Below, piece after piece: positions 1 through 64,000 of a stretch of DNA of 64,000 nucleotides. A program made the position numbers and the translations under genes. The stretch's first letter is position 1. Each line of letters begins with the position of its first letter. The notes under the pieces are model-generated. The model was not told the origin of the DNA. It saw nothing but the letters and a program-made list of their open reading frames with translations, and did not search any database. Source of the stretch: Anodontia alba (taxonomy: Eukaryota; Mollusca; Bivalvia; Lucinida; Lucinidae); contig OZ024828.1 in NCBI GenBank assembly GCA_964016985.1, positions 82,508,308 to 82,572,307 of the forward strand, written 5' to 3'.

Positions 1-1040
1 GTCACATGGCCAAGATGTCCACCACGCCCATATATGGTAAAAACCCTTTAAAAATCTTCTTCTCCGGAAACAAAGGGCCAATGGCCCTGTGACTTGGTAT
101 GCAGGATTGGACATGGGTCCAACAATATTTAAAAAAAAAATGATTAGGTTGACCAGGAAATATTTTATCTGAAAATTTTCAAATTTTCAGTTTTTGGAGG
201 TGTATTTGAATAGGTGTGTTTTCACAGTGAGAAATCTTCTTGTCGAAAATCAGAAGGCCAAGGCTTTTCATATTTGGTATGTAGCTTCATCGTATGGACC
301 TTATCAAGATGGCTGAAATTATGGCCCTGGGGTAAAGGTAAAAAATGTCCCCACTCCAGGGTTTACTTGTTTCTTCACATAGAAGGAAAAAAACTTTAAT
401 AATCTTCTTTTCTGAAACTAGAAGACCCAGGCCTTTGGTATTTGGTGTGTAGCTTCATTTAGTAGGCTATTACAAAGATTGTTCAAATTATAGCCCAGGG
501 GTAAAAAATGGCCTTGCCCCAGGGGTTACTTGTTTTACATAATTTTTTTTAAAAATCTTCTTGTCTGAAAGGAGAAGGTCAAGGCCTTTGATATTTGGTA
601 TGTAGCTTCATCTAGTGCACCTCTACTAAGATTGTTCAAAATAAAGCGACAGGATACAAAATGGGCTTACCCCAGTGGTCACTTGTTTTCCATAGACTGG
701 AATAGAGAATTTTTTTAAAGTCTTCTTGTCTGAAACTAGAAGGCCCAGGCCTTTGATATTTGGTTTGTAGCTTCATCTAGTGGCCCTGTACCAAGATTAG
801 TCACATTATAGCTCTTGGGTAAAAAATGGCACGGCCTAAGGGGTTACTAGTTTTACATACTCATATGGGGAAAACTTTAAAACTGTTTTGTGTGAAACTA
901 GAAAGCCCAGGCCTTTGATAGTTGGTATGTAGCTTCATCAAAGCCATATTTTATGTAAGCTTAATTCCATACCAAGTTACTGTAGGATACAGAGATCAAA
1001 GGCTTTTCAAATGTGATGGCTACCGTATCCATATGTTTTA
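1..1040. repeat. Tandem-repeat block, about 170-bp unit
   Basis: At least five imperfect units share 'tcttcttgtctgaaac', 'ggcctttgatatttgg' and 'gtagcttcat' segments. This resembles the core of a helentron-like element, but no ends are visible. From about 960 the sequence is unclassified up to the MITE at 1045. No exon was found here. Confidence 0.75.
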
Positions 1041-1044
1041 GTAT

Positions 1045-3263
1045 TTAACCCTAGTCCTGCTGAATAAATTAAGATGCCACACCCTTTTTATCGCACCTGC
1101 TTGTAGCAGGGTGCAATATAGGCGTCCGATTTTCTGTCCGTCCATCCGTCCGTCCGCCTGTCAACATTTATGTCGACGTTCGACATTTTTATGTCAAAGT
1201 TAGTATTCTGATCAACTACAAGACTAAACAACCATCAAACCTTGCAGGAAACATCTCCCTGACCTCCTGACTTTGCAACATAGGCGTCCGCTTTTCCGTA
1301 TGTCTGTCCATTCGTCCGTCCGTCTGTCAACATTTATGTCGAAGTTTGACATTTATGTCAAAGTTAGTATTTTAATCAACTACAAGACTAAACAACCATC
1401 AAATCTTGCATGAAACATCTCCCTGACCTCCCGACTTTGCGACATAGGTGCCAACTTTTCCATTAGTCTGTCTGTTCGTCTGTCCGTCTGTCTGTCTCTT
1501 AACAGTTCTGTTATGTCGAAGTTCGACATTTATGTCAAAGTTAGTATTCTAATCAACTACAAGACTAAACAACCATCAAACCTTGTATGAAATATCTCCC
1601 TGACCTCCTGACTTTGCGACATAGGTGCCCGCTTTTCCATTCGTCCGTCCGTCTGTCCCTTAACAGTTCTGTTATGTCGAAGTCGACATTTACGTCATAG
1701 TTAGTACATGTATTCTGATCAACTACAATTCTACAACAACCATCATACCTTGCATGACACATCTCCCTGACCTCCTGACTTGGCAGATATGTTGACCCAG
1801 TGATCTTGACCTATATTTTGAGCTCCATTGACTTTGACACAATTTACGTTGACGTTCCAGATCTTCTTAACTATAAGGTGTACAACTACCAAACCTTGCA
1901 TAGTGCTTCTCCTAGATGTACAGACTTGGCAGGTACCTTGACCCGGTGACCTTGACCTATATTTTGCACTCCAGTGACTTTGACATATTTTGCGTCGATG
2001 TTCGATATCTCCTCAACTATAAGACCTACAACCATCAAACCTTGCAAAGTGCTTCTCCTCGATGTACTGACTTAGCAGATACCTTGACCTGGTGACCTTG
2101 ACCTATATTTTGGCTGCAGTGACTTTGACATAATTTACGTCAACGTTCCAGATCTCCTCAAGTGTAAGACCTCTAGCCACCAAACCTTGCATAGTGCTTC
2201 TCCTATATGTACTGACTTGGCAGGTATCTTGACCCGATGACCTTGACCTATATTTTGCGCTCCAGTGCCTTTTATACATTTTACGTCAACGTTCAATATC
2301 TCCTCAACTACAAGGCCTACAACCATCAAACCTTGCATAGTGCTTCTCCTCAATGTACGGACTCTGCAGGTACCTTGACTGGGTGACCTTGACCTATATT
2401 TCATGCTCCATTGACTTTTACACCTTTTAGGTCACCCTTCCATATGTCCTCAACTGTAAGGCCTTCAACCACCAAACCTTATATAGCACTTCTTCTCGAT
2501 GTACTGACTCAACAGGTACCTTGACCTGGTGACCTTGACCTATATTGTGCACTCCAGTGACTTTGACACATTTTATATTGATGTTCGGTATCTCCTCAAA
2601 TATAAGACCTACAACCACTAAACCTTGCATAGTGCTTCACCTCATTTCACTGGCTTGGCAGGTACCTTGACCCAGTGACCTTGACCTATATTTGACACAT
2701 TTTACGTTGATGTTTGATAACTCCTCAACTATAAGGCCTACAACTACCATACCTTGCATTGTGCTTCTCCTTGATGTACTGAATTAGCAGGTACCTTGAC
2801 CCGTGACCTTGACCTATATTTCATGCTCCAGTGACTTTTACACATTTTACGTCAACATTCCATTATCATTGGGCTGTATGATACGAAAAGTCAGTGCTGA
2901 AGATATAGCCATTAGAGGGAATGGGACTGGCCTGGAATATATGTGCCCCACTGAGCACTTTGTCTACATTTTTTTCAACCCAGTTTTCCAAGTAAGCACT
3001 GCCAAGAATGAAATAAACTTATGTAATAACCACATTCTGATTGTGGCTCCTGTGACTTTTGCGCCAGCAGGTGCGATGACGCCTTCCGCGAAATTCTTGT
3101 CTAATTTTCAGCCAATCAGATTACTTTATCCATGTGTTGATATAAATTCACATATTTAATGGCAAACAGTGCAGATCCAGATCAGTTGGCTTCTTCCAAC
3201 TGATCTGGATCTACACTGTTTTTAAAGACAGTGTATATCCAGGTTCAGCAGGACTAGGGTTAA
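1045..3263. repeat. MITE with TTAACCCTAGTCCTGCTGAA ends, split by an insertion
   Basis: The ends are inverted copies of TTAACCC(T)(A/T)GTCCTGCTGAA, and the centre is a palindrome around GATCCAGATCAGTTGGCTTC. The copy is split at 1089/3101 by helentron-like copy A. Intact relatives at 4111-4324 and 60932-61142 give the empty site. Confidence 0.85.
1090..3100 (+). mobile_element. Helentron-like non-autonomous element, copy A
   Basis: The 5' end ATCGCACCTGC...GGGTGCGAT forms a hairpin. It is followed by GTCC/GTCT microsatellite stretches, four about 160-bp units, then about seven units of 146 bp (starts near 1778, 1923, 2069, 2214, 2360, 2506, 2652). Near the 3' end GCAGGTGCGAT is the inverted copy of the 5' end, and the element stops at ATTCTTGT with no target duplication. 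This 5' inverted repeat, GTCY microsatellite, tandem core and subterminal inverted 3' repeat match helentron-associated (HINE/DINE-1/pearl) elements. There is no Rep/helicase, so it is non-autonomous. Long antisense frames in the core are repeat artefacts. Confidence 0.85.
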
Positions 3264-3404
3264 AATTGTTACCATAAACTTGCTCAGAGCAAAATAGTCT
3301 CAGGTGAGCTATAGCCCCATTGGTCCCCTGGTTTCTCCTTACTATACTTGGCCTAAAATTGAACACATCCATTTGATACTACATGTTTGATTTGTCTAAA
3401 AACT

Positions 3405-3525
3405 GCTGGATGGGTGGCAAACAGTGCAGACCCAGATCAGACACTGCATTATGCAGTGTCTGATCTGGGTCTGCACTGTTTGCTCAGGCTTTTCTGTCTG
3501 AATACTTTGGGTAAATACAGTACTG
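3405..3525. repeat. Palindromic MITE fragment (CAAACAGTGCAGACCCAGATCAG)
   Basis: A near-perfect hairpin around GACACTGCATTATGCAGTGTC, flanked by GCAAACAGTG and CACTGTTTGC. Relatives occur at 20095-20220, 40150-40250, 42118-42335, 46550-46720, 52905-52995 and 63757-63975. Confidence 0.7.
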
Positions 3526-3576
3526 TGTGCTAGGCACTGATGGCCAAGTGGACTAACTTGGAAGCTGAGACCGAAA

Positions 3577-3768
3577 GCTCCAGATAAGAGGGGATATCCA
3601 CATTATATTTTTCTTATTTCTCCATGAAAACATATGTTGTGAGTACTTATTAGAAGTGCCTTTGTGAGGTGCTTCTAATGAGTACCACAACATATGTTTT
3701 CATGGAGATTTAAGAAAAATATTAGTATTTTTCAGTTGAAAACATTGCCTGATTTGTAGCTATGGAGA
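3577..3768. repeat. Palindromic MITE, GTACTCATTAGAAG family
   Basis: The long arms read tttcttatttctccatgaaaacatatgttgtg inward to a GAAGTGCCT...AGGTGCTTC centre. This is the commonest family in the window. Further clear copies: 5015-5187, 12190-12366, 13135-13330, 16625-16790, 17805-17970, 27855-28048, 31555-31730, 40980-41160, 41560-41790, 46725-46900, 54330-54470, 58050-58205, 58325-58490 and 60520-60705, with fragments elsewhere. Confidence 0.85.
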
Positions 3769-3779
3769 CTTTCAGATCA

Positions 3780-4040
3780 TTTGTCTCTTGCCACTGTGAT
3801 TCAAGACACACCAGGAGCAATAAATTTACAGGTGAATGGTAGCCTGACCCATAAAATGCTTAATCACAACTGCAGCAGAGAACTTTTTTTGTCTTTCAGT
3901 GAAAATAAGGCTTCACATTTCATGCGAATTGTCTACCTAGCAGACAATTCAGTTGAAATGGCAAGCTTATTTTCTCTGAAAAAAAAAAAAAAATATAAAA
4001 GAAGAATGACATCTGCTAAAATTTGCTTAGTGCTTTAACA
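3780..4040. repeat. Palindromic MITE, CAGACAATTCACATGAAATG family
   Basis: The centre is GAATTGTCTGCCTAGCAGACAATTC, with arms matching 'aaaataaggcttcacatttcatg' and 'ctgctgcag'. Other copies lie near 12440-12905, 28440-28800, 29270-29585, 32650-32850, 42825-42975, 47105-47365, 55865-56095, 57470-57745 and 60705-60910. Confidence 0.75.
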
Positions 4041-4110
4041 AATTTCGCCTTTGTAAAACAGATGGATGCACATGCTATGTGCTGTCGCTTTGCATATTGC
4101 AGAGGCAGGG

Positions 4111-4324
4111 TTAACCCTTGTCCTGCTGAATAAATTAAGAAGCCACATCCATTTCTAATTTTCAGCGAATCAGATTACTTGATCAAGGTTGTTGATATAG
4201 ATTCACATACTTAATGGCAAACAGTGCAGATCCAGATCAGTTGGCTTCTTCAGAAGCCAACTGATCTAGATCTACACTGTTTGCAAAGGCAGGGTATATC
4301 TGGGTTCAGCAGGACAAGGGTTAA
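4111..4324. repeat. MITE, TTAACCCTTGTCCTGCTGAA family, intact
   Basis: Inverted ends TTAACCCTTGTCCTGCTGAA and a central palindrome GGCTTCTTCAGAAGCC. It ends 24 bp upstream of the first FANCD2 exon. Other copies: 17967-18170, 42593-42804, 44255-44467, 48721-48898, 58985-59189 and 60932-61142. Confidence 0.85.
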
Positions 4325-4348
4325 CTTTAGTTTTGTATGTATTTTCAG

Positions 4349-4474
4349 GGCCAACTTCAAAGAAACAGAGGAGTATAGATGATGAGGATGGGTACCAGAG
4401 CCAATCTGTGTTCTGTCAGTGCTGTAAAAACTCTGGTCTGAATTTGAAGAATGGTTCTGTGTATAATATTCTTG
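4349..4474 (+). CDS. FANCD2: FANCD2 exon 1 of window (N-terminal region)
   Basis: Acceptor attttcag precedes 4349 and donor gtatga follows 4474. The frame that stays open begins with two bases of a split codon, reads [14 protein letters not shown] near its start and ends [11 protein letters not shown] plus one base. It corresponds to the basic then acidic N-terminal stretch of FANCD2 ahead of the conserved VDQ..FQ motif. The +1 phase at the end matches the next exon exactly. Similarity in this low-conservation part is modest, so the call rests mainly on phase continuity and the block that follows. There is no ATG that could serve as a start, so at least one upstream exon is missing. Confidence 0.85.
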
Positions 4475-7400
4475 GTATGACTTAACTCTTGCTATGCTGA
4501 ATAGATTAAGATGCCCCGCCCACTTCTTCAGCCGGCCTCAGTGGCTCAATTTGATGGGCATCTGACTGGTGATAGGAGGTTGCGGGTTCGACCCCAGCCG
4601 GGTCAGCAATATTCTTTCATGGAGATTGATCATGAAATATTTTCTTCGCTCATTCTCTCCCTTCCGCTGATTCAAGAAGGGCAGTTGTCAGTTTCTGGCG
4701 AAAGAATGTGCATAATACTGGTTAACTGCCTAGAGGACTAAGCCTGCTCAGTAAAAGTATAGTTAGGTAAACCCTCACGGAGGCACTTCTAATGATTATA
4801 AAATATGTTTTCGACTAGAAATAAGAAAAATATAGATACTTTTTGGTTGAAAAAAAAAAAGCGTCTTATCAAGAGGGAGAGAACTTTTGTTTTTTTGCTA
4901 GCAGATGATGTAGTAGATGGAGATTCTTTGAGCAGTCAATAAAGGCCATGATTAGACAACCTTAAGCACTCTGAGCAAACTCAGTAGGCATAATTTTGAA
5001 AAGACTTTTTTTTTTCAGTCCAAAAGAATTGATATTTTTCATATGTCTCCTTGAAAACATAATTATGTTGTGGGTACTCATTAGAAGCACCTCAGTGAGG
5101 TACTTCTAATGAGTAACCACAATATATGTTTTTGTGGAGAAATAAGAACAATATTTACCTGATACCCATTCTTAACTAGACCTATGGTAGGTGGCATATT
5201 TCTCATTCTACCAGGAGAATGGGGTTAGACATTTCATACAAAATGTTTCCTAAGAGACAGTTATATAAAATGTCAAACAAATCCTAATTTATGGGAAAAA
5301 TAAGAAAATTTAAAAATGTCCTCTGCAGAAAGTTAACCCATCACACAAAAATGTCAAACTAAACCATGTTTTCTGGAAAAAATAACAAACTATTTAAAAA
5401 TGTCCTCTGCTGCAAGTTTTATCTATCATGCAATATATGACTCTGCATGCACCATTGTCATAGAGTGAAGTGTCCGTCTGTTTGTCAGTCCATACGTCCA
5501 TCTGTCTTACATCCATCCGTATGTATTTTCGTTTCCGGATGATAACTTGAGTGTCAATGGATCTTTACCAAACTTGGTTTATGTATTGATATTGTGGAGG
5601 TCTGGTTTGGGATTGCTAATGGGTGAATTTCCTCAATTTTTGACAGAGTTGTCCACCCGTGACATGTTCATGTTTTCATTTCCAGATGATAACTTTAGTA
5701 AACATCAATGGATTGTCACCAAACTAGGTATGTGCATTGATAGTGTGACGATCTGGTTTGGGATTGCTGATGGGCAAATTTCATCAATTTTTGATAGAGT
5801 TATCTGCCTGTGACAAGTCTGTATTTTCATTTCCAGATGATAATTTAAATAAGTATCAATGGATTTTCACCAAAATTGGTACATGCATTGATATTGTGGA
5901 GATCTGCTTTGCAATTGGTAATGGGCAAATTTTGTCAATTTGTGACAGAGTTATCTGCTCGCACCACATTTGTATTTACATTTCAAGACAGTAAATCTCA
6001 GTTGATTTTCACCAAACTGATATATGCTTTGATATTGTGGAGATCTGGGCCCAGTTGTTCAAAGCGTTGTTAGCTTAACAAGCTCGTTAAGGGTCATTTC
6101 GTTAACTGTTTTAGCGGATTCAATATATGATATTCTGATATTTTTTGCTGAAAAAATGTGAGTAGCTTTTGCACAGCAAAAGCTACTCACATTTTTTCAG
6201 CAAAAAAAAAATTCAGCATATTTGCATATCACTCGATTTAAATTTTAACGAATCGTTAACTAACGACATCATTAGCTTTGAACAACCGGGCCCTGATTTT
6301 GGATTTCTATTGACAAATTTTGTCAATTTTTGACAGAGTTATCTGCCCAGGACATGTGATGGAAGTTATTATCATTTCACGTTTTTTATTTACTTGATAT
6401 GTCTCATTCTTTATCCATTCACTCTATCTGTATTTTGTAGATGTTGATCAAGCAGTATTTCAACGTAAGTTATTGAAGGAGTTGCGACATGACTCTAATG
6501 GGGATGCTGTGGACAGATTTGTGGAAGGATTTCAAGAATATATAGAGGAACCAGCTAGGTAAGTAATCCCAGCAGGCAATATTCATAGGTCTAGAAAAAA
6601 GTGGGTTTCAGGTAAATATTTTTCTTATTTCTTCACAAAAACATGTTGTGGATACTCATTAGAAGAGCCTCGTAGAGGTACTTCTAATAACAGTCTTCGT
6701 GAAATATTTTCTACTGGTGCAGGACAGCAGTCAGACAGACTGTAATCTTTTTCAGGACAGATAAGTATCTGCAGGACGGAAGGTATATTTGTAGTTAGAA
6801 TATTATTATCGCACCTGCTTGTAGCAGGGTGCGATATAGGCGTCCGATTTTTTGTCCGTCCGTCCGTCAGTCTGTCAATATTTGTCGACGTTCGACATTT
6901 ATGTCAAAGTTAGTATTCTAATCAACTACAAGACTAAAGATCCATCAAACCTTGCATGAAACATCTCCCTGACCTCCTGACTTTGCAACATAGGCGTCCG
7001 CTTTTCCGTATGTCTGTCCATTCGTCTGTCCGTCTGTCAACATTTATGTCGAAGTTCGACATTTATGTTAAAGTTAGTATTTTAATCAACTACAAGACTA
7101 AACAACCATCAATCCTTGCATGAAACATCTCCCTGACCTCCCGACTTTGCGACATAGGTGCAACTTTTCCATTTGTCTGTCTGTTCGTCTGTCCGTCTCT
7201 TAACAGTTCTGTTATGTCGAAGTTCGACATTTATGTCAAAGTTAGTATTCTAATCAACTACAAGACTAAACAACCATCAAACCTTGTATGAAATATCTCC
7301 CTGACCTCCTGACTTTGTGACATAGGTGCCCGCTTTTCCATTCGTCTGTCTGTTCGTCCGTCCGTCTGTCTCTTAACAGTTCTGTTATGTCGAAGTTCGA

Positions 7401-10400
7401 CATTTACATCAAAGTTAGTATTCTAATCAACTACAATTTTACAACAACCATCATACCTTGCATGACACATCTCCCTGACCTCCTGACTTGGCAGATATGT
7501 TGACCCAGTGACGTTGACCTATATTTTGCGCTCCATTGACTTTGACACAATTTACCTTGGCGTTCCAGATCTTCTCAACTATAAGGTGTACAACTACCCA
7601 ACCTTGCATAGTGCTTCTCCTAGATGTACAGACATGGCAGGTACCTTGACCCGGTGACCTTGACCTATATTTTGCGCTCCAGTGACTTTGACATGTTTTG
7701 CCTCGACGTTAGATATCTCCTCAACTATAAGGCCTACAACCATCAAACCTTGCAAAGTGCTTCTCCTCAATGTACTGACTTAGCAGATACCTTGACCTGG
7801 TGACCTTGACCTATATTTTGGCTGCAGTGACTTTGACATAGTTTACGTCAACGTTCCAGATCTCATCAAGTGTAAGACATCTAGCCACCAAACCTTGCAT
7901 AGTGCTTCTCCTATATGTACTGACTTGGCAGGTATCTTGACCCGGTGACCTTGACCTATATTTTGCGCTCCTGTGCCTTTTATACATTTTACGTCAACGT
8001 TCAATATCTCCTCAACTATAAGGCCTACAACCATCAAACCTTGCATAGTGCTTCTCCTCAATGTACGGACTCTGCAGGTACCTTGACTGGGTGACCTTGA
8101 CCTATATTTCACGCTCCATTGACTTTTACACCTTTTACGTCACCCTTCCATATGTCCTCAACTGTAAGGCCTTCAACCACCAAACCTTATATAGCACTTC
8201 TTCTCGATGTACTGACTCGACAGGTACCTTGACCTGGTGACCTTGACCTATATTGTGCACTCCAGTGACTTTGACACATTTTATATTGATGTTCGGTATC
8301 TCCTCAAATATAAGACCTACAACCACTAAACCTTGCATAGTGCTTCACCTCATTGCACTGGCTTGGCAGGTACCTTGACCCAGTGACCTTGACCTATATT
8401 TGACACATTTTATGTTGATGTTTGATAACTCCTCAACTATAAGGCCTACAACCACCATACCTTGCATTGTGCTTCTCCTTGATGTACTGAATTAGCAGGT
8501 ACCTTGACCTGTGACCTTGACCTATATTTCATGCTCCAGTGACTTTTACACATTTTACGTCAACCTTCCATTACCATTGGGCTGTATGATACGAAAAGTC
8601 AGTGCTGAAGATATATCCATTAGAGGGAATGGGACTGGCCTGGAATATATGTGCCCCACTATGCACTTTGTCTGCATTTTTTTCAACCCAGTTTTCCAAG
8701 TAAGCACTGCTAAGAATGAAATAAACTTATTTAATAACCACATTCTGATTGTGGCTCCTGTGACTTTTGCGCCAGCAGGTGCGATGACGCCTTCCGCAGA
8801 ATTCTTGTTTTCTTTGCTAAGATTCACAGGACATTTGTCAGACAAACTAAAAGTTTTTGCAGGACAAAATGAAAAAAACACCAGTTTTGTCTGGTACTGT
8901 AATAAGTACCCACAACATATGTTTTTGCAGACAATATTCATAGGTCTAGATAAGAGTGGGTTTCAGGTAAACATTTTTTTTATTTCTCCAGAAAAACATG
9001 TTGTGAGTACTCTATAGAAGTGCCTTGTAGAGGTGCTTCTGATGAGTACCCACGACATACGTTTTGCAGACAATATTCATTGGTCTATATAAGAGTGGGT
9101 ATCAGGTAAATACAAGCGCCTTGTAGAGGCGCTTCCAATGATTACCCACAACATACGTTTTCGTGAAGAAATAAGAAAAAATATCCATTTTTGATTGAAA
9201 AAAGCATCTTATCAAGAGCTATGATATATTAATGTTTGGCATAGGATTCTCTTTTGAATACAGTGAGCTCTCGTTACAAAGACACCATTTGTTCCCAAAG
9301 GCATTGCTATTAAAACGAATTTGTTATTGTACAGAATACTAAATGAGCAGATTGAGATGTAAGAAAGGTCGTGTTTTGTTCTTATTTCCTCTCCTAGAAC
9401 ATATGTTTTGGATATTTGTTAGAATCGCCTGAGGCGATTCTAACAAATATCCAAAACATATGTTTTTATCGCACCTGCTTGTAGCAGGGTGCGATATAGG
9501 TGTCCGATTTTCCGTCCGTCCGTCCGTCCGTCCGTCAGTCCGTCCGTCCGTCCGTCCGTCCGTCCGTCTGTCAACATTTATGTCGACGTTCTACATTTAT
9601 GTCAAAGTTAGTATTCTAATCAACTATAAGACTAAACAACCATCAAACCTTGCATGAAACATCTCCCTGACCTCCTGACTTTGCGACATAGGCGTCCGCT
9701 TTTCCGTATGTCTGTCCATTCGTCCGTCCGTCTGTCAACATTTATGTCGAAGTTCGACATTTATGTCAAAGTTAGTATTTTAATCAACTACAAGACTAAA
9801 CAACCATCAAACCTTGCATGAAACATCTCCCTGACCTCCTGACTTTGCGACATAGGTGCCCACTTTTCCATTCGTCTGTCTGTTCGTCCGTCTGTCTGTC
9901 CGTCTGTTAACAGTTCTGTTATGTCGAAGTTCGACATTTATGTCAAAGTTCGTATTCTAATCAACTACAAAACTAAACAACCATCAAACCTTGTATGAAA
10001 CATCTCCCTGACCTCCCGACTTTGCGACATAGGTGCCCGCTTTTCCATTCGTCTGTCTGTTCATCCGTCCGTCTGTCTGTTAACAGTTCTGTTATGTCGA
10101 AGTTCGACATTTACGTCGAAGTACGTATTCTAATCAACTACAATTCTACAACAACCATCATACCTTGCATGACACATCTCCCTGACCTCCTGACTTGGCA
10201 GGTATGTTGACCCAGTGACCTTGACCTATATTTTGCGCTCCATTGACTTTGACACAATTTACGTTGACATTCCAGATCTTCTCAACTATAAGGCGTACAA
10301 TTACCAAACCTTGCATAGTGCTTCTCCTAGATGTACTGACTTGGCAGGTACCTTGACCCGGTGACCTTGACCTATATTTTGCGCTCCAGTGACTTTGACA

Positions 10401-12865
10401 TATTTTGCGTCGACGTTCGATATCTCCTCGACTATAAGGCCTACAACCATCAAACCTTGCAAAGTGCTTCTTCTCAATGTACTGACTTGGCAGATACCTT
10501 GACCTGGTGACCTTGACCTATATATTGGCTGCAGTGACTTTGACATAATTAACGTCAATGTTGCAGATCTCCTCAAGTGTAAGACCTCTAGCCACCAAAC
10601 CTTGCATAGTGCTTCTCCTAGATGTACTGACTCGGCAGGTATCTTGACCCGGTGACCTTGACCTATATTTTGCGCTCCAGTGCCTTTTACACATTTTACG
10701 TCAACGTTCAATATCTCCTCAACTGTAAGGCCTACAACCATCAAACCTTGCATAGTGCTTCTCCTCAATGTACTGACTCTGCAGGTACCTTCACTGGGTG
10801 GCCTTGACCTATATTTCGCGCTCCATTGACTTTTACACCTTTTACGTCACCCTTCCATATGTCCTTAACTGTTAGGCCTTCAACCACCAAACCTTATGTA
10901 GCACTTCTTCTCGATGTACTAACTCGGCAGGTACCTTGACCTGGTGACCTTGACCTATTTTGTGCACTCCAGTGACTTTGACACATTTTATGTTGATGTT
11001 CGGTATCTCCTCAAATATAAGGCCTACAACCACTAAACCTTGCATAGTGCTTCACCTCATTGCACTGGCTTGGCAGGTACCTTGACCCGGTGACCTTGAC
11101 CTATATTTGACACATTTTACGTTGATGTTTGATAACTCCTCAACTATAAGGCCTACAACCGCCATACCTTGCATTGTGCTTCTCCTTGATGTACTGAATT
11201 AGCAGGTACCTTGACCTGTGACCTTGAGCTATATTTCATGCTCCAGTGACTTTTACACATTTTACGTCAACGTTCCATTATCATTGGGCTGTATGATACG
11301 AAAAGTCAGTGCTGAAGATATAGCCATTAGAGGGAATGGGACTGGCCTGGAATATATGTGCCCCACTAGGCACTTTGTCTACATATTTTTCAACCCTGTT
11401 TTCCAAGTAAGCACTGCTAAGAATGAAATAAACTTATTTAATAACCACGCTCTGAATGTGGCTCCTGTGACTTTTGCCCCAGCAGGTGCGATGATGCCTT
11501 CCGCGGAATTCTTGTTTTAAAGTATTAAATACAATATTCTTGCATAGTTTGTTACTAATTGTTACCTCTTAAGCGAAGGTTTCCTGACAGTCAAATTGTC
11601 ATTATAATGAATTTTGTCGTTGTATTGAGTGTTGGTACAAAGAGGGTTGGCTGTAATAGTATTTATGTCAAAGCACAGGGTGATGGATACACTTGGAAGA
11701 TTTTGCTGCCTTTTTGCGAAGGGAGACAATATTTGCAGAGAGCAAGTTGCCCCCATAGTACATAAAGTGTTTCAGAAAATGGGGACTAAAAGGAAAGAAT
11801 TTGCTCCCAGAGGGAGCAAATTCTTCCCTCAATGAGAAGGGGAGATATGCACAGAATCCTAGAATAAAGCTTAACTTTGACCTTAATTATTTCCCGAACT
11901 TTGAAGAAGTTGGAAGGGCAGAATGCTTTTGGGGGATTTTTGTCCAGTTGTCTGTTTGCCACACTTTTCTTGCCAGCAAGATATCTATATAACTATTTGA
12001 CCTAGTGCCTTGAAGCTTAATGAGCTTATTGGTAGTGAGGAGTAGCTCACCAGATCAACCATTGAAAAAATGGATTGATTTTGTACGAGTTTGGCTGCTT
12101 TTCACGCTTTGGCATTTTCTGTGGACAAGCATATAGTTGGTGGCATAGTGTTTTACAACCACATTTCTAGTTTTCTTGGGATCATTAACACTTAAATAAC
12201 CCTGATAAGATGCTTTTTTCAATCCTAAAGTATTGGTATTTTTCTTATTACTCCATGAAAATATGTTGTGGGTACTCATTTAAAGCACCTCAGTGAGATA
12301 CTTCTAATGAGTACCCACAACATAAGAAAAATATTTACCTGATACCCACTCTTATCTAGACCTATGACTGAAGACCTGAATCACTTAACCAGACAGTTCA
12401 AACAGTATCATGTTTACTCTAAATAGTAAGACACCTTAACAACTTGTCTTAAAGTTGAACTAGTATGCTTGCCCAGGTGTCAAAATATTTCGATTAAGCA
12501 ATCTCAGCTGCAATATTTTTTTTAGGAAATAAGTCTTTATATTGCATGTGAATAGTCTGCTAAGCTGTGAATAGTCTGCCAAGCTGTGAATAGTCTGCCA
12601 AGCAGACAATTCACATGGAACCATTCACATGAAAGGTCAAGATTTATTTTCTATGAAACATAATAAAATGTAAATGTTGTCTTCTACAGTTTTGCTTGGC
12701 TCTTTGAAAGTTAAGAATGATGTAGTTTCCCCTCACAGCTGCAGCAGACAACACTTTTAAATATTCTTGTTTGTTTTCCATAGATAATAAGTCTTGACAT
12801 TTCATGTGAATTGTCTGCCTGGCAGACAATTCACATGAAATGTCAAGACTTATTTTCTGCGAAAC

Positions 12866-12896
<31 letters not shown>

Positions 12897-15800
12897 TGGC
12901 TTTAAAAGTTAAGTTTGATATTCTGGCCACTAATACTACTATTCACAAACTAAAATATATACTGGTGTGTCTAATTTCAGGTTTCACAAAAGTTTGCTGC
13001 CATGTGCTACATCACCAGAGTGTGACAGGTAATAAGAACAGGCACTATATCAGAGAAACATTATATCACATGGACAATTATTGTAGACCATGTTTATATT
13101 GTATATCTGACTAGAGTTTGTTCTAGTAATTTGGGTCAGCAAATACATTAAGAAGGAGTAGTTGGTGATAATTTTAGGATAAATTTTCTGATTTATCCAT
13201 AAAAATGTATGTTGTGGGTACTCTAGAAATGCCTCACCGAGGCACCTAGAAGTGCCTCGGTGAGGCACTTCTAATGAATACTCGCAACAGTTTGTTTTTA
13301 TAACGAATTGGAGAAAATAATCACATAATCCCTAACATCTCCTCTGGGATGTATTTGTTTTCAGTTATAACTGTTCTAATATATTGTTTTCTGAAACAAC
13401 TTGCTTTTGTTTCATATTTAAAATATAAAGCTCAATTTTCTTGGTTTTGAAAAAAAAAAAAATAATAATAATAATAACTACTTTTAGTAACATCTGAAAA
13501 ATTCATTATGTCATAAATCAAAATGTTCTTTAAGTTTCACCCCAATTGTTGATGTTCTTCACGTTTCACTACCATTGTTGATAATATTTATCTCCCCCCC
13601 CCCCCCCCCCCACCACACGCCCCCCCCCCACCCCAATGGGCTTACGGGCATATAGTGTTTAAACTTTATGACTAATAATCAATAACCTTTTGTTATGCCT
13701 TGTTGAGATATGTGTCTGGTCTGCAAGGCCTTTTAAGTTGGCCCCGAAAGTACCATAAAGCTCACTGCAGATCTGTTATGCTGAAAAGTTTACCTTAACT
13801 AGAACCATAGGACACAGATGCCCCCCTGAAACTGGGGATAAAAAAAAAAAAAAAAAAAAAGGAAAACCTTGTTAACTCTCTGGAGGTCACATGTTTGAAA
13901 TAATCTCTATAAATCCTGCTGGAAATGTATGTTCTGATGATTTTCAAGTCAGGTTCGAAATTGGGCCACTTGGGGTCAAAAACTAGGTTACCAGGCCAAA
14001 TAAAAGGAAAACCATATTAACACTCAAGGTCACATATTTGAAGTAATCATGAATTCTGCTCAAAATGTTTGTCATGATGATTTGTATGTCAGGTTTGAAA
14101 CTGGATCACTTGGAGTCAGAAACTAGGTCACCAGGCCAAATCAAAGAAGAACCTTGTTAACACTCTGGAGGTCACATTTTCTAAGTAATCATCATGAATC
14201 TTGCTCAAAATATTTGTCTTGATGGTTTCTAGGTCAAGTTTGAAACTGGATCACTTGGAGTAAAAAACTAGGTTACTAGGCCAAATCAAAGGAAAACCTT
14301 GTTAACACTCTAGAGGTCACATTTTTATGTAATCATCATAAATCTTGTTAAAATTGTTTGTCTTGATGATTTCTAGGTCAAGTTCGAAACTGGCTCATTT
14401 ATGACATATTTCATGGTCCAGTGACATTATTTTTTCTGTTTTGGCCAGTTTCTAAGTAACTATTGGTCCTACAGCAGTGATAATTGGCACTTGCATATAT
14501 CTTAGCATGACCTTTTGAATGCAGTCATCCATACTTGTTCATGGCCTATATTTCACAGTCCATTGACTTTATTTTCTGATTAGTGAGTGTCTCAGTAACT
14601 ATCGGTCCTAGAGTAGTGATACTTGGCACATGCATACATCTTAGCATGACCTTCCATATTTGACCTTGACCTGTATTTCATGGTTCAGTGACTTTGTTAA
14701 GTTTTTGTCTTTTGTCAGTTTCTCAGTAACAATTGGTCCTACAGCAGTGATGCTTGGCACATGCATACATCTTAGCATCACTTGAGTGCAGTCATTTTAT
14801 TTGACCTTAACTTATACTTCACGGTCCAGTAGGCATGCTACTTGTCTTAGTTTAGTCATTTATGTTATAATCATGACTCTTGGTCTGAATGTTTGTCTTG
14901 TTGATTTCTAGGCCAGGTTCTCTAAGTGCTATGATACTCAAGTGAGCAACACAGGGCCATCAAGGCTCTCTTGTTACAGACTTTTGGCCCTAAGTGGTAT
15001 CTTGTCAAATATGCAGACAACATAGAGACAATTATCTCGTGCATCTGCAGTTGAATCAGTGCCAACCTATTGCTGTATACATTCCACAAAACTCAGAATT
15101 TGTTTATGTCTAATGTATAGACCCTGGCCCCGAGGCCATAAAACTTTTTTCATGCTCAACTCAACTGAGCATGAAATTTCTTTTGGTCATAAAAATAAAA
15201 ATACCAACAATTAAAACTTTTTTCGTGCTCAACTCAGCTGAGCATGCTCAGCTGAGTTGAGCATGAAAGAAGTTTTAAAAAATTGTCAGTATTTTAAGAT
15301 TTATAAGCAAAATAAATTTCATGCTCAGCTGAGTTGAGCATGAAAAAAGTTTTATAACCTCGGGGCCTAGTCAAATTGAGGCTCTTTCTGACTTGTACAG
15401 GTCTGCAGCTTTTTCATGAGTCTGCACACATGAAATATGTAGTATACGTACCTATTTCAAATGTTTTGAAGGACAGGTGATGCCTAAATTGGGAAGTTTT
15501 CCTGTTTGTTTCAATGCCCATTTGCAGTGGTGTGATTTCTAGATACATTTTATGTGTGTAATAACTTACTCACCCCTGTGTGACAGATGTTTGTCACCCT
15601 ATTCTGTGTCTATTACAGTGCTAGAGGAGCTCTTCAGTCCAGTATTGTAAAGATTCTTTTAGGAGTAGATATCATACAGGTTAGTCTCCTAAATGCTTTA
15701 ACTGTTAAAACTCTGAGCAAGTTTGCAGCAGATGATATTCTAAAATTGTTTTTTTATTTCTCGGAGAGAGGCTAAGCAGATGATTTACATGAAATGTCAA

Positions 15801-18800
15801 GCCTTGTAGTGATTTGTGCTTTAAAGGCTCCATATTCCTAAAAAAAAAAACACAAAAAAAAAAAAAAAAAAAAAAAACACAGACGTTTTATTCTCCAAGA
15901 AAGGTTTAATAAATCGATATATGGTATTAATATAATTGTAAAATGTGGCACCTGACAGCCTGTAAAATTTCACCTTATAGTCACTTGTTCTTGAAATGAA
16001 ATAATTTTTAATTGTATCTCTGAATTAATGTTGCCAACATTTAGAGATATCATAAAAAAATTTCATTTTTGATCCAGTTAAAAAATGAGACACTAACTGA
16101 AATTTTACAGGCTGTCAGATGCCTCATTTTATGATCATATTAATACTATATGTATATATCAATTTATTAAACGTTTCTTGGACAAAAAAAAGTCTATTTT
16201 TGATGAATATGGAGCCTTTAAGGGTTAAGACAAGAGGGTTTCAATTCTAGTCTGTTTGGTCACCTTGGTACAAACAGTCAGTATTGCATAGGTTAAGGGG
16301 ATGAATTTCGCTGTCTTGGTGGTGGTTATGTGTTTGTTTGTTTATCAGTTCTTTAATGCTTAATGCTGGATACATTTTTTTTTTATTTTCTTTGCATTTT
16401 TTTTCAGACAAAATTAATGCATGCTCTTCTGGAGAAGTTGCCAGAATTTAGTGGAGATGAAGAGTAAGTTTCTATAATTTGAGCCAGCGCATGACAAAAC
16501 CTACAAAATGACGTGAGCCGAGTGAAGACTCAGATCAGCCTGGACAGATGCCATTTTGTAAGTTTTGTCGTGCGCTGGCTCATTTGTTTGTTACTGGTGT
16601 TTTCTGGGGGTAATATTGCTGTGTATAAACTAAACTTGTGTGTAAAAGAAAATATACATTGTGGGTACTTGTCAGAAGCGCCGCGATGAGGTGCTTCTGA
16701 TGGGTACCCACAATGTATGTTTTTATGGACAAGTAAGAAAATATTAACTTTTTTTGGTTGAGAAAAGTCCCTTATGTGGAACTATGATAATACAAGCATT
16801 TTAAAGTACATAATGTATGCATTTAAAGTAAATTGCCTTTCATTATCAAAAAAGATTATTTTCCATGTTTGGTATGCCATTTGTTATCCGTTTGTCTGTC
16901 TGTTTGTCTGTCATACTATCTCCTTCTAAACCACTGGGCAGAATTTAACCAAACTTGCTTCATGACCATCCTGCCTGGTAAGGGTGTGCAAGAGCAAAAT
17001 TATATGGACAGTAATTTGTTTCCTGGTATTTTGCTGGACGATAAGAGGGGCAATTTAAATTGTGAATGTCAAGCCATATAGAGATATTTCACATGAAATT
17101 CAAGCCCTGTTGGGGTGATTTTCACAAAGTTTTGAGCCCTATTTTCTCAGAAAAATACAGAATCTTGTCTACTTATATACAGGAATGTTTTGCTGTGATA
17201 GTTAATAAGAATGCAGAGCAAGCGGGATAGTTTGTTTCTATCATTTTGCTGTTCCCATCGTATAGGAATACAGTCGATTCTGGTTATCTGAAGATATTCA
17301 TATGTAGACATATCAGATTTGCAGAACTGAGGAAAAAATAAATCGAACAACCACATTTCACAAATGCATATGTAATTTGACTCTTGAAGTTAGTGATATA
17401 TTGAAAATATCATGGAAAAGAGGAGAAATTGCTCCTTAGGACCAATTTCTCCTCTTTTCCACAATGTTTTGTTTCTGTTGTTAGATTTCCATGTTAAAAC
17501 AGGGACAAAATTTTCGTTTCGAGATAAGTGGTTATTTGAGATAAACAAAGCAGAGATAATGAGAGTCGACTGTATATACCTGTGAGTCGCATTGTCAGAA
17601 ACTATTCCTGCACTTGGTGAAGACTCAGGTAAGCTTGTGCAGTCTGATCAGTCTGTACTGTCTGCATAAAGAAACCTTGGTTCTCCATATAGAGCACTCA
17701 GTGAAGACACTGATCCTTGCAGGCTGATCTGAGTTTTTGCCGGGCACACATTTTCTTGATTTTGCTGCTTATGTAGGAAATTGTTGCTTTTCTCATGAGG
17801 GCTCTGAGTAATATTTGGTGATCTTTCTAGGATAATTTTCTCATTTTTTTATAAAAAGGGAGCACTCCAGAAATGCCATGGTGAGGTGCTTCTGATGAGT
17901 ACTCACAACATGTTTTTACAGAGAACTGGAGAAAAATATCTCAAAATCATCACCAAATATCACTTCTTAACCCTTGCCATGCTGAATAAATTGAGATGCC
18001 ATTCCCACTTCTAATTGTAAGCCAATCAGATTACTTGATCCAGATTGTTGATACAAATTCACATATCGAATGACAAACGTTGCAGATCCAGATCAGTTGG
18101 AAGCCAACCTAGCTAGATCTACACTGTTTGCAAAGGCAGGGCATATCCGGGTTCAACAGGACTAGGGTTACAGGTCCTCTGTTTTCTTAAAGCAAGTCTG
18201 ATACTTTCTCTTCCAGTAGCAGTATATTTGAGCAAGGACAGAAAGTAAATCTGCCCCATCTACTGATGTCACAGTTTCAGTGGCTTGATAGAATCATCAA
18301 TGGAAAGGTATTAAATGTCACAGTTGAAAGCTCACCTGAGCTGAAGGCAGAGGATGAGCTATAATGATCAACTTACCTTCTGTTGTCAGTCCGTCCAAAT
18401 ACTGTGGGGTTTTATACATGCTCTAAACAATCTACACCTTATATTATCTGGTTTTTCATCCATGAAAACTTTATTGTGCCAGCCACAGTGTCTCAGTGGG
18501 ATGCACATTCGACTCTGATCAGGAGATAGCTGGTTTGATCCCCACTCGTCCGGCAGAAGTCTTTCATGGAGATCAATCAGGAAATATTTTCTACAGTCAT
18601 TCTCTCTAGTCTGCTGAATCAAGAAGGTCAGTTGTTAATTTCTGACGAGAGAATGTGCATAAGTACTGGTTAACCGCTTAGAGGAATAAGCCTGCCAAAG
18701 AAAAATGTGGTAGGTAAATGGACAGGTTCAGTATGACCTTAATGGGTTGACTGGGCCGTAAAACCTCAATTAAAAAAAAAAAAGAAACAAAAAAAAAACA

Positions 18801-21800
18801 AACAAACAAACTTTATTGCATACATCTGAAAGATGCGAATACAAATCTACCTGTATTTGGAAATATTAATATATCTATTTTAGTGTAATATATTTCATGT
18901 CTCATTAGAAAGTGCAAATAAATACAAATCCTAATTTAATCCATTTGATAAACCAGGCAATTTTACGTTAAAATCACCCTAATATGAAATGTTGGCACAT
19001 GGATAAAGTTTATATTATAAGCACTTTGATTAATCAGTTAAGATAATCCAAAAGTTTCATCAAAATTGGCAACATAGAAGTTCCTTAATTTGCAGAAAGA
19101 CCATGGCACCTACAAAGTTCATGACCATTTAGATGATACGTGACGTCACTACAATTGCACTGACATCATAATTTCATCACATTCTTTATTTTAACTCCAC
19201 TTTTTAAATGCAGTTGGATTGATGTTTAACCCGTTTGTCCCTACAGCCCCAAAAAAAGATACCTTTGCAAATATTGCAGATCCAGATGAGATGGCTCATA
19301 ATGAGCCATGAGCAGGATCTACACTGTGTTTGCCATTCTGTTTTTGATTTTTGACTGAAATCTCTATTTGCATCAGTGGACAAGTCCAGTTCAGAAACTC
19401 AGGGATGAAAGGGATTAAGGTAGTGGAAAAGTTTGCTACAGCAATAGTTCACAACTTTCTTAAATGGACGGCTACACACATTGGGTCCTTCATTCTAATG
19501 TTGATTATAAATCTATTTCTGAGAAGTCACTGTCAATCTATGGCTTCCAAATGCTTAGTTTCCTGTAATTTCTATACATTTTAAGGAGCTTTGGATTGAA
19601 AGAGTATCCTGATAAGTATATTTTCTCCATGAAAACATATGTTGAACATACGCATTAGATGTCAACCCCCCCGGTGGTTTATTCTACTGACAGTTCTAAG
19701 GCAGTGGTTCGGTGTTAGTCTTACTCTTTGTTCCTTTGTGGTTTATTCTACGAGGCAATTGGTTTTGTTATGCCTTGTGTTATTTTGTTCTTGTGTTTTT
19801 CAGTCTTTTTAGCATTGCAATTAACTCGCTTGGGAAAGTGAGAGCTAATCTTAGTGCTTTTCTTATGTTTGTTCGATTTGCGCGTGGTCTGGGAAGGGCT
19901 GTGGCTTGTGATTGTGGCACTCCCTGGATTTTCCTCTTACCTTTTGATAAGGCTCTTCATATGTTTTAGCGAAGAAATAAGAAAAATATCAATAGTTTTT
20001 TGTTGAAAGGCAGTGAAACTTTAATCTCTTTATGAAACTGTATATGGTAAATGTCCTAAAATTTCAAACACTTTATTCCATACTTTTTTTGGCTTAAATT
20101 TTGCTTTTTATGCATTTGTCTCTTAAAATGCTTAGTGGACTGGCAAACTGTGAAGACCCTGATCAGACTGCTTCTTTGGGAGCAGTCTGATCTGGGTCTG
20201 CTGTGTTTGCATATGGCATTTTGTCAGATACTTTGGTGTTCGAAAGTTTAGGACATTTACTGTACCTATGATACTCTGCATTCCCAAGAACCCCAGCCAT
20301 AGTGTTCTAAAGGAACTAGTTTGTAACTACATCATCAACCAAATGACATACACCACAACCTCTTTATAACACTGTTTCTGGGATCGGAAGCAAAGACCTT
20401 GTGGGCTAAAGGACCTTGTTGTATCCAAACAAAGTGTCTGTAGATAATATAGAAAAATGACCGTAAATGTTAAAGTGTGTAGATTTTATGATCTATGAAT
20501 TTTTGTTTGGATATAGATTATATAGATATAGGACCATCAGTGGTTATTTTTCTGTATAATCTATACATTTTAACTTCATAATACATTAACCTATAGATAA
20601 TGTGCTATTCTCTTCTGTTTTCACACCTTCCACAGAAAAAACGACCTTTCAGTCGTTAATTAAAGTCTTAAACCAGAAGGTCCCTTAGGCAGTTACCTGT
20701 GTGACGTAACTCTTCCCGCTCAATTGACCACGTGTCAGTTTCTTTTCTGTGGACAAAGAAATTCAACAAGGATTATTTACCTGTGATAGAAATTTGGATT
20801 ATTTCTTTCCTCACGGATAAATTTATGTATCCTTGTGTTTCTTTTATTTATTATTATATTATTTCTGATTTTTCACCAGGCAAACTTTTACAGAAAGTGT
20901 CTGGTCAATTTTTGCCTAATAATTAATTATCTTCGGGAAAAAGTTTTGAATACTTGTGCCCGCTCAGTTTTCATATATAATCTCCCTTTTTCATCGGACT
21001 AGAGTTACGAATACTACTATCCGATCAATTTGTCAAATTACTTGTAACTTTACCGGGCAACAGTTACGAATACTAGTGTCCGGTCATTATGTCGGGTAAC
21101 TAGTGTCAAAATAATGATCACTAATTCCCGAACAATCTATTATCGTTCATAGAGCTCCATTCACGTTTAAGTCAATGGATATAGTTTATTAAGTGAAATA
21201 CATAATAACTTTTTATACAAAAAATTCTGTACAGTCTTTCCCGAATCAGACTAGAATCTTTAATATTCCATTGACTTATTATAGGTGTGTAATTCCATTA
21301 ATATTTTAAATTAGCTTATGTTTTATCTCTTTTATCCGCTAGAAAGAGTTAAACTTCCGACTATAACAAAATTCTTACCGGGCAGCAGTTCGTAGACTAG
21401 TGCCAGGTCATTCAAATTATGTTTTATCTCTTTAATTCGCTAGAAAGCGGTTAAATTCTGGCTCTAACGAAAATTTCATCGGGAAGCACTTCGTAGAGTA
21501 GTGCCAGGTCATTCTAACGAAATTACACCTGGCAGTAGTTTCGGAGACTTTGTGTCGGATTACTAGTGTCCGAGTAGTAGTCACTACTACACGCTCAACA
21601 TATATTTATTTATTAACCACTATAGACATGTATAGTCTTGGATTATAGGTTATTGAATGACAGCGATGGGTTCTAATACCTAGTAGCCATTTATATTGTT
21701 GAATTCTGTCCAGTATTTTTTGAACTTGACTTAAATTCTATATATATATTTATTATTGAAAATGAATTAAGAATTATCGGTTACGATCAAATTCGCAATT

Positions 21801-24800
21801 CATTCACTAAGTGTAGAAGATACTTCCAGCTATAATTATATCTCTTTTATTCGCTACAAAGAGATTAACTTCTTACATATTCACCTTATTCGGCTCTAGG
21901 GCAAAGGTGAACTATAAAACTATCGTTATTTATAAGAAGAAAAATATACACGAAATCTAAAAAATTTTCTTCTTTCCTCCCCTGTTTTTCTTCTACATGC
22001 TCCGATATGTAATCAGCATGTAATCTAAGGAGTAAATTGACAAGAAAGTAGCAATCGATCTTTTCTACTTTCTATTAATTTTTCATTCTTAAGGTATCGG
22101 AAATTTACACCAACCAGATAAATAAATTAACAGTTTATTTATTTATTCGCTACCTCTCTAGATTACTACGATTTAAAATTCTAGTTGAGGTACATATTTT
22201 CCTTTTGCCTTTTCTACATGGAAAATAGTTGATCCGATAAGCTATTATTCTATTTTATACTATCTTTTGATTGATTATATAAGAGTCTAGGTCAGTCGTG
22301 CTCTGTCTAAACTCTGCTATAAAATAATAAATAAGAAAAAAATGTTATATTTAGGCATAGATATAATTCGATACGTTCTTTACTTTGCCTGTTTTATTTT
22401 TTCTTCTGGATCATTTAAGACTACGATAGCAATATACCAGATATTTTTGCCTCAGTAAGAATCTATTACGCCGAAGATTCTTCATATTGGAATAATAGTT
22501 TTATTATGATTATAATTTCTAGATCCAATTAATCCTCGTATATTATAGGTCTACTTTATCTTATTGAGGAATAGTTTTGCTTCGACTAGCTCTATACCTC
22601 TAATATTTTATTTATAACTAGAGTCCATGTCAATCAAAATTTTCTTGCACTTTGGTATTGACAATGGATACATATTTAGTAAAGGCATTAATTATTCAGT
22701 ACGTGACAGATTATTATTGCCTAAATTAGATATTATATACAATACTTTCCTTTTGATATTTTGTTTTATTGACTTTGTAACTATTCAGAAACTGCCAAAG
22801 TCAATCATTTCCTTCATCTAAACTTACCGAAGCTCTAGATTATGTTGATATATATTTTTGATATATGCTTAGAGGTTAATTAACGAGAGTTTACCTCATA
22901 ATAGCAGATATGATTATATTTATATTAATCAGTGTATAGTCTAGGCTTAGACAAAAGGGAAAACATCCTTAATTACGAGCCGGTAAAGAATTAAGACACA
23001 CTTAATTATCTCTTTACCCCTTCTTTATGTTTACATTCGTTAAAGGGATCATAGAAATTTCGCTAAGAGTTCAAGTTCAGTTTGCGAATAATGCAAAGAT
23101 TAATATCTTGATTTCCAGTCCGCATCAAAAATGGTCTATATATATAGATAAATATCTTTTCCTAAACTGGATATTTATTTATTTTTCCACACAATAAGTC
23201 ATTTCAAGACGTCAATGATTTTGAAATGCACTGCTTCAATTTATAATATAAAATATGTTTATATTAACTTCACAACTTAGTAAGTGCTGCACCTACGTTC
23301 CTGGTCAGATCTTACTTTTGTGATACGTTTTTTGAACATACTGAAAGTTTTCTCCGATTATACATTCAGTAAATAAACTTTCGAATAGTATTTATGCTTT
23401 TAAACATTCAGATTATTTGATAATTGTTGGAGATAATATATTATTCCGATATTTATATATCTATCTTCATTATTTATCTTTCTCATCTTACTTTTAAATT
23501 AGATTGACCTTCTCGCTACGTTCCAGGTTTAAATCTAGCTAACATTGTGGAACAGTCACTTTTTTATTTCCTAAACAATATTTTAACATTTTTCTCAGTA
23601 TTCAGAGCATAACGACTTCATGAATACTTGGAAATAATTCAATTCTACGCTTGTTAAACTAAGCCTAAAACAAGCCCTGGTTTTTTGGAATGGATATTAT
23701 CCTTCGATTCAGTTCATGGAGATACATCCTTTTAGATCCCATTATCTCTATTTCAATCATACAAAATTCTAATGACTAAGTACTCCTTTTCTACGTACGA
23801 ATACAGAATATCGAGTCACTGTTGCTGCATATTGGTTAAAGATTAAACAAATTTTATCTTAAACCTATATGACGTTAAATTAATTATTATCTCTTTCATA
23901 TACATGTTTTTACCCTTCCGTCAGGGATCGTGGTAATAATATTATTACTCTCTATGGTTTACGCATAGATCTCGAGAGTATATATATGTATTTTCTTCCT
24001 GAATTCATTTGCAAGTACGTAATTTGATATTTCAGGAATTACCAAATATGCAGACATAGATTTTATTCTATTAATATTCAATTCTAAAAATTTGATTGAA
24101 TGTTTATCTATAAAATTTCTGGGCAGTAATTTTATAGAGAGTTATATGTTTAATAATTCCTTGCTTAATAAATAGTTAGGCTTAACCTATTATTTATAGC
24201 AGGAATTTTGTTCCGTAGTATAATTTTAATTTAGTATTAATATATTTCTTACTATTCTTAAATATGCATATAGAATAGTAATACTATCTCTTAACTTATA
24301 AATTAAGTGTTTTTTGAGATTATTAATCAGTATTATTGTATAATCTTTCTTCAGAGATTATCACACTATTACTTTTTCTCTGAGTCCTTCTCTTTTTATG
24401 AACATTTTGATTCGGATCAAAGTGGATTTTTTAACATTTCTTGATTTCCATGATTATTTACTCAGGAGACTTTTCATGATAATCTTCTGGTATAGAAAGA
24501 TTCTATCCAGCTTATTTATTATTGCTTAATCTTATCAATACGGTAAGATTTAGCCAAACTATGACCGTCTTACAGTTTGCTGCGATCAACCTTATTCTTA
24601 TCTCTCTTATTCTCTGTCAAACTCTTAAGTTATGATGTTGACAGTTTATTCTTTATTATTTTGTCAGGACATCAAACGCTTTTATATGTCTATGACAAAA
24701 CTAATTATCAATGGTTTAGGTTGTTTTTTCTTCCCAGCAGTTATATGCAAACTCTGTATTATTTTATAACTTGACTAAAATTTCATAATACAATTAGTCT

Positions 24801-27800
24801 AGCAATAGTTTTAACCATTATGTTTGTCTATACCTTTTTCTTCTGATGGATAACTTAGTTATAGTTAAGTTAACTCCATCTACTTTTATTATCTCCCCTT
24901 CTTTAATTTGATCAAAGGGAAATAATTACATATTATGGTTATTTTAAGTCTGTGTCTGTTCATCGGAAACTGTCCTGTCGTTCCAATTAACAGAATCTAA
25001 TTAGTTTATAATTCTAATAGCTTAGACTATTACAATTACATAGCTTCACATATCTAGAATTTTATCCAAAATATCTACATATGTCGGTTATCTATAGGAA
25101 ACTCCACCGAGTAGACTTTTCCTTATTTATTCAAGACCCTACATAGACTACTTAGAGTGTATGGTCTTGGCTTTTTGTTTTACAAATTTTGTTTTGAAAA
25201 TATTTCTATATTCCTAGCTTACTTTGCGATGGAATATTTATGTTATGTCTCAATGACTCCCTTTTCTTTTTGAAGCCAATTGTTGTTTCCCAAAAAGAAA
25301 AAAAGAGGGGGGGGGGGGGTGGGGGGTGGAGGGCAATGTTAGGTCTCTGAGACTTACGAACTGGCTTCCTCTAGAGTCTACTATTATATATAAGGTTGTT
25401 AGATCATAACACCTTAAAGATATGCTATTTTGTGAATCTAGATCATTCTTTCTATTAAATATAGAATTAGAATGTATCTGATTCCTTTGAGTTTCCTGAG
25501 TCTTAACCAGAAGTGGTGAGATATTATTGGTGTTAGAATTAGGAGAGCACCTCCCTCCTATTCTGCAAATTCTAGCACATTATCTATAGGTTAATGTATT
25601 ATGAAGTTAAAATGAAGTTTTTTAAAAGTAAAACATATTTTAACGAGTAATACTTAACCTATAGATAATCAATTATCTCCCTCCGCCCACCCTCGCTTAT
25701 CTCTCCTAATTGTGTCTATTGTTTTACACATAAAAGAAACTGACACGTGGTCAATTGAGCGGGAAGAGTTACGTCACACAGGTAACTGCCTAAGGGACCT
25801 TCTGGTTTAAGACTTTAATTAACGACTGAAAGGTCGTTTTTTCTGTGGAAGGTGTGAAAACAGAAGAGAATAGCACATTATCTATAGGTTAAGTATTACT
25901 CGTTAAAATATGTTTTACTTTTAAAAAACTTCATTTTAATATGGTCATTATACCCTGTCATACGATAGTGGCGGGGTATAATGGTATCATGTTGGCCGTC
26001 CAAGTGTCCATCCGTTCGTCCATCTGTCATCCGTCGGTCCATTTGTATTTTCATTTCAGGATGATAACTTGAGTAAATAGCAATGGATTTTCACCAAACT
26101 TGGTATGTGCATTGATGTTGTGGAGATCTGTTTTGGGATTGCTGATGGTCAATTTTTTGTCAGAGTTATCTTCCCGGGACACGTCTGTATTTTCATTTCT
26201 GGACAATAGCTTTAGTAAATATCAATGAATTTTCACCAAAGAAGAAGAAGCCAGTTTGATAGCTTTAAAAATGCTTTTTTAGGAGATCACAGAAAAGATG
26301 ATAGAGATGATTGGAATAACCTGTGAGGAGGTACAAAGAGAAATAATCACATGTTTACCCGATGTTGTTGAAGACACAGAGCATGCTACAGTTGCCTTAG
26401 CCCTCAGGTAAAGCAGATAATAAATGTTTACTTTAAAATCTGAATGTTTACTTTAAAATCAAATTTTATATGGACCTGGAATAAAAGTATCTTGAAAAAG
26501 AAAAAAAAAAATCATCTTTTTACCAAGATGATCACATGCCCATATATGTTAAAACCACATTAAAGACCTTCTCCAGAACCAAGAAAACTTTGAGGCTGAA
26601 TCTTTATATATAGCATTAGGGATGGGAGGTGTACCAATTTTCAGGTTATACTCCTAGGCTGACCTTTCACCTTTTTATATCAAGGCCAAATTTGCATCCC
26701 TGTACAAATGGGTAAACTGTTGGAAAGTCATTTTCTCAAACTGTATTGAAGATGAATGGAAGAATCTTGCAACATTTGGTTAAAGATAAAATTTTATTGT
26801 CGTAACTGCTTTAGCAAGCGGCAGTGATATAGATATCACTTTCTGGCATTGTCCTTGACAGCATCAACAATGTTAAAGTCTGTGTGTTTAGCTCCGTTTT
26901 TCAAACACTAAGGCTTCTAGGTCAATGAAACTTCATACACACATCTGCCATGATGCACTGATCTCGACCTACTTTTCATACTTAACTGAACAATGTTAAG
27001 TCTGTTTCTTTATCACCACCAACAGTTGTGACTTAGCCATTTGGCGAATTTCTTGTCCTTGTGGTGTTGTCTGACCCTGCCCCAGGCCAATATAATTGTA
27101 TAAATCATGAACAAATCTAAATAAAATCATAGTCCAAAATGATTTTTCTGAACCGTTCAGAAAATGATGGAAGTGACTAAAGCTTTCTATTACTATTGAA
27201 ATTTTGTTGACTGTGAGTGGTCGTTCCCTACCCAGGGGTTATATACATATATATAGTCGACTCTCGTTATCTCGAAATCCAAGGGACTCTCTGGAATACT
27301 TCGAGATATCCTTATCTCAACATATCAGATTTGCAGACTTGAGGAAAAAAGATAAATCAAACAACCACATTTCATGAATATGTAATTTTACTCCGGAAAT
27401 TAGTAATATATTGAAAATATTGTGGAAAAGAGGAGATATTGCTGAAAATATTGTGGAAAAGAGGACAAATTGCTCCTTAGGAGCAATTTGTCCTCTTTTC
27501 CACAATATTTTGTTACTTAATGTTTAAACAGGGCCAGATTTTCACTTTGAGATAAGCGGTTATTCAATATAAGCGAGGTCGAGATAACGAGAGTCAACTG
27601 TATATAATAATGACAAAAATCTGCATAAAATCTGGGTACTTATTGTCACTTTCCTTTCAGTTTTGAAGAAGTGTCCACATGGCTGAGCGGTTAGTACTTC
27701 TATCTTTGGATATCTCTTGTGAGGCGCTTCTAACAAGTACCACAATATGAGACAGCTCACGACAAAACCTACAATAAAACTTGTGCGACCAGCAAAGACT

Positions 27801-30472
27801 CACATCAGCCTTCGCATCTGCAGAGTCTTCGCTGATTGCATGTGTCTTGTACAGCCTATAGCATAGGTCTAGACAAGAGAGGGCATCCAGTAAATATTTT
27901 TCTTATTTCTCCACAAAAACATATGTTGTGGGTACTCTTTGGAAGTGCCTCGGTGAGGCACTTCTAATGAGTACCCACAACATATGTTTTCATGGAGAAA
28001 TAAGAAAAATATCAATACTTTTGGATTGAAAATAGCGCCTTAACTAGTGCTATGCTCCAGGCTATCCAAAGAGCAATGAACAAGAACCATTGCCATACTG
28101 GATGGATGTACAGGCAGATCTGAGTCTTTGCGCTGGTTACTCAGGTCTTATTGTAGGTTTTGTTGTGCGCTGGCTCATATGTTTTTATGGAGAAATAAGA
28201 AAATAACTTTCAGTTGAAATCTTCTTATCTGGACCTGTGGTTTACATTAGTTTTAATCTGTGATGTTTTAATGTCTTGAAGAAAATGTATTTCCCTTTCA
28301 GAGATGTTTTGAAAGAGAGCAAACAGCTTACTGTTCCTGTGCTAGATGCCATGTCAAATTTGATTCTCAAGCCAGAACTGCTCACTGAGGTAGGTATTTC
28401 TTTTTAATTAATATATATATTGATATGAAGCAAACAGAAATTCATTAACCAAGAGAGAGTGGGTCACAGCAGCTGCTGTAGCAGATAAAATCTTGATTTT
28501 TTTTTTTTCAGAGAAAATAAGGCTATTTACTTTTTAAATTTCCTTTGGGATCATTGAGCCCAATCCTGTTGCGATAAAAATCGAATTCTGCTTAACCGGT
28601 GCTAGGGGCCCGCATGTAGCCTCGCAAATGTCATTGCTGTATATGAAGACACTTAATAAAACCGAGTCTCCGCTTTTCATTCTTTTGTGTTTTCTTTGTT
28701 TCCAAAGGCAACCTTTTAGATTTTTATTTACATTTTATATGAATTATCGGTTAATTCACATGAAATGTCATATAAAATCTAAAATGTTGCCCTTGGAAAC
28801 AGTGAACACATAAAAGAACAAAAGCCGGCCTCAGTGGCTCAATTAGATGGGCGTCCGATTGGTGATCAGGAGGTTGTGGGTTGAATCCCTGCCGGGTCAG
28901 CATCATTATTACGTGGAGATTGATCGTGAAATATTTTCTATGGTCATTCTCTCCCTTCAGCTGATTCAAGAAGGGCAATTGTCAGTTTCTTGTGAAAGAA
29001 TGTGCACAATACTGGTTAACTGCTTAGAGGACTAAGCCTACCAAGTAAAAGTATGGTTAGGTAAACTGACCGTGCTCAATATGACCCCATTGGGTTGACT
29101 GGGCTGTAAAACCTCAAAACAAACAAAAGAACAAAAGTAAGAGTCTTGGTTTTGAATCACCCCATATGCAACAGTGTAGTTTGCCGGGCTGCATGGGCCT
29201 CAAGTGGAACTGGATGATCCCAAGGAAAATGAAAATGAAAGCTACACGTCTTATTTTTGGAGAAAAAGGCTTGACATAAGGCTTGTCTGCTTTGCACACA
29301 ATTCACATGAAATGTTAAATATTTTTTTTCCTGAAAAATAACGCAAAAAGAATTAAAAAATATTAGACAATCTTAGCACTCTTGGTAAAATTTTTAGCAG
29401 AAAACAATTTGAAATGTTTTTCTTATTATTACCAGGAAACAGGAGTTGACATTTCATGCAAATTGTCTCCAATGGTGACAATTTGCATGAAATTTTAGGC
29501 CCTGTTTTCTGGGAAAAATAAGAAAATATCATCCAATTTGTCGTCTGCTGAATTTGCCCAGAGAGTGGTAAAGGTTAAAGGTTAATTTCTCACTAGCCTA
29601 GATCTAAATATTTTTGCAGAAAAGACTGTCTGGACAATTTCATAGAGAACATGTTAACCCTTTCCCCCCTGAGTTTCTGTAGTGGACTCTCCCATCTTTG
29701 AATTTGAACACATGGATTGTTGCAAATAGGAATATCAATCAAAAATCTAGATTAGAATGGCAAACTGTAATTCCTGATACCACTCGTTATGAGCTGTCAC
29801 ATCGGGATCTGCACTGTTTGCATAGGTATTATCGAGGTCTATCAGGCTGAAAGGAATAAAGAAGAATAATAAGTGATAATTCTGGGAAATATTTTCTTTT
29901 TTCTCCATAAAAACATGTTGTGGGTGCTGAAAATGACATTAAACTCCTAATTCCACATTTCCTTGTTCTCTGGTACCAGCAAAATGCTGTAGTTGTGATG
30001 CAAGTCCTTAAAATGATCTTTTCCCGAACAAATTGTAACGGTAATTTTCCATCTATTTGTGATATTTAAAGATGCATGAATGAAGTACTGGGAAAGTCTG
30101 TTTGCAGTTTGAAATGGGTACTTACTAAGGTGGAAAGATATATCTTCAAAGGAGATCACTTTGACTTTAAAGTGTTTGTCTCCCTTTTGAAGGGGGCTAC
30201 TCTCAATGGAAAGAATCTGCTCTCAGCTGAAGCAAATTCTTCAAGAATATCCTCCTTGAGAGGGGGCTTGTATACCTGTGGAACAAATCCCATTCTGCTT
30301 AAGTGGTCTCAAATAGTGAATGCCTTGACTAGCTGGCTCTACTGCACAGGTTGGTCAGGATCATTGCTCATAGCTATAGACAAGACCTTTTTTTCAACCA
30401 TAAAGTCCAGATATTTTCTTATATCTCCACAGAAACAGACACGTGGGTACTCATCAGAAGCACCTGGAGGCG

Positions 30473-30504
<32 letters not shown>

Positions 30505-33500
30505 TTGTTATATACATGTGGCATAAATGTGGCTCAGTTTTAGCATGAATGTAGCCCTTTCATATAGTAGAACCTCCACTGACGGGCACCTTCCAATAAT
30601 GATGATTTCCCCTGATTTTTACAGTGGTGTTTTACTGCATTTAACCTCTGTATAACAACCAGTTTTTATGCCTACCCAAGGGTGATTAAATTACATTGTA
30701 CAGTCAACTCTCGTTATCTCAGGTTCAAGGGACTTTCTGAAATACTTCAAGACATCTATATCTCGACAATCAGTTTTTACGTCTATCCAAGGGTGTCAAA
30801 TTACATTGTACAATCGAATCTAGTTATCTCAAAGTCCAAGGGACTTTCTGAAGTACTTCAAGACATCCATACCATGACATATCAGATTTGCAGAATAGAG
30901 AGAAAAAAAAAAAAAATCAACCACATTTCATAAATGAAAATGTAATTGATTCTTGAAGTTAGCTATATATTGAAAATATTGTGGAAAAGAGGAGAAATTG
31001 CTCCTTAGGAGCAATTTCTCCTCTTTTCCACAATATTTTGTTATCTGTTGTTAGATTTCCATGTTAAAACAGGGTCCAGATTTTTACTTTGAGATAAATG
31101 GTTATTTGAGATCAGTAAAGTCAAGATAATGAGAGTTGACTATATTACTCTTTAATTACAGGTGAGAGAGTCAGTACTACAGTCTCTGATCTCAGTGGAC
31201 ATGGATGATTTACCCATGGTTGTCAAGTTTCTGCTTCACTCTATATCAAGCACAGATGCTGTGGAGGTAAAAAAAAAGTATTTCTTTTATTATGTTTTAT
31301 CTGCTGTTGTTGAAAAAGAGGGCTCATACACTTGCTGATTTGTTTACTTGTCCACAGGTCTTGTCAGGATGGAATTGTCCTGGTGGCGGTGTGGTTAAAG
31401 CTTCGAGCTTCGTCAGTTCGGATAACGAAATCCTGGAGTCAAATTCCGCTAGAGGCAAATTTCAGCTCTTAACTGTATCACGCTTCACAGCACTGAGTCT
31501 TTGATAATCACCCCATCATTGTCTTGATATGACATAAATAATGTTGAAAGAATCCATAGCTCCAGATAAGTGGGAGTATATGGATGATATTTTTCTTACT
31601 TCTCCATGAAAACATATGGTTACTCATTTAGAAGTGCCTGATTGAGGCACTTCTTGTAAGTATCCACAACATGTTTTTGTGGAGAAAAATGAAAATATTA
31701 ATACCTTTTGGTTGAAAAAAGTGCCTTTCCTAGAATATGTAAAAAAAAAGGTAAGAGAAAAGTCCAGGGATTGCCACAATCACAAACCGCAGCCCTTCCC
31801 AGACCCCGAGGAAGAGGAAACCAACAAATCCAAACAAGCACAAATCAAACAAATGTACGAAAAGCACTAAGATTAGCTCTCTCTTCGCAATACTAAAAGG
31901 ACTGAAAAACACAAGAACAAAATTATCATCATCATCATCATCAGTCACCATTGTCATATCAGAAAAACACACTATTTTAAATGTTCAAAACAGGCAGCAG
32001 TACAGGCTGTTAAGTTTCAGATGAACAGACTGTCCTTGTGAATTTATTAGACGGGAACTTTTTTTGTCCCTCTAGTCATTTCTTAAAGAATTAAACCCCA
32101 ATTAACTGGAACATTCATATCTAGAATTAAGTTCTAGTTGTACTTCTCTTTTCTGTTTATCAGTGTTAGAAATTAGGGGATAACTGCATTCAAATTTGGC
32201 ATTTGGGGAGGTAAATCGGCGGTTTTACGGTCGGAAATTTCGTTTTACGGCGACGCGTCAGCGGAGCCGTAAAACGTAATTTGCAACCGTAAAACTGCCG
32301 ATTTACCTCCCCAAATGACAAATTTGATGCAGTTATCCCCATTCTAATGCATTTATTCATTTTTTTCTATTGAAAAAATGTACTATTTGCACAAAACGGC
32401 AAGTGCTGTGAGCTGCAGTAAAACCAAACGCCAGCCAATGAGATGCGACGTTACGTGATGACGTCGGATTTGCGACAGTATATCGCAGAATATACCGTCG
32501 CAAATTTTTGACGTTATCCAATCAGACGTCGCGTTACATACGCGAGTGCATTAGAATTAACTTTATTCACAAGTAGCAAGTAGTTGCCACCTGGTCTGAA
32601 AGTAGGTAGCAAAATGCATCTACATGGCAGCAAAAGGTGTTGCCCCATGCCATGGGTTAAACCTTCAAGCGCTAAGCATATTTAGCAGACAGCATTTTCA
32701 AAGTATAATTTTTATTTCAGCAAAAATGAGGCTTGACATTACATGTGAATTGTCTGCTTGGTGCAAATTAGACGACATTTCATGTGAATTGTCTGCTTGG
32801 CAGACAATTCACATGAAATGTCAAGTCTAATTTGCACTGAAGACATTTACAACACTTAAAGCTGATAGTGTTTGGGGCACACAACCAGGTAGCAATTTTT
32901 TGCTACCAACACTTTGACTAGGTAGCAAACTGAATTTTCAGGCAGCAAATTTGCTACTTGCTACTGTTAATTTCGAACCCTGTGTTTATAAAAGTGAGTG
33001 ATCCTAAAAATCCAAGATATTAATGAAGTCCATTCATGACCCCGGTTAATTTGTGTATCTGCATCATTTGAAAATAGTTACCTGTATACCATAACATTGT
33101 TTTGTATCGACAGGTTGTGAGTGAACTGAGAAGTAACCTTGAGTTTGATTCGTCTACAGCTAGTAGTAAACAGAAAAAGAAATCTCATAGGTACGTGCAG
33201 TGTCTAGTGGAAGGGGAATGTATACACTTTCAGGGGAAGCAACTGTGTGAAAATTGTTTTAAAGGGGGTCTACTCTAAAAGGAAAGAATTTGCTCGCAGA
33301 TTCTTTCCTTTTAGAGTAGACCTTTTCAGAAGGGACTTGAGGTGTAGAAAAGCAAACAAGAAGCAACTGTGAAAATTGTTTTAAAAGCAGGTCTACTCTA
33401 AAAGGAAAGAATTTGCGAGCAAATTCTTTCCTTTTAGGTTAGACCTTTTCAGAAGGGACTTGTGTAGAAAAGCAAACAAGAAGTCACAAAGTTGTTTCCT

Positions 33501-36500
33501 TTTTCAAAAATGATGTTAAATCAACCAAATGTATCATGTCCTCTTAAAATACTGTGTTAGCAAATAAAAGTCTTGCTTAGTTAAAATAAATTGTGGTCAC
33601 CGTCACAGGTTAATTCTATATGAGCCAGCGCACGACAAAACCTACAATAAGACCTGTGTGACCAGTAAAGGCTCAGACCTGATCAGCCTGTACATCCACC
33701 CAGTATGGCAATGGTTCTCATTTATCCCTCTTTGAATAGCCTGGAGGCTGAAGAAGGCACATGGGATCAGCGAAGACTGATCAGACTGCGTGAATGTGCA
33801 GGCTCATCTGAGGCTTTGCTGCTCAAAACAGATCTTATTGTAGGTTTTGTCATGCTCTGGCTCATTTATGAAACAAAATGAGATGATGTATCTTTGGATG
33901 TGTGTGCTCAGGGAAGACTGATCAGCCTTTGCTATGGCATGGTTTGATCAGAGTTTACCGTCCTCTCCTGGGATAGCACAGGGTCCAATGTTTTTGTATG
34001 GACAGCATGGACTGACCAGACTACGATGTGCAGGCTGATTTGAATCTTTGCTGGGTGCATATGTCTGAAGGCAGAGTTGTGGAATTATCAAATTTTATTA
34101 CTTGTCCACAGACAAGTAAATGGTCAAAATCCACTTTTTTTCTTATTTCTTGAAGAAAACATATGATGTGGGTACTCATTAGAAGCACCTTACCATTTAG
34201 AAATTTAGAAGAAAAAAAAATCAAAAAAGAACAAAATCATAATCTGGATGCTCTTCTGAAAAAAAAAAAAAAAAAAAAAAGCAGCATAATATTTCCGCAG
34301 CTCGGCTGAAGGTATATCCAACTTTGTCACATATACAGTATATATGTGCCATGATTTGGAGAAAACACTACATTTTACAGTGCTCCGTCCAATATAATTA
34401 GAAGAATTTTTTGCAATATTTCTATGAAAGGTAAATGATTTAAATACAGTAAAGAAAAGTTTCTCACAAAAATCAAATTATTTTTGGAATTGCTGAGGTC
34501 AGATTATACTAATATTTGGGTGTAAGTTTTATTTTTATATTTGAGGACAAAGCACAGAAGCCGAAACACAAGCTGTTTGTAATAGGATGTTTGCTGTCAC
34601 AACTGAATATTTTAATTTAGTATAAAATACCAAGCTAAATTTGACTTACCAAGTGATGTTGAAAAGACAGAAGAGCTGTAGCTTTAGCATTTGTGCAGAC
34701 AGGTTAGGTTTCTGTTGTATTCCATACATATTCTATAAAATCATACATAGTCTAAATAAGCACTTTTTTCATCCAAAAAAAAAAAAAAAAAGGGCCCAGT
34801 TGTTCAAAGCATCATCAGCTTAATGAGCTTGTTAGTGGTCAAAATGTTAACTGTTCTAGTAAATACAATATCTAATTCATGGGTATTTTTGCTGAAAAAA
34901 TGTGAGTAGCTTTTGCAAATGCAAAAGCTACTCACATTTTTTTCAGTAAAAATATTAGCATATATGCTGTATTTAATGATCAGTTTTAACGATACATTAA
35001 CTAATGACATCGTTAGTTTTGAACTTGGCCCTGATATTTTTCTTTTTTCACCATGAAACGTATGTTGTAAGTATTAGCTGAGTTACTTCTAATGAGTTGC
35101 AATGTTAAGACAAACATTTATTCGGATATCCTTCTTATATAGAGCTAGGAGTTCACCCTTTTGTGTCAACAACACTACGTCTTCTTTGCCTTGAAGCTCC
35201 TGGTGTCAAAAAAGTTAGCGAAACCCTTGTGTCAAAGCTTAAAATTGAGAGAAATAACCTTCTGCTGATACAAGAAGGGCAAGTGTCAGTTTCTGACAAA
35301 AAGAATGTGTACAATGCTGGTTAACCGCTTAGAGGACTGAGCTTGCCCAGTAAAAGTGTGGTTAGGTAAACTGATCGCGCTCGACATGACCCCATGGGGT
35401 TGACTGGGCCATAAAATCTCAACACAAACAAACAAACTGAGAGAAATAAAAAAAAAAAAATAATAATGTTTCAAAATGTCATCTGCTGATTTTTTTTTCC
35501 CAGCATGCTGTGTTAAGGGATGTTAATGAGAAAAAGTATGTTTCCCTGTAGCACTGAAATGCCCTGGGCCCAGTTATTCAAAGCATTGTTAGCTTAATGA
35601 GCTCATTAGTGGTCAAAATGTTAACTGTTCTAGTAAATACAATATTTAATTTCTAATTGTCCCCCGCCTTTTCGAAGAAAAGTGGAGGGACACAGTTTTT
35701 GGTTTTCCGTGGGGCGTGGTGCGTGGCACGTGGCGCGTGGTGCGTGGTTCCGAGTTTTTAGTAGGTACTTTGTCCCCTTAACTCCTCCCACAGTTTTTGT
35801 CCGATCCTTTTGAAACTTTACGGGTGTTTTAAGGATGGTCTGAAGATGTGCATGTGGTTTTTTCAGAATCCTGAAATAATTTTTTATCACTTTTTCCGCG
35901 TTTTTAACTTAGACATTTTTTGAGTTCTAATATTACAGAAGTCTATAGGGAGTAGGTACCTTGTCCCCTTAACTTCTCCCACAGTTTTTGGCCGATCCTT
36001 TTGAAACTTTACATGAACTTTTAGGATGGCCTGAAGATATGCATGTGGTTTTTTCAGAATCCTGAAATAATTTTTTATTACTTTTTCCGCATTTTTAACT
36101 TAGACATTTTTTTAGTTCTTATACTACAGAAGTGTATAGGGAGCAGGTACCTTGTCCCCTTAACTCCTCCCACAGTTTTTGGCCGATTCTTTTGAAACTT
36201 TACAGGTGTTTTAATGATGGTCTGAAGATGTGCATGTGGTTTTTTAGAATCCTGAAATTAATTTTTATTACTTTTTAGACATTTTGAACATAGACATTTT
36301 TTGAGTTCTAATATTACAGAAGCGTATAGGGAGTAGGTACCTTGTCCCCTTAACTCCTCCCAAAGTTTTTGGCCGATCCTTTTGAAACTTTACATGGGCT
36401 TTCAGGATGGCCTGAAGATATGCATGTGTTTTTTTCAGAATCCTGAAATAATTTTTTATTACTTTTTCCGCATTTTTAACTTAGACATTTTTTGAGTTCT

Positions 36501-39500
36501 AATACTATAGAAGTGTATAGGGAGCAGGTACCTTGTCCCCTTAACTCCTCCCACAGTTTTTGGCCGATTCTTTTGAAACTTTACAGGTGTTTTAAGGATG
36601 GTCTGAAGATGTGCATGTGGTTTTTTCAGAATCCTGAAGTTAATTTTTATTACTTTTTAGACATTTTGAACATAGACAAGGATAGTACCTTGTGCCCTTA
36701 ACTCCTCCCACAGTTTTTGGCCAATCCTTTTGAAACTTTACATGGGCTTTTAGGATGGCCTGAAGATATGCATGTGTTTTTTTTGTTTTTTTTTCAGAAT
36801 CCTGAAATAATTTTTTATCACTTCTTCCGCATTTTTAACTTAGACATTTTTTGAGTTCTAATACTACAGAAGTATATAGGGAGCAGGTACCTTGTCCCCT
36901 TAACCCCTCCCACAGTTTTTGGCCGATCCTTTCGAAACTTTACAGGTGCTTTAAGGATGGTCTGAAGATATGCATGTGTTTTTTTTCAGAATCCTGAAAT
37001 TATTTTTTATCACTTTTTACCCGGCCTCGGCTCACTTGGATGCGCCGTCCGACTGGAGACCAGGAGGTCGCGGGTTCAACCCCCGCCGAGGTCGGCAACA
37101 TTCTTTCGTGGAGATTGATCATGAAATATTTTTTACGGTCATTCTCTCCCTTCCGCTGATTCAAGAAGGGCAGTTGTCAGTTTCTGGCGAAAGAATGTGC
37201 ACAATACTGGTTAACCGCTTAGAGGACTAAGCCTGCCCAGTAAAGTGTGGTTAGGTAAACTGACTGCGCTCGACATGACCCCATTGGGTTGACTGGGCCG
37301 TAAAACCTCAACACAAACAAATCACTTTTTACACGTTTTGAACTTAGACATTTTTTGAGTTCTAATATTACAGAAGTCTATAGGGAGTAGGTACCTTGTC
37401 CCCTTAACTCCTCCCACAGTTTTTGACCGATCCTTTTGAAACTTTACAAGGGCTTTTAGGATGGCCTGAAAATATGCAGGTGGATTTTTCGGAATCCTGA
37501 AATATTTTTTTATTACTTTTTCCGTATTTTTAACTTAGACATTTTTTAAGTTCTAATATTACAGAAGTGTATAGGGTGCAGGTACCTTGTCCCCTTAACT
37601 CCTCCCACAGTTTTTGTCCGATCCTTTTGAAACTTTACAACGGCTTTTAGGATGGCCTGAAAATATGCATGTGGTTTTTTCAGAATCCTGAAATAATTTT
37701 TTATTACTTTTTCTGCATTTTTAACTTAGACATTTTTTTAGTTCTAATACTACAGAAGCTTATAGGGAGTAGGTACCTTGACCCCGTAACTCCTACCACA
37801 GTTTTAAGCCGATTCTTTTGAAACATTACAGGTGTTTTAAGGATGGTCTGAAGATATGCATGTTGTTTTTTCAGAATCTTGAAATTATTTTTTATCACTG
37901 GTTTTCTACTTCAATACTTAGGTAATTGATACAGGACCAATGGTCCTCTGGTTAACTTTACCATTTTTAACACCTCAAATAAAAATAAGGCGGGGGACAT
38001 AAATTCCCCATGGAATTTGCTTGTTCACAGTTATTTTTGCTGAAAAAATGTGAGTAGCTTTTGCAAATGATCAAAGTTTTAGCAATACGTTAACTAATGA
38101 CATCGTTAGTTTTGAACAACTGGTCCCTGGTCGCCAAGTGGTTAGCACTTCCGACTTTGGATCATGAGGTCCATGGTTTGAATTCTGCTGGAGGCAGAAT
38201 TCAACTTATGACCGTTTGGCATTTCATTATGATGAGCCTTTCATTATCATCCCACTAATATATCAATATGACTCAAATAATGTCAAAAAGAACATAAAAC
38301 ACCAAGGCCCAGTTGTTCGAAGCTAATGACATCGTTAGTTAACGATTTGTTAAAATTTACATTGAGTGCAAAAGCAGCTCACATTTTTTCAGCAAAAAAT
38401 ATCAGAATATTGTATATTGAATCCGCTAAAACAGTTAACGAAATGACCCTTAACGAGCTCATTAAGCTAATGATGCTTTGAACTACTGGGCCCAAACCTT
38501 CATCATCCTTGTAGATTACGTACCTCAGATAGTGAAGAGTCAAGACTATGATCTTATTGCTTGATCCTGCTGTTTGCTAAGTACATATTTTCATGATGCC
38601 ACTCAATTTTCTTTGGGAAACAGGAAGCCATCAGATAGTGCTGAATTCCGTGATACAGAAGCTCTCATACTGGACACCATCAAATCTGCTGTTAGATTTC
38701 AGAAGAATGTAGGAGATGCCTGGATTAAGGTTTGTTCATTGTAATATCTATTTAATGACATATAATCTTTACTTTTTATAGAAAACTTTCTAAGGAAGAT
38801 AAGAAAAAATATGAGAGAAAAAAGAGAGACAAAAGCACCTTTTTCACATACAAAAGGTTTATTTTCCCATAAAACAACCACATGTCTTTTAATCAGTTTA
38901 AACAATGTGGTTTTGATTTTTAACCATTTTTTTTTAATCTTTTAATACTCTGTAATACCTTTATTCTTATTAAACTCTTGTTCAACAAACATTCACCATG
39001 CTGAAAGACCTGGAAATGGATTTGGCTTCACCAGTAGATACTAAAAGTAGAACAGACTTTTACTCGTGGAAAAATGGTCCTGTATCTGATATTCTGATTA
39101 TTAAACATCAAGTGCAAAATATTTGAATTATCCTAAGTTTGTGGTCAGGTTTACTAGTGACTTTGCATTATAAATTCTAGTATGCAATATGCACCTCCAT
39201 GATGCTCTAAAAAAAACAAAAAAAAAAAACGGGTCTGCATTATTTGATGACTTTTCAGAAATATGAAGTTTTAAGTCCTATTTTGAGTCATTCATTATTT
39301 ATAGTAGGAATGACAGACGAATTTTAAATTTTCAGAAGTTCACATATCTGACAACACAGGCTTAAACTTTAATACAAGATAAAGAGAATCATTATTAAAT
39401 CATCAAAGTCTATTACAGAATAAAAAAGTTACACAGGTTTAAAAAAAAAATGAGGTCGACGAATTTTGTATATTAAAAATCAATTAGCTGTTCTACTTGG

Positions 39501-42500
39501 ATAGTGCATTGGACCCAGTACACATCCTAGATAGACTGCCATTTTCCCATTTCTTGCCATGTATTTGATTTGGATCAGTAACCTTATAAATAGTGCTGTC
39601 ACAAAAAATCGCATGCATCTTTTGTGCAAAATTCACACTCATACTGTTGGGGATGCTCTTAAGAATAGCTAGAAATAGGTCCTACGAGGTCTTTTCCATA
39701 AATTACGGAGATATTTGACCTCAGAGTTGACCAATCTTCAAACAGGATTCTGACCTTTTTGACAGATCAGGAATCCAAGATGGCTGCCACCAAGATGGCC
39801 GCCATTTTGTTTATGTTTATTATATATTATTGCCACTGTGCTGTTTACATATAAAGAATCATGATTCTTCAGAAACCACTTAGCCAATTTCCAGCAAATT
39901 TCACATTGATCCTGCTGTTGAAATGTGATTGAGAGTTTGTTCAAATGATCACGCTCCATTGACTGTCATGCCCATATATTCTTCTTCAAAACTAAGAACT
40001 GCTCAAATGATCTTTTCATTAGTTGTGATGATAGGATTGCAAAAATGTTGCATAACATCTGCATATCTGCAGTGGCTATGTCACTCAGGTGAGCGAGCCG
40101 TGGCACGAACAAAAATTTTGCACTTAATAAATCTGCCTTAACCCATTTTAGTCTGGAGACCCCCAAAAGGGTAATTTGGAAAGTGCAGACCCAGAACAGA
40201 TGCTGTAGAATGTGGCAACTGATCAGGGTCTGTACTGTTTTCAAATAGGTTAGCCATTTTTCTCTAGTAATGTCTAAATCAAATAGCTTGACGTACCTAA
40301 AATTGAAATTAGACTCTTCCAGTATATACAGTGAACCCTCATTACAATGACAGCATTTCTTCCCAAAGATGTTGCCAGTATAATGAATTTGCTGTTGTAA
40401 AGAATCCTTAATACACAGAATGATGTGTAAGAAAGGCCTTATTTTATTCTTATTTCCTCATAGAACATATGTTATGGGTATATGTTAGAATTGCCTTAGT
40501 GGTGTGATTCTTACAAATATCCAAAACATATGTTGCTTGAAGTTTTAATGCAATGGTCCTGCATAATTTCTTATTAACTGTCATCTTTTGAGCAAAGGTT
40601 TCGTGACATTCAAATTGTCATTAAAATGAATTTTGTCATTGTATCGAGTGTTGGTATAAAGCGGATTGACTGTAGTTTGGAGGGAGTTAAAAATGGGTGC
40701 TGTGTGACTGAATCCAGCTCATCTATCCTATATTATGATATGGTGTTATTACCATAGCTTAAAAAGTATGACGAGGGTATAAAGTTTTTGTCTTCCCATT
40801 CATCTGTATATCTGTTCGTTTATTTCTTCATATGTATGTATGTACATTCATCAGTCCGTTAGTTAACATCTACGTCAAAAGTTTTGCATTAAAGTTTTTA
40901 AGAACTTATATTTTCCAAGCCATATGATGGATTTGGTGTCCGCCAGGGGTATTAGTTCCCTCTGGGCACTTGCTCTAGTTTTTTCTTATTTCTCCAAGAA
41001 AACATAGGTACTCTTTAGATGTACCTCTGCAAGGACCTTCTAATAAGTACCCAAAACATAAGTTTTTTTTGTGGAGAAATAAGAAAAATGTCAATATATT
41101 AAGTCTGTAAAAAGTGTTATCTAGAAATAATAAGTATGATGTGTTATCTAGAGCTATGGCTTCAATTATATATGAGCCAGTGCATGAGAAAGCCTACAAT
41201 AAGACCTCTGTGACCAACAAAGACTCAGATCAGCCTGTACATCCACCCAGTATGACAAGGGTTTTTATTTATTGCTCTTTGGAGGCTGTAGAAAGTACAT
41301 GCAATCAGCTTAGACTTGGATCTGTGTGGATGCGCAGGCTGATCTGAGTCTTTTCTGGTTGGACAAGTCTAATTGTAGATTTTATTGTGTGCTTGCTCAT
41401 ATTTTACATAGGTGTGTTAACATTATAAGGTTATTTGCCAGTTCAAGTCCAGATAAAAATAATTTCTTGAACAAATAAATTTAATTGTGTTTTACATGTT
41501 TCTTCACAGAAAGCTCATGGTTGGTACCTGCTGATACTTTCCGAGGATTCACCTTACCTTTGCATAGGTCCAGATTAAAAGTACAAAAAGTACTCATATT
41601 CAGAGATATTGTTAATGAGGAGTATTTGGTGATTATTATGGGATAATTTGCTCCAGTTCTCCATATAAACATATGTTGTGGGTACTCATTAGAAGCGACT
41701 TGCCAAGGTGCTTCTATTGAGTACCCACAACATATATTTTTATGCAGAAATAAGAAAACTTTTCCCAGAATTATTACCAAATACAAGGATCCTCCTTAAT
41801 TCCTCCGATATTTTTTCTTTTTATTTCTCCACAAATACATGCTGTGGTATCCATTAGACGCACCTCACCCAGGCACTGCTAATGAATACTCACAACATAT
41901 ATTTTGTCAGAGAATTAAGAAAAAAATATTAAATGGATACCCTTGCTTATCTGGGGCTATGCCTCTATTGGCTTTTGACTATGGGGCATGTCAAACTTGA
42001 AGCAAGTTCCAGAGTTTAGGTCTTTTCTGGTCTTTTCAAGCATTTTTCTTTTCTCTCTCGCTCTGTCTGGATGATGGCTCAACATGACTGAAATATTGTT
42101 GACAGGGTAATTGCCATAATAACCCTAAGTATCGGGACAGTTAGGCCTTTGCAAACAAAATAGACTAAGATCGGTTGCCGCAGAACGCGGCATCTGATCA
42201 GGGTCTACACTGTTTGCCATACATACAGCAATATTTTAGGCACATCAAGAGGTAGTAGAATGGATTATTTCAAGTTTTAGGACACATATGGTAAGTAGAT
42301 AAGGTGTCCCGTTACTTAGGATTATTATAGTAAATCCCAAGTCAAACAAAAGTAACAGGATATCATGGTGTTTCACCTGTTCTTGTATATTTCCAGGCCC
42401 TAGAGTCTGTGAAGCAGCCAAATGAACACAGAGTGATTGATATGTTCATCTTGTTAATCCTTCATTCAACAACTAGAAGAAAAGCTGTAGAAAGTCTGTT

Positions 42501-45500
42501 TCGTAACAAAATCCGATCAGCATGCTTCACCGAGGCATACCTACAAAAGGTGTATAAGGATCATTCACTGGTAAGGTCTAAATATTTATACCTTAACCCT
42601 GGTCCTGCTGAACCCATATATGCCCTGCTTTTGCAAACAGTGTAGATCCAGATAAGTTGGCTTCTGACGAAGCCAATTGATCTAGATCTGCACTGTTTGT
42701 CATTCAGTAAGTGAATTTATATCAACAACCTGGATCAAGTAATCTGATTGGCTGTTAATTAGAAGTGGGCGTGGCATCTTAATTTATTCAGCATGACAAG
42801 GGTAAGATATTGGGACATCTTAATTCTTTAAGCGCTAAGCAGAAGTGTGGTAACACAACATTCTAATCTTTTAAAATAACTTTTCAGAGAAAATAAGACT
42901 TGACATTTCATGTGAATCATCTGCTAGGCAGACAATTCACACTAAATGTCAAGCCTTATTTTCTCTATTTTTGCAGCGGTCGTCTTAAGTTCAAATCCCA
43001 GCTAGGCCATATTGATCATAAAAATATTTTTACGGTCATTCTCCCCCTTCTGCTGACTCAAGAAGGGCAGTTGTCTCATTCTGGCGAAAGTATGTGCACA
43101 AGTATTGGCTAACCCGCCCAGTAAAGGTGTGAGTAGGTTAACTGACTGGCTGGACATGACCTAGCAGTGTTGATTGGGCCATGAACTCCAGCACAAACAA
43201 ACAAATATGTTTGTGCTCCATCTTCAAACTACAGTTGACTCTAGCTATCTCGAACTCGCTTATCTCGAATAACCGCTCATCTCGAAGTGAAAATCTGACC
43301 CCTGCCTAAACATGAAAATCTAACAACATGTAAAAAAATATTGTGGAAAAGAGGAGACATTGCTCCTAAGGAGCAATGTCTCCTCTTTTACACAATATTT
43401 TCAATATATCTAACTTCAAGAGTCCAATTACGCATACATGTATATTTGTTAAATGTGGTTAATCGAATTAGTTTTTCCTCTATTCTGCAAATCTGATATG
43501 TCGAAGTACGGATATCTCGAAGTATTTCAGAAAGTCCCTTGGAATTCGAGATAACGAGAGTCGACTGTATATTATATCTGAAACCATGCTATAATGAATC
43601 ATGTTATAAAATATAGATGATTTGACTTGTAAAGTGTCTCCTTTATACTGCAGAACAAGACTTGTCTATAAAGTGATTTTTCAACACCTGCTTTGATTCT
43701 GTTACAGTACTAGCATAGAAAATGCAAATTTGCTATATTTTGACAATTTCAAAGAGAGAGTTTGCAAATATGCTTTGATTTAGACATAATAATTCCCACA
43801 ACAGTATTTGTGAGATACCCATGAGAAAATTTTTTGAAGCATTTTTCTCAGGAAAATGAATAAGGAAATTATGTAAATATATGGATCTTGCTAATTTTAG
43901 GTTCTTCAAGATTACTTCCCATCTTTATTGAGTTTATCAGAAGTACTTCTTCGATCTCCCGACCTGCCAGTGTCATATTTTGCCAGTGCACTTTACAAGC
44001 TGACTTTCACAGCATTTGAAGCTTATCATCAGCAAGAGATTGTGGGTAACTTAGTGACTCACATCGGAAGTGGTTTTGAGTCAGAGATAGATGCTTCCCT
44101 TGAGATTCTTGCCGATCTTGTTCATCATCATCTACCAAAGATGGCACCATTTGCTATTCTTGTCAAGGTAATGGCATGACAATCATTGTTATTCTTTTTA
44201 CCCTAACTGTTTAGACAGAAAGGAGCAGTTTGACCAAGGTTGCGCTGTTTGCAATTAACCCTTGTCCTGCTGAACCCGGATATGCCCTGCCTTTGCAAAC
44301 AATGAAGATCCAGATCAGTTGGCTTCTGAAGAAGCCAACTGATGTGGATCTGCACTGTTTATCATTCAGTATGTGAATTTGTATGAACAATCTGGATCGA
44401 GTAATCTGATTGACTGACACCTAGAAGTGGGCGTGGCATCTTAATTTATTTAGCATGAGAAGGGTTAAGTTACACATTTTAGATTTAGCACTAGCTTGTC
44501 AACTGCACTTGTTCAAATTTTTGGGTAAATATGGTATTGCATATTCCAAAGCAGAGAATTCAGATATTTTTATTTCTCCAAAGGTTGGCAGATAGTATTC
44601 ATACATGTTTGTGCATCAATATTTATTTTGTCTGGCTCATATAACTTTGTCAGTTATTCCTCACTGAGCACATCCAGCAGAGATGGTTGATGATATTTTG
44701 TGCCGTTACACCACAGGGTATATAGTTTTCACTTTTCTGTTTGTGTGTATATACGTGTGTTCATTTGTCCTTCTGTAGTGTTAGCGGACATCTGCATCAA
44801 AGTATTAAGAGTTACATTATCAAGGCCTGTTGACAGATTGAGGCTGGTCAGGGGTGTATATGACCCACCGGTCATTGCTTGTTTTGCCAGAAAATAGGTC
44901 TTGATGTTTCATACAAATTAAGCTTCTAAAGAGACAATTTGCATGAATGATGAAAGAAGAAAAACAGGAAAAATAAGAAAAAATGTTCCTGAATGTTGAT
45001 GCTGAAATTGTTTTTCAACACGTTAAGCATTAAATAATTTGACACAAACATACAATGAACCCTCGGTACAGTGACAGCATTTGTTCCCAAAGATATTGCC
45101 ATTGATATGAATTTGCTGTTTTAAAGAATTCTTAATAAGCAGAATGATATGCAACAAATGCCATGTTTTATTCTTATTTATTCATAGAACATATGTTTTG
45201 AATATTTTTTAGAATTGCTGGGTGAGGCACTTCTAACAAATTTCCAAAACATATGTTGCCTGAAGTATTGAATACTAATGTTCCTGCATAATTTCTGATT
45301 AACTCACATTTTCAGAGAGGGTTTCTGTGCTAGTTAAATTGTCGGTGTAATGAATTTTGTCGCATCGGGGGCTGGTATAATGAGGGTTGACTGTACTCTA
45401 TAACAATATCATGTACCACATGCAGTATCTGGCACCCTACTGTGAAGGTCAAGGTCGCATTTGAACAAAATGCCAGTATAATGCTTTGGCAGTAGTTTGT

Positions 45501-48500
45501 GTCTGGGACATCTGGACAAGAAAATAATGAATAACAAAATGTGTAATGACACTTTAACAGACAGATTAGAACTCATTTTCATAATGTATAGAATATGAAA
45601 GACTTATTTAGCACTATGTTGCCAAAAACAGATTTTATCCTTTTAAAATAAATCAGCAGCTTTAACAAACTTTAGTTACTGAATCATTTATTTATATACA
45701 AACTATATAACTTTTGTACCTTTAATATATTAAAAGCCGTTATAAAAGACAAAAAATCTTTGCAAATTGTGTAATATTTAAAATTTAGGGTAATTTATTT
45801 TAGTTGCTGTATGACCGTAAAAGCTTAAGGTGTCTATAAAAATATCAGTTTTTCACTTTTATAGGAAATTTCACATTGGTTCATAGCCATTTACTTAAGG
45901 ATTTGTAATTTGCATTCACCAGGTTTTTCTATGTTTCATATTTCATTCAGATTTTGCATATTATTTCATTCAGATTTTGCATATTAGCAGAAACTGAGTA
46001 ATACTGGCATGTTAATATTTTCAAGGGTGTTTTGGACTACCTGGACAATCTGTCAGTTTGTCAGATAAGAAAGTTATATTTCATGTTGAGTGCTTTGGCC
46101 TTCAAGAATCCCCAAGAAAGTGGTCTAATACAAGATGATCTCCATATAGTCATACGAAAACAGCTTTCAAACAATAATCTGAAGTAAGTGGGCTCATTCA
46201 TATTTATCATAAGTATTCGGACAGACAGGCCTGAGATCAGATGCCACAGAATGTGGCAAAGTTATATTTCATGTTGAGTGCTTTGGCCTTCGAGAATCCC
46301 AATGATGATTAATACAAGATGATCCCCATATAATTATCAGAAAACAGCTTCCAAACAATAATCTGAAGTAAGTTTGTTTTTGTGTTGAGGTTTTATGGCC
46401 CAGTCAACCAAATGGGGTCATGTCGAGCATGGTCAGTTTATCTAACCACACTTTTACTGGGCAGGCTTAGTCCTCTAAGCAGTTAACCAGTATTGTGCAC
46501 ATTCTTTCACCAGAAACTTACAACTGCCCTGCTTGGTTCGTTCATATTTATCTTAAGTGTTTGGACAGAAAGGCCTGAGCAAACAGTGAAGACCCTGATC
46601 AGATGCCGCAGAATGCGGCATCTGATCAGGGTCTACACTGTTTGCTGTTCGTCAAGCTGTTCTTAAATGTATCAGCAGGTAGTAAAATGGACTTGTTCAA
46701 AGTTCAGGACAAGTATGATAAGACATGGCTACACATAAGAGGGGGTATCCACATAATATTTTTCTTATATCTCAACGAAAGCATATATTGTGGGTACTCA
46801 ATAGAAGCGCCTCGGTGACGCGCTTCTAATGAGTACCCACAACATATGTTTTCGTCGAGAAATAAGAAAGATATCAGCATTTTGCCTTATCTGTTGCTAT
46901 GATGATACGGAGATACTGTGTCCAAATATTTAGAGTAAGTACAGTATCCAGCAGAGCTATAAGTAAAAGGCGTAGCCAGATAAATAGTTTTCTCTTATTG
47001 TTCAAAGAGAATATAAGATGAAGGTACTTATTAGGCACTTCTATTGAGTACTCCAAATGTATCAGCCAAAAGGTATTATTTTTCATTTCTCCATGAAAAC
47101 CTCAGTGGTACTCATTTAATGCTTAGCGTGCTGGGTAAAAATTTCAGCAGATAACAATTTAAACTATTTTTTTTATTTTTCACAGAAAATAGGCTTTGAC
47201 ATGTCAGGCGAACTGTCTTATAAGAGTTTTCTTATTTTTCACAGAAAATAGGTTTGGCAAGGAGGAGACGTTTTGCATGAAATTTCAAAGGCTATTTTCT
47301 GGGGAAAATAGAGAAATATCACCATCTGGTCGTCTGCTGAATCTCTCCAGAGGATGATAAAGGTTCAGTTGCCTCACTGGGGTGAATCAAATGATTACTC
47401 ATAACATCTCAAAACATTTGTGGAGAAATAAAAAAAAAAAAATATTTGGAGTAGATAAGAAAAAAAATTATCTGGATACCCAAGTTATCAAGAGCTTTGA
47501 AAGTTTTTCATTTCCTCCACAGGTACAAAAGGATGGGAGTTATAGGGGCAGTCATGGTGGTCAGCAGTATAGCTTACAACAGTAACAGGTAAGTGTGGTT
47601 ACCTATCAAATTGACATGATCATAGGCAAACCTTCCCATAAATGAAAAAGTATGTGATCTAGGATAATTTTATTGCATTTACAGCAGAACATGTTATGGG
47701 GTTGTTGATAAAATCAACTTGGTGCAGGGCTCCATAGTGCAGTAGGTAGCGTGTCTGACTGCAGATCCAGGGGTTGTGAGTTTAAACCCCAGGGCCCAGT
47801 TGTTCAAAGCGTCGTTAGCTTAACGAGCTCATTAAGGGTCATTTCGTTAACTGTTTTAGCGGATTCATTACACAATATTCTGATATTTTTTGCTGAAAAA
47901 ATGTGAGTAGCTTTTGCACTGCAAAAGCTACTCACATTTTTTCAGCAAAAAATTTCAGCATATTTGCATATCGCTTGATGGAAATTTTAACAAATCGTTA
48001 ACTAACGATGTCGTTAGCTTTGAACAACTGGGCCCAGTTTGGCCACATAACTTTCCTGGAGACTGCCCGTGAAATACTTTCTATGGTCATTCTGCTCCTT
48101 TCACAGATTCAAGAAAGGCAGTTGTCAGTTTCTGGTGAAAGTGTGTGCACAAATTCTAGTTCACCGCTTAGAAGGCTAAACCTGACCAGGAAAAGTGTGA
48201 GTAGGTTAACTGACGGGCTCAATATGACCATAAGTCTGGACTGGGCTGTAAAGCTCCAACTCCCTAATTGAAAATTTATGTAAATCTAGGATTATTTTAT
48301 TGCATTTGCAGCAGAACTTGTGAGTAGTGCTTGTTAGAATCACCTTGCTGCACAAGTTGTTTGGGTATTAGAATTGCCCTGGCAAGGTACCCGCAAAATG
48401 TTTTGTTGTGACGTATACCCTTTATTTTGAGTCTTATCATTATCCTTCAAGGCTGGACAAATTACAAATTTGCCTACATGTTTAAGGATTATACATGTAG

Positions 48501-48528
48501 GCAAAATAATGACACCCCCCCCCCCCCT

Positions 48529-48563
<35 letters not shown>

Positions 48564-51500
48564 AAAAAAACAGCCTGAAAACAGAAGACTGCATTTTGGT
48601 AAACTGTTTGGTAAGGAGTAGTCATCTTTAATCCACTTGACCTTATTCTTATTCCAGGTATATCATTTGGAGTTTTTAATTATCTTTATAAGTCAATATA
48701 AGGTGCTAATTTTATATACTTTAACACTTTTCATACTGAACACGGATATATCCTGCCTTTGCAAACCGTGTAGATCCAGATGCACTGTTTGCCATTAAGT
48801 ATGTGAATTTATAGCAACAATCTGGATGAAGCAATCTGACTAGCTGAAAATAAGAATTGGGCATGGTATCTTAATTTATTCAGCATGACAAGGGTTAAGC
48901 TATCTTTGCACCAAAACATGACTTGTGGATGTTGATTGGAATTGCCTTGGTGAGGCAGTTTCAGTGTGTACCTACAAGATATATTTTGGTGCAAAAAAAA
49001 TAAAAAATTGTCTTTTGGATACTCCCCTTATCTTTGACACAAATGACCCACATAGGTTGACACATCCTGAAACCTGAACTAATGAACACCCCTTATTTGG
49101 GACAATGCATTTTCAGCGGCGAAGAGAATTCTGAAGAAGGGACTCAGGCAGAGTTGAGTGAAGAGCTTTTCAAGCAAGTGACAAGTTTGTTGCAGCTTGT
49201 CCGCAGCAGTAGTACCAAGTCCTCTGAGGCGTATGCTCTATTCATGGATGAATTGTCTGCCGTTGTTTCTAGGGGACAGCTCCACAGTAAAGTTGAGGTA
49301 TTTGAGATTTTCACACACTTAGAGTTAGATACCGTGAAACCTGTGTAAGGAAGCCACCTTTTAGATTGACCTTAGTGGTTGGCGTGGAAAGGTAGCTGTC
49401 TTGTACAGGTACATGTTATGTAAGTTTGCTAGCTAGCAAAGTTACATGACATGTACCTTTATAAGACATGACATGTACCTCCATGCTAGCAAAATTACAT
49501 GACATGTACCTTTATTAGACAGCCACCTTTTTCAAATCAACCACTATTTAAAGTCAGTCTCAAAGGTGGTTCTCTTACACAGGTTTCACTGTAAATACAA
49601 TGGAACCTCTATATAAGATGGTTCATTATAAGATTGTTTTGGATATATTTTTGGATATAAGACATTTTAAATGTGGGCCTCAAAAGTGTTGTATCCAAAC
49701 AAAAATGTATAGATTACACAAAAAATGGTCTTTTTTTTTTTTTTTTTTTTTTTTGTATAATGTTTTCGTTTTTGTTTTGATACAACACGGTTGTTTAGCT
49801 AACATTGTTTTTGCTTTGGATCCCAGCAATAGTGTTATAAAGAGGTTGTGGTGTACAGACATACATAACTGTTAGAGAAAACAGCTCCACAGTAAGGTTG
49901 AGGTATTGAGTTATATTCTCTTCATGGACCAGCTGACAGCTTGTCCATACCACAGCAAAGTGGTTTAAATGAGATGTTACCGAAATCATGGTGCTGCTGC
50001 TTTTTTGTTCCTTTATTTCTTCATTTTTAGCTCCCCTGAGCTTTGCTCCAGATCAGCTTATGCAGTGGCTTGTTGTCCATCTGTCCGTCTGTCCGTTGTT
50101 AGCTTTTCACATTTTCGACATCTCCAGAACCATAAGTTGGATTGAGCTGAAACTTAGTAGGAGGCATTGTGGCAACATGGAAATCAGAATTGCTAAAATC
50201 GTTCCATTCTGATATCCAAGATGGGCGCCCTGGCGACCATGTTGAAATTCTTCTAACGACATCTCCTCCTAAACCATATGTCCGATTGAGTTGAAACTTG
50301 ATGGGAGGCATTTCAGTGACACAGAGATTCAAAATTGCTAAAATTGTTCCACTCCGACATCTCCTCCCAACCCTAAGTTAGATTGAGCTGAAACTTGTTG
50401 GGAGGCATCACAGTGACACAGAGATTCAAAATTGCTAAAATCGTTCCGTTCCGATATCCAAGATGGCGGCCATCTTGAAATTCTTCAAACGACATCTCTT
50501 CCTAAACCCTAAGTCCGATTGAGCTGAAACTTGATGGGAGGCACCTCAGGGACACAGAGATTCAGAATTGCTAAAATCTGTCCATTCCGATATCCAGGAT
50601 GGCGGCCATCTTGAAATTCTTCAAACGACATCTCCTCCTGAACTAGTCAAAACTTGATGAGAGGCATCGCAGTGACACAGAGATTCAGAATTGCTAAAAT
50701 CTGTCCATTCCGATATCCAGGATGGCGGCCATCTTGAAATTCTTCAAACGACATCTCCTCCTGAACTAGTCAAAACTTGATGAGAGGCATCGCAGTGACA
50801 CAGAGATTCAGAATTGCTAAAATTGATCCGTTCACGGTGGCCATCTTGAAATTCTTCAAATGATATCTTGTCCAAAACCATAAGTCAGATTGAGCTGAAA
50901 CTTTTTGGGAGACAACAGAGCGACATACAGATTCAGAATTGCTAAGATAGTTCCGTTCCGATATCCATGGTGACCATCTTGAAATCTTCAAACGACATCT
51001 CCCAAACCGTAAGTTGGATTGAGCCAAAACTTGATGGGAAGCATCACAGTGACACAGAGATTCAGAATAGCTAAAATTGTTCTGTTCCGATATCGAAGAT
51101 GGCCACCACGGCAGCCATCTTGAAATTCTTCAAATGATATCGCGTCCAAAACCGTAAGTCAGATTGAGCCGGAACTTTATGGGAGGCATCGGAGCAACAT
51201 AGAGATTCAGAATTGCTAAGATTTTTGCCATGGTGGCCATCTTGAAATTCTTCAAACGACATCTGATCCCAAACAATAAGTCAGATTGAGCTGAAACTTG
51301 ATGGGAGGGTTTGGAGAGTTATAGAGACTCGAATTGCTAAAATCGTTCTGTTCCCATATCCAAGATGGCCGTAATGGCGGCCATCTTGAAATACTTCCGA
51401 TGACATCTCCCAAACTGTAGGTAGGATTGAACCAAAACTTGATGGGAGGCATTGGAGCAACAAAAAGGTTAGAGAATTGCTAAATTTGTACCATTCCGAT

Positions 51501-54500
51501 ATCAAAGATGGCCTCCATGGAGCTATCTTGAAATTCTTCGAATGACATCTCCTCCCAAACAGAAAGTTGGATTGAGCCAAAATATGATGGGAAGCATCAC
51601 AGTGACAGAGATTCAGAATTGCTAAAATCCTTCCGTTCAGATATCCAAGATGGCCGCCATGGCAGTCATCTTGAAATTCTTCAAACGACCTCTCCTCCAA
51701 AACCATAGGTCTGATTGAGTCAAAACTTCATTGGAGGCATCAAAGCAACATAGAGATTCAGAATTGCTAAAATTGTCAGCCTTCTTGAAAATCTTTGAAC
51801 AACATCTCCTCCGGCTATCTTGTAAGTCTTCAATTGTTATCTGTTCTCGAACAGTAAGTTGGATGGAGGGAAATTTGATGTAAGGCATCGGGGCAGCATG
51901 GAGATTTAGAATTGCTAAAATAATTCCTTTCTGATATCCAAGGTGGCCACCATTGCAGCCGTCTTGAAAATCTTGAAATCACATCTGCTACCAAAGGGTA
52001 AGTCTGATAGAGCTTAAACATGATGGGAGGCATTGGGTCGATATGGAAATTCAGAATTGCTAAAATCCTTCTGTTCCAATGTCCAAGATGGCCGCCATCT
52101 TGAAATTCTTCAAATCACATCTCCTCCCAAACAGTGTCAGGTTTAGCTGAAACGTGCTGGGAGACATCGAGGTGAAATGGAGATTCGGAATTGCTGAATC
52201 ATTCAGTTCCATTTTCCAAGATGACGGCAATGGTGGTAATCTTAAAACTCTTCAAACAACATCAGATCCTGAATTGCTAAAGGCAATCTGGTCTGATAGC
52301 CAAGATGGCCACCATGGCATAATGTAACATATCATGATCAGCCTAATCCAGGTGAGCAATTTCTGGCCCACTTGGGCGTCTAGTTTTTTTTTAGTTTTTT
52401 TTTTTTTTTGCTGTCTCCAGTTTTCAAGTACTAAACTGTCTTTCCCCTCTGATAGCGCAGTAGGGGGTCTGTAGTCAGATCTGACAGTCCTAGTTTAGCT
52501 CTTCATAAGAGGGGTATCAAGAAAATTAATTTTCCTAATATCCATAAAACATTTGTTGTGGGTACTCATTGGAATTGTCTCACTGAGGTGGTGCCAATAT
52601 CGGTACTGTAAATTTCCTAATATTTCGTATACCAGGGCCCAGTTGTTCAAAGTGTCGTTAGCTTAATGAGCTCGTTAAGGGTCATTTCGTTAACTGTTTT
52701 AGCAGATTCAGTATACAATATTCTGATATTTTTTGCTGAAAAAATGTGAGTAGCTTTTGCAGTGCAGTGCAAAAGCTACTCACATTTTTTCAGCAAAAAA
52801 TTTCAGCATATTTGCGTGTCACTCGATGTAAATTTTAACGAATCTTTAACTAACGACGTCGTTAGCTTTGAACAACTGGGCCCAGAGTTTCTGACAAAAT
52901 GGCATATGCAAACAGTGCAGATCCAGATCAGACTGCTTCTAAATGGGCTGTCTGATCAGTCTCCACTATTTGCCTTTCCACTAAGAACTTTTAGAAATGA
53001 CTGGATAAAAAACAAAATTTAGGCAGAAAAGTATAGAATAAAGTGTTTGAGTTTTTATGACATTTGCCATACATTTTATATCTTAATGCAGCTTATAGCC
53101 ATAGCTCCAAATAAGAGAGAATATTTAGATAATTTTTTTCTTATAGCTCCTAAAATATATATGTTGGAGCAGGGATCAATAGACAAGTGCATTGCGCCAT
53201 ATGCACACAGAAAATCCCTATGGCATATGTTAAAAAAACTGTTTGCGCCGATTGGATGCACTAAATTTTTTTCAAATGACGCACCGTTTTTTCAGCTTTG
53301 CGCCATGTGGTGTTTTTTCTTGTTAAAGTAGCTACTTGTAAATTTTCACATGAAGAGAAATAATTACAGGATCTCTATCGGATAATCGCTTTACTACTAC
53401 TGGATAGAGCTATTGAGTTGCTTTGCAAGCGTCTATCTTTTGGAGCAAAATCATGCAACCGGCAAAGAAGCAGAAATTGCTACCAGCTGAAATTCAGCTA
53501 AAGATAACGTTTTTTTTTTTGTGCAAAATCTGGATGAATCAGGTACCCATACATCGGCAGACAAGAGCTCTATAGGTATAAAAAATGCAGCTAATAGATT
53601 GGCTGTATTGTTTATATCTAAAGATCAACAATAAGTTTGAAAGAAAATAAAGGATAAGTTAGCTGATAACATGTTGTATAGCATCGTCAAAACTAGAAAG
53701 TAAGTTACAGTGGTAAATCCAGTTATCAGTCGCATTCTGCTGGGGTAAAAATGTGTTTCCTTGAAGAAATCAACAAAATATTTGATTTTCTTTTTTCAAG
53801 AGAGAAAGAGAAAGAAAGAAGAAATATTTTGTTCCAGGAGAAGCCATCTGAAGTGCTCAGAAATCCTAAAAATACGGACATTCCCCTGTATATCCCACAG
53901 GGGGCCTCAGCAGCCTCTTGACTCCTGCCTTCTAAGGGTCCCAAGAAATTCTAGCAGTATCTCTGTTGGGGGTACTCGTTAGACATAGCTCCTGACAAGG
54001 CACTTCTAATGAGTACCAACAACATATGCCTCACTGAGGCATTTCTAATCAGTACCCACAACATATGCCTCACTGAGGCACTTCTGATCAGTACCCACAA
54101 CATATGCCTCACTGAGGTGCTTCTAATGAGTATCCACAACGTGCCTTACTGAGGTGCTTCTAATGAGTACCATAACTTATGTTTTTGTGGAGAAATAGAA
54201 AAAATAACTACTTTTAGGTTGTAAAAAGTGCCTTTAATATCTGGAGCTATGCTCAATGTTAATATTTCAGAATTGGATCAGTGAGAACCTGAGGGTCAGG
54301 ATTTCCAGGACTCATTTGTTGTTGTCATAGCTCCAGATCTGAGGGTTATCTAGATAATATTTTTCTTATTCCTTCACAAAAACATATGTTGTGTAGTATT
54401 CATTAAAAGATCCTCTGCGAGGGGCTTCTAATGAATACCAACAACATGTATTCATGGAGAAATAAAAATACAGACAATACTCTTTATACCGACACTCGAT

Positions 54501-57500
54501 ACAACGACAAAATTTGTTGTAATGACAATTTGACTGTCACAAAACCTTCTCTTAAGAAGTAACAATTAGTCACAAATTATGCATTATTGTATTTAATACT
54601 TTAAAGAAACATATGTTTTGGATATTTGTTAGAATTGTCTCATTGAGGCAATTCTAACAGATATCCAAAACATGTGTTCAGTGAGGAAATAGGAATAAAA
54701 CAAGGTCTTTCTTGCATATCACTCTGTCCTTTAAGGACTCTTTACAACAGCAAATTCATTTTAATGGCAAAATCTTTGGGAACAAATGCTGTCATTGTAA
54801 CGAGGGTTCACTGTATGTTATGGGTATTCATTAGAAGAGCCTCCGCGAGGGGCTTCTAATAAGTACCAACAACATGTTTTCATAGAGAATAAAAAAAAAT
54901 AACAGGGCCCAGCCCAGCGGGCACATGACGTAAATATAACGTCGCCTCAACGTCGATGCCAAGTCATGACGTTGCATCGACGTTGAGGCGACGTTATATT
55001 TACGTCATGTGCCTGCCGGGAGTTGTACAAAGCATTGTTAGCTTAACAAGCTCGTTAGTGGTCAAAATGTTAACTGTTCTAGTAAGTACAATATCTAATT
55101 CACAGGTATTTTTGCTGAAAAGTGTGAGTAGCTTATGCAAAAGCTACTCACATTTTTTCAGCAAAAATATTAGTGTATATGCCATATTTAATGATCAAAG
55201 TTTTAACAATACGTTAACTAACAACATTGTTAGTTTTGAACAACTGGGCTCTGTACTTTTAGGTTGTACAAAATGTCTTATCTGGAGCTGCTATGTTCAT
55301 TGTGAATATTTCAGACTTGGATCGGTGAGAACCTTACCCCAGATTTCCAGGACTCATTTGTTGTTGACATCAGTGAGGAAACTCCAACTGAGTTAGTAGC
55401 AAGTACTGTTGTGTGGCAGGGTGTTATGGTTTCACGTTGGTTGTCTGTGTCTGTCCGTCTGGGCTGACAAATATATACTTGTGTGTTTGAAAATTATTGA
55501 CACTTCATTGTATTTCAATGAGATTTATTACGTCAAAACACAAATCAACTGACTTGTGTGACAAAAATCTTGACTTGGTGTGTTGAAAATCTTAACTTGT
55601 GTGCCAAAAAATTGACCACAAGGGTACTTTGTCCTGATGCAGACAGAAGTATATGTTGTTCAGGATGTCCATCTACCTGTCATCTGTTCATCCATATTTT
55701 TTTTCATAACAATAAATTGAGTAAATATCAATTGATTTTCACCAAACTTGGTATTTAAGTTGATATTGTGGCGGTCTGGTTTGGGATTGTTAATGGGCAA
55801 ATTTCATCAATTTTAGAGTTATCTGCCTGCATTAGGATAGTGATGGGGTATAATTGTTTCATATTTTTACTAAACTTTTAAAGTGCCACTCTCAGTTGCG
55901 TCAGATGACATTCTAAAACAAATTTCTTTTTTTTTTATTTTTTCAAGAAATGTCTGCATTTCATGTGATTGAGGATTCACATGAAATGTCAAGCCTGATT
56001 TTTTTTTTTGAAAAAAAAAAAAATAAAAAAAAAAAATATGTATATTTTTTAGAATGTCTTCTGCAACAGTTTTGAATGACACTTTAAGGGCTAAACTAAC
56101 ATGACCAACATGGCGAAAGAATGTGCACAAGTAACCGCTTAGAGGGATAAGCCTGTCCAGAAAAAGTGTGGTTATCTTATTTGACCTAATTACTGCACAT
56201 ACCCCTATAACCGCACAGTCAAGCAATTCCGTAGTCTTCAAAATACAGCCAGTGTACTTTTTGTCTACTTCTTTGAAGGCATATGTTGTGGGAACCCATT
56301 TGAATTGCATCGACTTGATGAGTACCCACAACATATGCTCTTATAGATAAAATCAGAAAAAAAAAAACCACAACGACAATGCTTAAGCATCATTTGATGT
56401 CCTTCGCTGATCAGTTTTAAGTGTACCCTTAGTACATATTTTGCAAGTTTTCAAAGTATTTTTGAAAAACCTAAGCACACAGTGCAGTAATTAGTCGAAT
56501 ACGGTAGGTAAACTGACTGCACTCGACATGACCCTAATGGGTTGACCTCAACTCAATTAAAAGACCAACATGAACCACTGTGTGATCTAAATTCTTCTTA
56601 ATACCTTTTAATGTAGCAAAAGTGTAATAAAATTATTAAACTAGATGACGCAGTCGATTGCACGCCATCTCAAATCCCCACGCTTTCACCACTAAGCAGA
56701 GAGAAGTGAAAAATAATGTTGCTCTTTCAAACCCTTACCATGTGGGGAAGTCATGGAACAAGTTCCGTTAAATTCTGCTTGGTGACAGACAGACGGATGG
56801 AGAGATGGTGGTGTTCACAAGATCTCATTGCTTTTATTAAAAAGCATGGGGATAAATATTAAAACATTTTGTGTTCGTTATATTTTATATCTCTTTATGC
56901 ACATGACATATGTAAATACTCTAAAAATGATGTCGTAAAGTAAAATAAAAATATTAAAATATTTCATGCTTGTTATATTTTTAGCTGTTGGAGAGCTGTT
57001 GTAGTTACCCTGATCGATCGCTTCTGCGTTCACATTCATATCACACTACTTTGAAGTTTTATGTTCAAGTTTTCAAATTTTTCAAAAGTTCATATCTCGA
57101 CAACAGCTTATCAGAAAACATTCATATTTGGACCATATGTATCCTGGAGGGTCATCTTTCATTCCATGACATTAGACCCCAGGGTCCTTGCCCTGGGGTG
57201 GGGCTAGAGGTCAAAATCTGGGACACCTGTAAAAAATTAATTACTTTTCTATTATGAAAACAACTTGGACAGGTACTTGATCAGACATCGGTCAGATTTG
57301 TGATATTGACTTGTTGGTCATGAAATGAATGTCAGCATGACTTATTTTTCATGGTCCAGTGATTTTGCCTTATATCTTGAAGAGTTTTCATGGTCCTGTG
57401 ATTTTTGCATTATATCTTAAAAAGTATTTCATGCATAAATACCATACTTTCTTATTATGTGTTTGTATGACCTGAAGTTTGACAATTTGCATGAAATGTC

Positions 57501-58515
57501 AAATCATGTTTTCAGAGAAAAATAAGAAAAATATTTGAAACTGTCGTCTGCTGAAAATTTTACCCAGAGTACTAATTAACATTTACCACTCTCTCGACTT
57601 ATATTTCCCTGAAAATAGGCTTTAACATTTGGAGATAGTTTGCTTGAAATGTCAAATCTTTTTTTTTGTAGGAAAAAAGATGAAATATTTCTGAGAGTAT
57701 GTTGTCTGCTGAAATTCTTACCCAGCATGCTAAGAGTTAATGCTCATTGATTCTATATTCCAGATGTAGTGGTATAAGTATGGGATTATTGCATGGTTTA
57801 GACGATGAAGAAGGGGGCATAGCCATTAATTTACTGCCATTGGTAGCACAGAAATATAGTAAAAGAACAGCTCTTGCTGTGTACACTGAAAGGTAAGGTA
57901 GTGTATTCCAGATATAATTGTGGTATTAGTATGGGATTATTACATGGTTTAAATGATGAAGAAGGTGGCATAGCCACTGGTAGCACAGAAATATAGTAAA
58001 AGCTGCGTATACTGAAAAGTAAGGATAAAGTTGTGATATATTGGATTTGTTTTTTATAGGTCCAGATAAGAGAGGGTATAAGGTAAATATTTTTCTTATT
58101 TCTCCACGAAAACATGTTGTAGATACTCATTAGAAGCACCTCACAGGCTCACAGCATATGATTTTGTGGAGAAATAAGAATAATGTTTTGGTTGAATAAA
58201 GCCCCTTATCTGGACTGTTGTGTTTATGGTTACTTAAATGCAGTACTTCTATTTGTGCTAATGGCTGAGGTCAAATTCTGTCTGCACATCCATGCAGTTC
58301 AGTCAGTGTCTTTTATTTGCTGTTATAGTATTAATTTCAAGATAAGAGGGTATTTACATAATAATATTGAACATATGTTGTGAGTACTCATTAGAAGTGC
58401 CTCAAAGAGGTGCTTCTAATGAGTACCCACAACAGACATTTTTATTGAGAAATAAGAAAAATGTCAGCAGTTTTCGGTTGAAAAAACAACAACAAAAAAA
58501 CAAACAAAACACACG

Positions 58516-58562
<47 letters not shown>

Positions 58563-60120
58563 CCATCTCATCTGGGGCTTAGCATTTCTAGTGGACTGTT
58601 ACTGTAAGCAGATCTAAATAAGATGATAGGTTTTGATAGTTTTAGTCATTTTTGAATAAAATACATCTTGGATACTCATTGGAATCACCTCACTGAGACA
58701 ATTCTAGTGCTGACTGAGAAATTCTAATGAACACCAGCATTTAAGTTATAATTTGGAAAGAGAATTGACACATTACAACAAAATACTTGGTGTTTTCCTG
58801 TCATTCAACAGTATGGTGTATGTCGTACTTGGCAGTACATTAATTTGCTTGAGAATAATACAGTAACCATAGAAAGTTTCAAGTTCTAAAACCCATTTTA
58901 ACATTTTGATGAATAATTTTTTAGTCTGATTTTGTCAGTAAGAGATGCAGATTTAGTCTAACGAAAACCTACCTGTGTTTGAAATTAACCCTTGTCTTGC
59001 TGAACCAGGATAAACCTTGCCTTTGCAAATAGTGTAGATCCAGATCAGTTGGCTTCTGAAGAAGCCAATGATCTGGATTTGCACTGTTTGCCATTAAGTG
59101 TGAATTTATAGCAACAGTCCGGATCAAGTCATCTGATTGGCTGAAAATTAGACGTGGCATCTTAATATATTCAGCAGGACAAGGGTTAAGAATGACAACA
59201 ATTAAAGATTCTGCAGAAAAATGCCAGTGAGGCATCAGAAACTCCCTCTGCCAACTCCTCAGCTAGAGCTCAGGGTCATACCTCATATCCCCCAGTTTCA
59301 TTAAATAGACTGACCCAGCTCAACGTGACTTCAATAGTGTTGACTGGACTGATTTTGTAAGCAGACATGGAAGATTTGATCAGACTGTCTAAATGTTCTG
59401 GACTGTAACAGCCCAGGGCCTAGTTGTTCAAAGCGTCGTTAGCTTAACGAAATCGTTAGTGGTCAAAATGTTAACTGCTCTAGTAAGGACAATATCTGAT
59501 TCACAGGTATTTTTGCTGAAAAAATGTGAGTAGCTTTTGCAAATGCAAAAGCTACTCACATTTTTGCAGCAAAAATATTAGCATATATGCCATATTTAAT
59601 GATTAAAGTTTTAACAATATGTTAGCCGAGGTCGGCAACATTCTTTTGTGGAGATTGATCATGAAATATTTTCTACGGTCATTCTCTCCCTTCCGCTGAT
59701 TCAAGAAGGGCAGTTGTCAATTTCTGGCGAAAGAATGTGCACAATACTGGTTAACCGCTTAGAGGACTAAGCCTGCCCAGTAAACGTGTGGTTAGGTAAA
59801 CTGACCGCGCTCGACATGACCCCATTGGGTTGACTGGGCCGTAAAACCTCAACACAAACAAAATTAACAATATGTTAACTAACGACATCGTTAGTTTTGA
59901 ACAACCGGGCCTAGATCATTTGGACAGTCTGATCAAATCTTCAGTGTTCGTGTAATTAGCAAAAAACCTTTTTGCTTGGCCTGATACAGAAAGAAAATGT
60001 TATATTTTGTATTTTTCAGGGGTGTGTCCGACCCCCTGTGCTTGTCACCTTGTGTACGGCTTCTGAGAGTATGTGAAGAGAAGCAGTACGGTAATCTAGA
60101 AAACATAGATGCCTTGCTAG
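4349..60120 (+). CDS. FANCD2: FANCD2 orthologue, 19 exons, partial at both ends
   Basis: Nineteen GT/AG-bounded coding segments in one orientation join to about 710 codons that match vertebrate FANCD2 in order, from a position near human residue 25 to about residue 800 of roughly 1450 (alignment from memory). FANCD2 pairs with FANCI, is monoubiquitinated by FANCL/UBE2T, clamps DNA and directs interstrand-crosslink repair in the nucleus. Segment order matches the family throughout and phases agree at every junction but one (the exon starting 55315 to the exon at 57764). The initiator exon is not in the window, because the first exon seen opens in mid-codon, and the C-terminal half lies beyond 64000. 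Introns range from under 1 kb to about 8 kb and are mostly mobile-element sequence. No other protein gene was recognised on either strand. Confidence 0.95.
4532..4773 (+). mobile_element. tRNA-derived SINE, 3'-truncated
   Basis: A tRNA-like head with an A-box-like CAGTGGCTCAATTTGATGGGC and a B-box-like GGGTTCGACCCC is followed by the shared body (ATTGATCATGAAATATTTTC ... AGAGGACTAAGCCTGC). The tail ending in TAAAACCTCAACAC is missing. It interrupts a MITE of the CCTGCTGAA family. Confidence 0.85.
4775..5440. repeat. MITE fragments and A-rich spacer
   Basis: This stretch holds half a GTACTCATTAGAAG MITE (to about 4860), an unclassified spacer, a full copy of that family (5015-5187) and fragments of the CAGACAATT family to 5440. 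No exon was found. Confidence 0.6.
5440..6375. repeat. Tandem-repeat block, about 150-bp unit, split by a MITE
   Basis: Four to five imperfect units share 'gattttcaccaaact', 'gcattgatattgtggagatctg', 'gggcaaattt' and 'gacagagttatctgcc'. A GTCCGTCTGTTTGTCAGTCC stretch precedes the units, as in helentron-like 5' parts. A MITE splits the last unit at 6057-6293. Fragments of the same family occur at 25946-26240 and 55620-55860. Confidence 0.75.
6057..6293. repeat. MITE, GGGCCCAGTTGTTCAAAGC family
   Basis: Inverted ends GGGCCCAGTTGTTCAAAG, then GTTAGCTTAAC and a strong central hairpin GAGTAGCTTTTGC...GCAAAAGCTACTC. Other copies: 34792-35031, 35566-38127 (split), 38306-38493, 47793-48034, 52635-52883, 54905-55250 (split), 59416-59911 (split) and 61746-62683 (split). 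Confidence 0.85.
6441..6558 (+). CDS. FANCD2: FANCD2 exon 2 of window
   Basis: The exon lies between acceptor ttttgtag and donor gtaagt. It opens by completing an Asp codon and reads [17 protein letters not shown] then [14 protein letters not shown]. This matches the vertebrate FANCD2 block with VDQ, FQKKL and a GLESYIED-like end, in the N-terminal helical solenoid. A GTAAGT string inside the exon (about 6464) is read through, because the open frame and homology continue past it. The exon ends in phase 2. A helentron-like element begins about 250 bp downstream. Confidence 0.93.
6808..8808 (+). mobile_element. Helentron-like non-autonomous element, copy B
   Basis: Nearly identical in layout and sequence to copy A: ATCGCACCTGC hairpin start, GTCY stretches, about 160-bp units, 146-bp units with TGACCTTGACCT, subterminal GCAGGTGCGAT, and end ATTCTTGT. 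A 168-codon + strand frame over its 3' end and a 128-codon antisense frame there are not conserved as frames in copies A and C. No helicase or Rep domain is seen. Confidence 0.85.
8809..9258. repeat. GTACTCATTAGAAG-family MITE copies, partial
   Basis: Two adjacent partial copies share 'ataagagtgggt(t/a)tcaggtaaa' and GAAGTGCCTTGTAGAGGTGCTTC-type centres. A short palindromic relic with 'caggacatttgtcagacaaac' lies at 8815-8895. No gene is seen. Confidence 0.65.
9260..11654. repeat. MITE with CAGTGAGCTCTCGTTACA ends, split by copy C
   Basis: The ends resemble CAGTGAACCCTCGTTACAATGAC and its inverse, flanked by TA, with a palindromic centre at TTAGAATCGCCTGAGGCGATTCTAA. The copy is split at 9467/11515. 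Intact relatives at 40329-40672, 45050-45392 and 54470-54812 give the empty site and suggest a Tc1/mariner- or pogo-type origin (CAGT ends, TA duplication). Confidence 0.8.
9468..11514 (+). mobile_element. Helentron-like non-autonomous element, copy C
   Basis: Same architecture as copies A and B, with the longest uninterrupted GTCC microsatellite (9510-9570). It ends GCGGAATTCTTGT at 11514. It lies inside a MITE, where the host sequence reads ...ATGTTTTT before and TTTAAAG... after, consistent with insertion into a T-run without a target duplication. Confidence 0.85.
11655..12190. other. Unclassified intron sequence
   Basis: It contains a short palindrome GAATTTGCTCCCAGAGGGAGCAAATTC at 11798-11824. 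No exon or known repeat boundary was recognised in the rest. Confidence 0.5.
12830..12900. repeat. Poly-A tract in a MITE
   Basis: A run of about 24 A interrupts the arm of a CAGACAATT-family MITE, about 80 bp upstream of the 48-nt FANCD2 exon. Confidence 0.8.
12981..13028 (+). CDS. FANCD2: FANCD2 exon 3 of window (48-nt small exon)
   Basis: A 48-nt exon lies between ctaatttcag and gtaata. It enters in phase 2 and leaves in phase 2, reading [15 protein letters not shown]. It aligns with the human segment FRNCLLSCERL. It is too short to find by ORF length. Support comes from consensus splice sites, matching phase on both sides, and the conserved Leu-Leu-x-Cys pattern. The intron before it is about 6.4 kb and contains two 2-kb helentron-like copies. 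Confidence 0.87.
13587..13640. repeat. Poly-C tract
   Basis: Runs of 20 and 10 C with short interruptions. The - strand is therefore a G-run able to form a quadruplex. Confidence 0.9.
13690..14860. repeat. Two tandem-repeat blocks, about 150- and 165-bp units
   Basis: 13860-14400 holds four units with 'aaccttgttaacactctggaggtcac', 'tgtcttgatgatttctaggtca' and 'ggccaaatcaaagg'. 14400-14860 holds three units with 'cagtaactattggtcctacagcagtgat' and 'ttggcacatgcatacatcttagcatgacc'. They resemble helentron-like cores without clear ends. Confidence 0.75.
15126..15367. repeat. MITE built of nested ATGCTCAGCTGAGTTGAGCAT palindromes
   Basis: The outer inverted ends read GGCCCCGAGGCCATAAAAC. Inside are several perfect palindromes of the type ATGCTCAACTCAGCTGAGCAT in both orders. 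Confidence 0.8.
15619..15679 (+). CDS. FANCD2: FANCD2 exon 4 of window
   Basis: Acceptor tattacag and donor gttagt bound this exon. It reads [20 protein letters not shown] after a split Ser codon, matching the human FANCD2 block SYSKSLIKLLLGIDILQ at high identity. It ends in phase 0. This is one of the most conserved N-terminal helices of the family, so the assignment is firm. Confidence 0.95.
15821..16221. repeat. 400-bp MITE, TTAAAGGCTCCATATTC ends
   Basis: Inverted ends TTAAAGGCTCCATATTC at 15821 and its complement at 16221, with inner inverted segments around 'cagcctgtaaaattt' and 'aaattttacaggctg'. Long A-runs lie near the left end. Confidence 0.85.
16408..16463 (+). CDS. FANCD2: FANCD2 exon 5 of window
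   Basis: A 56-nt exon lies between a pyrimidine-rich acceptor ending ttttcag and donor gtaagt. It reads [18 protein letters not shown], matching the human IIKTLFEKLPEYFFE block. It enters in phase 0 and leaves in phase 2. A short MITE with GAGCCAGCGC ends starts 17 bases after the donor. Confidence 0.95.
16481..16582. repeat. Short MITE, GAGCCAGCGCACGACAAAACC family
   Basis: Inverted ends GAGCCAGCGCATGACAAAACC. Longer relatives at 27748-28178 (split by another MITE), 33621-33867 and 41171-41399 share 'actcagatcagcctg' arms. Confidence 0.85.
17271..17572. repeat. MITE, CAGTCGACTCTCGTTATCTCG family
   Basis: The ends are CAGTCGA(C/T)TCT...TATCTG and its inverse with flanking TA, and the centre is GAGAAATTGCTCCTTAGGACCAATTTCTC. 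Other copies: 27253-27600, 30699-31141 and 43232-43567. CAGT ends and TA duplication suggest a pogo/mariner-derived MITE. Confidence 0.8.
18217..18307 (+). CDS. FANCD2: FANCD2 exon 6 of window
   Basis: The exon runs between ctcttccag and gtatta. After completing an Asp codon it contains [20 protein letters not shown], matching the human [20 protein letters not shown] block. It ends in phase 0 on the Lys codon of the conserved DGK. The following intron is nearly 8 kb and contains a SINE and the 5.36-kb hairpin-rich element. Confidence 0.96.
18477..18807 (+). mobile_element. tRNA-derived SINE with target duplication
   Basis: It is flanked by AAACTTTATTG (18466-18476 and 18808-18818). The head carries an A-box-like CAGTGTCTCAGTGGGATGC and a B-box-like GGTTTGATCCCC. 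The body matches the other SINEs, ending in TAAAACCTCAATT and an A-rich (CAAA) tail. This structure indicates target-primed reverse transcription. Confidence 0.9.
18819..19350. other. Unclassified intron sequence
   Basis: AT-rich sequence with a divergent relic near 19225-19340 of the GCAGATCCAGAT palindrome family. No exon was recognised. Confidence 0.5.
19605..19995. repeat. GTACTCATTAGAAG-family MITE split by an unclassified repeat
   Basis: MITE arms at 19605-19660 and 19950-19995 flank a GC-richer insert (about 19665-19945). That insert is inverted relative to a similar segment at 31735-31955. An 85-codon frame over it is not supported by any recognised domain. Confidence 0.65.
20085..20265. 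repeat. Palindromic MITE, ACTGCTTCTTTGGGAGCAGT centre
   Basis: The arms 'aaactgtgaagaccctgatcagactgcttc' and its inverse flank the centre. It belongs to the GATCAGGGTCTACACTGTTTGCC family. Confidence 0.7.
20345..20565. repeat. MITE, CACAACCTCTTTATAACAC end, right side missing
   Basis: The left end CACAACCTCTTTATAACACT and the central stem (20442-20462 against 20541-20561) are present. The right arm stops at CATTTT, where the 5.36-kb element begins, and does not resume at 25940. A fuller relative at 49592-49856 shows both ends. Confidence 0.7.
20586..20746 (+). repeat. Left inverted repeat of the 5.36-kb element
   Basis: It runs from TTAACCTATAGATAATGTGC to GTGTCAGTTTCTTTT and is the near-exact reverse complement of 25732-25891. 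It includes a small hairpin around ACGACC...GTCGTT (20641-20656). Outside it another 12 bases (20574-20585) separate it from the direct repeat and show weaker similarity to the other end. Confidence 0.9.
20934..21573 (+). repeat. Hairpin subfamily with a conserved loop
   Basis: Stem-loops at 20934-20962, 20993-21025, 21052-21084 and 21377-21408 share a loop of the form AGTT(a)CGaAtACTAGTG closed by different 4-8 bp stems (for example ATCGGA/TCCGAT, ACCGGGCA/TGTCCGGT). Related arms occur at 21478-21534 and 21555-21573. Two about 100-bp units (21320-21415 and 21420-21520) also share a CTCTTT...AAAGAG hairpin, which recurs at 21840-21865. Confidence 0.7.
25305..25333. repeat. Poly-G tract inside the 5.36-kb element
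   Basis: About 27 bases almost all G, next to an 11-bp stem TTTTCTTTTTG/CAAAAAGAAAA (25262-25301). It is the only clearly G-rich spot in the element. Confidence 0.9.
25575..25672 (-). repeat. Internal copy of the element's two ends joined head to head
   Basis: Positions 25575-25613 are the reverse complement of the left border (about 20566-20604). Positions about 25606-25672 are the reverse complement of the right border (about 25876-25939). Between them lies a single TTAAAATG, the complement of the border direct repeat. The block therefore reads, on the - strand, right end - CATTTTAA - left end, which is what a circle or tandem junction with one copy of the duplicated target would look like. 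Confidence 0.85.
25732..25891 (-). repeat. Right inverted repeat of the 5.36-kb element
   Basis: Near-exact reverse complement of 20586-20746, ending in GCACATTATCTATAGGTTAA. A 40-base tail (25892-25931) lies between it and the CATTTTAA direct repeat, so the two ends are asymmetric in tail length. Confidence 0.9.
25946..26240. repeat. Tandem-repeat fragment of the 5440-6375 family
   Basis: It starts with a hairpin ATTATACCCTGTC...GGGGTATAAT and a GTCC/GTCT-rich stretch, followed by 'gattttcaccaaact' units. It looks like the 5' part of a helentron-like element ending about 40 bp before a FANCD2 exon. Confidence 0.7.
26283..26407 (+). CDS. FANCD2: FANCD2 exon 7 of window
   Basis: Acceptor ctttttttag and donor gtaaag bound a 125-nt exon that begins [20 protein letters not shown] and continues through [17 protein letters not shown]. 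Human FANCD2 has DLTTKIMQLISIAPENLQ then IITSLPEILGDSQHADV here. It leaves in phase 2. The 5.36-kb element ends about 350 bp upstream, and a degraded tandem-repeat fragment reaches to about 40 bp from the acceptor. Confidence 0.95.
26410..27245. other. Unclassified intron sequence with repeat relics
   Basis: Segments such as 'atcacatgcccatatatgttaaaa' and 'cttctaggtcaatgaaacttcatacac' resemble helentron-like core units seen elsewhere, but no boundaries or exon are visible. Confidence 0.45.
28302..28389 (+). CDS. FANCD2: FANCD2 exon 8 of window
   Basis: The exon lies between ttccctttcag and gtaggt. It completes an Arg codon and reads DVLKESKQ, then [19 protein letters not shown]. Human has [22 protein letters not shown]. 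It ends in phase 0. It is a solenoid helix pair in the N-terminal half of the protein. Confidence 0.95.
28825..29124 (+). mobile_element. tRNA-derived SINE, full length, 13-bp target duplication
   Basis: It is flanked by AAAAGAACAAAAG (28812-28824 and 29125-29137). It begins CCGGCCTCAGTGGCTC, has a B-box-like GGGTTGAATCCC, and ends TAAAACCTCAAAACAAAC. The length is 300 bp, as for the copy at 37021. Confidence 0.92.
29590..30700. other. Intron with hairpin relics and a poly-A tract
   Basis: It contains palindrome relics at 29640-29850 (GATCTGCACTGTTTGC type), 30070-30290 ('aaagaatctgctctcagctgaagcaaattctt') and a 30476-30504 A-run. A 155-codon + strand frame here ends in the A-run (poly-Lys) and shows no domain, so it is not called a gene. 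Confidence 0.5.
31162..31266 (+). CDS. FANCD2: FANCD2 exon 9 of window
   Basis: A 105-nt in-phase exon (35 codons) between taattacag and gtaaaa. It contains [12 protein letters not shown], then [17 protein letters not shown], matching the human VRQLVMDKL and EDLPVIIKFILHSV motifs. It ends on the Val-Glu that precedes the next SELR motif. A palindromic MITE with TCGACTCTCG-type ends finishes 20 bp upstream of the acceptor, so the polypyrimidine region is close to repeat sequence. Confidence 0.95.
31735..31955 (-). repeat. Unclassified dispersed repeat inside a MITE
   Basis: The sequence 'ccagggattgccacaatcacaa' to 'aaaaggactgaaaaacacaag' is the inverse of 19755-19945. Both copies sit inside a GTACTCATTAGAAG-family MITE. 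Confidence 0.65.
32165..32560. repeat. CpG-rich MITE with long inverted arms
   Basis: The arms around GGTAAATCGGC(A/G)GTTTTACGG (32210 and 32300) pair over about 60 bp. The outer ends TTAGAAATTAGGGG and GCATTAGAATTA bracket a second palindrome with TGACGTCGGATTTGCGAC and its inverse. It has many more CpG than its surroundings. Confidence 0.75.
33114..33190 (+). CDS. FANCD2: FANCD2 exon 10 of window
   Basis: The exon runs between tatcgacag and gtacgt and reads [12 protein letters not shown] followed by a Ser/Lys-rich linker ([13 protein letters not shown]). Human FANCD2 has VISELREKLDLQ followed by a basic, serine-rich linker. It leaves in phase 2. The linker is poorly conserved, but the SELR motif and the phase make the call secure. 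Confidence 0.9.
33243..33484. repeat. Tandemly duplicated hairpin relic
   Basis: Two copies (about 33243-33367 and 33368-33484) each contain GGTCTACTCTAAAAGG...CCTTTTAG(A/G)(G/T)TAGACC and 'gaagggacttg(...)tgtagaaaagcaaacaagaag'. Confidence 0.8.
34105..35100. repeat. MITE fragments, one intact GGGCCCAG-family copy
   Basis: Partial GTACTCATTAGAAG copies at 34105-34205 and 35035-35100, an A-run at 34258, unclassified AT-rich sequence, and a full GGGCCCAGTTGTTC MITE at 34792-35031. Confidence 0.65.
35260..35435 (+). mobile_element. SINE, 5'-truncated
   Basis: Body and tail only: 'ctgatacaagaagggcaagtgtcag', AGAGGACTGAGCTTGCCCAG, 'catgaccccatggggttgactgggcc', then a CAAA tail. The tRNA head is absent. 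Confidence 0.8.
35652..38024 (+). mobile_element. Helentron-like element, second family
   Basis: Near the 5' end GTCCCCCGCCTT (35659-35670) is inverted as AAGGCGGGGGAC (37987-37998), followed by a terminal hairpin AAATTCCCCATGGAATTT and an end near GCTTG. The core has about ten units of about 190 bp (GGTACCTTGTCCCCTTAACT; starts near 35763, 35955, 36146, 36337, 36529, 36687, 36888, 37390, 37582, 37771). It splits a GGGCCCAG-family MITE, which resumes at about 38025. No protein is encoded. Confidence 0.8.
37021..37320 (+). mobile_element. tRNA-derived SINE nested in a helentron-like core
   Basis: A full-length 300-bp copy flanked by ATCACTTTTTAC (37009-37020 and 37321-37332). It begins CCGGCCTCGGCTCACTTGG and has a B-box-like GGGTTCAACCCC and a CAAACAA tail. 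It is among the best-preserved SINE copies here. Confidence 0.93.
38624..38729 (+). CDS. FANCD2: FANCD2 exon 11 of window
   Basis: The exon lies between gggaaacag and gtttgt. It continues the polar linker ([13 protein letters not shown]) and then reads [20 protein letters not shown], matching the human LFDVIKSAIRYEKTISEAW block. It ends in phase 0 on the Lys of AWIK. The upstream intron (5.4 kb) holds a 2.4-kb helentron-like element with a nested SINE. Confidence 0.95.
38730..40135. other. Unclassified intron sequence
   Basis: AT-rich sequence without recognisable exons. 39620-39960 contains 'ccaagatggctgccaccaagatggccgccat', which recalls the core of the helentron-like family at 50.0-52.4 kb. 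Confidence 0.5.
40329..40672. repeat. MITE, CAGTGAACCCTC family, intact
   Basis: CAGTGAACCCTCATTACAATGAC and its inverse form the ends next to TA. The centre TTAGAATTGCC...GGTGTGATTCTTA is palindromic, with ACATATGTT arms. Confidence 0.85.
41960..42345. repeat. Intron with a CCCTAAGTATCGGGACAG-family MITE
   Basis: The MITE at about 42118-42335 has end segments 'aataaccctaagtatcgggaca' and its inverse around 'cttaggattattatag', with a GCCGCAGAACGCGGC centre. 41960-42117 is unclassified. Confidence 0.7.
42397..42570 (+). CDS. FANCD2: FANCD2 exon 12 of window
   Basis: A 174-nt exon, phase 0 on both sides, between tatttccag and gtaagg. It reads [20 protein letters not shown] and then [17 protein letters not shown]. 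Human has [21 protein letters not shown] and VLRNKIRSGCIQEQLLQ. The RNKIRS motif is essentially invariant in the family. Confidence 0.97.
42975..43206 (+). mobile_element. SINE, partial head and diverged body
   Basis: A B-box-like AGTTCAAATCCC and the body segments 'ttgatcataaaaatatttttacggtcattctc' and 'aactccagcacaaacaaaca' are present. The first half of the tRNA head is missing. Confidence 0.75.
43570..43900. other. Intron sequence, nothing recognised
   Basis: AT-rich sequence between a MITE and FANCD2 exon 13. I see no repeat boundary and no exon. Confidence 0.5.
43901..44167 (+). CDS. FANCD2: FANCD2 exon 13 of window, ends on the ubiquitin-acceptor lysine
   Basis: The longest exon seen, 89 codons, phase 0 on both sides, between gctaattttag and gtaatg. 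It contains [15 protein letters not shown], then [20 protein letters not shown], matching the human [21 protein letters not shown] region. It ends FAILVK. In vertebrates the equivalent of this last Lys (human K561, in VFVKGILDYL) is the residue monoubiquitinated by FANCL/UBE2T, which locks the FANCD2-FANCI clamp on DNA. Here the Lys codon AAG occupies 44165-44167 and the next exon starts GVLDYLDN, so the site is intact. Confidence 0.97.
44468..46025. other. Intron with one CAGTGAACCCTC-type MITE
   Basis: It holds a tandem-repeat 5' fragment ('gccgttacaccacagggtatatag', near 44700), a CAGACAATT-type relic (44885-45035) and a MITE at 45050-45392 with palindromic centre. 45400-46020 is AT-rich and unclassified, with a short direct duplication 'catttcattcagattttgcatatta' near 45950. 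Confidence 0.6.
46026..46183 (+). CDS. FANCD2: FANCD2 exon 14 of window
   Basis: The exon starts after atattttcaag (an AAG-type acceptor, since the homology begins exactly there) and ends before gtaagt in phase 2. It reads [20 protein letters not shown] and later [17 protein letters not shown], matching the human [20 protein letters not shown] and QDDMHLVIRKQLSS blocks. A degenerate copy of its 3' two thirds with the donor lies 70 bp downstream (46257-46378). Confidence 0.95.
46257..46378 (+). pseudogene. Degenerate copy of FANCD2 exon 14 (3' part plus donor)
   Basis: This segment repeats 46066-46190 at high identity, including the gtaagt donor context after CTGAA. It has small deletions and an in-frame TAA after the codons for AFENPNDD, so it cannot be a functional cassette exon. 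It starts without the exon's own acceptor. It is a local partial duplication of an exon plus its 5' splice site. Confidence 0.9.
46380..46530 (-). mobile_element. SINE fragment, - strand
   Basis: Read on the - strand it gives the SINE body from AAGAATGTGCACAATACTGG to GGGCCATAAAACCTCAACAC. It starts immediately after the degenerate exon 14 copy. Confidence 0.85.
47523..47588 (+). CDS. FANCD2: FANCD2 exon 15 of window
   Basis: A 66-nt exon between tcctccacag and gtaagt. It completes a Lys codon and reads [15 protein letters not shown], then IAYNSN, leaving in phase 2. Human has FKYKLIGIIGAVTMAGIMA. The short length and matching phases at both ends fit a small solenoid exon. Confidence 0.94.
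47727..48270 (+). mobile_element. SINE with a different tRNA-like head, split by a MITE
   Basis: The head 'ctccatagtgcagtaggtag' plus a GAGTTTAAACCCC B-box-like segment differs from the CCGGCCTC heads. The body downstream of 48035 ('cccgtgaaatactttctatggtcattctgctc', 'cacttag'-type end 'gctgtaaagctcc') belongs to the same superfamily. A GGGCCCAG MITE occupies 47793-48034. Confidence 0.75.
48521..48570. repeat. Poly-C, (CA)n and poly-A microsatellite
   Basis: A C-run, about 14 CA repeats and an A-run follow each other. The frames over it are artefacts. Confidence 0.95.
49117..49297 (+). CDS. FANCD2: FANCD2 exon 16 of window
   Basis: A 181-nt exon between gcattttcag and gtattt. It reads an acidic stretch, then [16 protein letters not shown] and [13 protein letters not shown]. 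Human has [15 protein letters not shown] and ASALYYDEFANLI. It ends in phase 0 after SKVE. The last 22 exon bases and the start of the donor recur almost exactly at 49881-49910. Confidence 0.96.
49592..49856. repeat. MITE, CACAACCTCTTTATAACAC family
   Basis: Ends 'aatggaacctctatataagatgg' and 'gtgttataaagaggttgtgg', with the arm 'gtatccaaacaaaaatgtatagattacac'. A T-run lies in the centre. It is related to the truncated copy at 20345-20565. Confidence 0.75.
49881..49910 (+). pseudogene. Short relic of FANCD2 exon 16 end and donor
   Basis: Thirty bases repeat 49276-49306 (exon 3' end and start of the donor) with two differences. The following 50 bases only loosely resemble exon sequence. The relic directly follows the end of a MITE with GGTTGTGGTG-type terminus. 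Confidence 0.7.
50029..52383 (+). mobile_element. Helentron/Helitron-like element, third family
   Basis: It begins AGCTCCCCTGAGC after a T-run, then GTCCATCTGTCCGTCTGTCC, then about 15 imperfect units with 'gacatctcctcc', 'gattgagctgaaacttgatggga' and 'ccaagatggcggccatcttg'. The 3' end has CAGGTGAGC (inverse of the 5' end), a GGCCCACTTGGGC hairpin and CTAG followed by T. A hairpin then CTRR then T is the Helitron hallmark. The many antisense frames (60-140 codons) are repeat shadows. No helicase is present. Confidence 0.82.
53020..53720. other. Unclassified intron sequence
   Basis: It contains 'tgcgccatatgcacacagaaaatccctatggcatatg' and similar phrases that look repeat-like but match nothing else in the window. 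No exon was recognised. Confidence 0.45.
53985..54190. repeat. Tandem array derived from a MITE centre (about 41-bp unit)
   Basis: Five copies of a unit like TCACTGAGGCACTTCTAATCAG + TACCCACAACATATGCC repeat head to tail. They correspond to one arm of the GTACTCATTAGAAG palindrome. Confidence 0.85.
54205..54331 (+). pseudogene. Degenerate copy of FANCD2 exon 17 with its acceptor
   Basis: The segment matches 55258-55370: a MITE tail, the atatttcag acceptor, and the exon up to the FVVD codons. Two extra bases in the middle shift the frame, and the 3' end runs into a MITE. The copy lies about 1 kb upstream of the intact exon in the same orientation. Confidence 0.85.
54470..54812. repeat. MITE, CAGTGAACCCTC family, inverted copy
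   Basis: It ends in ACGAGGGTTCACTGTA and has the ATATGTTTTGGATATTTGTTAGAATTG arm and its inverse around the centre. Confidence 0.85.
54913..55020. repeat. 108-bp near-perfect palindrome (CCCAGCGGGCACATGACGT)
   Basis: The two 50-bp arms are almost identical inverted copies and contain TGACGT and AACGTCG repeatedly. It is inserted 8 bases into a GGGCCCAG-family MITE, which continues at 55021. Confidence 0.9.
55315..55372 (+). CDS. FANCD2: FANCD2 exon 17 of window, 3' boundary uncertain
   Basis: After acceptor gaatatttcag the frame reads [18 protein letters not shown], matching the human EWVGHTICNDFQDAFVVD block, in phase 0 as required by the previous exon. The best donor consensus is gtgagg after 55372, which leaves phase 1, but the next recognised exon needs phase 2. 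A weaker donor (gtggca after 55412) gives the right phase and a longer acidic loop. Either that weak site is used or a small exon between 55.4 and 57.7 kb was missed. A degenerate copy of this exon lies 1 kb upstream (54205-54331). Confidence 0.85.
55414..57763. other. Intron with tandem-repeat and MITE fragments
   Basis: 55620-55860 is a 5440-family tandem fragment. 55865-56095 is a CAGACAATT MITE with poly-A. 56100-56560 has SINE body pieces split by a GTACTCATT MITE (56270-56350). 56990-57440 holds unclassified core-like sequence. A small FANCD2 exon could be hidden here, but I could not identify one. Confidence 0.55.
57764..57892 (+). CDS. FANCD2: FANCD2 exon 18 of window
   Basis: The exon lies between tatattccag and gtaagg. 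It contains [20 protein letters not shown] and then a short loop, matching the human [20 protein letters not shown] block. It needs two bases from the previous exon and leaves in phase 2. A frameshifted copy with both splice sites follows directly (57897-58024). Confidence 0.95.
57897..58024 (+). pseudogene. Tandem degenerate copy of FANCD2 exon 18
   Basis: Directly after the intact exon the sequence repeats a ttccag acceptor (57906-57911), the exon body and a gtaagg donor. It has deletions of about 14 and 11 bases that shift the frame. The last exon base changed from G to A. The copy is therefore a non-functional tandem exon duplicate. Confidence 0.92.
58511..58560. repeat. (CA)n microsatellite
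   Basis: About 22 CA repeats followed by AAA, inserted in the arm of a GTACTCATTAGAAG MITE. Confidence 0.95.
59416..59911. repeat. GGGCCCAG-family MITE split by a SINE
   Basis: The MITE arms and GAGTAGCTTTTGC hairpin occupy 59416-59624 and the right end resumes at 59864, with the 14-bp duplication TTAACAATATGTTA on both sides of the SINE. Confidence 0.88.
59625..59863 (+). mobile_element. SINE, 5'-truncated, 14-bp target duplication
   Basis: It starts inside the tRNA head (GCCGAGGTCGGCAACATTC) and runs to TAAAACCTCAACACAAACAAA. TTAACAATATGTTA flanks it (59611-59624 and 59864-59877). 5' truncation with a target duplication indicates L1-type target-primed reverse transcription. Confidence 0.93.
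60020..60120 (+). CDS. FANCD2: FANCD2 exon 19 of window (last one visible)
   Basis: The exon lies between gtatttttcag and gtttgt. It reads [20 protein letters not shown] and then [10 protein letters not shown], matching the human SPLCLAPYFRLLRLCVERQ and GNLEEIDGLLD blocks. It leaves in phase 1. I found no further exon between 60121 and 64000, so the following intron is at least 3.9 kb and the C-terminal half lies outside the window. Confidence 0.96.
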
Positions 60121-61304
60121 GTTTGTATAATCTACAAAATTATCTCATTATAAATGCTTAAGATACTGAATTTAAATATGTAGACTTTTTTTATCTCAAA
60201 GATAAAGGAGCAGACATACCAGTTTCAGATATATGGAGAGAGAGTTGAACTTTATGCCATTTTCAGCATATTCCAACTATAGCTATCAGAGTACTTGTTA
60301 AGGAGTATTTGGCGATAATGCTGGGATAATTTTTACTATTTCTCCATAACAGCATATGGTTACTGATTTAAAGCACCTCACTGTTGAGTACCAACAACAT
60401 ATTTTTGTAGGGTATTGGATAAAATTATTCTAGAATTATCTGCAAAAACTCCTCCTTAACAAGTCCTCTGAGCTGTACTCTGGAACCTTGTTATAACTTT
60501 TTGAATGAGGTGTTGGCATAGCACTAGTTAAGGCGCTTTTTTCTATCCAAAAGTAGTGATATTTTTCTTATTTCTCCACAAAAACATATGTTGTGGGTAC
60601 TCATTGGAAGCGCCTCGCTGAAGCGCTTCTAATGAGTACCCACAATATATGTTTTCGTGGAGAAATAAGAAAAATATTTACCGGATTTCTCCCTTATCTA
60701 GACCTATGGGTGTTGGGCTAATTCAGCAGACAGCATATTGAATTTTTCTTAATTTTCACAGAAAACAGGATTTGACATTCATGCAAATTGTCTCCATTGG
60801 ATGATTGTCTCCATTGGAGACAATTTGCATGAATTCTGAGAAAAATAAGAAAAAATATTTCAATATGTTGTCTGCTGAAAATATTACCCTGTATGCTAAG
60901 CGTTAAAATTATTTTTCCCCCCATATTTTTTTTAACCCTTGTCCTGCTGAATAAATTAAGATGCCATGCCTATTTCTGATTTTCAGCCAATCAGATTACT
61001 TGAAATCCAGATTGTTGATATAAATTCACATACTCAATAGCAAACAGTGCAGATCCAGATCAGTTGGCAGTTCAGCCAACTGATCTGGATCTACACTGTT
61101 CGCAAAGGCAGGGTATATCCGGGTTCAGCAGGACAAGGGCTAATATGAATTTATGAAACATATGTCTCTGCTGATAATAAAATGGATTTTCTTTAGTTTT
61201 TGTTCTGATAAGATGAGGATTTCCAAAATTATAATATTTTGGGCATGAACTAAGTTTGGTTCTGTTAGTCACACCATTCAAATGTAAATATATGAACAGC
61301 CTAC

Positions 61305-61530
61305 AAAACATTCTTTTGTGGAGATTTGATAATGAAATATTTTCTACGGTCATTCTCTCCCTTCTGCTGCTTCAAGAAGGGCAGTTGTCAGTTTCTGGCA
61401 ATAGAATGTGCACAGTACTGGTTAAACGCTTACAGGACTAAGTCTGCCCAGTAAAAGTGTGGTTAGGTAAACTGACCACGCTCGACATGAGCTGATTGAG
61501 TTTACTGGGCCATAAAACCTCAACATGAAG
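61305..61530 (+). mobile_element. SINE, 5'-truncated
   Basis: The body from ACATTCTTTTGTGGAGATTTG to CATAAAACCTCAACATG. The tRNA head is absent and no clear target duplication is seen. Confidence 0.82.
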
Positions 61531-61745
61531 AAACAGCCTACATGTACTTCAAACCCTGTCTTTATATAGAAGAGTAAGAACACTAGGTTTAGTAAAGTAT
61601 ACAGCTGGAGGGTTGATATTGATAGTTTCATTTCTCCAGAAAAACATCCGTTTTTGGGTAGACATGGGATTCCTGAGTACATTGAACACATATGTTTGTG
61701 GGGAAATAAAGAAAATATTTACCTTGGGTGACGACATAGTTTACT

Positions 61746-62683
61746 GGGCCCAGTTGTTCACAACTAAGGATGTCTTTAGTTAATGTATCATTAAAACTTT
61801 AATCATTAAATATGGGCTGGAGTAGCGTGAATTCTGGCGGCCATTTGCTGATGTCTTGATGACCTGATAAATTTTGGCAGCCGACTCATCATTAACTCTT
61901 CACATGGACACAGCAGTTTGTGTAAACATGGGGGAGATTGCTGATGGTGGCGTTATCAATGCATTGGTTGATTGGATTTTTCTGAGCAGGAGCAGGCTTA
62001 CTGCTTTAATGACGAAAGATCTAATCAACTGAAAGTATACTTTAATAACCACAAGTGTTGTAGTTTGATTGTATGGGGGTGGGGTGACGACCGTATAATG
62101 AAAATGAGCGTCACTTGTACACTCTCAGTCTAATAAATTGTATGTGCCAAATGGTTTGGCAGAATGTGATTTTCAGGACGTAATGCCTGATTTTAACTGT
62201 TTTGCAGTGTCCTAGTTGTAATTTGCTGTTATGCTGGTGTCAGCACATTAAGTATAGTGTATAGGGCAGAAGTAAGGCCAAGTTAACCGTGAAGTATTTG
62301 ATAAATTTTGACTTATTACAATATCAGGACATCGGCTGTTGGCCGCTGGAACTCCAGCTGGCGGCCACATCACTTCCACAGAAAAAGACTGTTGAGATTA
62401 ATATGTTGTTCTCTTTATTTTACTACATATGTATGCATATAGTTTACATGTGTCACTAGTCAGGGGATAAATCATGTTATTATAGTTATGTGTTGTTTTG
62501 AATCGGTGCCTCATAAAATAAATATGGCATATGTGCTAATTTTTTTTGCTGAAAACATGTGAGTAGTTTTAGCATTTTTTCAGCAAAAATACCTGCACAT
62601 TAGATATTGTACTTACTAGGACAATTAACATTTTGACCACTAACAAGCTTCTTAAGCTAACAATTCTTTGAACAACTGGGCCC
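61746..62683. repeat. GGGCCCAG-family MITE split by a 704-bp insertion
   Basis: MITE parts at 61746-61815 and 62520-62683 restore the family consensus across AAATATGG when the insert is removed. Confidence 0.85.
61816..62519 (+). mobile_element. 704-bp insertion of unknown type, 8-bp target duplication
   Basis: AAATATGG precedes (61808-61815) and follows (62520-62527) the insert. There are no obvious inverted ends. The insert has no long frame; the longest reading from 61912 is about 42 codons (MDTAVCVNMGEIADGG...). It ends CCTCATAAAAT. An AATAAA overlaps its end and another lies near 62131. It could be a reverse-transcribed copy of a non-coding transcript or an unknown non-autonomous element. 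Confidence 0.65.
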
Positions 62684-62979
62684 TGATCTTTAGATGAGGG
62701 GAAGCTCCATAAAAAACATTTTTCTTATTTCTTCACAAAACAATTGAGACACTTTAATGGATATTCTCAACATGTATTTTTATGATGAAAAAAAAAAGTG
62801 TTTTTATGGTTGATTAAAACACCTTACCTAGAAGGCTTGTCGTCAGCCTGGTATATGGGATATGATATTTTATAGTCCCACTTTGAAAAAATGCTGGATT
62901 TGCCATATTCTTCCGTGATTCCATCTTCCGTGATTCAAAATTAAAATGCATTTTGCTTAATAAAATGAAACTTATACTA

Positions 62980-63600
62980 CACTTGGTCTCTAAGGTAAGT
63001 AAGATATAGTCGCAGAATAGTGGCCAAGGGCACATAACTCTTGGAGTTATGGCCCTTGGTAGGTTTTCAAAATTTAAAAATTGGTCCTACTTCAATGAAC
63101 CTTATACCACACTTGGTCTCTAAGGTAAGGAAGGTGTAGTGGCAGAATGGTGGCCAAGGGCCCACAGCTCTTGGAGTTATTTCCCTTGTTAGGTTTTCAA
63201 ATTTTGCCATTCTTGAAAATTTTCGTAACAGATTTCTCAGGAACTATGAAAGCTAGAAAGCTGAAAGTTCATATAAACATGGACAGTGACTGGATGTATT
63301 GTGTGTACTGGAATAGTGGCTAAGGGACCATAACTCTTGGAGTTATATACCTTTGTAGGTTTTCAAAACATTAAAATGCATATTGCTTAATAACTTTTAT
63401 GTTGTGGCCCTACTTCGATGAAACATACCACATTTGGGGGCTAGATGTATTGTGTATACCGTAAAAGGGGCCAAGGGTCCATAGCTCTTGGAGTTATGTC
63501 CCTTGGTAGGTATTCAAAAAATTAAAATGCATTTTGCTCAATAACTTTTATGTTTGTGGTCCTACTTAGATGAAACTTATGATGACTGTGATTCTGTGAC
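62980..63600. repeat. Tandem-repeat block, about 140-180-bp unit
   Basis: Four imperfect units share 'cagaatggtggccaaggg', 'agctcttggagttat', 'cccttggtaggttttcaaa' and 'acttataccacacttgg'. It resembles a helentron-like core. No ends are seen. Confidence 0.75.
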
Positions 63601-63756
63601 TCCATAACTGCAAAATTAAAACTTGTGTCTTTCTCCTCTGATGGCACTGTAGCCGGGCTATAGTCAAATCCTCTGACAGCTTTAGTTCGAACAAATTTTT
63701 GTTACCTAAGAAATGCCAGCCATCTTTTAAAATTCAGCCTGGATTTGTTGTACTGT

Positions 63757-63975
63757 AATAACCCTAAGTATTGGAACAGATAGGCCTTTGCAAACAGTGT
63801 AGACTCAGATCAGATGCCGCATTCTACGGTGTCTGATCAGGGTCTACACTGTTTACCATATATACAGGAATATTTTAGACACATCAAGAGGTAGTAGGAT
63901 GGACTATTTCAAATTTTAGGACAAATATGGTAAGTAGATAAGGTGTTCCAATACTTAGGGCTATTATGGTAGTTT
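63757..63975. repeat. MITE, CCCTAAGTATTGGAACAG family
   Basis: The ends 'aataaccctaagtattggaaca' and 'gttccaatacttagggctatta' are inverted copies. The centre reads CAGATGCCGCATTCTACGGTGTCTG. Confidence 0.85.
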
Positions 63976-64000
63976 TATTTGTTTCTTGTACCAGGGTGCC

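Follow-up and report, generated by a model that had tools for sequence, protein, structure and literature searches.

What is the 5.37-kb stretch of Anodontia alba DNA that reads as a chain of short stem-loops, and have the hairpins themselves been selected? An earlier note, made from the letters alone, had placed it in an intron, had inferred that selection or a formative process acted on single-stranded nucleic acid, and knew of no described class of element organised in this way. That last claim was wrong for the whole element, because DIRS1-like retrotransposons are defined by inverted terminal repeats (ITRs) together with an internal complementary region (ICR) that matches both termini joined end to end. 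Judged from its sequence, the element is very probably a recently inserted, non-autonomous, full-size (5.37 kb) DIRS1-like retrotransposon, lying in gene-sense orientation in an intron of FANCD2. A single copy was examined, within the window (the whole 64,000-nt stretch analysed). The boundaries given earlier, 20574-25931, are the interval between the two copies of CATTTTAA, and its reasoning left the diagnostic ITRs and ICR unmentioned.

Termini and host gene

According to PMC3266345, the hallmarks of DIRS1 are ITRs, a left and a right ICR at the 3′ end that overlap on a 3-bp circular junction, and a right extension; its NTT termini take the form ATT/ATT/AAT in four of five mollusc elements. 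PMC8969392 agrees with this diagnosis. DIRS1-like elements start and end on the trinucleotide that complements the junction, commonly ATT; both ITRs share with both ICRs a motif 10 nt or longer, a target site duplication is lacking, and autonomous members encode RT/RNase H, methyltransferase and tyrosine recombinase. The features of the present element are listed in Table 1.

Table 1. Features of the element and of the neighbouring FANCD2 gene (window positions)
Feature	Position	Strand	Remark
Whole element, ATT...ATT	20567..25935	+	5,369 bp; DIRS1 convention, from PMC3266345
Left CATTTTAA copy	20566..20573	.	8-bp direct repeat, candidate recombination core
Left terminus	20567..20585	+	divergent ITR part
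Left ITR	20586..20756	+	
Interior	20757..25572	+	non-coding, about 30% GC, hairpin-rich
Hairpin-unit family	20875..21560	+	seven copies of one unit: 8-bp stem, small internal loop, 3-bp stem, loop
Hairpin-unit copies	20875-20905, 20932-20964, 20993-21025, 21052-21084, 21377-21408, 21478-21509, 21527-21560	+	
Tandem duplication	21316..21517	+	101 bp, 82% identical, holding two of the hairpin units
A-then-G polypurine tract	25292..25319	+	no other purine run of the element reaches 18
Left ICR	25573..25614	-	exact complement of 20566-20607 (42/42)
Right ICR	25607..25669	-	exact complement of 25877-25939 (63/63)
Right ITR	25722..25892	-	
Right divergent ITR part and right extension	25893..25935	+	full match in right ICR only
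Right CATTTTAA copy	25932..25939	.	
FANCD2 exon, first found downstream	26283..26408	+	Pfam FancD2 positions 193-231; ends by eye, approximate
FANCD2 exon, next found	31162..31266	+	Pfam FancD2 positions 263-297; ends approximate

The left ITR comprised 161 perfect base pairs (20586-20746) followed by three mismatches in the final 10. Conserved and divergent parts were both present in the ITRs, and by eye the outer 17-19 nt were partly complementary. Beside the right ITR, the ICR segment 25573-25669 was exactly complementary to both termini joined end to end, with its left and right halves overlapping in the junction TTAAAATG. ATT was found at 20567-20569 and 25933-25935, and AAT in the ICR, within the junction. 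The 16-bp sequence TTAACCTATAGATAAT or its complement occurred at 20586, 25579, 25654 and 25877, that is, in both ITRs and both ICR halves, with no fifth exact match in the window. CATTTTAA lay at both outer ends of the element, and its complement once at the ICR junction; this would fit a shared recombination core. At 8 bp the repeat is longer than the 3-bp DIRS junction, a point against the DIRS reading. We took the + strand as sense because the ICR adjoins the right end, and the insertion as recent since the termini and the ICR were without any difference. The ITR pattern had no exact match (0) in viral contigs, and no phage record matched the element.

FANCD2 is an animal DNA-repair gene. 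When the read-through + frames of 5561-20547 and 26100-41092 were searched with Pfam, FancD2 was found in one downstream frame, with both exons above the cut-off and on the element's strand; the remaining matches in those frames (Swc3, zf-U11-48K) were weak and below cut-off, and PDB gave no match at E 0.001. The intronic position proposed earlier is supported by two same-strand downstream exons, the upstream exon not having been found.

A non-coding interior rich in hairpins

The interior contained 99-157 stop codons per frame of about 1605 codons, a period-3 signal was absent from all eight blocks, and no Pfam family exceeded its cut-off in the six read-through frames, a search run without an autonomous DIRS element as positive control. 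These results agree with the earlier statement that coding capacity is lacking. Because reverse transcriptase (RT), RNase H, methyltransferase and tyrosine recombinase genes were not found in the element, nor gag, it is filed as non-autonomous, and its putative DIRS membership is based on the termini alone. The sub-threshold Pfam matches, Pam3_gp32 (E 0.045), GBR_NSP5 (E 1.8e-4) and Alp7A_like_C (E 1.2e-3), were taken as chance in A+T-rich translation; the last two share one minus-strand frame, and their low E-values count against the explanation favoured here. Rfam, searched at E up to 5, yielded two matches far under gathering scores, both also taken as chance. The A-then-G tract at 25292-25319 resembles the polypurine tract of retroviruses.

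Stem counting (non-overlapping perfect stems at least 8 bp long, with loops of 3-40) gave 23 stems in 20757-25572 versus 6.0±2.2, with a maximum of 13, in 40 local dinucleotide shuffles, a control that the earlier note had proposed. All nine of the perfect stems it had named were among the 23, at or a few bases from where they had been placed. Three of its seven compound stems (22982-23018, 23144-23182 and 24659-24700) had a listed core of 8 bp or more; the other four were absent from the list, and one of them (25530-25578) extends beyond the counted stretch.

The analysis did not confirm such a density as a peculiarity of the element; the flanks also exceeded their shuffles. In 2.4-kb bins the element held 12 and 10 stems versus shuffle means of 3.7 and 2.8, and 23 flank bins, of which 18357-20756 takes in the left ITR, averaged 5.4 versus 2.1 when shuffled; one of them (54741-57140) had 12. 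With 4816-bp windows the 23 stems of the element compared with a mean of 11.0 and a maximum of 19 in 83 overlapping flank windows, the flanks being less A+T-rich. Scaling by the flanks' observed/shuffled ratio, taken from 33 of 48 flank bins (<20% tandem repeat), left an excess that was marginal or absent: 36 stems versus 29.1 expected at 7 bp and loops up to 30 (P 0.12), 21 versus 14.2 at 8 bp and loops up to 40 (P 0.055), and 7 versus 13.2 at 9 bp (P 0.98). The flanks' own excess of 8-bp stems over shuffles was 2.75-fold. The hairpins are real and only moderately denser than in the surrounding DNA, and most of those in the interior appear to be the ordinary output of this A+T-rich genome, slightly enriched.

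Local folding energy, the other comparison proposed earlier, was more negative in the element than in the flanks at every window size tried. The z-scores on the + and - strands were -0.43/-0.36 versus -0.19/-0.15 at 50 nt, -0.82/-0.58 versus -0.37/-0.36 at 60 nt (-0.61/-0.49 versus -0.31/-0.31 with shifted windows) and -0.96/-0.83 versus -0.55/-0.57 at 80 nt; at 120 nt they were -1.36/-1.37, with -0.81/-0.78 in the left flank and -0.97/-1.10 in the right. At 50, 60 and 80 nt the difference from the flanks gave P 0.026 to 4.8e-6 on the + strand and, more weakly, P 0.059 to 0.0023 on the - strand. The strands did not differ significantly from one another (Wilcoxon P 0.18-0.45), and 120-nt windows were equal on both. 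Single mismatches inside stems, a possible sign of the RNA strand, were G-U in 8 cases versus A-C in 4 (shuffles 4.5±2.3 and 3.5±2.2).

The seven copies of the hairpin unit, picked by eye for folding and all within 0.7 kb, could be aligned with 88% of 75 cells paired and four pairs changed on both sides; two further hairpin-like stretches (about 21095-21135 and 21553-21600), unlike them by eye, were left out. These pairing and covariation values were reached by 8-19 of 500 shuffles, and with fixed arms, where the upper stem of unit h is out of register, the number of doubly changed pairs was reached by 1075 of 5000. A covariance model of the unit (R1) made 12 matches over the window: the seven training copies, one weak match elsewhere (12743-12775, E 0.14) and four that mirror those training copies on the minus strand (E 0.17 to 2.4), hence none outside the seven copies at E below 0.1. 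The units show modest covariation, which with the stronger folding hints that the interior is perhaps more than filler.

Competing readings and a proposed mechanism

TTAA ends and 8-bp target site duplications are features of the piggyBac and hAT families, respectively. A piggyBac-like element was considered from the ends, where each ITR shows TTAA and then CCTATAG. A cut-and-paste transposon of that kind, or a hAT-like one duplicating CATTTTAA as its target site, would account for the long ITRs, for TTAA directly 5′ of CCTATAGATAAT at both ends and for CATTTTAA on both sides of the unit. However, the sequence outside TTAA, which for a piggyBac transposon ending exactly there would be unrelated flank, recurs exactly, joined, within the element (42/42, 63/63), and the inner copy has the 8-bp sequence once, as expected of a circle junction; we know of no cut-and-paste element that harbours its outer ends, joined, as an internal copy. 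The piggyBac reading was dropped because the internal segment equals the joined outer termini, and a DNA transposon of either kind is very improbable. It is just as hard to credit that a once-autonomous DIRS element decayed here and lost its genes in place: its length equals that of autonomous mollusc elements, but hardly any mutation is seen in the termini, ITRs and ICR, whereas every frame of the interior is broken by about 100 stops or more and shows neither codon periodicity nor a domain above cut-off. The termini being near-intact and the interior non-coding, the genes would therefore have been lost before the last transposition.

As to the hairpins, we give an even chance to their being mutation footprints, left in selection-free sequence where template switching, either in replication or in reverse transcription, has made one arm a copy of its partner. 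This concerns the origin of the hairpins and is compatible with the DIRS explanation. The flanks too exceed shuffles and the strand preference is not significant, both in keeping with such an origin, but for 9-bp stems the element does not exceed the flanks. That the interior is instead one large structured RNA, a chain of hairpins in the + transcript that selection would maintain because packaging or reverse transcription needs it, comparable to the RNA structure reported as conserved in large retrotransposon derivatives (LARDs), a class of non-coding LTR elements, is rather unlikely. Windows of 50, 60 and 80 nt that fold more strongly than the flanks, chiefly on the + strand, and the paired, doubly changed units speak for it; against it stand the lack of a significant strand difference, the confinement of units chosen for their folding to 0.7 kb without recurrence, the double changes so often matched in fixed-arm shuffles and the marginal flank-scaled excess. 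Selection for the hairpins is not demonstrated because most of the excess is also present in the flanks, strand bias is not significant and there is a single copy; it keeps modest support from local folding energy and some compensatory changes in the seven units. The earlier idea of a process acting on single-stranded nucleic acid holds insofar as DIRS elements are retroelements.

For the non-autonomous DIRS1-like element that we favour, an autonomous DIRS element would supply the enzymes that reverse-transcribe the + strand transcript, and the ICR would serve as the template or splint that brings both ends together in a circle. Insertion could then follow when a tyrosine recombinase crosses the circle junction over with a target that has up to 8 bp, CATTTTAA, in common with it; this short sequence would thereby be left at both ends of the insertion. 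The interior may be filler freed from coding; toward its 5′ end lies a single small hairpin-unit family.

Comparison with known elements

With non-autonomous piggyBac-like and hAT transposons the element shares ITRs and TTAA or an 8-bp direct repeat at its ends; to our knowledge the ICR has no counterpart in them. It resembles DIRS1-like elements in its ITRs, ICRs overlapping at the junction, ATT termini, right extension, four-way motif, an ICR adjoining the right ITR and total size, five mollusc elements measuring 4,680-5,808 bp in PMC3266345 (examples are AcaDIRS1-2 of Aplysia and LgDIRS1-3 of Lottia). It differs in that genes for gag, RT/RNase H, methyltransferase and tyrosine recombinase were not found, in its hairpin-rich interior of about 30% GC, and in an outer sequence common to both ends of up to 8 bp versus the 3-bp junction of DIRS.

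Gene-free non-autonomous DIRS elements seem little described; no paper in the literature searched, which does not take in Repbase or most subscription journals, used such terms. Intact ITRs and ICR in a gene-free copy would reveal the sequences sufficient for DIRS mobility in trans, the termini of this copy allow the model of an ICR-templated circle to be tested directly, and if several copies showed compensated stems, RNA structure would join the requirements of DIRS elements. LARDs, plant LTR elements, are described in PMC7215508 as having a large, non-coding interior whose RNA structure is reported to be well conserved. It is unlikely that the present element is their full DIRS counterpart, one that gave up all genes, kept its length as selected hairpin RNA and has the RNA fold itself as the unit that the enzymes of another element carry and copy. 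It is like LARDs a large retroelement with a non-coding interior and presumed movement in trans, here as a single copy, and unlike them it carries DIRS-type inverted repeats and an ICR in place of direct LTRs.

Terminal anatomy and proposed cycle

The anatomy of the element is the DIRS1 plan. It starts with ATT at 20567–20569 and ends with ATT at 25933–25935, giving a length of 5,369 bp, and the outer 161 bp of its inverted terminal repeats (ITRs) are without mismatch. The sequences lying beyond the ITRs recur exactly, inverted and joined, at 25573–25669 within the element, where they form the left and right halves of an internal complementary region (ICR). The two pieces overlap by 8 bases, TTAAAATG, the complement of CATTTTAA, which is present at both outer ends of the element; by the DIRS1 convention the left and right ICRs measure about 41 and 59 bases. 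Just four sites in the window (20586, 25579, 25654 and 25877) carry the 16-bp motif TTAACCTATAGATAAT, as such or as its complement.

Features of the element and its host gene
Feature	Coordinates	Orientation	Detail
ITRs	20586–20756 and 25722–25892	inverted	delimit the element
Outer sequences beyond ITRs	20566–20585 (left), 25893–25939 (right)		
Left ICR match	20566–20607 vs 25573–25614	inverted	42/42
Right ICR match	25877–25939 vs 25607–25669	inverted	63/63
Seven hairpin units	20875–21560		8-bp stem, small internal loop, 3-bp stem, loop
FANCD2 exon	~26283–26408	+	Pfam FancD2 positions 193–231, 30.5 bits (cut-off 27)
FANCD2 exon	~31162–31266	+	Pfam FancD2 positions 263–297, 31.8 bits (cut-off 27)

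By analogy with the DIRS model, the + strand would most likely be transcribed, the transcript reverse-transcribed by an autonomous DIRS element, the ends joined into a circle with the ICR as template, and the circle inserted by a tyrosine recombinase through crossover between its junction and a target with which it has up to 8 bp in common. The ITRs (20586–20746, 25732–25892) carry TGACGTAA adjoining TTCCCGC, which we take to resemble CRE/ATF and E2F sites, making the ITR a possible promoter. The element's only purine run of at least 18 bases, A5GA7GAG13 (25292–25319), lies upstream of the ICR and is followed by more G runs; it resembles a retroviral polypurine tract or may be quadruplex-prone, and as a polypurine-like tract it would fit + as the sense strand.

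Since exons for about the first 190 FANCD2 residues should lie upstream, we place the element in an intron in sense orientation; none of these exons was found in the 15 kb searched. The nearer downstream exon matched FANCD2 residues 192–228 among solved structures (E = 5e-4), an engineered repeat protein being the better match (E = 3e-5), and in long read-through frames Pfam FancD2 appeared in the frame of the farther exon only. Three alike tandem-repeat blocks, each of 146-bp and roughly 164–177-bp units, occupy 1168–2863, 6883–8529 and 9511–11236. An imperfect 25-bp inverted repeat (20512–20565) adjoins the element's left end, and the left flank has weak matches near 49.7 kb (E = 0.007–0.08) that may represent a small dispersed repeat. 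To the right, 26005–26100 is part of a dispersed repeat that recurs in the window at about 5.5–6.0, 26.2 and 55.7 kb.

Stem density and folding of the interior

The earlier note had described a chain of stem-loops with more stems than its rough expectation for AT-rich random sequence. An excess over shuffled sequence was confirmed: the interior (20757–25572) held 23 non-overlapping perfect stems (at least 8 bp, loop 3–40 nt) versus 6.0±2.2, and at most 13, in 40 local dinucleotide shuffles. All nine perfect stems listed in that note were among the 23, as were the cores of three of its seven compound stems, the other four falling outside the set. The flanking DNA it had named as a control weakens its case, as the flanks also exceed shuffles: 23 bins of 2.4 kb, one of which takes in the left ITR, averaged 5.4 stems versus 2.1, and the richest (12 stems) equalled the better element bin. 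At interior length, 83 overlapping flank windows averaged 11.0 stems with a maximum of 19, versus 23 in the element, which has the highest A+T content in the window. When expectations were scaled by the flanks' observed/shuffled ratio (33 of 48 bins, the 15 with at least 20% tandem repeat being excluded), the element had 36 7-bp stems versus 29.1 (P = 0.12), 21 8-bp stems versus 14.2 (P = 0.055) and 7 9-bp stems versus 13.2 (P = 0.98). A second hairpin-rich stretch, 51826–59049, showed 18–19 stems per window in five overlapping 4.8-kb windows, with 12 stems in 54741–57140.

Folding energy gave a somewhat clearer signal than the flank-scaled counts. In 60-nt windows, mean z in the element (n = 80) was −0.82 (+) and −0.58 (−), whereas 400 windows sampled from the flanks gave −0.37 and −0.36 (P = 2e-5 and 0.008); at GC below 0.35 the values were −0.82 and −0.58 (n = 61) versus −0.24 and −0.17 (n = 153). 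With 50, shifted 60 and 80 nt (300 flank windows sampled per size) the direction was the same (P = 0.026 to 4.8e-6 on +, 0.059 to 0.0023 on −), and the strands did not differ significantly (P = 0.18–0.45). At 120 nt the strands were equal (z = −1.36 and −1.37; flanks −0.78 to −1.10). Single mismatches within the element's stems were G-U in 8 cases and A-C in 4 (shuffles 4.5±2.3 and 3.5±2.2), giving no clear sign of which strand forms the RNA.

When the seven related hairpin units near the 5′ end of the interior were aligned, 88.0% of 75 cells were paired, 4 of 11 pairs had changes on both sides and the covariation score was 0.225, values reached in 8 to 19 of 500 shuffles; all six slid registers were lower on all measures (nearest, −2: 3 both-side pairs, score 0.156). 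A fixed-arm count gave 66 of 77 cells paired (reached in 12 of 5,000 shuffles), 5 double-change cells (102), 10 further pair types (20) and 3 pairs with double changes (1,075). Because the units were chosen for folding, this covariation is suggestive only. A covariance model found no additional copy in the window at E < 0.1, so the remaining stems stand outside the unit family, as far as the model tells. An RNA fold under selection would suit the unit covariation and the folding energies, and the stem-rich flanks speak against it; we consider it unlikely, though not remote. The best explanation for the abundance of hairpins is non-coding, A+T-rich sequence together with a general tendency toward short inverted repeats, either of this DNA or of repeated reverse transcription.

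Gene content and mobilization

The lack of coding capacity proposed earlier was borne out. The interior has 99–157 stops per frame in six frames and a longest open stretch of 106 codons. Its six-frame read-through, run without an autonomous DIRS element as positive control, gave no Pfam family above cut-off and three weak sub-cut-off matches, and a period-3 signal was absent from all eight 600-bp blocks (P = 0.40–0.90). Because the termini, ITRs and ICR have almost no differences, the insertion is young and its parent copy was already gene-free; we therefore infer that the element was mobilized in trans by another element's enzymes.

Comparison with DIRS elements

PMC3266345 gives as DIRS1 hallmarks ITRs and, at the 3′ end, left and right ICRs overlapping in a 3-bp circular junction; termini are NTT, ATT in most, the right extension has its counterpart in the right ICR only, the outer part of the ITRs is divergent, and both ITRs share with both ICRs a motif 10 nt or more in length. 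Its table has five mollusc elements of 4,680–5,808 bp, with ATT/ATT/AAT in four. The diagnostic signs given in PMC8969392 are identical. According to PMC10294476, DIRS occur chiefly in bivalves, plus two gastropods, at low copy number. For the present element, the surrounding repeats give a tentative impression of a molluscan host. For Dictyostelium DIRS-1, PMC4482531 reports that both ITRs act as promoters and describes an artificial cassette in which ITRs enclose a gene fragment. DIRS is a known kind; no description of a full-size member without genes was found in the literature searched (Repbase and most subscription journals lying outside its scope). The element shares with DIRS1 its ITRs, overlapping ICR halves, ATT ends and four-site motif, but its ICR overlap is 8 bases, compared with the 3-bp junction described in PMC3266345.
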